Below, piece by piece: positions 1-44,078 of a stretch of 44,078 nt of DNA. The position numbers and the translations under genes are program-made. Within the stretch, counting starts at the first letter, position 1. Each line of letters begins with the position of its first letter. The DNA comes from Boseongicola sp. (GTDB lineage: Bacteria; Pseudomonadota; Alphaproteobacteria; Rhodobacterales; Rhodobacteraceae): assembly GCA_028824715.1 (NCBI GenBank), contig JAPPCV010000027.1, forward strand, positions 1 to 44,078, in the 5' to 3' direction. Below the pieces are notes generated by a model. That model made no database searches. It had not been told where the DNA came from and worked only from the letters and a program-made list of their open reading frames with translations.

Positions 1-22
1 ATGGCAGGCCGATGTGACCGCT

Positions 23-51
23 CCGCAACATATCCCGGGCCGCAACATATC
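23..51 (+). repeat. 12-bp direct repeat pair
   Basis: CCGCAACATATC occurs at 23-34 and again at 40-51, with the second copy abutting the large palindrome at 51-82, whose arms carry the related word GCAACATCT. The repeated word is seen directly; its role is not known. Confidence 0.6.
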
Positions 52-82
52 TGCAGAGATGTTGCATGCAACATCTCTGCAG
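51..82. repeat. Perfect 32-bp palindrome
   Basis: The 16-base half CTGCAGAGATGTTGCA is followed directly by its exact reverse complement, with no spacer. The palindrome lies in the untranslated stretch beyond the 3' end of djlA and is followed by a GGCCGG-GAA-CCGGCC hairpin (93-107) and a CCGTCGC-TTTCAG-GCGACGG hairpin (153-172). None has a T-run, so these are not standard intrinsic terminators. They could be a dyad bound by a dimeric protein or RNA-level structures between converging or tandem units. Confidence 0.6.
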
Positions 83-255
83 CTTGTCAAGGGGCCGGGA
101 ACCGGCCTTCGGTCGCGAAGCGTGCGGGTTGCCGCGTAGCTTGGCCGAGAAGCCGTCGCTTTCAGGCGACGGAGTGTTCACTGATGTCCCGGCGACCATC
201 TCAAGCGGCATCTGGCATGCCAGACAACGCAAGACAGCCTGACTCCGGCATCCGC

Positions 256-1029
256 TCAGGAAAGGCTTCGCTCCTTCTTGATCCGATCAAAGGCAATGTT
301 CGCCTCAGACGTCTTCTTGGCGCCGAGCTTGTGGAATTCCTCGGGCATCCCCTTTGCCATCAACCTGTCTGGATGAAAGTCCTTGATGATCCTGCGATAG
401 GCCTTGCGGACTTCATCGTCCGTCGCGTCCCGGCTTACGCCAAGGATCTCGTACGGGTTTTCCTCGTCAGGAACCGCGTCCGGAACGTAAGTGTGCTCAA
501 TCCGCATGCAGTGCTCAGCCGAAAACCCGAATTCGCGTGCGACGCGGCCAATGAAGTCCCTTTCTCCGCTGTGGTAGGTTCCGTCCGCGGCGGCAATCTG
601 AACAAGTCCGGCAAGAATCTGTTCGAGCATGGCCTTGTCGTTGCGAACAATGGACGCGATCTGTCGGGCGTAAGGCTCAAATCCGGTCGCGTCCGCTTTG
701 GCGGCATCGAATATCGCGCCGACCTCTGCCCTTGCCTCTTCCGGGAAGGAAACAACGCGCTTCAGGGCATTGATTTCATCGCGGGTCACGCGACCATCGG
801 CCTTGCTGAGCTTTGCCGCGAGCGTGACGAACGCCACCGCGAAGGCCGTTTGAACATCAAACTTCGAACGGCTCCATGGACCTGCGCGATTTCCAACCTT
901 GGGCCTGACATCGGGAGAAGGTCGCCGCTTGTCCACAACGTGTCCGAGCGCAAGCCCAGCGATGGCACCAAGCGGCCCGCCAATTGCAAAACCGGCGGCG
1001 CTGCCAAGGATCTTTCCGAATACGGCCAA
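256..1029 (-). CDS. djlA: DjlA-type J-domain co-chaperone with TerB domain
   Basis: A 257-residue protein that should stimulate DnaK ATPase activity. An N-terminal glycine-rich hydrophobic stretch (about residues 9-31) is compatible with membrane association, as in DjlA proteins. Residues about 58-165 form a TerB-like all-helical domain with acidic residues, and about 191-250 form a J domain with the essential HPD tripeptide at 219-221. The domain order matches alphaproteobacterial DjlA. ATG start at 1029; the -10/-35 pair just upstream supports it as a single-gene transcript. The family is recognised from domain order and HPD motif; the client proteins are unknown. Confidence 0.88.
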   Translation of the reverse strand: MAVFGKILGSAAGFAIGGPLGAIAGLALGHVVDKRRPSPDVRPKVGNRAGPWSRSKFDVQTAFAVAFVTLAAKLSKADGRVTRDEINALKRVVSFPEEARAEVGAIFDAAKADATGFEPYARQIASIVRNDKAMLEQILAGLVQIAAADGTYHSGERDFIGRVAREFGFSAEHCMRIEHTYVPDAVPDEENPYEILGVSRDATDDEVRKAYRRIIKDFHPDRLMAKGMPEEFHKLGAKKTSEANIAFDRIKKERSLS

Positions 1030-1577
1030 GTAGCTCGCTCCTTGCTTCCGTCAGCGCACCAGGCGTTTCCCGCTGTCGTCGCGAAATTGCGCGAAGGTAT
1101 ATTGCAAGCGCGTCACTGATCCAAGTGCCGGACGCCGCCGCGCCGAAGATCACAATCGTGGCTCTGGGGCGCGTAGGCGGGCATGGAATTGCCCTGATCA
1201 TTCACGGATCCACGCTTGGCGCGGGAGGGATGTGTCAGGGCAACACGCGTGCGCAAGCGGGAAGCTTGGGCGTTTCCGGTGACCATTGCTGCAGCGCCAG
1301 AGACTCGGTGCCGCGGCGGCATCGGCTCTTGGCTTCCGCTTGCCAACCTGGTGTCCGGACCACCTGCATCCGGTCTTCCCGTGAGACAATGTCATCGCCC
1401 GCGGCTGGCACTTGGTCCCCGGCCCAAGGCGCATCGAGCCGCAGCGGTTCCAATGCCGCAGGATCGAGATACACGCCTGGAAGCCGTCCTCCACATTGTG
1501 CCTGCGACTGATCCGATTCCGGCACCGAAAGCCGGTGCCCCCAGAACAGGAGAATTGCGCCTGCACGTTTCCGGCCT
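1030..1577. other. Intergenic stretch, no convincing gene
   Basis: Between djlA and the ABC operon. It holds the djlA promoter and a GGCACCG-AAAGC-CGGTGCC hairpin (1521-1539) just beyond the stop of the last ABC gene. That hairpin may end the operon transcript but has no T-run. Open frames here are arginine/serine-rich shadows; a short hydrophobic stretch on the minus strand near 1100-1200 resembles the start of a YdcF-type protein but does not continue. Confidence 0.5.
1096..1124 (-). promoter_or_regulatory. Candidate sigma-70 promoter of djlA
   Basis: On the minus strand TTGGAT (-35, 1119-1124) and TATACC (-10, 1096-1101) are separated by exactly 17 bases. The expected transcript would start near 1089 and leave a leader of about 60 bases before the djlA ATG. 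Confidence 0.45.
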
Positions 1578-2576
1578 TCAGGCCGCAACAAGACTCATCA
1601 GTTCCTTCCAACGATGGCAGGCAACATCATGTCCGCCTTCGGTTTCAAGCGCCGGCTCCTGAGACTTGCAGATGTCAATGGCATGCGGGCAGCGCGTCTG
1701 GAACTTGCATCCTGGAGGCTGATCCGTTGGCGACGGAATTTCCCCTGCCAGCTTCTGTGCGGTCTTGTCGTCGTCCGGGTCCAGTGACGGAATGGCCGAA
1801 AACAACGCCTTGGTGTAGGGATGCCGTGGCGCCTCGAAGAGCTTGCGTGTCGGAGCGGTCTCGATCAGCCGGCCCAAATACATGACCGCGACGTGATCGC
1901 AGGTATGGGCCACGACCGACAGGTCGTGGCTGATGAACATGAATGTCAGCCCCAGTTCGTCCTGCAACTGCTTCAGCAGATTGAGCACATCCGCCTGGAT
2001 TGACACGTCGAGCGCAGCAACGCTTTCGTCGGCAACCACGAATTTCGGCCCCGAGACGAGAGCCCGTGCAATCGAGATGCGCTGGCGCTGCCCGCCCGAA
2101 AAGGCATGAGGGAACCGCCGCAAATGCTCGAGGTTCAGCCGGCATCTCGCTGCGATCTCCCGAACGCGCTCGTCGGTCTCCGCCCTTCCCTTCGTCAGCC
2201 CCATCACTTCCAGGGGTTCCGCGATGATGTCTCGAACCGTCATTCGGGGGCTGAGCGCCGCATACGGATCCTGAAAGATCAGCTGCGCGCGCGTGCGATA
2301 GTCCTTCAGTTCCGCGCCATCCAGTCCCTCAAGGTCGTAGGCAACCTCGCCGTCATCATAGTGTGCAGTCCCCTCGGAAATCGGCACCGCCTTCAGAAGC
2401 GCGCGTCCCAGCGTCGTCTTTCCGGAGCCGGACTCTCCGACAAGTCCGAAAAACGAACCCTTCTCGATCTCGATCGAGACGTTGTCGACCGCCTTCAGGA
2501 GCTGCTTGACGAACAGTCCCGACCCGATCGGGAAATGCACCGACAGCCCCGACGCCTGGATCAGTGAACGGCTCAT
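1578..2576 (-). CDS. Peptide/nickel-type ABC importer ATPase (DppF/OppF-like)
   Basis: A 332-residue ATP-binding subunit, cytoplasmic, driving the importer encoded upstream. Walker A is GESGSGKTT, the signature is SGGQRQR, Walker B ends in VVADES, and the C-terminal oligopeptide extension has the cysteines of the OppF/DppF type (CKFQTRCPHA region), which in relatives can bind an iron-sulfur cluster. A longer frame exists, but the ATG at 2576 overlaps the preceding stop as ATGA and begins with a normal ATPase N-terminus, so it is preferred. Last gene of the operon; its partner is the DppD-like ATPase. Confidence 0.9.
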   Translation of the reverse strand: MSRSLIQASGLSVHFPIGSGLFVKQLLKAVDNVSIEIEKGSFFGLVGESGSGKTTLGRALLKAVPISEGTAHYDDGEVAYDLEGLDGAELKDYRTRAQLIFQDPYAALSPRMTVRDIIAEPLEVMGLTKGRAETDERVREIAARCRLNLEHLRRFPHAFSGGQRQRISIARALVSGPKFVVADESVAALDVSIQADVLNLLKQLQDELGLTFMFISHDLSVVAHTCDHVAVMYLGRLIETAPTRKLFEAPRHPYTKALFSAIPSLDPDDDKTAQKLAGEIPSPTDQPPGCKFQTRCPHAIDICKSQEPALETEGGHDVACHRWKELMSLVAA

Positions 2577-3568
2577 TCCGCAGCTTCCCGATAGATGTGA
2601 CAGGCCACGCTGTGCGTTTCGTCCAGCCTGCAATTCATCGGCACAAGCGCCATGCATTCCTCTCCAACAACCTGCGAGCATCGAGTGTTGAACACGCAGC
2701 CAGCGGGGCGCTCAAGCGGCGACGGGATGTCCCCGGGAACAGGTGTCAGGGGCGCGTCAAGATCTTCCAGCTTGGGCAAGGCGGCGATCAGGCCTTGCGT
2801 GTACGGATGCCTGGGATTCCTGATGACTTCGCGCACCGGACCTTCCTCTACGAGACGGCCTAGATACATCACGTTCACCCTGTCGGCAGTCTGGGCCACG
2901 ACGCCAAGATCGTGCGTGATGAAAATGATGCCCATGCCGAACTCGGAAACCAGATCTTTCATCAGGTCGATCACCTGGGCCTGGATCGTCACGTCAAGCG
3001 CGGTCGTCGGCTCGTCAGCGATCAGAAGCGACGGGTTCGTGGACAATGCCATGGCGATCATCGCTCGCTGGCGCATGCCGCCGGACAGCTCGAAAGCGTA
3101 CTGATCGAATCGTCTCGCCGCATCCGAGATCCCGACACGGTCAAGCATCTCGATCGAGACCGACTTCGCGGTGCTCTTCGACATGTCCGAATGCAGCAGC
3201 AACTGCTCCACCATCTGCTTGCCGATCGTGATGGCCGGCGCAAAGCTGGCCATAGGTTCCTGGAAGATCATGCTGATCGCGCCGCCGCGGACCACATTCA
3301 GCTCACGCGGCGTCCTGAGAGACAGCACGTCGACCGGCCCGGTGTCTGTGTGAAGCGTGATTCGAGACTCGGACGAATAGATCGCGTTTCTCGCATTGAG
3401 ATGCATCAGGGACTTTGCCGTCACGGACTTTCCCGATCCGCTCTCGCCGACAAGGCCCATCACTTCGCCCTTCATCAGCGTGAAGGACACGTCCTCAACG
3501 GCCGTGATCAGGCCTTCGTCCGTCCTGAACTGAAGCGTCAGGTTCTCGACCTCGATCAGTGGCGTCAT
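2573..3568 (-). CDS. Peptide/nickel-type ABC importer ATPase (DppD/OppD-like)
   Basis: A 331-residue ATPase that should form a heterodimer with the product of the next gene. Walker [10 protein letters not shown], signature LSGGMRQR and Walker B LLIADEPT are all present, and the C-terminal extension has the cysteines of the OppD type (CVFNTRC). Start ATG overlaps the permease stop by four bases (ATGA) and its own stop overlaps the next start in the same way, so the last four genes of the operon are translationally coupled. Confidence 0.9.
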
Positions 3569-4713
3569 TTCTGCGACTCCGAATATGGATCCGCCGCGTC
3601 CCGAAGCCCGTCACCGACGAAGACGAAGGCCATTACCAAGGCGATGAAGAACAAGACCGGGATGAAATACCATTGGTAGTTCAGCATCACGTCCGCACTT
3701 GTCGCCTTCTGCAAGAGCACGCCGAGCGACGAGACCGGATCCTTGAGACCGAGGCCAATGAACGAAAGCGCCGTCTCCGAAAGGACCATGTACGGAAACG
3801 AGATCACCAGATCGACGATGATGTATGACGTGAAGGACGGCAGGAGATGCCGCCGGATCACGTGCGCGGAGGATGCGCCGCAAAGCTGGGCGGCGAGCAC
3901 GTATTCCTGGTTGCGCTCGGTGAGCAGGTGGGTCCGGACGCGCCGCGCGAGCGTCGGCCAGCCGATGAATCCAAGAATGATCGAGATGTAGAAGAACCGT
4001 GCTTCGGCACTCAGTTCCGGTGGCATGAAGGCGGCCACCGCCATGAACAGGGGAATCGCGGGAACCGTTCGAACGGCATCCGTGATCATCTGGATCACCC
4101 CGTCGATCCAGCCGCCATAGTAGCCGGACACGCCTCCTATGATGAGGGCAAGGACGAAGGCGATGAAGACGCCGATCATTCCGACCTGGAGGGACGTCCA
4201 GATCGCGTGAAGCGTCCGGCTGAAGATGTCCTGACCGTCCTCGTCCGTGCCGAACAGGTGGATCTTTCCTTCCTGCACCCCGAACAGGTGCCGGTTGCCC
4301 GGGACGAAACCGAACAGGCGGTAGTCATCACCCTTCGGAAGAATGGTGACATAGTTCCGCTCGTCCTCGTTGACGGTGGTCACCCATCTGAAATTCGTCT
4401 TGAGGGACCTTTCACGCTCGACGGCATGGATGAACGGGCGCAAGGAACATCCGTTCTTGTCGCAAAACTTGGGAAATTGCGGCGCACCGTTCGTGTAGTC
4501 CTTGTTCCGGCCGGCGATGGTCGGGTCATAGGGCGACAGGAACGGCGCGAAAATGCCGGACACGATGAGAACGACCAGAACGGCGGCCGCCACCATGGCA
4601 GCCCGCTGCTTCTTGAAACGCGCCCAGATGAGCTGGCGCTGGGATGCCGTGAAATAGGCCTCCTTGGAGCGTTGCGCCTCCACCTCGACGGTCGTTTCCA
4701 CCCTGTCGGTCAT
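3565..4713 (-). CDS. Peptide-type ABC importer permease (DppC-like)
   Basis: A 382-residue inner-membrane permease. After a first membrane helix (about residues 38-58) there is an unusually long periplasmic segment with several charged stretches and two cysteines. It is followed by the typical 'FGTDEDGQDIFSR' entry to the transport domain and five more helices. The EAA-like coupling loop is AAQLCGASSAHVIRRHLLP. The long insertion makes it larger than textbook DppC (about 300) and is shared by a subset of DppC-like permeases. Overlaps both neighbours by ATGA. Confidence 0.87.
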   Translation of the reverse strand: MTDRVETTVEVEAQRSKEAYFTASQRQLIWARFKKQRAAMVAAAVLVVLIVSGIFAPFLSPYDPTIAGRNKDYTNGAPQFPKFCDKNGCSLRPFIHAVERERSLKTNFRWVTTVNEDERNYVTILPKGDDYRLFGFVPGNRHLFGVQEGKIHLFGTDEDGQDIFSRTLHAIWTSLQVGMIGVFIAFVLALIIGGVSGYYGGWIDGVIQMITDAVRTVPAIPLFMAVAAFMPPELSAEARFFYISIILGFIGWPTLARRVRTHLLTERNQEYVLAAQLCGASSAHVIRRHLLPSFTSYIIVDLVISFPYMVLSETALSFIGLGLKDPVSSLGVLLQKATSADVMLNYQWYFIPVLFFIALVMAFVFVGDGLRDAADPYSESQK

Positions 4714-5714
4714 CGGATGATGCTCTTTCGAACGCGGGGATCGATCACGGCGAGCGCCACGTCGGTCGTGAAGTTCAGGGCGACGATAGACGCCGTGAGC
4801 AGGAAGATGATCGCCCCGGCAAGCTGCTGGTCGTTCGACCTGGCCAGCGCCTCGATCAGGAGCGCGCCGGCATCGGTCATGACCAGGATCAGGGCCACGA
4901 TCGGCAACTCGTTGAATATCCGGTTAAGGTCGAAGCCGAGCGAATTCACGATCGGCCCGAGCGCATGGCGGGCCGGATAGCCCCAGAGCAGCTTGCGACC
5001 ATGAACTCCTCGCGCCGCCGCCGCAGTGACGTACAGCTTGCCGATTTCATCGAACATCAGGGCGCGCACGGTCTGGAGCGCAAAGGCCGTGGCTGACCAT
5101 CCCAAAATGAAGATTGGCAACCACGCATGCTTCAGCAGATCAAGGAACTTTGCAAACGACCACGGCGCATCCCTGAATTCGCTGGAGAACAGCCCCGTCA
5201 AGGTCTCCCCGAAATACACCGTCGCGAACAGCATGATCATCAGCGCCAGCAGGAAGTTCGGCATCGCAAGCCCGAGGTAGCTGACGATGCGCAGCGAGTT
5301 GTTGAGGAACGCGTTGTGCGACGCGGCGGCCAGGATGCCGACGGGAATCGCGATGATGTAGGCCAGTGCCAGCGAAGCCATGCAGATCGACAGCGACAGC
5401 CAGAACTTGTCGCCCAACAGCTGGGCGATGTTCACGCGCAGGATGCAGCTGTCGCCGAACTCGCCCTGGAACGCGTTGACGATCCACAGCGCCCAACGCT
5501 GCAGGAACGGCTTGTCGAGCCCCAGCCTCTGGCGTTCCAGCTCGATGTCGGCGACCGAGATGCCGGATCCCTGCGTGTTCTTGAAGGCCAGATACCTCTC
5601 GGCGCAATCGCCGGGCACAAGCTCCATCAGCGAAAACACCACGAGGGACACGATGACAAGCGTCATCGCAGCCATCAATGCGCGTGTGACGACAAAGCGC
5701 GCGAAGTTCAGCAT
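4710..5714 (-). CDS. Peptide-type ABC importer permease (DppB-like)
   Basis: A 334-residue integral membrane protein with six predicted helices and the DppB-type N-terminus (RFVVTRALMAAMTLVIVSLV followed by the PGD motif). The coupling loop reads YVTAAAARGVHGRKLLWGYPARHA. It pairs with the overlapping DppC-like permease to form the channel. It is the first gene after the binding protein, separated by a 118-base gap holding a strong GC hairpin. Confidence 0.88.
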   Translation of the reverse strand: MLNFARFVVTRALMAAMTLVIVSLVVFSLMELVPGDCAERYLAFKNTQGSGISVADIELERQRLGLDKPFLQRWALWIVNAFQGEFGDSCILRVNIAQLLGDKFWLSLSICMASLALAYIIAIPVGILAAASHNAFLNNSLRIVSYLGLAMPNFLLALMIMLFATVYFGETLTGLFSSEFRDAPWSFAKFLDLLKHAWLPIFILGWSATAFALQTVRALMFDEIGKLYVTAAAARGVHGRKLLWGYPARHALGPIVNSLGFDLNRIFNELPIVALILVMTDAGALLIEALARSNDQQLAGAIIFLLTASIVALNFTTDVALAVIDPRVRKSIIR

Positions 5715-5780
5715 GGCCGATCCCGCTTCCGCGCCCGGTCAAGGCTCTTCACGATGTCCTGGACGCGGGTCCCACTCATT

Positions 5781-5811
5781 TGCCGGGGGCAGGATCGTCC
5801 TGCCCCCGGCA
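5781..5811. repeat. 14-bp-stem GC hairpin after binding-protein gene
   Basis: TGCCGGGGGCAGGA, loop TCG, then its exact complement. It lies between the stop of the binding protein and the start of the first permease and has no T-run. Such hairpins commonly protect the upstream message from 3' decay, so that the binding protein is made in excess over the membrane parts; that role here is inferred. Confidence 0.75.
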
Positions 5812-5832
5812 TGCAGCAAAGCAAAACCTGGC

Positions 5833-7872
5833 CTATTCGTCCAGCCACCATTGCGTGGCGCGATACGGATAGGTCCGGTAATACTCGTAGCTGTGCGTCT
5901 TGGTTTCGGTGAAGTTCTGCAGCGCATTGCGATGGATCATTGGCGCGGGTGCGTTCACCGTTCCTATGAACAGCAGTTGCCTTGCCATCGTCTCGGCCAT
6001 CCGGGCGCCGACCTCGTTGAACTCGTCCGAACCCTGTGCAGCGGACTGCAGCGAATTGATGTCATCCATCATCTGCTTGGCCCAGTCCGGCGGCTCAACT
6101 CCGGCCGAACCGCCCGAATCGACCCATTCGGCCCAGAGCATCGCGTTCCGGTTGCCGAAGTAGTTCTCGAAGGGCGGCACCCAGAGCTCGTTGTTGCCAA
6201 GCACGATGGCCAGGGGCTGGCCTTTCCGCCACATCGAGGCATCGAGCTTGTTCGACGATTGCGCCGAACGGTACTCGTCGGGCGTCACTTCCTTGACAAC
6301 CGAATCGATTCCGGCGTCCCGCCAGTATTGCGCGACAAGCTCCACGGTCTGGCCGGCGATCCCCTGCGTGGAGAAGTTCATGTTCAGGACAAGCTTCTCC
6401 CCGTTCGGCAATTCGCGCATTCCGTCCCCGTCGACGTCGTTGAGGCCCAGCGCGTCCAGCCTGGCCGCTGCTCCGTCGGGATCGAACTCGGCCATGTGGC
6501 CGTGCAGCGCTGGATCGGCGAAGTCCGGCAGCGGCGAAAACCCGACATAGGCCTGCGGGGTGCCTTGGCCGAAGAAGCCGATCTCGTTCAGTTCCTCCCG
6601 ATTGATGGCTAGTGACATCGCCTCGCGGAACGACAGGTCGCTGAACACGGCGCGCTTCGCGGGATCTTCGTGAGTCACGTTGAAGCCGAAGGCGCCGATC
6701 GTGATCTCCGGCTTCAGATGCACGGTGTAGTCACCCTTTTCCTGCGCTTCGAGGAGGATGGGTGCGGAGGCAAGCTGGAGCGACTGCGCCTTGTAGTCGA
6801 CTTCGCCGTTGACGATCTTCAGGATACGGACCTCGTTGTCGTTGATGTAGACCTCGTCCTGCTCCGAGATGTAGGGCAGCTGCTGCCCGGTCGGATCCAC
6901 CTGGAAGAAGTACGGATTTGCCACGAGGTGACGACCCTCGGTCGTGTCCGCGATGTAGATGTGGCTTTCCAGCGTCGGATGCGTGTGCTTGGGCAGGCCG
7001 TCCACGAGAGCCGCTCTTGACAGCATCGGCGTCGGCGTGTCCGTCCAGTCCGAATTCCCGTAATAGGCCAGGATCGCGTCATAGCCGTTCTCGAAACCGA
7101 GCGACTGCGCATAGCTGTCCGCGTCCGGGTTGATGTCCGGATGGAACTGGCCAAGGAAGTGCATTGGCTGGAAGCCCTGCCCGAAATGCGTCGCGAAGTG
7201 GGCCAGAAGGCCGGGCTTCGGCGCAGGCAGGTTGAAGATCACCGTCACGTCGTCCGGTGCATCGACGGTCATCGTCTCGCCGCCCACGGTCACGTAATCC
7301 TTGGGCTTCTCGAAGATGTTGGTGTCCAGCATCAGCTTGTCATGCCAGAACTTGACGTCCGCGGACGTGAACGGTGCGCCGTCGGACCATTTGTGCCCCT
7401 TCCTGAGCGTGACGGTGAGTTTCGTGAAGTCGTCATTCCACTCCCAGGACTTCGCCACGTTGGGGACGATTGTCTGGAGATCGTCGGAGTAGCGCACGAG
7501 GTTTACGTGGCGCACGGACAGGAAGTCGGATGTCCCCGCCTCGGTCGCGTTGGACAGGACGTCAAGCGTGCCGCCATACTTTCCGATGCTGTCGTAGGGC
7601 ACAACGACAAGCGGCTCCTCGGGAATGCGTTCCGACAGCTGCGGAAGGTCGGGATTGCCGACGATTTTCGCATTCAGGGCGGCCGCCTCGGGATTGCCGC
7701 TGAACTCCATCGTGCAGCCCGCCGCCGCCTCGAACTCCGCGAGATCGTACTGCTGCGGATGTGCACCTGGCGCGACACCTCCCATGTCTGCCACCGTGAT
7801 CCCGGGACAGTTTGCGAATGCCAAGCCTGGCAGCATCGCAACTGCAATTCCGGACAAAAGTACCTTCTTCAT
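5833..7872 (-). CDS. Peptide-type ABC importer substrate-binding protein (SBP family 5)
   Basis: A 679-residue periplasmic binding protein, well above the usual 500-550. The ATG at 7872 is chosen because it starts directly at a classic signal peptide (MKKVLL, hydrophobic core, cleavage after AFA). The mature protein has the family 5 pattern (WSDGAPFTSADVKFW; later FREAMSLAINREEL) and a calcium-loop-like DVDGDGMRELPNGE near residue 510. First gene of the operon. The large size and the neighbouring phosphonate-type enzymes argue for an uncommon ligand, but the ligand cannot be read from the sequence. Confidence 0.9.
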   Translation of the reverse strand: MKKVLLSGIAVAMLPGLAFANCPGITVADMGGVAPGAHPQQYDLAEFEAAAGCTMEFSGNPEAAALNAKIVGNPDLPQLSERIPEEPLVVVPYDSIGKYGGTLDVLSNATEAGTSDFLSVRHVNLVRYSDDLQTIVPNVAKSWEWNDDFTKLTVTLRKGHKWSDGAPFTSADVKFWHDKLMLDTNIFEKPKDYVTVGGETMTVDAPDDVTVIFNLPAPKPGLLAHFATHFGQGFQPMHFLGQFHPDINPDADSYAQSLGFENGYDAILAYYGNSDWTDTPTPMLSRAALVDGLPKHTHPTLESHIYIADTTEGRHLVANPYFFQVDPTGQQLPYISEQDEVYINDNEVRILKIVNGEVDYKAQSLQLASAPILLEAQEKGDYTVHLKPEITIGAFGFNVTHEDPAKRAVFSDLSFREAMSLAINREELNEIGFFGQGTPQAYVGFSPLPDFADPALHGHMAEFDPDGAAARLDALGLNDVDGDGMRELPNGEKLVLNMNFSTQGIAGQTVELVAQYWRDAGIDSVVKEVTPDEYRSAQSSNKLDASMWRKGQPLAIVLGNNELWVPPFENYFGNRNAMLWAEWVDSGGSAGVEPPDWAKQMMDDINSLQSAAQGSDEFNEVGARMAETMARQLLFIGTVNAPAPMIHRNALQNFTETKTHSYEYYRTYPYRATQWWLDE

Positions 7873-8065
7873 TCTAACCCCCATGATTGGATGACGTCGG
7901 ACTGGCCAGCCTCGCTGAACATACAAAGACCGCCATACATGGCTCGCTTTTCACGAATGGTCCCCCCAATGATCGGGCCACTCCAGCGCCCGTCCCAGCC
8001 CCGTCGACTGATTGCACCGACTTTGCAACGGCACTGTGACACGGATTCACAAATTTCATCGCTCG

Positions 8066-9580
8066 TCAACAGTTTCCTGTCCTGACGCCGGCGTCACCGA
8101 CCTTCGTCATCGCGAATGTTCCCTCGGCATTCGACATGCGATGACGGAGCAATTCGCCCATCACGCGCTGGAGAAGTTCGGGCGCGCCAGGGTCCCCGGC
8201 AATGTTGCGGCCTTCGCCGTCGCGATCCATGTCGAACAGGATCGGCGGAAGGTCGCAACCAAACTGCACCAGCCGGTACCGACCGCTCCTGAAAACCGCG
8301 AGGTTGGACTCGCGGGACCGAACCCCAAGACGCCGCATCCAAAGTGTCGGTGTCACCGGATCGCCGAAATCGTATTCCGACATGGAACACGTGCGGGTCG
8401 CCCCCCGCACGTCGTCAAGGAACGGCAGAAGGCTTGTTCCGTTCATCGCATGCGGAACCCCTGCGCCGAGACGGTCAAGAAGCGTGACCGCAACATCAAT
8501 GGATTCGGTCATGTCGTTGACGATCTCGCCATGCGTGTCCGGCCGGGACGGGTCACGGACGATCAGCGGAACGCGAAAGGCCGCTTCATGGAACGTGCCC
8601 TTTCCCCACAATCCGTAATCTCCAAGCATCTCGCCATGATCGGAGGTGACGACCAGGACCGTGTCGTTCCATTGTCCGCTTGCCTTCAACCAGTCCACCA
8701 CGCGACCGAAATGCATGTCCACCTCGCTTGCCAGGCCGAGATAGATCGCTCGCAGTTCCGCCGTCGTCTCCGCAGAGGCGTCAAGGTCCGGAAAACCGAC
8801 CACCATCGATGCGGGCGGCTGCCGCTCCCTTGCGGGGGCGACGAACGGGTGCCGGTCGGGATCCCCTTCCCCGCGCAACGCCGCCGCGGGCGCCGGCATG
8901 TCGGCGGGATCGTACATTCGGTTGAACGGTGCAGGTGCAACGAAGGGGGGATGCGGCCGGATGTAGGTCAAGAGCGCGAACCAGCCCTGTGCCGCGCCGT
9001 TCATGCTTGCAATGAAGCGGTCAGTCAGGAACGCGGTGTCGCTGTCTTCCGCGGCGTAGCGCGCCGGGTCGGATACCCGGTCGCCATCGGGCCGGTAGGT
9101 TGCCGGGTATTCCGGCAGGGGGTTTCCCTTCGCCGCCAGATGGTCGCGCCAGGCGCGGTCGTCCGTTTCCGAACGCATGCGCAGGACTTCGTCGAAGCCT
9201 GCCATCAACTCCTCGGCGCTCCGGAGTCGCGGGTCATGGGCGTCGAGCACGCGGGGATCCTGCGTCGTATCGGTATATCCGAACAACTGCGGCGAATATC
9301 CGATTGTGCGGGCGGCGGTGGCCATGTTCGGCGTGTCGTGGCGCAGCGGCGTGCCGTTCCTGACCGCCCTGTGGTTCATCGCATACTGGCCTGTCAAAAG
9401 CGAAACGCGGCTCGGTCCGCACGGCGAGACAACCGAATAGTGGTTCGCGAACATGACCGCCTCGCTCGCGAACTCCCTAAGCCGGGGCAGATGCGCGATC
9501 CTGGCCAGGCCCCCGCCGCCCAACAGGTCGCCCCGGAACTGGTCGATCACGATGATCAGCACATTTGGCGTCTCGGACAT
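8066..9580 (-). CDS. Phosphonate monoester hydrolase / arylsulfatase family enzyme
   Basis: A 504-residue alkaline-phosphatase-superfamily hydrolase. The sulfatase signature CGPSRVSLLTG starts at Cys54, the residue converted to formylglycine by a maturase. The N-terminal DQFRGD supplies metal ligands and a second metal site is seen in SDHGEMLGDYGLWGK. Stretches such as MNHRAVRN, GYT and RPHPPFVAPAP match the phosphonate monoester hydrolase (PMH) branch, which cleaves phosphonate and sulfate monoesters. No signal peptide, so probably cytoplasmic. ATG at 9580 has GGGAG upstream; a TTG just before it is not needed. Lies 193 bases upstream of the importer operon in the same direction. A different ester preference within the superfamily is possible. 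Confidence 0.82.
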   Translation of the reverse strand: MSETPNVLIIVIDQFRGDLLGGGGLARIAHLPRLREFASEAVMFANHYSVVSPCGPSRVSLLTGQYAMNHRAVRNGTPLRHDTPNMATAARTIGYSPQLFGYTDTTQDPRVLDAHDPRLRSAEELMAGFDEVLRMRSETDDRAWRDHLAAKGNPLPEYPATYRPDGDRVSDPARYAAEDSDTAFLTDRFIASMNGAAQGWFALLTYIRPHPPFVAPAPFNRMYDPADMPAPAAALRGEGDPDRHPFVAPARERQPPASMVVGFPDLDASAETTAELRAIYLGLASEVDMHFGRVVDWLKASGQWNDTVLVVTSDHGEMLGDYGLWGKGTFHEAAFRVPLIVRDPSRPDTHGEIVNDMTESIDVAVTLLDRLGAGVPHAMNGTSLLPFLDDVRGATRTCSMSEYDFGDPVTPTLWMRRLGVRSRESNLAVFRSGRYRLVQFGCDLPPILFDMDRDGEGRNIAGDPGAPELLQRVMGELLRHRMSNAEGTFAMTKVGDAGVRTGNC

Positions 9581-10202
9581 CAAGGCTCCCGGGTTGCAGG
9601 CCGATCATGTCTACGGTCGGCGACATGTAAAGCCCCGCCGGGTGACCATGGTAGAGAGAGGCCTTCGAAACCCGCAGAAAGCCGGCATAGGGGCTTGCCG
9701 ATGCGGAAACTTGCGGCGCAGGCCGACGAAGAAGGGAAAAAAGAGAGACGTCGAAGCAGGATCGGCCGAAGCTGGCGGGAGAAAAAGACGACTTCCCGTC
9801 CACCCTCATCAAGTTCGCGACAAGTCGCGCTAGTAGCCAGCACCCGAAGCAGCCAGGCGTGACAGCCGTGTCTCCGGACAATCCGCCTGCATCGCCCAGG
9901 CCCGGTGCGCCGTCACTCATCCGAGCACAAGGTGCGCAAATGCGGCCTCGAACGGGTACATGCCGCGCTGGGGACGTCTCGGCGACGGGCACGGCTTTAC
10001 AATTCTTTGGCGGCACTCCATGCCATGTGCAAAGCGTGCGGATACCACCTCGACACGCCGCGGACGAAGGAGACAACGACGATGCACGGAACACGACGCC
10101 CCGCATTCCTCCCCGCTCTGAAGGAAGCGATGTCCTGAGGGGTGGGCAGATGAACTCAAGCAGAAGAATTCAACATGTCGCGAGACTTGGCAGGGCAACT
10201 CC
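9581..10202. other. Divergent regulatory gap with a short ORF
   Basis: 622 bases between the hydrolase and the PbfA-like gene, large enough for two promoters and operators. The only translation-competent element I see is the 18-codon ORF at 10082-10138. Other open frames are biased shadows. No hairpin with a T-run was noticed. Confidence 0.5.
10082..10138 (+). CDS. Short ORF with strong RBS (possible leader peptide)
   Basis: Encodes MHGTRRPAFLPALKEAMS, 18 residues. It has a near-ideal ribosome site (AAGGAGA, 8 bases before the ATG) and stops 64 bases before the PbfA-like start. It may be a leader peptide, a real micropeptide or a chance ORF; there is no attenuator hairpin that I can see. Confidence 0.35.
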   Translation: MHGTRRPAFLPALKEAMS

Positions 10203-11552
10203 ATGACGCGGCATCGGCACACCGAGGGTGAGGCGAACACGTCCTCTGCCCGAGACGAATGGATCGCGCAGGAGAGCGATCCACCAACCCGCGAACTGCT
10301 CAGACGGGATGCTGACGCCTTCCTGCACCAGTCGCTTTCCTCGCCATGCTTGTCAACCATCGCAAAGGCGGAAGGCATCTGGATCGAGGATTCCGCGGGC
10401 CGCCGCTACATGGATTTCCACGGCAATTCGGTGCACCATATCGGTTACGGCCATCCGCGCCTTGTCGAGGCCGTCAAGCGGCAGATCGACGCCCTGCCCT
10501 TTGCGCCACGCCGCTTCGCCAACGAGGTTGCGACAGAGCTTGCGGAGCGGCTTGCCGCGCTCGCCCCGTGGCCAGCCAAGATCCTCTTCACCACTGGGGG
10601 CTCGGATGCCAACGAGGTGGCCCTGAAGATTGCCCGAGCGGCGACCGGCCGGTTCAAGACGCTCTCGTTCTGGGACAGCTTCCATGGCGCCGGGTTCGGC
10701 GCCTCATCGGTTGGCGGCGAGGCCACGTTCCGAAGCCACATTGCGGGACCGCTCCTGCCAGGCACAGAGCATGTGGCGCCGTTCAACTGCTTCCACTGCG
10801 CCTACGGCCATCCCGGGCCCGATGTCTGCGGTCTCGCCTGTGCGGCCATGGTCGACTACACGCTTGGGCGTGAAGGCGATGCCGCCGCACTCATCGCAGA
10901 GCCGATGCGCGCGACGCCCGTGATCCCACCACCCGGCTATTGGCCAGCCGTCGAGGCTAGCTGCCGCGAACACGACACCCTTCTGGTCCTGGACGAGATT
11001 CCGACGGGACTTGGCAAGACTGGACGTTTCTTCGCCCATGACCACGACGGCGTCACTCCCGACATCATCACGCTCGGCAAGTCCCTGGGGGGCGGCATGC
11101 TTCCGATCGCGGCCGTGATCGCGCGGGCGGAGCTTGACGTGGCGGGCGAATTCGCAATTGGCCACTACACCCACGAAAAGAACCCCGTGACCGCCCGGGC
11201 GGCGCTGACGACGCTGGACATCATTGAGGACGAAGGGCTAGCGGAGCGCGCCGCCCGGCTGGGCGAATCCGCGATAGACAGGCTGCGCGAAAGGTTCCGG
11301 CAATGCAGCGCCGTGGGCGATGTCCGCGGACGCGGCCTGCTGTTCGGAGTCGAGATCGTCGCAGACCAGGACGCGCGGACGCCAGACCCCGACTTGGCGG
11401 AGCGAATCTGCTATGCCTGCCTCGCTGAAGGCGTGTCATTCAAGGTCAGCGCAGGCAATGTCCTCACGCTTTCTCCGCCGCTGACAATTGCCGAAGATGA
11501 TCTCGCTCGCGCGCTGGCCATCGTCGAGTCCGGAACTCTCGGCCAGTGCTGA
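10203..11552 (+). CDS. pbfA: Class III PLP enzyme, PbfA-like (hydroxy-aminoethylphosphonate ammonia-lyase)
   Basis: A 449-residue fold-type I PLP enzyme. The PLP lysine is K293 (TLGKSLGGG) and the cofactor aspartate is D264 (LDEIPTGLG). The N-terminal signature NTS..R..W, FLHQSLSSPCL and DFHGNSVHHIGYGHPR, and the later GHYTHEKNPV, fit the branch that includes PbfA. PbfA removes ammonia from (R)-1-hydroxy-2-aminoethylphosphonate to give phosphonoacetaldehyde. The phosphonate-ester hydrolase opposite supports a phosphonate context. PhnW, PhnX, PhnY and PhnA are not in the window. A plain class III aminotransferase remains the alternative. ATG at 10203 with AGGG seven bases upstream. Confidence 0.62.
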   Translation: MTRHRHTEGEANTSSARDEWIAQESDPPTRELLRRDADAFLHQSLSSPCLSTIAKAEGIWIEDSAGRRYMDFHGNSVHHIGYGHPRLVEAVKRQIDALPFAPRRFANEVATELAERLAALAPWPAKILFTTGGSDANEVALKIARAATGRFKTLSFWDSFHGAGFGASSVGGEATFRSHIAGPLLPGTEHVAPFNCFHCAYGHPGPDVCGLACAAMVDYTLGREGDAAALIAEPMRATPVIPPPGYWPAVEASCREHDTLLVLDEIPTGLGKTGRFFAHDHDGVTPDIITLGKSLGGGMLPIAAVIARAELDVAGEFAIGHYTHEKNPVTARAALTTLDIIEDEGLAERAARLGESAIDRLRERFRQCSAVGDVRGRGLLFGVEIVADQDARTPDPDLAERICYACLAEGVSFKVSAGNVLTLSPPLTIAEDDLARALAIVESGTLGQC

Positions 11553-12277
11553 ACGACGCAATGCCGGGACGCCGTTGCGACACGATGCGACTCGGGCTGC
11601 CTCCTGCTTGGAGCAAAGTGCTTGGAATGGCGGGACCTGTTGCGGAAGCGCATGTCGGAAAGCTGCCGTTTGGTCGCTGACGGCAAACTGCAATTCCAAG
11701 GGTGCACAGGCCGCGAGCCCGGAAACGAATGTTCTTGGCGAGAACGTCCGGAATCTTGTCGCGGGAGACTATTGCCCTCTCTTCAGTCACGCTGTCGTCG
11801 TACCTCGCTGTTGACAGACACGCCAACGAGCGTGACATCCGGGAAGAGCACGACATCGGGCAGCGGGCGGTCTTTGACTTCGTCGAGCTTGGTCACGACT
11901 CCGGCCACTACAAAGTTTCGACCTGATCCGATCTGGTTGCTCGGCCTGCAGCAGACGCTGCGCCATGAAATTGAATGCACCCCTCACTTGCCTCGTTCCA
12001 GATCGATGAGCGTAGCGTGCCCAACCGGACCACGCGCGTTGCCGGCCCGGGAATTCCCGCATGAAGCGTCGCTCAACGATGATGACGCACAACGCTCAAT
12101 GGCGATTCAACATTTGACATCTTGCTGCTCGATCTTGATTGCGCGCGAGTCCTTCCGCGTTCCGGCTGAATCGGAACCCCCGCGCCGCCAAGCTCTCACT
12201 CTCCACTTCCCGGCACGATGTGCACTCGCATTTCAGTGCCCCCCGGCTCGTGGGCTCCACCGCGTTGCCAGCACTCT
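11553..12277. pseudogene. Gene debris downstream of the methyltransferase
   Basis: 725 bases with no intact gene. On the minus strand, protein-like fragments appear in shifting frames. One near 11785-11940 contains VVAGVVTKLDEVKDRPLPD and then VVLFPDVTLVGVSV; another near 12110-12230 contains ESLAARGFRFSRNAEGLARN. They follow the methyltransferase in the same direction, where a partner restriction enzyme would be expected, so a decayed partner is a reasonable but unproven idea. The fragments match no family I recognise. Confidence 0.3.
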
Positions 12278-13507
12278 CTATCGACGCTGCAACAAGGCAA
12301 TCCGGTTGGAATTGGTGCCCTTGGATCCGTTCGCCACACCCCAGCAGTTTGCCGTCTTGGTGAAGGTCTGGGCATTCACCATGACGCCGAGGCGTTTGAA
12401 CGGCAGGCCCTCGGCTGCCTGCCAGACCAGCCTTTCGAGCAGCACCTTGCCATTGCGGACCTCACCGACCTCGAACGCGACATAGCCCCCAGGACACAGG
12501 ATGCGGGCTTGCTCAAGCAGAACGCGGCGCACCATTTCCGTCCACGCACGTTCCGTGCGATGCATGTCGATCGCAATCGCGCCAGGGTCAATGCCCGCAA
12601 ACCAGCAACGCAACCAGTTGTCGGCAGCATATTTCACGATGTCAAGGAACGGTGGCGACGTGACAGTCAGCTTGACTACGCCATCGGGTATTCCTGGCAC
12701 TGCCCATGCAGCTCCGGCATGCAGGCTCGAGCGTGCCTGGCTTGGTGCGCAGCCGTCCCTGAGAAGGGACCTGGACTTCTTCAGGATCACCGCGGCGACG
12801 TCACGCTCGGGCGGAGAGAGGCCCAGTTTCTCGTTGATCCTGAGTTGCGCCTTGACGGACACGGCCTGGTTCGGAGGCATCGAACGACCCGAGAAGAATC
12901 CGGCGGAATGCCCGGAGAGCCGGTTGATCGCCACCATGCGAATCCAGTCAGCAACCGGTTCAACATCATCGGCATCAAGGGGCGCACGCTCCGCAATCCA
13001 AATCCGCAACGCTTCCAGCTTCCTGAGCGTCGCCGGGTGGTAGAATGCGAGCAGGTCTTCTCGTTCCAACTCGCCCCGCGACCAGTCGACGGACTTCAGC
13101 GCGGCATCCACCGCCCGAAGTGAGATCGCACGCAACCTGGGCCGCGTGAGCAGGACTGACAGCGGGTTGATGTCATTGCCGTATGCCTGCCGCCGCATCA
13201 GCGCGGCCTGCAAGGGAGTCGTGCCTCGCCCCATGAAAGGGTCGAACACGATGTCGTCTGGCTTGGTAAGCCGCGCAATGAAGAACTCGGGCAGCTGCGC
13301 CTTGAAACACGCCCGGTACGATACCTCGTGAATCGAGTGCGCCTGACGCTGCCCTGCCGACCAGAACTCGTTTGTCAGGTAGGGCACGCCATCCACGGTC
13401 TCGGCCACGGTGCCTTGGCCGAAATCATCGAACCTGGCAAGCTGGTCGATGAAGATCTCGGAAGTTTCGGCAAACTGGGCCTGTTCGAATAGGGAGAGTT
13501 GGTTCAT
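12278..13507 (-). CDS. Site-specific DNA methyltransferase (amino-methylating)
   Basis: A 409-residue methyltransferase acting on adenine N6 or cytosine N4. The SAM-binding motif FDPFMGRGTT is at 88-97 and the catalytic TSPPF (variant of TSPPY) is at 283-287, with about 185 residues between them that can hold the target-recognition domain. This order (motif I before IV) differs from classical beta-class enzymes. ATG at 13507 is preferred by its normal N-terminus (MNQLSLFEQ); an in-frame ATG at 13534 is possible. No intact restriction endonuclease lies beside it, so it is an orphan or the survivor of a lost system. Confidence 0.85.
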   Translation of the reverse strand: MNQLSLFEQAQFAETSEIFIDQLARFDDFGQGTVAETVDGVPYLTNEFWSAGQRQAHSIHEVSYRACFKAQLPEFFIARLTKPDDIVFDPFMGRGTTPLQAALMRRQAYGNDINPLSVLLTRPRLRAISLRAVDAALKSVDWSRGELEREDLLAFYHPATLRKLEALRIWIAERAPLDADDVEPVADWIRMVAINRLSGHSAGFFSGRSMPPNQAVSVKAQLRINEKLGLSPPERDVAAVILKKSRSLLRDGCAPSQARSSLHAGAAWAVPGIPDGVVKLTVTSPPFLDIVKYAADNWLRCWFAGIDPGAIAIDMHRTERAWTEMVRRVLLEQARILCPGGYVAFEVGEVRNGKVLLERLVWQAAEGLPFKRLGVMVNAQTFTKTANCWGVANGSKGTNSNRIALLQRR

Positions 13508-13811
13508 GGCAACACTGGTCTTCTTTTGCCTCATCTCACCATCACATACAAGATATAGTTCGAACTCGATGCAGGCTTGGCAGGTTTGGGATTCTTATTC
13601 GACCGCTCGCGTGACCTGCATCGAGGTCAGCGGATAGCGAAACAGTTGCAATTCTCTAATTCGGCGGCGCGCCAAAGGAGATCCGCCACAACCGGATGAA
13701 CACGGCCGTGCTCGGGAAAGACGCCGCGTCATCCTGCGCGCAGGTGGATTTCAACAAAAGTGCTGTAGCGCAAATGCCTCGGGCGGCTTGAATCGCCAAC
13801 TGCGCCGAATT

Positions 13812-13828
13812 ATATTCAACATGAATAT
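13812..13828. promoter_or_regulatory. Inverted repeat, candidate ParD operator
   Basis: ATATTC-AACAT-GAATAT, a perfect 6-bp inverted repeat, ends 19 bases before the parD ATG. Short dyads like this are typical targets of ribbon-helix-helix antitoxins that repress their own operon. Confidence 0.5.
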
Positions 13829-13847
13829 TCTTGCGGAGAAAGAACCT

Positions 13848-14108
13848 ATGGCCAGCACATCGGTGACCTTGGGGGCCCACTGGGAAGGCTTTATCAGAAG
13901 CGAAATTGAAAGTGGCCGTTACAAGAACATGTCTGAAGTCGTGCGAGCCGGATTGCGCGAACTTGAAGAACGCCGCGAAAGGCTGCGCGCCCTGCGCGAA
14001 CATTTGGTCACAGGTTACGAGCAAGCACAGCATGGTGAGTTTGTTGACGATGTCTCGCCTGAAGATGTTGTCGCAAGGGCCAAGGCACGCGCGGCAACCA
14101 AGGAATGA
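13848..14108 (+). CDS. parD: ParD-type ribbon-helix-helix antitoxin
   Basis: An 86-residue antitoxin. Residues 1-45 (STSVTLGAHWEGFIRSEIE, then NMSEVVRAGLRELEE) form the ribbon-helix-helix DNA-binding domain of the CopG/ParD family; the charged tail binds and neutralises the toxin. ATG at 13848 is chosen because GGAG lies nine bases upstream and the ribbon strand starts there; an in-frame ATG at 13821 would overlap the candidate operator. Overlaps the toxin start as ATGA. Confidence 0.9.
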   Translation: MASTSVTLGAHWEGFIRSEIESGRYKNMSEVVRAGLRELEERRERLRALREHLVTGYEQAQHGEFVDDVSPEDVVARAKARAATKE

Positions 14109-14404
14109 CAGCAACCTGTCGCCTGACGCCTGCTGCGCTCGCTGATCTCGACACGATTGCTGACTACACGCTGTCGAAATGGGGCGCAGATCAGATGGAA
14201 CGTTACATTCTGCAACTCACGGACAGATGCAACTGGCTTGCCCAAAACCCTCAAGCCGGTCGAACGCGCAGCGACATTCACCCAGACTATTTCTGCTATC
14301 CGCAAGGCAAGCATCTCATATTTTACTTGCGAGACTCCGTGGGGATCAGTGTCATTGGATTTCCGCATCAATCCATGGATATCGTGGCATATTTCGACCA
14401 GTGA
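14105..14404 (+). CDS. parE: ParE/RelE-superfamily toxin
   Basis: A 99-residue toxin whose ParE relatives poison DNA gyrase. It shows the family pattern: an N-terminal LTPAALADLDTIADYTLSKWG helix pair, NPQAGR, then the beta strands ending in HLIFYLRDSVGISVIGFPHQSMD. Start overlaps the antitoxin stop (ATGA), the usual coupling of a parDE operon. Full length with no damage, so the pair is probably active. Confidence 0.9.
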   Translation: MTATCRLTPAALADLDTIADYTLSKWGADQMERYILQLTDRCNWLAQNPQAGRTRSDIHPDYFCYPQGKHLIFYLRDSVGISVIGFPHQSMDIVAYFDQ

Positions 14405-14437
14405 TCATCACAAGTTGTCGAATGGACACCTTCAAAT

Positions 14438-14716
14438 TCAAGGTTCCACTGCTCGTCCGCAAGCCCGGCCAACAATTGTCGCGGCGGGACGCAAATCTCC
14501 AACTGCTTCCCGAAGCGCATTCGGAGAATCTTGAGGCACGGGTCCGACCGGCAAGATCGTGGCGGCACCGAATTGGAAGACAGGCAAGATGATCTTCGAC
14601 TGTTGCGCCCGGACATCCAGGATTGGCTTCCTCAAGGCACCGTAGCGAAAGTGAAATGTGTGCACGATCCCGAACCACGCACAGCTGGTGATCGCAGCAA
14701 TATAGCCCAGGGTCAT
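14438..14716 (-). CDS. Possible small membrane protein coupled to the URO-D gene
   Basis: A 92-residue frame that starts with an ATG overlapping the URO-D stop as ATGA, exactly as other genes of this operon are joined. The first about 20 residues (MTLGYIAAITSCAWFGIVHT) would make one membrane helix; the rest is proline- and alanine-rich with no motif. It may be a true last gene of the operon or chance. Apart from this ORF, 14405-14712 holds nothing I recognise. Confidence 0.35.
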   Translation of the reverse strand: MTLGYIAAITSCAWFGIVHTFHFRYGALRKPILDVRAQQSKIILPVFQFGAATILPVGPVPQDSPNALREAVGDLRPAATIVGRACGRAVEP

Positions 14717-16035
14717 TCCGGATTTTGACTCTCGAACCGTGCGCACTTGTACACCTCACCGAGGATGATCTCGACCAGGTCGAATTGCGACTGGCCGTTG
14801 ATGTCCTCGAAATAGATGTGGCTCGGCCAGGACTGGCCAACGTGGTTGTCCGCCGGCAGATCGACCGTCTCGCAAACCCGCTTGACCGCGGCCACGTGCC
14901 GGCGCGCCTTTTCGGCGGTCTCCGCCTTGGCCGCTTCCAGATCCTCGATGCTGTTGCGGTCGATTTCGGGCGAGCCGATGCCCACGGTCAGTGGCAGGTT
15001 CCGCTCTATTGCCTGCTGCTCATAGAACGAGACATCCACCTTGTCGGCCTCGAGCCGCATGATGAACAGCGGATTTACGCTGACCTTGGCCTCGGTCAGT
15101 TCCAGCAGCCGACTGCGATCGACCGATGCATTTGTCGTATCATCGCGGCCCCGGCGACGCGACGCGCGGCGTTTCCTTGTCACCTCGGCCACGTAGTCGC
15201 CGCGATAGTTGTTGTCGAACACCCGGTCCGCATAGGGCTTGTTCCGCAACATGTGGCGGATCGAGCGGATCGACATGTTCTGGCAGTTGTCCTGCCCGAT
15301 GAAGAACGGCGAACCGGAGGCATCGGAAAGCTCGACCCAGCCATCGGGAAATAGCTCGATATGATGGTCCATCCACGGCCCCAGCACCGCATCTCCCAGG
15401 TGATCGAGCATGGCATTGACCGTTTCGGGCTGGTTCACGACATCGGCCAGGAGCGGCTCTTGCCCGTAGATGTCTGCCGCAAGGCTGTAGGGTGCTGAGA
15501 TCTGCAATGTGGGCGCGGCGCCGGTCAGGTCCTGCGTTGCCGCCAGGATGGCATCCACCGCCGCCGGGGTGCCGGTGGAGAAATCTGGCGTTTGCAATTC
15601 GTGCCAGTTGTCGCGGGTGATCAATACCTCGTCTGGGTCCGCACCCGGCGGGAACCTGTCGGGATACATCATCCTTTGGCCAAGCGGCTCGCAGGTCCAG
15701 GCGTAAAGCGCCCAGGTCATGTAGAACTTGTGCACCCCGAGAAGGCGCGAGACCGCCAGGTTCGCCCGTGCATAGCGATATGGATCGTTGTGATAGTAGT
15801 CACGTGAATCGATGCCGTAGAGATCGAACAGGATAGCTAGGCCGAGCATATGGACCGAGGCAGTGGAATGCACCCGGTCGGCGGCGGCCAACAGTTTGAA
15901 ATTCGCGTCGAACTCGCCGGAGATGGCCGCGTCGAAGAGTTCGGTCAGTTCCCCTTTCGCGTCCGCCTCGCCCGCCTGCCAGCGGCGCAGCAAGGACAGC
16001 CCGCGCGGGAACGCGTATTCCTCGATCCCTGTCAT
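14713..16035 (-). CDS. Uroporphyrinogen-decarboxylase-fold (URO-D family) protein
   Basis: A 440-residue protein, about 100 residues longer than true HemE. The URO-D/MtaA-like fold is suggested by the DYYHNDPYRYARANLAV region, the APTLQISAPYSLAADI stretch and the PLTVGIGSPEIDRNS segment. An arginine-rich stretch (TRKRRASRRRGR) around residue 280 is unusual. Catabolic operons use this fold for corrinoid- or thiol-linked methyl transfer as well as decarboxylation; no corrinoid protein is nearby, so the reaction is open. The start overlaps the upstream TIM-barrel gene by ATGA. It is not the haem-pathway enzyme, judging by length and context. Confidence 0.7.
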   Translation of the reverse strand: MTGIEEYAFPRGLSLLRRWQAGEADAKGELTELFDAAISGEFDANFKLLAAADRVHSTASVHMLGLAILFDLYGIDSRDYYHNDPYRYARANLAVSRLLGVHKFYMTWALYAWTCEPLGQRMMYPDRFPPGADPDEVLITRDNWHELQTPDFSTGTPAAVDAILAATQDLTGAAPTLQISAPYSLAADIYGQEPLLADVVNQPETVNAMLDHLGDAVLGPWMDHHIELFPDGWVELSDASGSPFFIGQDNCQNMSIRSIRHMLRNKPYADRVFDNNYRGDYVAEVTRKRRASRRRGRDDTTNASVDRSRLLELTEAKVSVNPLFIMRLEADKVDVSFYEQQAIERNLPLTVGIGSPEIDRNSIEDLEAAKAETAEKARRHVAAVKRVCETVDLPADNHVGQSWPSHIYFEDINGQSQFDLVEIILGEVYKCARFESQNPE

Positions 16036-16865
16036 GGCCGTGTTCCCGGACGCGACGCCGCAGGCGCCACGGTTCCGGCCCCTGCAATGCCAGCATCATC
16101 GAAGAGGGTATCGCGCCAGGACAAACCGTCCTCGGTTGTGCCGACAGGCCGGTATTCGCAGCCGAACCGACCCGCGTAGCCGCAGGACCGCATGGCAGGC
16201 AACAGATCGCCGTAGTCGATCTCGCCGGGGAACGGTTCGGCGCGGCCCTCCGCCGCCGCGATCTGCACGTGGCCGACGTTGTCGGCATGCTTGCTGAAAC
16301 TGGCCATCAAGTCACCACTCTCCCGGAGGACGTGATAGCAGTCAAACATGATCTTCAGCCTGGGATGACCGATGTCTGAGATCACCTTCGCAGCCTGCTC
16401 GATGGTCCGCAGAAAGTAGCCCGGCAATTGCTCGGCGCAGACCGGTTCGATCAGGATGGTTCGGTCGGTATGGCACAGCGCGTGCCGCAAGGTCTTCAGG
16501 AAGGCCGCAAGCGCAGCCTGCCCGCATGCCAGGCCCGCCAGCACATGGATCGCATCTGCGTCGATGTCCTCGGCGACCTCTATGGCCTCGTCGACATCCC
16601 GTTTCGCCTGGTCGCCCTGGCCGGGAATCGCGGCGCACCCAAAGGTCTCGTCCATGCGAACATTGATGCCACCCACCGGCAACAGGGTTTGCGCCAGCAC
16701 CTCTTTCAATTCGTGGCGATCAGTCCTGCGCGCCTCGTCGTGAAACTCGACGGCGTCGAACCCGTGAGCTGCAGCTTGCCGGATCCGGTCCAGGAATGGC
16801 AATTCCGTCCACAGATAGCCCGTGTTCGCCGAAAACTCGTATCGCTTCGCCGGTACAGCATTCAC
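16032..16865 (-). CDS. hyi: Hydroxypyruvate-isomerase-like TIM-barrel protein
   Basis: A 277-residue xylose-isomerase-like TIM barrel. The N-terminal FSANTGYLWTELPFLDRI, the conserved ILIEPVCAEQLPGYFLRT, the metal-site region KIMFDCYHVLRESGD and the final GCEYRPVGTTEDGLSW match the Hyi branch, including the Glu and Asp metal ligands. Hyi interconverts hydroxypyruvate and tartronate semialdehyde, but relatives isomerise or epimerise other small sugars and sugar acids. GTG start at 16865 overlaps the dehydrogenase stop (GTGA). The operon context suggests isomerisation of a breakdown product of the imported compound. Confidence 0.78.
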   Translation of the reverse strand: MNAVPAKRYEFSANTGYLWTELPFLDRIRQAAAHGFDAVEFHDEARRTDRHELKEVLAQTLLPVGGINVRMDETFGCAAIPGQGDQAKRDVDEAIEVAEDIDADAIHVLAGLACGQAALAAFLKTLRHALCHTDRTILIEPVCAEQLPGYFLRTIEQAAKVISDIGHPRLKIMFDCYHVLRESGDLMASFSKHADNVGHVQIAAAEGRAEPFPGEIDYGDLLPAMRSCGYAGRFGCEYRPVGTTEDGLSWRDTLFDDAGIAGAGTVAPAASRPGTRP

Positions 16866-17986
16866 GGGATCAACACCTCGCGCACCGTCGCGGCATCATT
16901 GAGACGGTCCAAAGCGGCATTGAGATCGTCAAAGCCGATCGTCCGGGACAACAGGCGATCCACGGGCAGTTTCCCGTCGCGGAACAGCGCCAGGAAACGT
17001 GGAATGTCGCGCTTGGGCACGCAACTGCCCATGTAGGATCCTTTCAGCGTACGCTCTTCTGCGGCGATGCAGAGATGCGACAGGGTGACCTGTGCCTCTG
17101 GCCCAGGCATCCCGGCTGTCACCGTGATGCCACCGCGGCGGGTGACCGCAAAGGCCGTGGCCAGGGCCCGCGAAGAGCCCGCCGTCTCGACCGCGATATG
17201 GGCGCCGCCGCGCGTGGCCTTGCGGACTTGTTCGACGCAGTCAGGGTCGCTTGCATTGACCGTCAAATGAGCGCCGAACTGTCTGGCCAGCTCCAGTTTC
17301 CCGTCACTGAGATCGATCGCCGTGGCATGTCCCGCGCCCGAGGCGATCGCGGCCAGCAGCGCGCTGAGCCCCACGCCGCCGAGTCCGATCACTGCGACGC
17401 TTTCGCCGGGCATCGCGCCGCCCGTGTTAACGACAGATCCGACTCCAGTGATCACGCCGCAGCCGAAAAGCGCAGCGTGTTCGAACGGAATCGACCTGTC
17501 GATCTTGACCAGCGCATCTTTCGGGATCACCGCATATTCCGCAAAGCCGGCGATTCCCGAATGGTGATGTATGGCTTCGCCGTTCTTGTGCAGCCGGGTC
17601 GTGCCGTCGCGCAGCACTGCCGCCGCATTGGCGAGGGTCGCGGGTTCACACAGGGCCGGCCGGCCGACATGGCACATTTCGCAATCGCCGCAGCTCGCAA
17701 CATAGGTCGGCACCACATGGTCGCCGACTTCGAAACCGTCCACGCCTTCACCCAATTCGACGATGATGCCCGCAGCCTCGTGACCGATGACGATCGGCAT
17801 CGGCTTGCCACGTTCGCCGGTGATGGCGACCAGGTCGGAATGACACAGGCCCACGGCCCTTATCTGGATCAGCACTTCGCCGGCCTTCGGTGGGTCAAGC
17901 TCGACTTCCTCGATGCACAGCGGCTGGCTGTCGACGAAGGGCCGGGGCAGGCCAGATTGCCTCAGAACAGCGGCCTTGATCTTCAT
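16862..17986 (-). CDS. Zinc-dependent alcohol dehydrogenase (MDR family)
   Basis: A 374-residue NAD-dependent medium-chain dehydrogenase. Catalytic zinc ligands appear in GLCHSDL and GHEAAG, the structural zinc site is CGDCEMCHVGRPALC, and the nucleotide fold is VIGLGGVGLSA. The D in AIDLSDGK predicts NAD. Overall it is closest to the class III (glutathione/mycothiol-linked formaldehyde dehydrogenase) shape. ATG with GGAGG six bases upstream. With the aminotransferase it could oxidise an amino alcohol or the alcohol made from it, or handle formaldehyde released by demethylation; both are inferences. Confidence 0.85.
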   Translation of the reverse strand: MKIKAAVLRQSGLPRPFVDSQPLCIEEVELDPPKAGEVLIQIRAVGLCHSDLVAITGERGKPMPIVIGHEAAGIIVELGEGVDGFEVGDHVVPTYVASCGDCEMCHVGRPALCEPATLANAAAVLRDGTTRLHKNGEAIHHHSGIAGFAEYAVIPKDALVKIDRSIPFEHAALFGCGVITGVGSVVNTGGAMPGESVAVIGLGGVGLSALLAAIASGAGHATAIDLSDGKLELARQFGAHLTVNASDPDCVEQVRKATRGGAHIAVETAGSSRALATAFAVTRRGGITVTAGMPGPEAQVTLSHLCIAAEERTLKGSYMGSCVPKRDIPRFLALFRDGKLPVDRLLSRTIGFDDLNAALDRLNDAATVREVLIP

Positions 17987-18030
17987 CTATGCCCTCCGAA
18001 TCGCGAGCTTGGCACCGGCGGACCGGGTGC

Positions 18031-19317
18031 CTAGGCGACCGCTTCCTCTAGCGCGGTTTCAAGAATGTCCAACCCCTCGCGGACCACCTCCGATGGGGCC
18101 GAGAGCGGCACAAGCAGGCGGATAACGTTGCGGGCCGGTCCGGCCGATACGAGAATCAGGCCTTTCTTCAAGGCGATAGCCACCACCCGGGCCGTCAGGT
18201 CGCCGTCGGCCTCGCGGCTGTCACGGTTCTTGACCAACTCGATCGCGTTCATGCAGCCCAGCGCCCGGACATCGCCGATGCAATTGAGAGAATTGCGCTG
18301 TGCCATCTTCTGCAGCCGCGCATCGATGACCTTGCCCATTTCCAGACCACGCTGCAGAAGGTTGTCCGTCTCGATGACATCCAGCACTGCAAGTGCGGCC
18401 GCACAGGCCAGAGGATTGCCCCCGAAGGTGCCGCCCAGGCCGCCGGGCGGCACCGCATCGATTATGTCGGCCTTGCCGACGATGCCGGAAATCGGCAGCC
18501 CGCCCCCGATGCTCTTGCCGACGCAAGTCAGATCGACGTCGATGCCGAAATGCTCCATCGCGAACATCTTGCCGGTCCGGCCCATTCCGGTCTGTATCTC
18601 GTCCGCGACGAGAACGATGCCGTGCTCGTCGCAAAGCGCGCGCAGGTAGTCCACGAATTCTGCGGTCGCAATGTTATATCCGCCTTCGCCCTGAACCGGT
18701 TCAAAGAACACCGCCGCGATCTCGTCGGGCGGGCAGTCGCTGCGGAAAAGGACGTCAAGGGCGCACTTGGTGTCGTCCAGGCTGACGCCATGGAATTCGT
18801 CGGGAAACGGCATTCGGTAGATCTCGGACGGGAACGGACGGAAACCCATCTTGAACGGGACCATTCGCGCGCTCAGTGCCATTCCCATGTAGGACCGGCC
18901 ATGATAACCATTGGTAAATGTAATCAACGCCGGGCGTCCGGTGTGATAGCGGGCGATCTTGACGGCATTTTCCACCGCCTCGCCTCCGGCCGAAAAGAAC
19001 AGCGACTTCTTGGCAAAATCGCCGGGCAACAACGCGTTCACGCGCTCGGCCAGCGCGATGTAGCTCTCATAGGGCGTCACCTGAAAGCAGGTATGGGTCA
19101 GGCGGTCGAGCTGATCCTTGATCGCGTCAACAACCCGTTCATCGCGGTGGCCGACATTCTGGCAGCCGATTCCGCCGCAGAAATCGATGTAGCGCTTGCC
19201 CTCGACATCCCAGACCTCGGCGTTTTCGGCCCTGTCTGCGACGAAGGTCGACGAGTAGGCGATCGCCCTTGCAACCGCGCCGTCCCGGCGCGCTTCGAAT
19301 TCCTGGTTGGTCGTCAT
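18031..19317 (-). CDS. Class III aminotransferase (4-aminobutyrate aminotransferase-like)
   Basis: A 428-residue PLP transaminase. The PLP lysine is K268 (CVGKSIGGGLP), preceded by DEIQTGMGRTGK with D239 and Q242, and the ring-stacking GYHG is at 137-140. Sequence is nearest GABA/omega-amino-acid transaminases. ATG at 19317 is preferred over a GTG twelve bases upstream, which lacks a ribosome site. It follows the binding protein after a strong hairpin and precedes the dehydrogenase. Likely job: transamination of an imported terminal amine, or of its product, to an aldehyde. Confidence 0.87.
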   Translation of the reverse strand: MTTNQEFEARRDGAVARAIAYSSTFVADRAENAEVWDVEGKRYIDFCGGIGCQNVGHRDERVVDAIKDQLDRLTHTCFQVTPYESYIALAERVNALLPGDFAKKSLFFSAGGEAVENAVKIARYHTGRPALITFTNGYHGRSYMGMALSARMVPFKMGFRPFPSEIYRMPFPDEFHGVSLDDTKCALDVLFRSDCPPDEIAAVFFEPVQGEGGYNIATAEFVDYLRALCDEHGIVLVADEIQTGMGRTGKMFAMEHFGIDVDLTCVGKSIGGGLPISGIVGKADIIDAVPPGGLGGTFGGNPLACAAALAVLDVIETDNLLQRGLEMGKVIDARLQKMAQRNSLNCIGDVRALGCMNAIELVKNRDSREADGDLTARVVAIALKKGLILVSAGPARNVIRLLVPLSAPSEVVREGLDILETALEEAVA

Positions 19318-19353
19318 GTCCCGGCTCACGCTGGATTGCTGGATGGGTTCGGC

Positions 19354-19383
19354 CTGACCGGGGCAATGCCTTGCCCCGGTCAG
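19354..19383. repeat. 13-bp-stem GC hairpin after binding-protein gene
   Basis: CTGACCGGGGCAA, loop TGCC, then the exact complement. It stands between the binding-protein stop and the aminotransferase start, without a T-run. Same arrangement as the hairpin at 5781-5811 in the other importer operon. Confidence 0.75.
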
Positions 19384-19404
19384 AGCCTTGGCGTCATGTG
19401 GGTC

Positions 19405-20652
19405 CTAGTTCGGCAGCAGGTCGTTGACCTCTTCCGTGAGCTCTTCCTGCAAGGCCTCCATGTCGTCGTAATCGCCGGTCACGATAGATTCCAGCCCGTC
19501 GTAGATGACCTGGGTGATCGCCAGTCCGTTGTCGCCGGGATAGGCGATCCAGTCGCGCAGCAGCCCCGCCTGACGCACGGCGGTGTGCTTGTTGGGATTC
19601 TGTGCATAGAAGTCGACCAGAGTGTCGTTCGCAGCCTTGTTCGGTGGCATGTAGCCGGTGGTCTCCGCCACCATGGCTGCGCCGACACCCGAAGTTGCGA
19701 ACTTGATGAACTTCCAGGCGGCTTCGATTTCCTCGGGGTCTTCCGAGGTGGACACGAACATTACCGAGTTGCCGCCTGCCGGCAGACCCATGGGTGGCTG
19801 ACCCATGCCCGGGAACTCGCCGGTCCTGACCTCGAAATCGCCCTTCGAACGTTCGATCGCGCCGACGGCCGAGGTCGACCAGAAATGCATGGCGACCTCG
19901 CCGGCGGCAAACGGCTTGCCCGCGTCGCCGACCGACAGGTTCAGCATGTTGCACTCGCGGAAGATCTTGCGCATCGTCTCCAGAGCGGCCAGTCCGGCCT
20001 CGCCGTCGAAGTTGACCATGCCGTCCTTCAGGATCGGCTCGCCCTGGCTCCACATCAGCGCCTGGAAGAACCAGTTGCCGGTGATGTTCCAGCCCCAGAA
20101 GATCGGGTTCTTGAACCCGGCTTCGTGCAGCTTCTTGCAATTGTCTATGACCTCGTCCCAGGTCGTGGGCAGTTCGGTGATGCCTGCCTCGCCCAGCGCA
20201 TCCATGTTGTAGTAGCCGACCGGAAGCGACACCGCAAACGGCAGCCCGTAGACCTCTCCGTCGAATGTGCCGAGATCCAGCATCGCCTTATGGTAGCCGT
20301 CCTTGGTGAAGTCGGCTTCATTCGCGATGAATGGCTCCATTGACTTGGCGATGCCCTTCGCCACCATCAACGCCTGCCGGTTCAGACCCTGCAACGTGAC
20401 ATCGGGCAGGTCGCCGGCAACGGCCTCGCGCAGGATGGTGTTGGTCGCGTCTTCGTAGTTTTCGTAGGTCGCGCGGAACTTCACCTCGATATCCGGGTGC
20501 GCCTTGTTGAATTCGGGCATCATCCGCTCGAACGTCACGTCAAACAGGGCCGAGTAGGGATAGCCGACTTCGATCTCGACCGCGTTAGCAGAGGTTCCAG
20601 CGGCAGCAACCCCAGCCGCCGCGATCGCCGCAAAGGTATGTTTCAGTTTCAT
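19405..20652 (-). CDS. Extracellular solute-binding protein (family 1, UgpB/MalE-like)
   Basis: A 415-residue periplasmic receptor for the UgpABCE-type importer. Signal peptide MKLKHTFAAIAAAGVAAAG with cleavage near ANA. Family 1 landmarks include FERMMPEFNKAHPDIEVKF, GLPFAVSLPVGYYNMDAL, TTWDEVIDNCKKL and the MPPNKAA segment. GGAGAA lies just before the ATG. The family binds glycerol-3-phosphate, sugars, polyols and phosphodiesters; the substrate here is not predictable. Confidence 0.88.
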   Translation of the reverse strand: MKLKHTFAAIAAAGVAAAGTSANAVEIEVGYPYSALFDVTFERMMPEFNKAHPDIEVKFRATYENYEDATNTILREAVAGDLPDVTLQGLNRQALMVAKGIAKSMEPFIANEADFTKDGYHKAMLDLGTFDGEVYGLPFAVSLPVGYYNMDALGEAGITELPTTWDEVIDNCKKLHEAGFKNPIFWGWNITGNWFFQALMWSQGEPILKDGMVNFDGEAGLAALETMRKIFRECNMLNLSVGDAGKPFAAGEVAMHFWSTSAVGAIERSKGDFEVRTGEFPGMGQPPMGLPAGGNSVMFVSTSEDPEEIEAAWKFIKFATSGVGAAMVAETTGYMPPNKAANDTLVDFYAQNPNKHTAVRQAGLLRDWIAYPGDNGLAITQVIYDGLESIVTGDYDDMEALQEELTEEVNDLLPN

Positions 20653-20755
20653 TTTCTTCTCCTATCGGTTTCGGAACCCAGCGTTTTCGAGTTCGGGCCG
20701 GATCCCCTTTTTGTCCGGCATTTGTCCTTCGGCGCCGGAATCTCCGTGGTCGGGC

Positions 20756-21652
20756 CTACTTCATGCCGGTCATCGTGATGCCTTCGATGAACCGCCGCTG
20801 CGCCAGCAGGAATATGATGACGAGCGGCAGGACGATGACTGTCGTCGCGGCCATCATCGGACCGTATTCGTTGCCGTCGAGGTCGGACTTGAACATCCGC
20901 AGGCCCAAGGGCGGGGTCATCAGGTCGCGGTTTCCGGTAATGACGACGCGCGGCCAGTAATAGTCGTTCCAGTGAGCAACGACCGAGAATATGCCGAAGG
21001 CCAGAAGCGCAGGTATCGCAGTGGGCAGCATGACACGCCAGACGATGGCGAACTCGCTCATCCCGTCCATGCGGGCGGCGTCGATCAGGTCGTCAGGCAC
21101 CGTCATGAAGAACTGGCGCATGAGGAAGATCCCGAAGACCGAGATCGTCCAAGGTATGATTAGCGCGGCATAGGTGTTGGTCAGCCCCACCTTGGCCAAC
21201 ATGATGTACAAGGGCAGCGCGATGGCGTGGACCGGGATCAGCAGACAGAAGATCACCAGGCCGAATACGACATCCCTTCCCCAGAATCTCAGTTTGGAAA
21301 GCGCATAGGCGCATGGCAGCGCGACCAGGACCTGAATGACGAAAATCGACACCGTCACAAAGACCCCGTTCAGCATGTATCGCACCAGCGGCGCTTCGCT
21401 GAAGGCGGCCGTGTAATTGTAGACGATGGGCCGCATATCGCATTCTTCGGGCGGCTTGCCGGCCTTGATGCACCGGCGGTCGGTCATGATTTCCTGGCTG
21501 CCGACAAACCCGCCGGTGTTGGATTCGATCTCGGCCGGAGACTTCAGCGAATAGGACAGCATCAGGTAGAACGGCAGAAGCACGACAATCGCGCCCGCCA
21601 GCAGCACGCTGTGCTTGAGGAACTCTCCCAGCCAGTTGGTTCGCACCATCAT
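20756..21652 (-). CDS. ABC importer permease (UgpE/MalG-like)
   Basis: A 298-residue permease with six helices. The coupling loop is DAARMDGMSEFAIVWRVMLPTAIPAL. A cysteine pair lies in the first periplasmic loop (about residues 55-70). The start overlaps the upstream permease by four bases. It pairs with the UgpA-like subunit. Confidence 0.88.
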   Translation of the reverse strand: MMVRTNWLGEFLKHSVLLAGAIVVLLPFYLMLSYSLKSPAEIESNTGGFVGSQEIMTDRRCIKAGKPPEECDMRPIVYNYTAAFSEAPLVRYMLNGVFVTVSIFVIQVLVALPCAYALSKLRFWGRDVVFGLVIFCLLIPVHAIALPLYIMLAKVGLTNTYAALIIPWTISVFGIFLMRQFFMTVPDDLIDAARMDGMSEFAIVWRVMLPTAIPALLAFGIFSVVAHWNDYYWPRVVITGNRDLMTPPLGLRMFKSDLDGNEYGPMMAATTVIVLPLVIIFLLAQRRFIEGITMTGMK

Positions 21653-22602
21653 GCGTAGTGCACTCTTCTGTTGACGAAATAGACCTGGATCAGGGTCAGG
21701 ATCAGGACGAAGCCCAGAAAGACGATGGTGATGGCCGAACCGATGCCAAGCAGGTTCTGTTTCACGCCTTTTTCGAACATCGCGTAGACCATCACGTAGG
21801 TGGACTTCGCCGGGCCGCCGCGGGTCAGTGCCTCGACCGTGTCAAAGACCTGGAACGAGCGGATCGACGAAATCGTGACGACAAAGACGTTGGTGGGCCC
21901 AAGCATCGGCCAGGTCACCAAACGGAAACGCTCCCAGGCGCTGTCGGCCCCGTCCATGTGGGCGGCCTGATAGAGCTCTCTGGGCACCGATGTCAGCCCG
22001 GCCAGATAAAGCACCATGTTGAACCCGAAGCCCTGCCAGATTCCGATGAAGGCGATCGTGCCCAGCGCATAGTCCTTGTCGCCCAGCCACAACGGGAAGT
22101 CCTCGGCGCAGGCGTGGCCGTACCAGCTCTGCAACGGATCACCGCCCAGCCAGGATCCTGACAGCAGCGCGTGCAGCAAGCCGACATCGCAGCCCGAGCG
22201 CAGGATGTCATTCACGACGCCGACGATCGGATGCAGGGCGAATTCCCACACGATTGCCATCGCAAGCAAGGTCGCCATGACAGGCAGAAAGAAGACGGCC
22301 TTGTAAAGCTCGCCGCCGATGCGAAGGCTTGAAATCAGCAACGCGGCGCCCAGGCCAAGCGCCACCGATATCGGCACGACCAACAGGACATAGGTCAGTG
22401 ACGCCGTGAACATTTTCTTGTAGGTCGAACGGGTTACGAGCCTGTCATAGTTTTCGACACCGATCCAGTTGAAGCTCGGATTCCCCAGATTGTAGTCGGT
22501 GAACGACAAGAACGCGGCGACGAAAACCGGAAAGATCAGCAGCCCCATCATCAATATGACGGCCGGCCCGATGAACCAAAGATGAACCCGCGAGTGCCCC
22601 AT
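21649..22602 (-). CDS. ABC importer permease (UgpA/MalF-like)
   Basis: A 317-residue permease. The coupling loop is QAAHMDGADSAWERFRLVTWPMLGPT, followed by two final helices. A periplasmic segment with two cysteines (around residues 138-168) is longer than in plain UgpA. The start is joined to the ATPase stop as TGATG. Confidence 0.88.
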   Translation of the reverse strand: MGHSRVHLWFIGPAVILMMGLLIFPVFVAAFLSFTDYNLGNPSFNWIGVENYDRLVTRSTYKKMFTASLTYVLLVVPISVALGLGAALLISSLRIGGELYKAVFFLPVMATLLAMAIVWEFALHPIVGVVNDILRSGCDVGLLHALLSGSWLGGDPLQSWYGHACAEDFPLWLGDKDYALGTIAFIGIWQGFGFNMVLYLAGLTSVPRELYQAAHMDGADSAWERFRLVTWPMLGPTNVFVVTISSIRSFQVFDTVEALTRGGPAKSTYVMVYAMFEKGVKQNLLGIGSAITIVFLGFVLILTLIQVYFVNRRVHYA

Positions 22603-23759
22603 CAGCTTGTCATTCGCATCAGTTGCGGCTCCGCCAGTGTCACCCGTTTGCCGTCGGCACCGAACACACGCGCCTTGCCGACTTCGCCGGTGAACCAGAC
22701 GTCTTCACCGACATCTGCAAAGTCTGCCTCGTGTGGCTTGGCCCGAATCACGGCCTTGCCCTCGATGCCCTCGACTGCCAGGTGCAGGAAGACATCCGAG
22801 CCCAGGTTTTCCTTGTAGGTCAGGCGCCCCGAGAAGCAGGCACCGGCATCCTTGGGTTGAATGTGCAGATGTTCGGGGCGGAACCCGACCGACAAGGGCC
22901 CTTCGGATGGCTCCGCCAGCGCTTCCTCCACGGCCACCCCTAGGGCGGTGATTCGCCCGGCGCTGTCGCCTTGCCCGGGCAGGATGTTCATTTTCGGGCT
23001 TCCGATGAATTCGGCCACGCGGATGTCTCGCGGGTCCTCATAGACTTCATCGGGCGGGCCGAGCTGCAAGATGTCGCCGTCCATCATCACCGCCATGCGG
23101 TCTGACATCGTCAGCGCTTCGGCCTGATCGTGGGTGACATAGACGAACGTGGCCCCGAGTTCCCGGTGCAGCTCGGACAATTCGGCGCGCATGTGAACCC
23201 GCAGGGCCGCGTCGAGATTGGACAACGGTTCGTCCATCAGGAAGGCGGCCGGATTCCTGACCATGGCCCGGCCCAGGGCCACGCGTTGCCTCTGCCCGCC
23301 GGAAAGCTGGCCGGGCTTGCGGTGCAAGAGCGGCTCGATCTTGAGAATCTCGGCCGCCTTTCGCATGTCGTCTTCGATCTTTGACATTTTCGCGCGGCGC
23401 CCCGGCGCGAGATGCCCCAGGAGCGGAATTCTCTGCCAAAAGTTCATGTCGCGCAGCTGCAGCGGGGTCACGAGGTTCTGCCGCACCGTCAAATGCGGAT
23501 ATAGCGCGTAAGACTGAAACACCATCGCCAGATCACGGCGGCTCGGACGCACCTCGTTGACCACCCTTCCGTCGATTTCGACGTCGCCCGTCGTTTGGGT
23601 TTCCAGCCCGGCGATGATCCGCAGCGTGGTCGATTTTCCGCACCCCGAAGGGCCGACGAGCGTCAAGTACTCGCCATCGGCAATGTCCAGATCGATGCCG
23701 TTCAGAACTCTGAGAGTACCATATGTCTTGGTCACTTGGCGAAGCGAGATACCAGCCAA
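22602..23759 (-). CDS. ABC importer ATPase (UgpC/MalK-like), TTG start
   Basis: A 385-residue ATPase with Walker [10 protein letters not shown], signature LSGGQRQR, Walker [12 protein letters not shown] and a C-terminal OB-fold (TOBE) regulatory domain. The start is set by an excellent ribosome site: GGAGGAA lies six bases before a TTG at 23759, giving [18 protein letters not shown] eight codons upstream would place that ribosome site inside the gene. First gene of the catabolic operon, so expression of the operon begins here, opposite the LysR gene. Confidence 0.9.
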
Positions 23760-23878
23760 GGCTCTTCCTCCCTGAAGGGACACTTAGGTTTGGGCAGGCC
23801 AGACACTCCTTCGCTGCCGTTCGTCAGGCGGAGCCCGTGTTCCCTGGCCGACATCTTGCTACCGGCCATCATCATCTG

Positions 23879-23902
23879 TAAAATACTAATATGTGAGTTT
23901 TA
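23879..23902. promoter_or_regulatory. AT-rich dyad, candidate LysR operator
   Basis: TAAAA and TTTTA arms separated by 14 bases in the divergent gap, 18 bases before the LysR ATG. An AT-rich dyad next to an autoregulated LysR gene is the usual position of its binding site; no co-inducer can be named. Confidence 0.4.
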
Positions 23903-23920
23903 ATCTCAGGTTTTCTTATA

Positions 23921-24865
23921 ATGACCCCGTTCCGACAGCTGACCTATGTGGTCGCGGTGGCTGACCACGGCAGCATTCAGGCTGCCTCGCGATTCCTGGC
24001 CATATCCCAGCCAGCGATCAGCGCGGCGATCCAGAAGGTCGAACACGAATACCAGTTGAAGCTCTTCATCCGCGAACGCCCACATCGGCTGGTCGTCTCA
24101 CCGGTCGGACAGCGCTTCATCGCACAGGCACGGCGGTTTCTCGAAGCCGCGCAGGAATTCGACAGCGATGCTCGCAATCTCAGGCATTCGCCGCACGGCG
24201 TGATCCAGGTGGGCTGCTTCATGCCGACGGCCGCCTTCATCATTCCCATAATCCTCAAGGGGCTGCGTGATCGCAGCCTGGACATCTCGTTGCAGGTGCA
24301 CGAGGCGGATCTGGATGAATTGAACAACTTGCTGGCGCAGGGAACCATTGACGTTGCGCTGACCTACAACATGGCGCCCAGTCCGGCGATCGAATTCGAA
24401 CCTCTCATGGAGTCCTCGCCGTATGTTCTGATATCGAAAGACGATCCGCTGGCCCGGCAGGACAGCATCTCGCTCAAGCAACTGGTCGAACGCGACATGG
24501 TCTCGCTGAGCCTGCCAATCACCCAGCAGTTCTTTCTGTCATTTTTCTCACAACTGAATCTGCGCCCCAAGATCAAGCATCAGACCAAGTCCTACGAGCT
24601 TGTTCGCAGTCTCGTCGGTGCCGGCGAGGGGTACGCGATCCTGATCATGCGTCCGGTCAACGAGCGAGCCTATGACGGAAACGAATTGGCCTATGTCCCG
24701 CTGTCCGGCGACATCCCGAAATCGCACTATGGGCTCGCCTTTACCAATAGATCGGTTCCAACACGGCTGGTGGAAGTATTTTCCGACGTCTGCCGCGAAC
24801 TTCTGGTCACAGAAAGGAAAGCTGAAAAATACTACGTCAGCTCGGCCTCGGAAATCTCCGGTTGA
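23921..24865 (+). CDS. LysR-family transcriptional regulator
   Basis: A 314-residue regulator. The winged helix-turn-helix occupies about residues 1-60 (FRQLTYVVAVADHGSIQAAS, then QPAISAAIQKVEHEY), followed by a two-lobed periplasmic-binding-type effector domain. It is divergent from the UgpC-led operon and so is the likely activator of transport and breakdown of the unknown substrate. ATG at 23921; the ribosome site is weak. Confidence 0.9.
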   Translation: MTPFRQLTYVVAVADHGSIQAASRFLAISQPAISAAIQKVEHEYQLKLFIRERPHRLVVSPVGQRFIAQARRFLEAAQEFDSDARNLRHSPHGVIQVGCFMPTAAFIIPIILKGLRDRSLDISLQVHEADLDELNNLLAQGTIDVALTYNMAPSPAIEFEPLMESSPYVLISKDDPLARQDSISLKQLVERDMVSLSLPITQQFFLSFFSQLNLRPKIKHQTKSYELVRSLVGAGEGYAILIMRPVNERAYDGNELAYVPLSGDIPKSHYGLAFTNRSVPTRLVEVFSDVCRELLVTERKAEKYYVSSASEISG

Positions 24866-25436
24866 CCTCCGCCGCCGCGATCGTTCGGGTCTGAAGCGCA
24901 CTGAGACCTTCACTACATTCTCGCGCGAAAAGCCACAGCACAGAGGCGTGCCGTTCCAGGCGCTTCAGGATTGGTGCAGCGTGTCCCAACAGGCGACGTA
25001 CCGAGCTTGAGAGATGACCGAGAGAAACTGGTTCAACTTCGAACTGGGCTGGCCTCACTTGCACGCCAGTGCGTGCGGGAGCATCACCGACCGTCAGTCT
25101 CAGCGCACCCCGAGATTGTCCAGCGCTGCGGCAATGGCACCCGTGGTGGCTGGCGATTTCCTGTCCGGCAGCGCCAGCCACCGGAACCGCTCAGGCAGCA
25201 TGTGGTGGCCGAGTGCTGGGGACCCTGGCCGACCTGGACCAGATTTTTGCTTCGTTGCCGGCGCTGTCGCCTGCCTTGTCACCGCCTGCCGCCCTGGCCG
25301 AATGGGAGTCACCTGACCCCTGGCTCCGTCGTAAGCAGATTCACTCGGGCAATTCGGCGGCACAACGGTTGCATGACGGCGAATCGGCATCTCCAGCTCT
25401 CCGCCTTGTTCCGCAAGTGCATTGTCTTGATTGATC
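24866..25436. other. Intergenic stretch left of the integrated element
   Basis: 571 bases between the LysR gene and attL. I see no intact gene or RNA. A minus-strand fragment near 25100-25200 (LPERFRWLALPDRKS, then ATTGAIAAALDNLGVR and a stop) looks protein-like and could be the end of a lost gene. Before integration this would have been the DNA just downstream of tRNA-Thr. Confidence 0.4.
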
Positions 25437-25489
25437 TTCTGGTGCCCCCAGAGAGACTCGAACTCCCGACCCCCTGATTACAAATCAGA
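25437..25489. repeat. attL, 53-bp copy of tRNA-Thr 3' end
   Basis: Identical to 35287-35339. It contains the CCA end, T arm and anticodon region of tRNA-Thr in reverse complement, but the D arm and 5' half are missing, so this copy is the displaced chromosomal 3' end. Confidence 0.92.
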
Positions 25490-25615
25490 GTTTTTGGGTT
25501 TTCTGCCGTGTCCCGCCTTGTCTCAAAATGTTTCTCAATGCACTGTTTTACAACGTTTTTCAGAGATGCAAGTTACTCGTTGCGTCCCTGCGCGTCCCGG
25601 CGTATTCTGGCCGTG

Positions 25616-25636
25616 TGCTGACATAGTGCTGACACG
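25616..25636 (+). repeat. Left integrase arm-site candidate (21-bp repeat)
   Basis: Two TGCTGACA words separated by TAG, plus a final CG; identical and in the same orientation at 35202-35222. It lies 126 bases inside attL and ends 10 bases before the integrase ATG, so a bound integrase could also repress its own gene. Confidence 0.7.
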
Positions 25637-25646
25637 GGAGAGGGAA

Positions 25647-26825
25647 ATGGCACTCACAGAGAAGAAGATTCGGGACGCAAAACCCGGCGAGAAAACCCGG
25701 ATCGAATGGGATACAACCGTCAAGGGACTTGGCTTGCGGATCACCCCGGCCGGGGCAAAGGCATTCATCCTGAATTACCGAATCGACGGGCGCGAGCGCC
25801 GCGCCACCATTGGCAGGCCGGGCGAGCTTGCCCTTGCCGATGCCCGCGAACTGGCGGGCCGGGAACTGGCCGCGATCCGTCAAGGCGAAGCGGACCCGCT
25901 GGCCCGGCGCGAGGCCGTCAAGGCGATGCCGACCGTTGCCGATGGCATGGCCGCTTTCTTCGACTCCTACGTGCCGGGCCGCATGGCAGATGGTCGCATG
26001 TCTGACCGGACGGCGCAGGAATACACTTGGCAGTGGAAGCGCATAGCAAAGGCCGCGCCTTGGTTTGCGGCGCTGCGCATTGAAGCCGTGACTCGCGGCG
26101 ACGTTGAGCGGGTGCTTTCCGGTCGGAAGCCGGTCGACCGCAACCGCAATCTCGCTTTCCTGAGTCGCGTGTTCCGGTACTTTGAATTGCGCGAGTATCG
26201 CCCGCAGAATGCGAACCCCTGCCGCCTGATCGAGAAGGCCAAGGAAGTGCCGCGCGATCGCGTCCTGACACCGGCCGAGTTGCAAGCCCTGGCCGCGTCC
26301 CTGACTGCGCTGGAGAGCGCCAAGGGTGCGGACCCGTTCCCCATTGCCGCGATCCGGTTCCTTACCCTGACCGGCTGGCGAGCGGGCGAGGCGGTGTCCC
26401 TGCTATGGGAGCATGTCAGCTTCGACACCGGCGAGATTGTCCTGCCGGACACCAAGACCGGGCGGCAGGTGCGCAAGGTCGGAGTCGACGCGCTTGACTT
26501 GATGAAGGCACTGCCGCGCCTGAACTCGAACCCACATGTCTTCGCCGGGCACTACGGCGGGGGGATCGGATACAAGCGTTTGCGACAGGTTTTCAGGAAG
26601 GCTTGCGATGCGGCCGGGATCGCGGATGCCCGGCTGCACGACCTGCGCCGGAGCGTGGCGACCTACGCGGCCGCGAGCGGGCTGTCAGTCACGTTGCTGC
26701 GCGACCTGCTAGGGCACAAGACCCTGAACATGGCCGCGCGGTATGCCCGCCGGGCCGACTCGGCACTGCATCAGGCGCAGGACGAAAGCGCCGCGCGGAT
26801 GGCCGCGATGATGGCTGGCGAGTAG
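25647..26825 (+). CDS. int: P4-type tyrosine integrase
   Basis: A 392-residue site-specific recombinase. Residues 1-90 are the DUF4102 arm-binding domain (LTEKKIRDAKPGEKTR..., DGRERRATIGRPGELALADAR), about 100-185 the core-binding domain and about 205-380 the catalytic domain. Catalytic residues R245, K270, H331, R334, H357 and Y366 are all present (LTGWRAGE, DTKTGR, LHDLRRS, LGHKTLN, RYAR). A longer frame starts inside attL, but ATG 25647 with GGGAGAGGG upstream begins the canonical domain. It should integrate the element into tRNA-Thr. Confidence 0.95.
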   Translation: MALTEKKIRDAKPGEKTRIEWDTTVKGLGLRITPAGAKAFILNYRIDGRERRATIGRPGELALADARELAGRELAAIRQGEADPLARREAVKAMPTVADGMAAFFDSYVPGRMADGRMSDRTAQEYTWQWKRIAKAAPWFAALRIEAVTRGDVERVLSGRKPVDRNRNLAFLSRVFRYFELREYRPQNANPCRLIEKAKEVPRDRVLTPAELQALAASLTALESAKGADPFPIAAIRFLTLTGWRAGEAVSLLWEHVSFDTGEIVLPDTKTGRQVRKVGVDALDLMKALPRLNSNPHVFAGHYGGGIGYKRLRQVFRKACDAAGIADARLHDLRRSVATYAAASGLSVTLLRDLLGHKTLNMAARYARRADSALHQAQDESAARMAAMMAGE

Positions 26826-26963
26826 AGAGACGCGCAACGCCATTGACGGACACTCCGGGAAACCGGTAAGAGGGGGGCGGTAGCGATCCGTCCCCCCAAT
26901 CGTTCACGCCGCTATTCGCCGACGGGTCAAGGCGCGGACTCCGCAAGACAGGAGACCCGCGCC

Positions 26964-27158
26964 ATGCTTGAATCCGGCAAGCTCTACGACACGAACGACC
27001 TTCACGAAGCATTGGGAGTCCCGGTGCGCACATTGCGCAACTGGCGACACTTGGGGCGCGGCCCGGCGTACCACAAGATCGGCAGCATTTGCTATTACCG
27101 GGGTGCGGACGTGAACGCATGGCTTGCCAAGAATCGAGTCGAGCCAACCGCCGCCTGA
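26964..27158 (+). CDS. AlpA-like helix-turn-helix regulator / excisionase
   Basis: A 64-residue protein made of one MerR-type (HTH_17) helix-turn-helix: LYDTNDLHEALGVPVRTLRNWRHLGRGP, then the wing YYRGADVNAWLA. In P4-like elements and PICIs, AlpA-type proteins activate the integrase/excision genes; excisionase activity is equally possible. CAGGAGA precedes the ATG. The 138-base gap from int carries nothing else I recognise. Confidence 0.82.
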   Translation: MLESGKLYDTNDLHEALGVPVRTLRNWRHLGRGPAYHKIGSICYYRGADVNAWLAKNRVEPTAA

Positions 27159-27172
27159 TTCCCAAAAAGCAA

Positions 27173-27207
27173 CCGCCGCGCGGGGTCCGATCCCATGTGC
27201 GCGGCGG
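27173..27207. promoter_or_regulatory. GC hairpin between alpA-like and wHTH genes
   Basis: CCGCCGCGC and GCGCGGCGG form a perfect 9-bp stem around a 17-base loop, ending 20 bases before the next ATG. Without a T-run it is more likely a translation- or RNA-stability structure than a terminator. Confidence 0.4.
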
Positions 27208-27227
27208 CTTCAGAAAGGATCCCGTTC

Positions 27228-27635
27228 ATGGCACGAATCGCCAAGAAACGCAAGAGCACGGAACCGGACAGTTTCCCGGCCCGGTTCAAGCAGGGACTCG
27301 AGGATTCCAGTCTGCCTGAAGGGGCGCGGCACTTGGCGCGGTACATGAGCGACCACGCACACAACCCAGTTTTTCCTAGGGCAATCTGGCATTCCATCGA
27401 CTCGATGGCGAAGGCAACGGGAATGTCGCCTTCGACCGTCAAGCGACACAAGCGGACCTTGGAGCAATGCGGCGTGATCGTGAGCACACGTCGGAATGAC
27501 GAGTACGGACACCGCACAAGCGACCGGGTCGAGCTTCAGGAACCTTTCGAGGGGAAGGCTTGTCCATCATGTGGCAGGGAATGGGCTTGGAGGTCCCGGC
27601 CCGGCGACTGTCCAAAGTGTCAAAATGACCTCTAG
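27228..27635 (+). CDS. Winged-helix DNA-binding protein with C-terminal zinc ribbon
   Basis: A 135-residue protein. Residues about 55-100 form a helix-turn-helix (SIDSMAKATGMSPSTVKRHKRTLEQCGVI) like those of phage replication initiators and DnaD-like proteins; residues 112-131 form a CxxC...CxxC zinc ribbon. The ATG at 27228 with AAAGGATC is chosen over an upstream frame start. Its stop codon lies inside the first of two palindromes, so it is the natural candidate to bind them, as replication initiator or as repressor. No primase or helicase is encoded in the element. Confidence 0.7.
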   Translation: MARIAKKRKSTEPDSFPARFKQGLEDSSLPEGARHLARYMSDHAHNPVFPRAIWHSIDSMAKATGMSPSTVKRHKRTLEQCGVIVSTRRNDEYGHRTSDRVELQEPFEGKACPSCGREWAWRSRPGDCPKCQNDL

Positions 27636-27692
27636 GTCAAATTGACCTAGAGGTCAAAATGTGCCGGTCCTAGGGGTCAATTTGACCTAGGA
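27626..27692. promoter_or_regulatory. Twin palindromes, candidate satellite origin or operator
   Basis: First: TGACCTCTAGGTCAA, a central A, then its exact complement (27626-27656). Second: an imperfect palindrome at 27668-27692. Both centre on GGTCAA(A/T)TTGACC (27635-27647 and 27675-27687), with centres exactly 40 bases apart, so on the same face of the helix. They are followed by tandem GAAGATAGAAG words (27691-27701 and 27703-27713). The arrangement fits iterons of an origin or a cooperative operator. Confidence 0.65.
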
Positions 27693-27781
27693 AGATAGAA
27701 GGGAAGATAGAAGATTCTCTAGCGGCGCAGGGATTGGAACCCGGACTCTCCAGTTGGTACGTGCCGGGCGGTTTTGAATAC

Positions 27782-27803
27782 GGGTCAGTAAGACCCATTT
27801 TTT
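27782..27803 (+). terminator. Candidate intrinsic terminator
   Basis: GGGTC-AGTAA-GACCC stem-loop followed by A and six T residues. It would separate the regulatory block of the satellite from its head-gene block. The stem is short (5 bp). Confidence 0.5.
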
Positions 27804-27807
27804 GGTG

Positions 27808-27824
27808 CTTACAAATCCTGTAAG
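27808..27824. promoter_or_regulatory. Inverted repeat before head operon, candidate operator
   Basis: CTTACA-AATCC-TGTAAG, a perfect 6-bp dyad, ends 9 bases before the ATG of the first gene of the head block. Its position suits a regulator of late gene expression; the protein that binds it is unknown. Confidence 0.45.
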
Positions 27825-27833
27825 CTACCGGAC

Positions 27834-28310
27834 ATGGACGTTTCAATCAATGGAAACCGCGTGGACCTTGACCAATGGGTGGCCGAACAGGAGGCCGCCT
27901 TTCTGGAGCTTTGCGGCTACAGCGTTGCCAACGGCGACGGCTACGGCGACGCGATCCGCGTGGCGGTGACGCCCAAGGTCACGGCCATGCTTTGGGGGCG
28001 GGACCGGGCGCGATACCGGCAACTTGCGTTGCAGGGCCGCCTTGGGGTCGTGCGGGTGGACTTCGGAATCGGCGGCGAGGGCACGTGCTACAGCCTTGCG
28101 GACCTGCGGGCCGAGTACGGCGACCCGCCGTCCAAGTTTGCGCCCGCCGCTTCCATGATCGGGAACATGGGCAACACGGGGAAGAAGTTTCCCGGCACGA
28201 ACACCTTCAAGCCCCTCCATACCCTTTGGGTGATCCTCCACACGACTCACGCCCAGGACGCATTTGGCGATCTGGCCTTTGACTTCACAAGAAAGGAAAT
28301 CGAGCAATGA
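27834..28310 (+). CDS. Unknown protein at the start of the head operon
   Basis: 158 residues, no family recognised. Mixed alpha/beta composition without membrane helices or signal peptide; an acidic helical N-terminus (DQWVAEQEAAFLELCGYSVA), then a central strand-rich part and a C-terminal half rich in Thr/His/Phe. The stop overlaps the capsid start by ATGA, so it is made with the capsid. Position suggests a head-assembly, size-determination or late-control role; that is inference from context only. Confidence 0.7.
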   Translation: MDVSINGNRVDLDQWVAEQEAAFLELCGYSVANGDGYGDAIRVAVTPKVTAMLWGRDRARYRQLALQGRLGVVRVDFGIGGEGTCYSLADLRAEYGDPPSKFAPAASMIGNMGNTGKKFPGTNTFKPLHTLWVILHTTHAQDAFGDLAFDFTRKEIEQ

Positions 28311-29614
28311 TCGCGAGCCAAAAAATCCAACTGCGCCAATCCGAAATCCGGCAACGCCTCGGTGAGATCGCCGGGCTTGAGGGCGACGATTATTCGGACG
28401 AAGTCAAGGGCGAGGAAACGAAGCTCCAAGGCGAGCTCCGGGAGAGCGAACAGCGCCTGCGAACCGCGCTCACTGTCGAGGCCGCCGAAGACGAAGCGGC
28501 GAAGAAAGAGGCCGAGCAACGCGGCGACAATCAGCTTGACGCGGAAGCCCGCGAGAAGGCCGAGCTACGCTCCAAAGCGACCTTGACCGGATACTTTCGC
28601 GCCGCTGCAAATGGCCGTCTCGTGACGGGTGCCGAAGCCGAATTTGCCGCCGCCTGCGGCGTCGAGGGGATCCCGCTGGAAGTCTTCGAGCCGACTGCCG
28701 AGGAACGGAAGGCCGAAGCCGAGCGCCGGGCCGTCACGCCCGCGCCGGGCACGGTCGGGGTGAACCTTGACCCGATACGCCCGGCCGTCTTCGCGGCTTC
28801 CGTTGTGCCGCGCCTTGGCGTGGACATGCCGCGCGTGCCGTCCGGCACGTTCGCAAGCGGAACCGTGACGGGAAGCGCCGTCGCGGCCGCGAAGGACAAG
28901 GGCGCGGACATTGATGCGACGGCGGGCGCGATCACGGTTTCGACTTCGACCCCGAAGCGTATCAGCGCCCGGCTTGAACTGGCGATCGAGGACATTGCCG
29001 CCGTGGGTCAGGAGAACTTTGAATCGATCTTGCGGCAAAACCTGTCACTGGCGCTTTCGGACGAACTGGACGACCAGGGACTCAACGGCGACGGGCAAGT
29101 TCCGAACCTTGCCGGTCTGTTCAACAAGCTGACCGATCCAAACGCTCCGGCGGCGGGGGTGATCGCCTTCGATGGATTCGTCGGCACGTTTGCGGACGGG
29201 ATCGACGGGCTTTGGGCGACGGTGGCGAAGGACGTTGCAATCGTGGCTGGTCCTGACACCTACAAGCTGGCCTGCAAGACCTTCCGGGACGCTGCCGGAC
29301 AGGACCTGGGCGACGTGAGCTTTGCCGACTATGCCATGCAGCACTACGGCGGTTTCTGGACTTCCAAGCGGATGCCGGACAAGGCCGCGCACATCCAGCA
29401 AGGAATCCTCTACCGCAAGGGCCGCTCCGGCATGGGTGCCAGCATGGGCATGCGTACGGCCGTCTGCCCGCACTGGGGCGAGGTCAGCATTGACGACATC
29501 TATTCGGGCGCGAAAAGCGGGACTCGATCCTTCACGATGCACGTCCTGCTTGGCGACGTGATCCTTGTCCAGCCGGACGCCTATGCGCAAGTGAGCTTCC
29601 GCGTATCCGCATGA
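28307..29614 (+). CDS. HK97-fold major capsid protein with N-terminal scaffold domain
   Basis: A 435-residue capsid subunit. Residues 1-90 are a highly charged coiled coil (delta/scaffold domain), followed by a linker and the HK97-fold domain from about 140 (RPAVFAASVVPRLGVDMPRVPSG ... ARLELAIEDI ... LDDQGLNGDG ... AQVSFRVSA). The nearby prohead protease would remove the scaffold during maturation, probably between about 100 and 145. The complete length argues that the element makes its own heads. Confidence 0.9.
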   Translation: MIASQKIQLRQSEIRQRLGEIAGLEGDDYSDEVKGEETKLQGELRESEQRLRTALTVEAAEDEAAKKEAEQRGDNQLDAEAREKAELRSKATLTGYFRAAANGRLVTGAEAEFAAACGVEGIPLEVFEPTAEERKAEAERRAVTPAPGTVGVNLDPIRPAVFAASVVPRLGVDMPRVPSGTFASGTVTGSAVAAAKDKGADIDATAGAITVSTSTPKRISARLELAIEDIAAVGQENFESILRQNLSLALSDELDDQGLNGDGQVPNLAGLFNKLTDPNAPAAGVIAFDGFVGTFADGIDGLWATVAKDVAIVAGPDTYKLACKTFRDAAGQDLGDVSFADYAMQHYGGFWTSKRMPDKAAHIQQGILYRKGRSGMGASMGMRTAVCPHWGEVSIDDIYSGAKSGTRSFTMHVLLGDVILVQPDAYAQVSFRVSA

Positions 29615-29629
29615 TGGGGAGGCGTTGTC

Positions 29630-29908
29630 GTGGCTTCGCAAGACGTGACATGCAGCGCCGTCCCGGTCGCGGTCGAGGACGAGGCGGCGCTTGTTGACGG
29701 CACGAGCTACACGCTGGGGAATTCAAGCCGCGACAAGGCGATTTTCTGGCGCACTGCCGTCGCCGCTCCGGCAAGCGGATCGGCGGGCAACGTCCTGCCG
29801 CCATTCCGCTCCGAGACGTTCAAGTACGTTGACGACTCTTCCGGCGAAAAATTCTGGGTCTGGACGGATGGCGGCGAGGCCGTCCTGGTCGTGACGGAGG
29901 CGGCATGA
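29630..29908 (+). CDS. Small capsid-associated protein (possible decoration protein)
   Basis: 92 residues, beta-rich, beginning with GTG at 29630 behind a good GGGGAGG site. No family recognised with certainty. Location between capsid and protease genes, small size and lack of charge clusters fit a head-decoration or head-stabilising protein. Stop overlaps the protease start as ATGA. Confidence 0.65.
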   Translation: MASQDVTCSAVPVAVEDEAALVDGTSYTLGNSSRDKAIFWRTAVAAPASGSAGNVLPPFRSETFKYVDDSSGEKFWVWTDGGEAVLVVTEAA

Positions 29909-30873
29909 ACGAGCGGCGCAACTCTGGCGAGGTTCGGCTTGCCGGGCGGACCCTGACCGGCGTCGTTATGGCCTATGGCGACGTGTCGCCGGAGCATTCC
30001 GAGCGATTCCTGCCCGGAGCCTTCGGGCCGGAGCCAAGGGCCGCGCTGGACGTGCAGCACGACCCGTCCCTTATCGTCCTGCCCGCCGAGCGCGTGGCGC
30101 TCACTGACGGCCCGGAGTCGCTCATTCTCCGGGCCGACCTGCCTCCGCGCAGTGGCGCTCATTCCCTTGTCCAGAGGGGGGCGCTCAACGGGCTATCAGT
30201 CGAGTTTGTTTCGCAAGCCGAACACCGGGACGCTTCCGGGGTGCGAGTGATCGAGCGGGCAAATCTGATCGGAATCGGGCTGGTCGACAGTCCGAGCTAC
30301 CCCGGATCGACGGTCGAGGCACGGCGCGGGCTGGGGCGGCTCTTTTCGATGCGCGGCGCGATCCCGACCGGCAAGCGGGTCGCCTGCCGGTGCGGACCCG
30401 GCGACTGCGTATCGGCATTGTTCAAGCAAGGGTCTTTCCGGTCGCTCACTGCCGCCGCTATCGCGGATGATGACGATTTGGTTGACGAAGTGCTTGCCGT
30501 GGTCGGCGACTATTCCGCGCCTGTCGCGTCCCGCAAGCGAAAGTCGGTTCGCTTCTGGAATGACGGCGACGGCAACCTGCAATGGGCGGTGGACGTGCCG
30601 GATACGGCAAGAGGGCGGGCGCTGAAAGAGACAATCGAGTCGGTCGACGTTCTGGCCCGGCCCGTCATGGACATGCAGCGTTCCAAGTGGGTCCGGGAAG
30701 GCACTACGGCGATCTACGCGGATGCCCAAATCCGGGCGCTCACAATCGGCGCGACGGATGCCGCCGAGGGGTGGACCCCGGCATACGTTCGAAAGGCCGC
30801 AAGCGATGACATGCCTGAGCGATCAACGGCGCGTCCAGTCGCAACCCGGCGGGCGGCGCTATGGCGGCTCTGA
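29905..30873 (+). CDS. HK97-type prohead protease with degenerate second domain
   Basis: 322 residues, about twice the usual protease domain. Residues 1-140 form an S78 prohead protease with His52 (QHDPS) and Ser98 (LNGLSVEF) as the catalytic pair and the usual IGLVDSPSYPGS end. A cysteine cluster follows (CRCGPGDC, 161-168). Residues about 213-297 resemble the first domain again (WAVDVPDTARG..., IRALTIGATDAAEGW) but the serine position reads VLARPV and no matching histidine is seen, so this half looks inactive. It matures the capsid by removing the scaffold. Overlaps the next gene by 13 bases. Confidence 0.85.
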   Translation: MNERRNSGEVRLAGRTLTGVVMAYGDVSPEHSERFLPGAFGPEPRAALDVQHDPSLIVLPAERVALTDGPESLILRADLPPRSGAHSLVQRGALNGLSVEFVSQAEHRDASGVRVIERANLIGIGLVDSPSYPGSTVEARRGLGRLFSMRGAIPTGKRVACRCGPGDCVSALFKQGSFRSLTAAAIADDDDLVDEVLAVVGDYSAPVASRKRKSVRFWNDGDGNLQWAVDVPDTARGRALKETIESVDVLARPVMDMQRSKWVREGTTAIYADAQIRALTIGATDAAEGWTPAYVRKAASDDMPERSTARPVATRRAALWRL

Positions 30874-31283
30874 GTCCCTTTCCCCCGGCCACAAGCGCGG
30901 CAACGCGGGCAACGGCAATCGCGCGGATCAGGAGAACCGTTGCCGGTGTCGGAAACATCCAGACAGAAGGCATTGCCGAAGCCGACATTCCGGCGGCAGT
31001 CGATGAGCGAATCGGAGAGCTTGGCGACATGGCTTCGGCGCTGGTCGAGCGCCACGCGCCGGACGCGCCGCAAGCGATCCGTGACGAAGCAATGGTACGC
31101 CTGATCGGATGGCACATTGCCCGCGAACCGCGGGCCCAGGACGCGGTTGAAGCCGGGCCGGTGACGATCCGCAATGCCCGCGACCGGAACCCGACACCGA
31201 ACGCGCTAACCAACTCCGGCGCGAAGGCGTTGCTTCAACCGTGGCGAAGACGCCGCGCCTTGCCGGTCGAGGAGTCGAGCTGA
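30861..31283 (+). CDS. Head-tail connector (HK97 gp6-like)
   Basis: A 140-residue mostly helical protein. The C-terminal NALTNSGAKALLQPWRRRRA closely follows the NALRxSGAxxLLxPWR ending of phage gp6-like connectors, and the central helix pair (EAMVRLIGWHIAREP) fits. It would form the ring beneath the portal that accepts a tail. In a satellite without tail genes this is the docking face for helper-phage tails. Confidence 0.75.
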   Translation: MAALSPFPPATSAATRATAIARIRRTVAGVGNIQTEGIAEADIPAAVDERIGELGDMASALVERHAPDAPQAIRDEAMVRLIGWHIAREPRAQDAVEAGPVTIRNARDRNPTPNALTNSGAKALLQPWRRRRALPVEESS

Positions 31284-32407
31284 TGCGCTTGCCGTGGACA
31301 AGATCCAAACCGAATCGGCGCTCCGGCGCGGTAGGCTACACAGCCAGTCTGACAGCCGCGCTGGAAGCCGGAGCCAGTGGCGCGGCGTCGGACACCGCGC
31401 CACTGGCGACAGCCGCTCTTGAAGCCGCTGCGAGCCTCTATGCCCGGTGCCTGGCCGCCGCGACCGTGAAAGCGCAACCGGCGCTCCGGGACGCGCTGAC
31501 TCCCGGCGTCCTGTCCCTGATCGCCCGCAACTTGATCCGGCGCGGCGAAGATCATCACTTGATCGAGGTCCGGGACGGCAACCTGCACCTTTCGCCAGTC
31601 GGCTTCGCGTACGCGACCGGCGGGCCGGACCCGATGGCGTGGCGCTACTCGATCACGCGGTACGGCCCGACCGATTCCGTTCATTCATGGGTAAGGGCCG
31701 CGCAACTCGTGCACTGTCGATATGCCGTCGACTCGTCGCGCCCGTGGCTTGGCGTCCCGCCCTGGTCCTGGTCCGGCACGACAAGCGGCGCTATCGCGGC
31801 ACTCGATGCGCTGGTTCGGGACAAGGCCAAGGCGCCACACGGCGCGATCCTTGGCGTACCGGAAAGCCCGGAGATCGATAAAGGCGAAGACGGCGAAGAT
31901 GGCGAGATTCGCCCGCTCGATGCCTTCCGGCAGGACTTGGCAAAGGCGAAGGGCGGAAGTCTATTGGCCGAGCATTCGGCCAAATGGCTGGACGATCAAC
32001 CGGGCCAGCCCGGTCGCTCGATGATCGAGCACGTCCCTTTCGGCTTCCCGATTGCCGAAGCCGATGCGCTGAGAACGGCAGTGGGTCGCGACGTGCTGGC
32101 CGCTTGCGGGGTGCCGCCGTCCCTTTTCGTCGCCAACAGTGACGGCACGGCGCAACGCGAAGCCTTCCGCCGGTTCCTGCATTCGAGCCTGCGGCCGCTG
32201 GCGCGGATCATGGAAGCCGAATTGACCCTGAAACTGGACGCGGCCGTTGCGCTGGACTTGTCCGAAATCAATGCCGCCGACGTCGCGGGCCGGGCGCGAG
32301 CCTTCAAGCAACTGACAGAGGCCGGGCTGGACCCGGCAGACGCTGCGGCCAATACCGGCGTTGTGGTCACTCGCCCGTTGCGGACGGAAGGCGACGGCGA
32401 CGAATGA
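31283..32407 (+). CDS. HK97-family portal protein
   Basis: 374 residues from the ATG at 31283, which is joined to the connector stop as TGATG and has GGAG upstream. Portal features: an N-terminal region leading to LYARCLAAATV, the central DPMAWRYSITRYG strand area, the crown-side IEHVPFGFPIAEADALRTAVGRDVLAACGVPPSLF and REAFRRFLHSSLRPLARIMEAEL. It makes the dodecameric DNA gate at one capsid vertex and docks the terminase. Confidence 0.88.
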   Translation: MRLPWTRSKPNRRSGAVGYTASLTAALEAGASGAASDTAPLATAALEAAASLYARCLAAATVKAQPALRDALTPGVLSLIARNLIRRGEDHHLIEVRDGNLHLSPVGFAYATGGPDPMAWRYSITRYGPTDSVHSWVRAAQLVHCRYAVDSSRPWLGVPPWSWSGTTSGAIAALDALVRDKAKAPHGAILGVPESPEIDKGEDGEDGEIRPLDAFRQDLAKAKGGSLLAEHSAKWLDDQPGQPGRSMIEHVPFGFPIAEADALRTAVGRDVLAACGVPPSLFVANSDGTAQREAFRRFLHSSLRPLARIMEAELTLKLDAAVALDLSEINAADVAGRARAFKQLTEAGLDPADAAANTGVVVTRPLRTEGDGDE

Positions 32408-32595
32408 GCGGCTTGATCCCATACGCGGGGAAGGAACGCCGGGGAATTGTGGACAGCAAGCCAGGTACTCGGGCGGATCGGGCCAGCGCACGGCTCAAGA
32501 TCGGTGCGCGCAAGTGTGCCTCATGCGGCAAGCGGTTCACGGCGACGGCGCAACGCCGGATGCTTTGTGCCGTTTGCTTTGCGAAAGGAGACTGA
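32404..32595 (+). CDS. Small zinc-ribbon protein
   Basis: 63 residues with CASCGKRFTATAQRRMLCAVC, a CxxC...CxxC zinc ribbon. Start overlaps the portal stop (ATGA). Function unknown; small zinc-finger proteins in packaging operons may bind DNA or the terminase. Confidence 0.7.
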   Translation: MSGLIPYAGKERRGIVDSKPGTRADRASARLKIGARKCASCGKRFTATAQRRMLCAVCFAKGD

Positions 32596-32598
32596 CCA

Positions 32599-32853
32599 AT
32601 GGTGAAACGCGCGGACCCGGAGCTTGCACAAATGCTGTCTGGCTTCGCGACTTTGGGAGCGGCCAGACAGTGCGTTGGCTTGATGCCGCTGACCCGCGAG
32701 GAATGCGCCCGGATGATCGAGGCCGGACTCGAGGATGACGGACTGCGGATCGGGCGAGTGCTTGAACTCATAGACGCCGAATTGGCGCTCTTGGAGACGC
32801 CTGCACATGCCCGCGAAGCGACCTGCGGCCCTACCACCCTGCGGCTGCACTAG
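32599..32853 (+). CDS. Small helical protein, possible small-terminase candidate
   Basis: 84 residues, mostly helical (DPELAQMLSGFATLGAARQCVG; LTREECARMIEAGLEDDGLRIGRVLELIDAEL). Three bases after the preceding stop, with GGAG before the ATG. No recognised family; its place just before the large terminase gene makes it the best candidate for a DNA-recognition (small) terminase subunit, but it lacks an obvious helix-turn-helix. Confidence 0.55.
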   Translation: MVKRADPELAQMLSGFATLGAARQCVGLMPLTREECARMIEAGLEDDGLRIGRVLELIDAELALLETPAHAREATCGPTTLRLH

Positions 32854-32972
32854 GCGGCGCTGTACGGCACTCTGAGAGCCGCTGAGGGGCAAGGGGACCC
32901 CTGCCCGGAAACGGGCGCGAAATGCCTAGGGGGCGATGGGGGGGTCTTCTTCTCACAGGAAAAGGGGCCGGA

Positions 32973-34409
32973 ATGGACCTTTTGCCGTTTCAGCGCCGGT
33001 TTCTCACGGCGGCGCTTGCGCCGGGGATCGACATTGCCGGGTTGAGCCTGCCCAGGGGCAACGGGAAATCGACCCTGACCGCGCACCTTGCCAAGCGGTT
33101 CCTGACGCCGGGCGATCCGCTGCACGTCGCGGGCGCGGAGGCTCACATTGTCGCGGCTTCGATTGGGCAGGCCCGGCGCACTGTCTTCAAGCAACTGCGC
33201 AAGCTGATTGGCGACGATGACAGTTACCGCGTGGCAGAGTCGATCAACAATGTGCACGTCACGCACAAGGCGACTGGCACTCGAATTTCCGTGCTGGCCG
33301 CGAACGGCAAGACGGCGCAAGGGCTGGTCGATGTTCCTTTCGTTTTCGCGGATGAGCCGGGAAGCTGGGAACTGGCGGGCGGTCAAATGGTCTGGGATGC
33401 GGTCGAGACTGCCTTAGGCAAGCCCGATAGCGACATGCGGATTCTTCTGATCGGGACGCTCGCACCTTTGGGACTGCCGGGGCACTGGTGGCACAATCTT
33501 GTTGGTGACGGCTCATGTGCAGGGGTGCACGTAACGGCGCACATGGGCAATCCCGAAAAGTGGGATAACTGGCCGAACATCCGGCGCTGCAACCCGCTCA
33601 TGTCGCGCTTCCCGAAGTCCCGGCAGACGTTGCTCAAGGAGCGCAACGCGGCGCGGGCGGATACGCGGCTCAAGGCGCGGTTCCTGTCGTATCGCCTGAA
33701 CGTGCCGACTGCCGACGAGTCGGAAGTCCTGTTGACGGTCGACGATTGGCAGGCGGTATGCCGGCGACCGGAAGCGTTGCCGGCGGGCCGGCCCATTGTG
33801 GGGATCGACCTTGGCGCGGGCCGCGCATGGTCTGCCGCCGTCGCAATGTGGAAGTCCGGGCGGGTCGAGGCTTTGGCGGTCGCGCCGGGGATCCCCGACC
33901 TGGCCGCGCAAGAGAAGCGCGACCGGGTTCCTGCAGGTACGTATCAGCGCCTTGAGGACTCCGGATCGCTCCGGGTGGCGACTGGCCTGCACGTCCAGCC
34001 GCCTAAGCAACTGGTCGGGTTGATCGCGGACACATGGGGCAGGCCGGACAAGGTGCTTTGCGACCGGTTCCGGCTGGATGACTTGAAGGATTGCCGGACG
34101 GGCTGGAACCTTGTGCCGCGCGTCACACGGTGGAGCGAGGCGAGCGAGGACATACGCGGCTTGCGCAAGATGGCGAAGGACGGGCCGCTATCGTGTCCGA
34201 AGTCGAGCCGGTCGATACTCAAGGCTTCCCTTGCGGCGGCGCTTGTCCAGCCCGACGACGCGGGCAATTGCCGACTGGTCAAACGCGGCTCGAACAATCA
34301 GGCGCGGGACGATGTTGCGGCGGCGCTCGCATTGGCGGCGGGCGAGTGGGCGCGGCAAGCCGCGAAGCCTGCCCGGAAGCGCGGCGCGTACGTGGGATTG
34401 GTCCAGTGA
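32973..34409 (+). CDS. Terminase large subunit
   Basis: 478-residue DNA-packaging motor. ATPase: Walker A-like LPRGNGKST (26-34) and Walker B VFADEPG with D127/E128. Nuclease: RNase-H-like domain beginning VGIDLGAGRAWSAA (D279) and ending RDDVAAALALAAGEW. ATG at 32973 is supported by AGGAAAAGGGG just upstream; the longer frame lacks homology. Full length with intact motifs, so the element can package DNA into its own heads. Confidence 0.9.
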   Translation: MDLLPFQRRFLTAALAPGIDIAGLSLPRGNGKSTLTAHLAKRFLTPGDPLHVAGAEAHIVAASIGQARRTVFKQLRKLIGDDDSYRVAESINNVHVTHKATGTRISVLAANGKTAQGLVDVPFVFADEPGSWELAGGQMVWDAVETALGKPDSDMRILLIGTLAPLGLPGHWWHNLVGDGSCAGVHVTAHMGNPEKWDNWPNIRRCNPLMSRFPKSRQTLLKERNAARADTRLKARFLSYRLNVPTADESEVLLTVDDWQAVCRRPEALPAGRPIVGIDLGAGRAWSAAVAMWKSGRVEALAVAPGIPDLAAQEKRDRVPAGTYQRLEDSGSLRVATGLHVQPPKQLVGLIADTWGRPDKVLCDRFRLDDLKDCRTGWNLVPRVTRWSEASEDIRGLRKMAKDGPLSCPKSSRSILKASLAAALVQPDDAGNCRLVKRGSNNQARDDVAAALALAAGEWARQAAKPARKRGAYVGLVQ

Positions 34410-34690
34410 GCCGGAAGCGGCCCGGATCGCGGCACTTCGCGGCGCTGGACAAGGCGACGTGGGCGCGGGCGCGGCTGGCCTGCCTGCAACGTGACGGCTA
34501 CAGGTGCAGACGGTGCGGCAAGGCGTCAGCGCTCGAGGCGCACCATGTCACCCCGCTTGAGAAGGGCGGCGCGGCATACGACCTTGCGAACCTGGAGGCG
34601 CTCTGCCGGGGGTGCCATATCGAGGAACACCGGCCCGCGTTGTCGCCTGAACGGGCGGCATGGCGGAAACTCTTGGAGGAAACGACATGA
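34406..34690 (+). CDS. HNH endonuclease
   Basis: 94 residues from a GTG that overlaps the terminase stop (GTGA). HNH core: CRRCGKASALEAHHVTPLEKGG, then DLANLEALCRGCHIEEH, with two CxxC zinc pairs. In HK97-like phages an HNH protein next to the terminase is needed for cos cleavage and packaging, so this points to a cos-type element. Confidence 0.88.
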   Translation: MSRKRPGSRHFAALDKATWARARLACLQRDGYRCRRCGKASALEAHHVTPLEKGGAAYDLANLEALCRGCHIEEHRPALSPERAAWRKLLEETT

Positions 34691-34959
34691 CACAGAAAGC
34701 CCGCATTCTGGCTTCGCTCGATGCTCTGATCGAGCGGAAAGCGGACCAGATCGCGCAGGACGTTTTTGAGGACGTGGTTGAGAACACGCCGGTTGACACC
34801 GGGCAGGCCAAGCGCGGGTGGCGACGGTTCACGGATGAACGCGGGGTGCGGCACGTCGCGAATCCGGAGCATCACATCCTGCAACTGAACCGCGGATCGA
34901 GCACGAAGGCTCCGGCGGCTTTCGTCCAAGGTGCGATTGCGAAGGCGCTCCGGCGCTGA
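34687..34959 (+). CDS. HK97 gp10-like head-tail joining protein
   Basis: 90 residues starting at 34687, ATGA-joined to the HNH gene. VENTPVDTGQAKRGWRR, then NPEHHILQLNRGSSTKAP and FVQGAIAKAL follow the gp10-like neck/tail-completion family. It is the last gene of the head operon and the most tail-ward protein the element encodes. Confidence 0.75.
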   Translation: MTQKARILASLDALIERKADQIAQDVFEDVVENTPVDTGQAKRGWRRFTDERGVRHVANPEHHILQLNRGSSTKAPAAFVQGAIAKALRR

Positions 34960-34980
34960 AAAAGGGGTCACATGGCCCAA

Positions 34981-35187
34981 TTAGGTCGGGGCGTCTTTTG
35001 CCAAATGCTCGCCGCACCAGTTGTCGAAGATCGTAATTGCAGACGTAAACTCTGGCTTCTGCACATCGCCGTCTTGAGTGAACGAAACCACCGGCGGATA
35101 GCGGTGGCACTTGCCCGCGATGCCGGAACCTTCGGGCTCGAAAAAGTGGCAGGTGTCGCAGGTTTCCTTTTCCCGATTGGTGCTCAT
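34981..35187 (-). CDS. Small cysteine-rich protein, opposite strand
   Basis: 68 residues with CDTCHFFEP, GKCHRYPP and a final WCGEH, a likely metal-binding fold seen in many small phage-encoded proteins of unknown role. Has its own ribosome site (AAAGGAA). Being convergent with the head operon and close to attR, it is probably separately expressed accessory (moron) cargo. Confidence 0.65.
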   Translation of the reverse strand: MSTNREKETCDTCHFFEPEGSGIAGKCHRYPPVVSFTQDGDVQKPEFTSAITIFDNWCGEHLAKDAPT

Positions 35188-35201
35188 GTCTAATTCCTTT
35201 C

Positions 35202-35222
35202 TGCTGACATAGTGCTGACACG
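35202..35222 (+). repeat. Right integrase arm-site candidate (21-bp repeat)
   Basis: Exact copy of 25616-25636 in the same orientation, 64 bases inside attR. In the excised circle the two copies would flank the attP core at 64 and 126 bases, the layout of integrase arm sites. Confidence 0.7.
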
Positions 35223-35286
35223 ACGGCGAATCACTTTCTCTGACTCTTCCCGGTCTTGTCCTTAAAGTCCTTGTTTTATTGGATTT

Positions 35287-35339
35287 TTCTGGTGCCCCCA
35301 GAGAGACTCGAACTCCCGACCCCCTGATTACAAATCAGA
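35287..35339. repeat. attR, 53-bp repeat within tRNA-Thr
   Basis: Identical to 25437-25489. Here it is part of an intact tRNA gene, so the element supplied the tRNA 3' end and integration restored the gene. Confidence 0.92.
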
Positions 35340-35365
35340 TGCTCTACCAGCTGAGCTATAGGGGC
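35290..35365 (-). tRNA. tRNA-Thr(TGT)
   Basis: 76 bases including an encoded CCA. The acceptor stem GCCCCTA pairs with the 3' strand, the D arm carries AGCTGGTAGA, and the anticodon loop TTTGTAA has anticodon TGT for ACA codons. The T loop is TTCGAGT. It is the integration site of the satellite; its 3' 50 bases come from the element. Confidence 0.95.
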
Positions 35366-35565
35366 ACGGCGGCGTCTCTAGCAACGGCAGTGCAGATGGG
35401 CAAGCCTGATCGATCGAGACGCAGGCCACTTGCAGCCTTGCTCATAACACACGGAATCCAATCCGAGCGGGTTCAATGTGCTCAGTCGCGGGATGGGTCG
35501 GCAAAGCGCTCGCAAGCCCGAAGGCTTGGACAACGCCAAGAAATCAGCTTTGCGTGTTGCAGGTT

Positions 35566-35593
35566 GTGACTACAGTTGTTAAATGTAGATCAC
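35566..35593. promoter_or_regulatory. Dyad upstream of toxin-antitoxin pair
   Basis: GTGACTACA and TGTAGATCAC are near-complementary arms (one extra base) 17 bases before the antitoxin start, a plausible operator for antitoxin autorepression. Confidence 0.35.
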
Positions 35594-35609
35594 GGTTGGA
35601 GAATTCAAG

Positions 35610-35873
35610 GTGCCTCATCAATACACACTTCGCGACGCGAAGGCTCGCCTGTCCGAGTTGTTGGACCTTGCGGCTGCGGGAAGTGTCGTCGAAATAACCC
35701 GGCAGGGGGCCAAGAGGGGACGGTTCAAATTGGTCTCGATGGACGGAGCGTTCGGTCAGCGTCGGCCAGGCGCACTGAAGGGGCGAATCGTGATTCCAGA
35801 GGCGTTCGACGACGAAGACCCGGACATCGTTGCTGACTTCGAAGACTTGAGGTCCAGTGCGGATTCTCGTTGA
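35610..35873 (+). CDS. Phd/YefM-type antitoxin
   Basis: 87 residues. The N-terminus YTLRDAKARLSELLDLAAAGSVVEITRQG is the Phd/YefM DNA-binding fold; the acidic C-terminal tail (DDEDPDIVADFEDL) would wrap the toxin. GTG start at 35610 with GGAG upstream. Overlaps the toxin gene by 17 bases. Located 244 bases outside attR, so it belongs to the chromosome side and not to the satellite. Confidence 0.85.
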   Translation: MPHQYTLRDAKARLSELLDLAAAGSVVEITRQGAKRGRFKLVSMDGAFGQRRPGALKGRIVIPEAFDDEDPDIVADFEDLRSSADSR

Positions 35874-36237
35874 TACACAGGCCCTGCTCTGGTGGCTGAT
35901 GGATTCGGAGAGGCTTGGACCAAAGGCGCGGCGCATCTTCCTGTCGGACGAACCCGTCATCAGCGCGGTCGTGCTGTGGGAAATCGCAATCAAGGTCAGC
36001 CTCGGGAAGCTCTCAGCGGACGTCGCCGAGGTGAGCAGAGTCATCGCCGAACAGGGTCTTGAGCGACTTGGCATCTCGGACCGGCACATGATCAACCTGC
36101 AAGCCCTGCCCTTTCATCATCGCGACCCGTTTGACCGAATGCTGATCGCGCAGAGCGACGCCGAGGACCTGCCCCTTCTGACTTCGGACGCAAAAATCGC
36201 GCTCTACGATGTAGCAACTGTCGACAGCACAACATGA
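35857..36237 (+). CDS. vapC: PIN-domain toxin (VapC family)
   Basis: 126-residue PIN ribonuclease. Acidic catalytic residues are seen in ILVDTQALLWW (D6), VLWEIAIK (E), DPFDRMLIAQ and LTSDAKI. GTG start with GAGG upstream, overlapping the antitoxin end. VapC-family toxins cut tRNA or rRNA; the target here is unknown. Confidence 0.87.
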   Translation: MRILVDTQALLWWLMDSERLGPKARRIFLSDEPVISAVVLWEIAIKVSLGKLSADVAEVSRVIAEQGLERLGISDRHMINLQALPFHHRDPFDRMLIAQSDAEDLPLLTSDAKIALYDVATVDSTT

Positions 36238-36421
36238 AGCACCGCCAGGAACGGTTGCAAGTATTTGCGCTCCAACTGGCGTGATCGGGCATTGCGATAC
36301 CTGCAAGGCGCGCCGCATGGGAACTGGACTCTCGATCATCGAAATCCGCAATCTTGCACGAGGCTTCCGGTGTTGAACGGACTTGGTCCGCAATTTCACG
36401 GATGACAGTTGCGAGGAATGG

Positions 36422-38086
36422 CTAACGCGAACTCGTCATCTGGCGAGCCAGCAGCGCAACGGCCGTCAGGCTCACAAGGATGACCAGGATTGCCGACGGA
36501 GCCGCCTGCACGACTTTCTCCAACGAAGCCTGCTCGTACGCCCGTGTCGCAAGGGTGTCGAAATTGAATGGCCGAAGCATCAGCGTCGCTGGGAGTTCCT
36601 TCACCGAATCCACGAATACCAGCAGGAGCGCCGTGGCCACCGACCCCCGGATCAGCGGCAGATAAACCCTGAGGAGCGTGCCGCCGGCGGACTGGCCGAG
36701 TGTCCTGGCCGCCATGGGCAGGCTCGGCGCGACACGCGCGACGGCCGCATCTGCCGCACCCTGCCCTATGGCGAAGAACCTGATCGAATAAGCATAGACC
36801 AAGGCCACGACACCACCCGTCAGCAGCAATCCGGGATCCCATCCGGTCAGGGCGAGAATGCCGTCAGCAAGCGCATTGTCGAATGCAGCCAAGGGAATCA
36901 GCAGGCCCAATGCCAACACGGCTCCGGGTGCCGCATATCCGATCGTCGTGATCGGCAGGAGCATTCCTGGCCCCTGCCGTCCGGACAATCTCGTCCCATA
37001 TACAAGAAACAGTGAGGCGATCACCGTCACGACGGCCGCCGCACCACCCACCATGAAGGTGTTCGCGAGCGCCGCCCCCAATCCTGGCGCCAGCCATCCC
37101 TCGGGGCTCGATAGCGCATGGTTCCCCAAGACCGCGACGGGAAGCACGAAGCCGGCCAGAAACGGCAACGCGCATGCCATTGAAGCCATCAAGCCCACTG
37201 CACCCGTCAGCGCCACCCGTTCGATTCGGTGATCCGTCCGAGACATCCGATGAAACTTCATGCGCCGACGGCTCGCCCTTTCGAGAACCACGAGAAAGAG
37301 GATCATTCCGAGAATGGCACATGCGATCTGCGCCGCCCCACCCGCGTTCCCGGCTTCCAGCCAGACAGTGAAGACCCCGGTCGTCAGGGTCTGCACGCCA
37401 AAGTAGTCAACGGCACCAAAGTCGTTCACGGTCTCCATCATCACGATTGCCGTGCCGGCCATGATCGCCGGCCGGGCAAGCGGCAGCCCGATCCTAAGGA
37501 AGCGTCGCCGGAATCCCGCACCGAGCGCGCGGGCGACCTCGTGGGCTCGGCCGGACTGCTCCCGAAACCCTGCACGCGCAAGCAGGTAGACGTATGGATA
37601 GAGCGATGCGGTCAGCACGAAAATCGCACCGTAACGCGACCTGATTTCGGGGAAGCGGTAGTCGGCGGCACTCTCCCAGCCAAAGACCTCGCGCAGACCG
37701 GTTTGCACGGGTCCCGCGAATTCGAGAAAGTCAACCAGTGCATAGGCGCCAAGGTATCCCGGCACCGCCAGCGGAAAGAGAAGAAGCCACTCCAGCCACC
37801 TCGATCCGGGGAAGCGGCAGCACACGATCAGCCAGGCCGTGCATGTCCCGATAATGGCCGAAAGGAAGCCAACCGAGGCCATGATGGTCAACGTATTCGC
37901 CAGGTAGCGCGGCAACGTCGTGGCCGCCAAATGCGCCCAGATCGGCTCCGACGGATGGGCCGCAATCCAGATGACGGAAATGATCGGCATGAGCACAAGC
38001 GCCGCGATCGCCAAGGCCCCGAGACTCCAGCCATCCGGCATGGGAAGGTGAATGCGGCGCAATAGTTGAGTGTTTCGATCGACCAT
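36422..38086 (-). CDS. Iron(III) ABC importer permease (FbpB/SfuB-like), fused double permease
   Basis: 554 residues with two homologous permease halves of about six helices each, as in FbpB. Coupling loops are HEVARALGAGFRRRFLRIGLPLARPAI in the first half and AARTLGQSAGGTLLRVYLPLIRGSV in the second. ATG at 38086 is preferred; a longer frame adds an arginine-rich shadow. The iron-binding protein and ATPase that it needs are not in the window, so it is separated from its partners or they lie elsewhere. Confidence 0.85.
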   Translation of the reverse strand: MVDRNTQLLRRIHLPMPDGWSLGALAIAALVLMPIISVIWIAAHPSEPIWAHLAATTLPRYLANTLTIMASVGFLSAIIGTCTAWLIVCCRFPGSRWLEWLLLFPLAVPGYLGAYALVDFLEFAGPVQTGLREVFGWESAADYRFPEIRSRYGAIFVLTASLYPYVYLLARAGFREQSGRAHEVARALGAGFRRRFLRIGLPLARPAIMAGTAIVMMETVNDFGAVDYFGVQTLTTGVFTVWLEAGNAGGAAQIACAILGMILFLVVLERASRRRMKFHRMSRTDHRIERVALTGAVGLMASMACALPFLAGFVLPVAVLGNHALSSPEGWLAPGLGAALANTFMVGGAAAVVTVIASLFLVYGTRLSGRQGPGMLLPITTIGYAAPGAVLALGLLIPLAAFDNALADGILALTGWDPGLLLTGGVVALVYAYSIRFFAIGQGAADAAVARVAPSLPMAARTLGQSAGGTLLRVYLPLIRGSVATALLLVFVDSVKELPATLMLRPFNFDTLATRAYEQASLEKVVQAAPSAILVILVSLTAVALLARQMTSSR

Positions 38087-38264
38087 TGCGAATTGCCTAG
38101 CTTGAAACAGGCTCACCGTCCAGTTGCCCTGAACGTCGCACCCGAGCCGGACGCCACTCAAGAACTCGTGCCGACAAGGCAATCTGCAAAGCGTCGCGCT
38201 CCCGGCAACGCCTGTCAGGCCGAGGGATGTCCGCACGGGCACGGGTCGACGTGCATGGGCCGCG

Positions 38265-38510
38265 TCACATGCCCAGCGCTTCCTTGTATATCTGCAGGAT
38301 TGCCTCTTCCTCGGCAACCTCGTTCAGGTCCCGCTTTCTCAACGCGATCAGCTTGCGCATGACCTTCGTGTCGTAGCCTCGCGATCCGGCCTCGGCCAGC
38401 ACCTCCTTCTGCTGGCCGGCGATGACCAACCTCTCCTCCTCAAGCGTCTCGTAGCGGTCGATGAACTGGCGGAGTTCATCCGCAGCAACGCGATAGGTCT
38501 GTTCGGTCAT
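38265..38510 (-). CDS. gapR: GapR (DUF2312) nucleoid-associated protein
   Basis: 81 residues. The helical YRVAADELRQFIDRYETLEEER, the AGQQKEVLAEAGSRGYDTKVMRKLIALRKRD core and the EEEAILQIYKEALG end match GapR, which forms rings on overtwisted DNA ahead of replication and transcription and works with topoisomerases. ATG at 38510 with GGAGAAGG nearby is chosen over a longer frame. The family is typical of Alphaproteobacteria and their phages. Confidence 0.9.
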   Translation of the reverse strand: MTEQTYRVAADELRQFIDRYETLEEERLVIAGQQKEVLAEAGSRGYDTKVMRKLIALRKRDLNEVAEEEAILQIYKEALGM

Positions 38511-38632
38511 GTCCTTCTCCGGCGGGCAATGCATGTCGTTGTCTGGCGCAACTCGATATTCCGCGAGCATTGAGCCGACAAGGGTTGATCCGCACGCCTC
38601 CGCCAACTATTCGGACAGGCCAGAGGTCAGTC

Positions 38633-38860
38633 ATGTGGGGACACATGGAAATCCTAGTCTGGACAGGAGCCTTGGTGACGCTTGCCGGTGTTGCAAGCCT
38701 GGTCTGGTGCATCGTCGCTGTTCAACGCGCTCGGCGCGAAGCGCTTGATGAATCGGCAATGAAGGCCAGGCTCCAGAGGACGGTTGCCATGAACATGGGC
38801 GCGCTCATGCTGTCCGCAATCGGGCTGATGATGGTCGTCGTCGGAATCCTGCTTGGATAG
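38633..38860 (+). CDS. Small two-helix membrane protein
   Basis: 75 residues from ATG 38633 (GAGGT five bases upstream); ATG 38645 is an alternative start. Two membrane helices (LVWTGALVTLAGVASLVWCIV and MGALMLSAIGLMMVVVGILL) joined by a charged loop. No function recognised. Confidence 0.6.
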   Translation: MWGHMEILVWTGALVTLAGVASLVWCIVAVQRARREALDESAMKARLQRTVAMNMGALMLSAIGLMMVVVGILLG

Positions 38861-38872
38861 GGACGTCGAGAC

Positions 38873-41569
38873 TCAACTTGCCCGCCCCGCAACTGCGCTT
38901 TCCGCATCCGGCAAAGTGACCCGAAACGCCGCGCCGCCAAGTCCTGCAACGTAGTCGACCTCTCCCCCAAGGCGCTTCATGACCTCGCGGCAGATCGCCA
39001 GCCCGAGCCCTGCGCCACCTCCGGCCCGGTGATCGTCGGCACGCGTGAATTTCTCGAACATCTCCGCCTGGGACTCTTCCGGAATGCCGGAACCGTTGTC
39101 GATGAAGTCGACGACGTGACGACCGTCAACCTCGTGCACATGGACCTTCAGGCGTGGTTCGGGGGCATCGCAGTATTGCCCGGCATTCGAGATCAGGTTG
39201 ATGAACACCTGCGCCAGCCTGTCGCAGTCGGTGCGGAGCGGCACCTTCTCGTCAATTCCGTTGCGGTCGACCGCCATCGTCGCCTCGGCGCCCAACTGCC
39301 CGGTTGCGACGAAGGCCCGGTCCAGAACCGCATCAAGCGTGCCGTCCTGACGGTTCAGCACGACCTGCCCGCTCTCGAGCACGCTCAGGTCCAGCAGATC
39401 GTCGAGAAGCCGTGTCATTCGGACTGCCTCGCCGTTTATGATCTGGCTGAATTTCTGACGTTCCCCTGCCGTCATCGACTCGCCATCCATCAGTATCTCG
39501 CTGAACGAGCGGATCGAGGTCATCGGCGTGCGCAATTCGTGGCTGACCTGGCTGAGAAAGCTGTCCTTCTGGAACGAAAGCGCCACAAGCTTCTCGTTCG
39601 CTTCACGCAACTGGCCCGCCGTGTTTTCAAGCTCCCTCGACTTTGACTCGAGCTGGCTCGAGTATTCGAGAATCTGCTGGGCCTCGTCGGCGACTCTCAT
39701 CATGTCCTCGACGGACACCGACACGCCGCCGGTGATCTGCGCGATCATCGCGTGCGCGGTCGCCGCCCCGACCGAGCCCGAAAGTTCGCGCTCGAGTCTT
39801 TCGACAAATGCCGGCGTCACGTCCGGGAGAGACCCGCTCTTGTTCTGTCTTTGGGCCTCCGCCCTGAAGAGCGCCTGAGCATCAGTGGCGCCAAGAAGCC
39901 GTTGCGACATCATGAGGAGGTCTTCGGCTTCGACCACACCGCCGCTCCAGCCCCGGCCCCCCCCCGAATACCGGAAAATGTTGACGAAGCGGGCGCCCTG
40001 GAGACGTTCAAGCGGAGTCTGGGAGCTAAGGATGGAGAATGCCAGGAACGACCCGGCGTTCAGGATCATGGACCAGAACACGGAGTGCACCAGCGGATCC
40101 AGCCCCTCGATTCCGAAGAGCGCATGAGGGCGAAGGAGCGCGATGCCGAACGGGCCATGCGCAAGGATCTCCGGCGTCAGGATGCCGCCTTCTCCGAAAC
40201 TCGGCAGGAACGAGGTCCAGACCCAAACCGCAAATCCGACCGAAATCCCGGCGGCAGCGCCAGTCCGGGTTGCGCCGCGCCAGAAGATGGCACCCAGGAG
40301 GGCGGGCAGCACCTGCGCGACGCCCGTAAACGACACCAGGCCGATCGCGGCGAGCGCGGCGCCGCCGCCCGAGAGAACGAAGTAAAGATATCCGAAGAGC
40401 AGGATTCCCGCGATCGAAAGGCGACGCGACAGGATCACCACTTTGCGCACATCGCCCGACAGCGCGGCCCTGCCCTCCCGCAAATTGAGCCAGATCGGCA
40501 TCACGACATGGTTCGACACCATGGTGGAGACCGCAATTGCAGCGACGATCACCATCGAGGTCGCCGAACTGAAGCCGCCCAGAAAGGCCAGCATCGCGAG
40601 CGCGTTCCGATCGAATGCCAGGGGTACGGTCTGCACGAACAGGTCTGGATTCGACCCCTCGGGACTCACGGACAGGCCGACGACGGCGATCGGGACGACA
40701 AACAGGCTGATCAAGAGAAGATAAAGGGGAAACGCCCAGCTTGCGGTTGCGAGATGCCGCTCATCGGAGTTCTCGACGACCATCACCTGGAACATGCGTG
40801 GCAGGCAGATGAATGCGGCCGCTGACAGGAATATCAGCGTTGCCCATCGATCCGCCCCGGTGTTCCAGCTGGATATCGGTGACGCATCTATGGCGTGAAG
40901 CGTGGGTCCCACTCCACCGCTGACGACAAAGACGACAAACATGCCCACGGCCATCAGCGCGGCGAGCTTGACGACCGCCTCGACGGCAATGGCCGTGACC
41001 ACGCCGTGGTGCCGCTCGTTCGCGTCCAGGTTGCGCGTTCCGAAAATGATCGTGAAGAGCGCCAGCCCCGCGGCAATCAGGAGCGCCGTGCTCCTCAAGG
41101 ACTGCGGATCTGACGCCGATCCGGACTGGGAAAACGCGTCCAGGCTCAGCGTCACTGACTGAAGCTGCAGGGCGACGTACGGGGTCGTGCCAATCACGGC
41201 GAGGCAGGTCACGAGCACGCCAAGCGCGTTCGACTTGCCATAGCGTGACGAGATCAGGTCGGCGATCGACGTGATCCTCTGCGAGCGCCCGATCCGCACA
41301 AGTCGCCGCAGGATCACCCACCATCCGACCATGACAAGCGTCGGGCCGAGATAGATCGCCACGAACTCCAGGCCGGAGCGCGCGGCATACCCGACAGCGC
41401 CGTAGAACGTCCAGGCCGTGCAATAGACGGACAGGGACAAGGTGTAGACCACGGGCGAACGCAGCCATCCGGCCTTTCCCCGCTCTGCCTGCTTGTCGGC
41501 CCAGAACGCCACCCCGAAGAGCAACAGGACATAAACGACGCAGATTACGACCAGGATGTCGAAGCTCAC
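38873..41569 (-). CDS. Sodium:solute symporter-histidine kinase fusion (CrbS-like)
   Basis: 898 residues. Residues 1 to about 500 form an SSS/PutP-type symporter with about 13 helices; then a helical linker with a coiled coil, a HisKA domain with phospho-acceptor His677 (SHELRTP) and an HATPase domain (N795, DNGSGIPEE, GGGAGLGLAI). Relatives of the CbrA/CrbS type sense amino acids or acetate and signal to a response regulator. GTG start overlapping the small membrane protein stop (GTGA). Its receiver partner is most likely the product at 41841-42209. Confidence 0.92.
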   Translation of the reverse strand: MSFDILVVICVVYVLLLFGVAFWADKQAERGKAGWLRSPVVYTLSLSVYCTAWTFYGAVGYAARSGLEFVAIYLGPTLVMVGWWVILRRLVRIGRSQRITSIADLISSRYGKSNALGVLVTCLAVIGTTPYVALQLQSVTLSLDAFSQSGSASDPQSLRSTALLIAAGLALFTIIFGTRNLDANERHHGVVTAIAVEAVVKLAALMAVGMFVVFVVSGGVGPTLHAIDASPISSWNTGADRWATLIFLSAAAFICLPRMFQVMVVENSDERHLATASWAFPLYLLLISLFVVPIAVVGLSVSPEGSNPDLFVQTVPLAFDRNALAMLAFLGGFSSATSMVIVAAIAVSTMVSNHVVMPIWLNLREGRAALSGDVRKVVILSRRLSIAGILLFGYLYFVLSGGGAALAAIGLVSFTGVAQVLPALLGAIFWRGATRTGAAAGISVGFAVWVWTSFLPSFGEGGILTPEILAHGPFGIALLRPHALFGIEGLDPLVHSVFWSMILNAGSFLAFSILSSQTPLERLQGARFVNIFRYSGGGRGWSGGVVEAEDLLMMSQRLLGATDAQALFRAEAQRQNKSGSLPDVTPAFVERLERELSGSVGAATAHAMIAQITGGVSVSVEDMMRVADEAQQILEYSSQLESKSRELENTAGQLREANEKLVALSFQKDSFLSQVSHELRTPMTSIRSFSEILMDGESMTAGERQKFSQIINGEAVRMTRLLDDLLDLSVLESGQVVLNRQDGTLDAVLDRAFVATGQLGAEATMAVDRNGIDEKVPLRTDCDRLAQVFINLISNAGQYCDAPEPRLKVHVHEVDGRHVVDFIDNGSGIPEESQAEMFEKFTRADDHRAGGGAGLGLAICREVMKRLGGEVDYVAGLGGAAFRVTLPDAESAVAGRAS

Positions 41570-41841
41570 GTCTTGCGCTCCACCTGCCGACCCTCGCGCG
41601 TGCGTTCGGCAATGCGCGCAATTCTTGCCAGAGATCGTGACAGAAACCCGGACAGGCCGATCAGCGCCATCCAGACCGTGAACACGTACACGAGTGCAGA
41701 TGACGTCGCGCGACCCGTGGCCCAGAGAATCGGGATCAGCATCAGGACGATCGCAAGCAGCGGCAGGAGATTCGCGGCGTCAAGCACGCGCCGCTGGCGC
41801 GTCGATGCACTTGCGGGCGAATTCGGGGCCGGGTCGGCCAT
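41566..41841 (-). CDS. Small membrane protein of the sensor operon
   Basis: 91 residues with two helices (LLPLLAIVLMLIPILWATG and ALVYVFTVWMALIGLSGFL) and a basic C-terminus. Sandwiched by TGATG and GTGA overlaps between receiver and symporter-kinase genes. Small membrane proteins in this place accompany SSS-type transporters in related operons; a helper or accessory role for the symporter half is inferred. Confidence 0.8.
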   Translation of the reverse strand: MADPAPNSPASASTRQRRVLDAANLLPLLAIVLMLIPILWATGRATSSALVYVFTVWMALIGLSGFLSRSLARIARIAERTREGRQVERKT

Positions 41842-42209
41842 CAGCGCACCAGTTCACGTGCGCTCGCCAACATCTCGGCATTCGAGAAGGGCTTTGTCAT
41901 GAACTTGTTGACGCCAAGCCTCTCGGCCAGTTCCTTGTCCTTCTTCTGCCCGCGCGCCGTCAGCATCATGACCGGAATGTCGCGTGTTGCCTCGTCGGCA
42001 CGCATGTCGCTCAGGATGTCGTAGCCGGACCGGTTCGGCAGCATGACGTCAAGTATCACGAGGTCGGGACTCCGGCTACGGACCGCCTCCAGCGCATTCT
42101 TGCCGTCCGGACTGGTGTCAACGCGCCAGCCTTCCCGCGACAGGATGAACCTGATCGCCTCGATGATGTTCGGCTCGTCCTCGATCAGCAGGACCCGCGT
42201 CTCCGTCAC
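41841..42209 (-). CDS. Single-domain response regulator (CheY-like)
   Basis: 122 residues, receiver domain only: acidic pocket E10/D11, phospho-acceptor D54 (LVILDVMLP), T84 and K106 (FMTKPF). No output domain, so it must act by protein contact or phosphorelay. GTG start. Coupled to the symporter-kinase genes. Confidence 0.92.
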   Translation of the reverse strand: MTETRVLLIEDEPNIIEAIRFILSREGWRVDTSPDGKNALEAVRSRSPDLVILDVMLPNRSGYDILSDMRADEATRDIPVMMLTARGQKKDKELAERLGVNKFMTKPFSNAEMLASARELVR

Positions 42210-42272
42210 CGTCGATCCCCTCCCCGGATGATGGCGCTGGTCGCAAGACTATGACCAGACCGGCCTGGAGTG

Positions 42273-43595
42273 TCAAAGCCCTTCGCCCGACAGCGTCGAG
42301 AACACCGCAGGCTCGCGCCGCGAAGGACAGCCCGTCTCGGCGCAGATCCGGCATGTCGTTCCGGCCCGGAGGATCCGGCCAGCGTCACGTCCGTGCTGCC
42401 ACTGCCTGAACAGCATCCACGACGTCACGACCGGAGGGCCCTCGAAACCCAAGGGATGAGTGATCTCCGCAACTGCATGCACGTCGAACAGGTTGTCGTC
42501 TCGCCCGCTCATCGCCAGCGTCTCTCGAACCGGAACCATCGGTTGCTGGCCGGCCCGGAAGAGCGGCCAGAGCGGGCAGGCCCCGCCAAAGCGAGGCAGG
42601 TCGAAGTCAGGCAGCGGCTTGCGAAAGACCAGCGTGCCCGAAGCGTCGCATCCGACCAGGCCGAACGCTCCTTGTTCGGGCAAGGCATCGGGAGCCAGCG
42701 TTGCAAGGCGACGGAACAATGCCGGCAGCGGCGCGTCAAGCATGTCCGCAAGGGCAAGCGGCTCTTCCGTCTTCCCGAGCGCGTCCCCAAGCGACGCTTT
42801 CGGCACTGCGGCCGCGTCCGCCGCGTATTGCACCAGGTGACCATGGGCCAGTTCCCTTGCGGCCAAGGTCCTGATCTCGTCCGCATCATCCACGATCGCC
42901 GCTATCGGGGCAGCGGCATCACGCTCAAGCTCCTCGAACACCCAGCCGCGCGTCATCAGCCATTGTTCGACTTCGTCCTGCGGCAGCGAGCCCGTTCCAC
43001 GGTCATCGGCCTCGGCATCCAGGTAGCCCACAAGCGACTCCGTGGCATCTGCAAGACGTCGGCTGTCCTCGTGGATGTTGCGGGCAAATCTCCGCTGCCA
43101 CTCAGGCTCGACCGGCTCGCCGCCCGCCAGGATGCCGCTTGCGGACCGGATGGCCGTGACGCTCGTGAGCACGTTGTGCATCGATGCCGAAAGGAAGGGA
43201 TCGTGAGTCAGGCGATCATCGAGGCGTTCGACCACCTGCTCCAGGCGCGCGCTTTCGCGGAACTGCATCCGGATCAACCGGGCCCAGCCCGGGAACCTGC
43301 TGGCGAGCTCATCGGCCCTGTCGCGCTCCGCGGCCGCCTCGTCGTGCTTGTCTGCAGCGGATTCCAGCGATGCCAGGAGCGCCGATTCCGCTCCTTCGCC
43401 AATGGCCGACGGTTCTGCACCGAGTGCCTCGGCAATTCTCAAGAGCAGGGAACCGCCGATTCTGCGGCGGTCGTGCTCGATGAGATTGAGATAGCTCGCC
43501 GAAATCCCGCAGGCCTTCGCCAACTCGGCCTGCTTCATGCCGAGCGCCATGCGGCTGTTGCGGATCCGCGTGCCTGCAAGCTGCGAACGGCTCAT
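42273..43595 (-). CDS. XRE-family regulator, short-chain fatty-acyl type
   Basis: 440 residues. Helix-turn-helix at about 9-63 (RIRNSRMALGMKQAELAKACGIS, then YLNLIEHDRRRIGG), a long helical middle and a ligand-type C-terminal half ending in CRICAETGC (C415, C418, C423), a cysteine pattern like that of RamB/short-chain acyl-CoA regulators. ATG at 43595 with AAGGAG upstream. Heads the sensor operon and is divergent from the binding-protein gene, so it probably controls both in response to a carboxylate or acyl-CoA signal (inference). Confidence 0.82.
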   Translation of the reverse strand: MSRSQLAGTRIRNSRMALGMKQAELAKACGISASYLNLIEHDRRRIGGSLLLRIAEALGAEPSAIGEGAESALLASLESAADKHDEAAAERDRADELASRFPGWARLIRMQFRESARLEQVVERLDDRLTHDPFLSASMHNVLTSVTAIRSASGILAGGEPVEPEWQRRFARNIHEDSRRLADATESLVGYLDAEADDRGTGSLPQDEVEQWLMTRGWVFEELERDAAAPIAAIVDDADEIRTLAARELAHGHLVQYAADAAAVPKASLGDALGKTEEPLALADMLDAPLPALFRRLATLAPDALPEQGAFGLVGCDASGTLVFRKPLPDFDLPRFGGACPLWPLFRAGQQPMVPVRETLAMSGRDDNLFDVHAVAEITHPLGFEGPPVVTSWMLFRQWQHGRDAGRILRAGTTCRICAETGCPSRREPAVFSTLSGEGL

Positions 43596-43667
43596 CGATT
43601 CTCCTTTGCCTTCAGGCCGGTTCTGCAACCGCGCGAAAACTAATTTACAATCCCTCGACCAAACCTG

Positions 43668-43704
43668 TCCATGAATTTTCAAGATTGCTTTTTTGTTTCA
43701 TGGA
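43668..43704. promoter_or_regulatory. Inverted repeat in divergent promoter region
   Basis: TCCATGAA at 43668-43675 and its exact complement TTCATGGA at 43697-43704, 21 bases apart, within an AT-rich patch between the XRE regulator and the binding-protein gene. The half-sites lie two helical turns apart from one another, as for a dimeric repressor or activator. Confidence 0.4.
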
Positions 43705-43804
43705 ATTGTTGCGGCGTTTTCAAGACGCCATCGATAATGCCGGCACGCTGTAAACGTCGATCGCCGAAGTCCGGTCGGCATTCCATCCACACGGGAGGAC
43801 ACCC

Positions 43805-44078
43805 ATGTCAAAAATCGAACTCACCCGCCGCAGCATGCTCAGGGCCGGTGTCGCCGGACTGGCAACGCCGACCATCTTCTCAGGCGCGGCCTGGTCATTC
43901 ACGAACGACCCGCAGGGCGGTGCGGTCACCCTCGGCTTCAACGTGCCCCAGACCGGGCCCTACGCGGACGAGGGCGCGGACGAACTGCGCGCCTACGAAC
44001 TCGCCGTCGAGCACCTGAACGGCGGCGGCGACGGCGGCATGATCAACACCTTTTCGTCGAAGACCCTCGACGGCAACG
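43805..44078 (+). CDS. Branched-chain amino acid/urea-type ABC binding protein, Tat-exported (partial)
   Basis: N-terminal 91 residues; the gene runs off the window. Starts with a twin-arginine signal (LTRRSMLRAG, hydrophobic stretch to about residue 32) and then VTLGFNVPQTGPYADEGADELRAYELAVEHLN, the opening of the type I periplasmic-binding fold used by Liv/urea-type receptors. GGGAGG before the ATG. Divergent from the XRE/sensor operon and probably co-regulated with it. Confidence 0.85.
   Translation, partial: MSKIELTRRSMLRAGVAGLATPTIFSGAAWSFTNDPQGGAVTLGFNVPQTGPYADEGADELRAYELAVEHLNGGGDGGMINTFSSKTLDGN

Follow-up and report, generated by a model that had tools for sequence, protein, structure and literature searches.

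A probable capsid-forming phage satellite at a tRNA-Thr gene of Boseongicola sp., with relatives in other Alphaproteobacteria

Is a locus of about 10 kb that carries the genes of an HK97-type phage head, and none recognised for a tail beyond the neck, the wreck of a prophage or a mobile element in its own right? The question is raised by positions 25437–35339 of a 44,078-nucleotide stretch of Boseongicola sp. (contig JAPPCV010000027.1; the whole stretch is called the window below). We consider it probable (about 0.8) that the locus is an integrated capsid-forming phage satellite, which would make and fill its own small head and borrow the tail of a helper phage. The element as observed, bounded by att sites and carrying head genes, is confirmed.

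Ends, integration and regulation

The element has 9,903 bp including both att copies, with an att-to-att spacing of 9,850 bp (9.85 kb). It is delimited by a perfect 53-bp direct repeat. The left copy, attL (25437–25489), duplicates the 3' end of tRNA-Thr. The right copy, attR (35287–35339), falls in the tRNA-Thr(TGT) gene (35290–35365, minus strand), the single tRNA detected by ARAGORN in the whole window; the right att is therefore the 3' part of the intact target gene. Seven congeneric genomes were searched for the flanks. Three of them (G199, G201 and G202) have an exact empty site, the flanks being joined at one tRNA-Thr(TGT), the same tRNA as in the window, with 53 of 53 att bases. Three others (G203, G198 and G200) have the tRNA, 50–53 att bases and the right flank, with a left flank that aligned little or not at all, and the seventh (G204) matches neither flank. 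The exact att ends given in the preliminary description are borne out by the perfect repeats and the empty sites of the congeners.

There are 15 open reading frames (ORFs) in 25437–35339, covering 9,062 of the 9,903 bases. The integrase and the AlpA-like regulator of the preliminary description are both confirmed by Pfam and PHROG matches. The former is a tyrosine integrase of 392 aa (25647–26825, +; Phage_integrase 7.6e-19, Arm-DNA-bind_3 2.9e-14, phrog_1 9.6e-56), for which the ATG at 25647 is the proposed start of a frame open from 25431; the latter is an AlpA-like excisionase/regulator (HTH_17) of 64 aa (26964–27158, +; PF12728 2.5e-10, phrog_66 6e-9). They are followed by a winged-helix protein of 146 aa (27195–27635, +), a candidate Rep/O-like replication initiator (phrog_270 6.7e-8, phrog_678 8.1e-7, HTH_36 1.7e-6). 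PADLOC, run on seven element proteins, returned nothing beyond weak HTH matches to this protein. Where the Rep-like gene ends lie two 13-bp palindromes GGTCAAWTTGACC at 27635–27647 and 27675–27687 (region 27632–27690), found as an inverted repeat and by a pattern search, which are candidate operator or origin sites. The pairing of a replication/regulatory protein with palindromes stands in part: the Rep-like matches hold and both palindromes are exact, but the motif is only mildly unusual, with three matches at up to two mismatches and at least three in 4 of 100 shuffles.

Head and packaging genes

The major capsid protein (435 aa, 28307–29614, +) has a long N-terminal helical region and a predicted HK97 fold. 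Its AlphaFold2 model, built on 42 homologues (pLDDT 79.9), is matched by Foldseek to the HK97, R4C and gene transfer agent (GTA) capsids and to encapsulins. The prohead protease (S78; 322 aa, 29905–30873, +) matches PF04586 (1.4e-7), phrog_80 (3.4e-10) and, below the cut-off, TIGR01543 (4.5e-8). The head–tail connector (140 aa, 30861–31283, +) is aligned by hhalign with the protein lying between protease and portal in the relatives (probability 85.8, E 5.3e-6); one of three such proteins scanned matched the head–tail adaptor phrog_442 (1.4e-4). The portal protein (388 aa, 31241–32407, +) has homologues in the relatives and a match to PF04860 (1.1e-7).

The large terminase (TerL) is of HK97 type (495 aa, 32922–34409, +); it matches phrog_9 (3.5e-40), and its family profile matches the solved terminase large subunit 6z6d (6.6e-71). 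The adjacent packaging-module HNH endonuclease (94 aa, 34406–34690, +; PF01844 9.5e-11, phrog_589 5.9e-17), whose gene adjoins TerL in most relatives, additionally hits phrog_4581, a family annotated as terminase small subunit (7.9e-11). The last gene of the set encodes an HK97-gp10-like neck protein (Neck1 or tail completion; 99 aa, 34660–34959, +; phrog_169 2e-9, PF04883 0.0076). Several Pfam scores lie below the curated cut-off: 21.3 against 24.2 bits for the capsid (PF05065, 2.1e-4), 31.9 against 39.1 for the portal, 20.5 against 24 for the TerL nuclease and 17.6 against 21.4 for gp10. The identities of TerL and capsid are nonetheless supported, by the PHROG match of the former and the HK97 fold in the model of the latter.

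The preliminary description called this head and packaging set apparently intact. That holds for capsid, protease, connector, portal, TerL, HNH and neck, with one correction: none of the 15 ORFs matched a TerS family of PHROGs or Pfam in its own right. The 84-aa protein upstream of TerL (32599–32853, +), with no PHROG or Pfam match, is a small-terminase candidate by position only.

There are five short ORFs (158, 92, 84, 68 and 63 aa) without a clear function after family searches, and these are counted against the satellite reading, as is the lack of a recognised small terminase or repressor. The 158-aa protein (27834–28310, +) has no match in Pfam, PHROG, NCBIfam or PADLOC, and its single-sequence fold is uninformative (pLDDT 35). 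The 92-aa protein between capsid and protease (29630–29908, +, GTG start) has its best match in phrog_29447 (0.0046) and the Cys-containing 68-aa protein (34981–35187, −) matches phrog_15838 (4.2e-4), both families being labelled unknown function. The 63-aa protein (32404–32595, +) gives weak zinc-ribbon matches. Stretches similar to it occur 3' of the portal in the relatives L044 and L248.

Family searches (PHROGs and Pfam on all 15 ORFs, NCBIfam on 10 of 15) recognised no lysis protein, and no tail protein beyond the neck protein. The same ORFs contain no holin-type hydrophobic segment, no recognised membrane, spike or fibre protein and no recognised Stl-like, helper-sensing repressor. Tail or lysis genes hidden among the ORFs without clear function would, according to the preliminary description, have spoken against a satellite; the family and hydrophobic-segment searches brought none to light, and its claim that such genes are lacking needs correcting only for the one neck (tail-side connector) gene at 34660–34959. 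An element with its own head genes and none recognised for a tail probably therefore travels on the tails of other viruses.

Might the element instead be self-sufficient, a minimal or tailless virus or a transfer particle that makes heads and enters cells without any helper tail? The element has few neck genes, and those of its circular relatives (see below) that show no match to the integrases of the family may be free replicons. However, tailed phages dock their tails through portal, connector and gp10-like neck proteins, and no spike, fibre, lysis or membrane protein was recognised in the 15 ORFs; we regard such a particle as quite unlikely. Even less likely is a head cluster domesticated by the host (GTA-like or encapsulin-like): the capsid fold does resemble encapsulins and the GTA capsid, a likeness common to other HK97 folds, but the element is att-bounded, carries integrase and AlpA, is missing at the same locus in three congeners and is patchily distributed, with a capsid match in 18 of 198 genomes of the family.

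Relatives and TerL lineages

Relatives of the element's TerL were found in 224 GTDB stretches. By record title, members of the family are present in Paracoccus, Rhodobacter, Roseovarius, Rhizobium, Sphingobium and others. Sizes were compared for 87 distinct relatives of at least 12 kb (95 loci less eight duplicates), flanking repeats of at least 16 nt overlapping a tRNA being required. Such repeats bound 51 of the 87, at 17 tRNA isoacceptor types. Paracoccus salsus (L047) and Rhodobacter aestuarii (L060), both cultured, carry att-bounded elements. The median span of the 51 is 10,600 bp, and 50 of them fall between 9,317 and 11,731 bp (9.3–11.7 kb); the exception, L051, has 16.2 kb and two integrases. 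In the other 36, att repeats were not found. Repeats more than about 20 kb apart are invisible in the fetched loci, and larger relatives would therefore be missed among these 36. There are also circular contigs: three metagenomic ones, two of them with the element's TerL type (9,410 and 9,236 bp) and the third with its capsid type (9,391 bp), and one in the main TerL lineage (9,970 bp). A capsid profile was run over 398 genomes of the phylum; beyond the class it matched four genomes at E ≤ 1e-10, and every one of these matches sits in a long frame (505–738 aa).

Gene content was examined in 11 relatives hand-picked from the att-bounded set. None of the 23 Pfam families matched by their 142 ORFs of at least 70 aa (E ≤ 1e-3, full list) is a tail or lysis family. 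For 71 of the 83 non-core ORFs in these relatives, neck and connector families are the only structural PHROGs matched (full list); the 12 set aside comprise mainly long ORFs that lie upstream of TerL and were assumed to serve replication, together with one connector and one HNH position. The PHROG scan of all 142 ORFs covers the best 25 of 101 families. A further scan, covering the best 25 of 94 families, took in 93 of 159 listed ORFs from 14 of 16 listed loci and 17 from L247–L249 and L251–L254. A weak match to a major tail protein (E 0.0049) occurs in L044, a member of the element's TerL lineage.

The relatives thus recur at a nearly fixed size of about 10 kb, some as circles, and the element is not an isolated prophage wreck. 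These data weigh against the likeliest of the alternatives, a deletion derivative: a siphophage prophage stripped of tail, lysis and regulatory genes that is now only decaying in place. Every recognised gene is of phage type, HK97-type heads normally belong to siphophages, and two family members (L016 and L018) have stop codons. Against this, the att repeats of the element are perfect and its reading frames open, the same gene set recurs at many different tRNA sites and in closed circles from metagenomes, and five of its proteins have no match among phages (see below). Where the preliminary description had considered a deletion derivative of one larger prophage, we found independently integrated relatives of near-equal size and circles of 9.2–9.4 kb. 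In the host genome, Phage_capsid and Phage_portal match nothing but the element's own genes at E ≤ 1e-3, and PF10145 (tape measure) is without a match at this threshold; no resident HK97-type parent prophage is therefore seen, nor, with these three families, a resident helper. We judge decay in place to be improbable.

By its TerL, the element appears to fall in a second lineage, rare and deep, whose gene order is distinct: capsid–protease–connector–portal–TerL–HNH–neck, where the satellites otherwise have TerL–HNH–capsid–protease–portal. The TerL tree (quick method) was built from the window, 78 distinct genome loci and 7 of the 105 phage records that gave a match. In it, the 79 satellite rows part from the 7 phage rows at a branch supported by an SH-aLRT of 99. 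A second starred branch (97) sets the phages and the element's four rows against the other 75, long branches making the deep order unsure. TerL and capsid modules appear to be shuffled between the lineages.

Six head-side proteins were compared with 50,697 phage records by tblastn. TerL, capsid, portal, protease and connector have no match at E ≤ 1e-3; the neck protein alone has matches, in four records. At E ≤ 0.1 it matches 45 records, including five Roseobacter phages and one Ruegeria phage; from this search, Ruegeria phage Tedan (3e-5) and Stenotrophomonas phage Sonora (5e-5) are absent from the E ≤ 1e-3 list. Roseobacter phages were considered as helpers on this hint, which is weakened by their absence from the four records, and no helper is therefore named. 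Viral contigs scanned with the element capsid as a single protein gave no relative, so that alignments are needed for such a search.

Proposed cycle and known satellites

The satellite reading implies the following cycle. Integrase and AlpA would insert the element into tRNA-Thr and excise it from there, excision following infection by a tailed helper phage. Replication would involve the winged-helix Rep-like protein and the palindromes. The element would make its own HK97-type prohead with capsid protein, protease and portal, and into this head TerL with HNH would package the genome of about 9.85 kb, probably at a cos-like site. Connector and neck proteins would then close the head and present a docking face for helper-made tails, and cell lysis would be supplied by the helper.

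Capsid-forming PICIs (cf-PICIs) are defined as integrated islands that encode capsid, protease, portal, connectors, TerL and HNH themselves but have no tail genes (PMC10690885, PMC13230959). The preliminary description assigned the element to this kind by gene content, an assignment supported by the head and packaging set, the att sites and the lack of any recognised lysis gene, or tail gene beyond the neck. Capsid, head protease, portal and connector are all encoded by the element, as are large terminase and HNH endonuclease, and integrase, AlpA and a specific att site are present. The likeness to the cf-PICIs of E. coli (EcCIEDL933 etc.) is one of gene content; the element differs in being alphaproteobacterial and in that neither TerS nor an Stl-like repressor is recognised in its ORFs. 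Its own head genes set it apart from canonical PICIs, capsid thieves that redirect helper heads. Integrase, att sites and congener empty sites distinguish it from a gene transfer agent, which is fixed, vertically inherited and without integrase. With 9,903 bp and 15 ORFs, it shows nothing recognised beyond the neck of the tail, lysis and repressor modules of a complete temperate siphophage.

Other head-building systems offer partial parallels. The satellite-plasmid TG54 (cf-PISP) of Vibrio crassostreae, a gammaproteobacterium, carries head genes of its own along with HNH and terminases; it is described as plasmid-borne and without integrase but with a distinct tyrosine recombinase (PMC13230959). 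It may parallel the circular relatives, whereas the element is integrated. The Streptomyces satellites MulchRoom and MiniFlayer resemble the element, as described, in small size and in capsid and packaging genes; they are reported to have helper phages, which are virulent, direct terminal repeats, a host in Actinomycetota and no significant homology to PICIs, and MulchRoom is thought to use helper tails (PMC10690885). HK97, HK022 and Rhizobium phage 16-3 have a TerL of the same type, about 28–30% identical to that of the main-lineage member L116. HK97-type siphophages share the capsid fold, S78 protease and gp10-like neck protein with the element, but have about 40–60 kb and the order terS–terL–portal, the satellites being arranged otherwise. 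Of the solved structures, the one that the capsid family profile matches best at sequence level (6e-10), though distantly, is the capsid of roseophage R4C (PDB 8gta), a free marine siphophage unlike the element.

The Charybdis elements are unrelated, to judge from their abstract (PMC12324425), and PMC10187409 and PMC11476347 concern other elements. The word 'satellite' is absent from PMC8224337, on Rhodobacteraceae prophages. No earlier description of such satellites in Alphaproteobacteria was found in the open-licence literature searched; the kind (cf-PICI) is already known, and its alphaproteobacterial radiation looks undescribed in that literature.

The element turns out to be a member of a large, little-described alphaproteobacterial group of such satellites. 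A broader reading, to which we give slightly less than an even chance, is that of an old alphaproteobacterial radiation of capsid-forming satellites, with head genes lacking close counterparts among sequenced phages. Genome length would be held near 10 kb by head size, and only the neck protein would keep its resemblance to circulating phages, since it has to match the tails of helpers. The element would represent the second deep TerL branch with its different gene order, capsid and terminase modules having been swapped between branches, and some members would be integrase-less circular replicons.

Most reports of head-building satellites come from Gammaproteobacteria and Firmicutes. A large family in Alphaproteobacteria would place them among abundant marine and soil bacteria, and would offer culturable hosts for asking how tail borrowing works across phage families and what determines a 10-kb head. 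Where such genomes carry a small 'prophage' of about 10 kb, it may often be a satellite and not a remnant.

Boundaries and gene content of the element

The proposed capsid-forming satellite, with HK97-type head genes of its own and a tail presumed to be borrowed from a helper, spans 25437 to 35339 of the window, which is the entire contig C144 of a 5.24 Mb draft genome. It ends in perfect 53-bp direct repeats (att) with a spacing of 9,850 bp; the right copy is the 3' part of tRNA-Thr(TGT) (35290-35365, minus strand), the sole tRNA gene of the window. In G199, G201 and G202, three of the seven congeners searched, the left flank runs through a single att copy straight into the right flank; all 53 att bases are identical and the tRNA-Thr(TGT) gene is intact. 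Three further congeners align at the att copy and the right flank, with little or no alignment of the left flank, and the seventh has no match to either flank. The att repeats and the continuous flanks in congeners thus show that the element is integrated and that an empty site exists. A second perfect direct repeat, of 21 bp, lies just inside both ends (25616-25636 and 35202-35222); each copy contains TGCTGACA two times, and these repeats could be integrase arm-binding sites. Directly outside the right att site (35610-36237) are a PIN-domain toxin and a Phd/YefM-type antitoxin, the latter a match below the Pfam cut-off.

Fifteen ORFs cover 9,062 of the 9,903 bases. They encode, in order, a tyrosine integrase, an AlpA-like HTH_17 protein, a winged-helix Rep/O-like protein (two exact 13-bp palindromes come after its gene), a 158-aa protein without assigned function, the capsid protein, a 92-aa protein without assigned function, an S78 prohead protease, a connector, the portal, a 63-aa zinc-ribbon-like protein, an 84-aa protein without assigned function, the large terminase (TerL), an HNH protein and an HK97-gp10-like neck protein (34660-34959); the last is a 68-aa ORF on the minus strand. 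The capsid protein by itself has a Pfam match below the cut-off. Its AlphaFold2 model (42 homologues, pLDDT 79.9) predicts an HK97 fold, with Foldseek matches that include HK97, roseophage R4C, the GTA capsid and encapsulins. Profile comparison tied the connector to a protein that the relatives encode between their protease and portal genes. None of the ORFs was recognised independently as a small terminase; a PHROG that bears the label terminase small subunit is among the matches of the HNH protein. Except for the neck protein, none of the 15 ORFs matches tail families; none matches lysis families or has a holin-type hydrophobic stretch (maximum 19-residue hydropathy, 1.27).

Occurrence, organization and size of the relatives

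Matches to the capsid protein at E<=1e-3 occur in 18 of 198 genomes of the family, one of them the genome that carries the element. Sixteen of the remaining 17 genomes supplied 17 regions for comparison. TerL and portal are encoded together in 16 of these regions; HNH and capsid are present in most, and an integrase and tRNA att repeats are frequent. The seventeenth (L035) carries a capsid fragment only. A scan of GTDB contigs with a TerL alignment identified 224 stretches encoding a relative, of which 80 were retained. By record title, all but two of these (L042 and L044) have alphaproteobacterial names, an assignment that rests on our recognition of the names; the genera include Paracoccus, Rhodobacter, Roseovarius, Salipiger, Sulfitobacter, Rhizobium, Sphingobium, Ponticaulis, Reyranella and others. 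IMG/VR holds at least 438 TerL relatives, of which 80 were retained. The two collections overlap at some loci, and TerL C-termini are distinct in 155 of the 175 loci with a TerL ORF. The commonest gene order is TerL-HNH-capsid-protease-portal, with the integrase on either side. The order capsid-protease-portal-TerL-HNH of the window was found in L042 only, among 177 tabulated loci; one contig in this table (L061) begins at the portal.

Size was analysed for 87 distinct relatives, which remained when 8 duplicates were removed from 95 loci that encode TerL and portal and are 12 kb or longer. In 51 of the 87, a tRNA gene overlaps a flanking repeat of 16 nt or more; the median spacing of the repeats is 10,600 bp, and in 50 of the 51 it is 9,317-11,731 bp. 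The exception, L051 of Rhodobacter capsulatus DSM 1710 (16,209 bp), has two integrases between 61-nt repeats (2086-18355) and may represent two tandem elements at one tRNA. No flanking tRNA repeats were found in the other 36 loci by this method, which is blind beyond a spacing of about 20 kb. The bounded relatives use 17 tRNA isoacceptor types, most often Asn (14), Cys (9) and Phe (7).

In 11 att-bounded relatives, the 142 ORFs with a length of 70 aa or more match 23 Pfam families at E<=1e-3, and no tail or lysis family is among them. A PHROG scan of 71 of their 83 non-core ORFs gave 17 families, the structural ones being head-tail adaptor, head closure, Ad1, and Neck1 or tail-completion, which are neck parts only. 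Two broader PHROG scans cover the best 25 families each, and rare tail genes are possible there. Immediately upstream of the capsid gene of L044 (11753-12358) there is a weak match to a major tail protein (E 0.0049); a tail-tube-like protein would be unexpected on such a satellite-like locus.

Terminase lineages and circular contigs

Most satellite TerLs form a main lineage, and the TerL of the window belongs to a rare second one. In the TerL tree (86 rows, quick IQ-TREE) it clusters with L042, L043 and L044 (support 100), separate from 75 others, and a branch with support 99 has all seven phage TerLs on the same side. Another starred branch (97) groups the phages with the window, L042, L043 and L044, apart from the remaining 75 rows, and the deep order of the tree is unsure because of the long branches. 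Among 292 genomes of the order, this TerL type occurs at E<=1e-60 only in the genome of the window. L042 and L044 come from bins titled Acidobacteria and Bryobacterales, reflecting either a wide host range or misbinning; since binning errors are possible, we draw no host claim from them.

Close relatives of the window in IMG/VR number six by TerL and two by capsid. L247 again has the order capsid-protease-connector-portal-neck-TerL. Identical ends mark four metagenomic contigs as circular: L249 (9,236 bp), L252 (9,410 bp), L254 (9,391 bp) and L143 (9,970 bp), the last of the main lineage. L249 and L252 have TerLs of the window type (51% and 57-61% identity) and capsids with only 26-31% identity to that of the window. 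L254 and L253 have capsids of the window type (47% and 57%) and TerLs that score higher against those of the main lineage; the two genes lie side by side at L253:3684-7078 and L254:2504-6216. Because TerL and capsid types are mismatched in these four contigs, capsid and terminase modules have probably been swapped between the two satellite lineages. All four circular contigs contain head genes and none has a match to the integrases of the family, so some members may be episomal satellites.

Relation to phages, helpers and known satellites

TerL, capsid, portal, protease and connector of the window each have no match at E<=1e-3 in 50,697 phage records; the neck protein has four. L116, a member of the main lineage, stands less apart: its TerL matches 105 phage records (best about 30% identity, many HK97-type) and its capsid nine (24-29%). 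These comparisons fit a head module long separated from phages and a tail-facing part that is still phage-like, for which a 99-aa protein is thin evidence. At E<=1e-3 the host genome, a 98%-complete draft, matches PF05065 and PF04860 nowhere outside the element and PF10145 nowhere at all; therefore, no resident HK97-type prophage is seen in it. Nor is a GTA capsid gene, provided that such genes match PF05065. Judging from these three families, any helper would be either external or of a different type.

Integration at tRNA-Thr is shown by the att and empty sites, and excision would be its counterpart. Gene content and fold suggest that the HK97 head is self-made, gene content points to self-packaging of the genome by TerL and HNH, and foreign tails would dock via the connector and neck. 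These four steps would make up the cycle described for capsid-forming PICIs (cf-PICIs; prototype EcCIEDL933 of E. coli).

According to passages of PMC10690885 and PMC13230959, cf-PICIs encode capsid, protease, portal, connectors, HNH and terminases. A passage of PMC10803314 lists their main hosts and gives an average size of 14 kb, and one of PMC11389934 mentions three radiations of these capsids. No description of a capsid-forming satellite in Alphaproteobacteria was found in the literature searched; some of the relatives may already figure in the lists of the founding cf-PICI paper, because cf-PICIs are called widely distributed across Bacteria in a passage of PMC10690885. The kind of element is already known, and this alphaproteobacterial form seems to be a variation on it.
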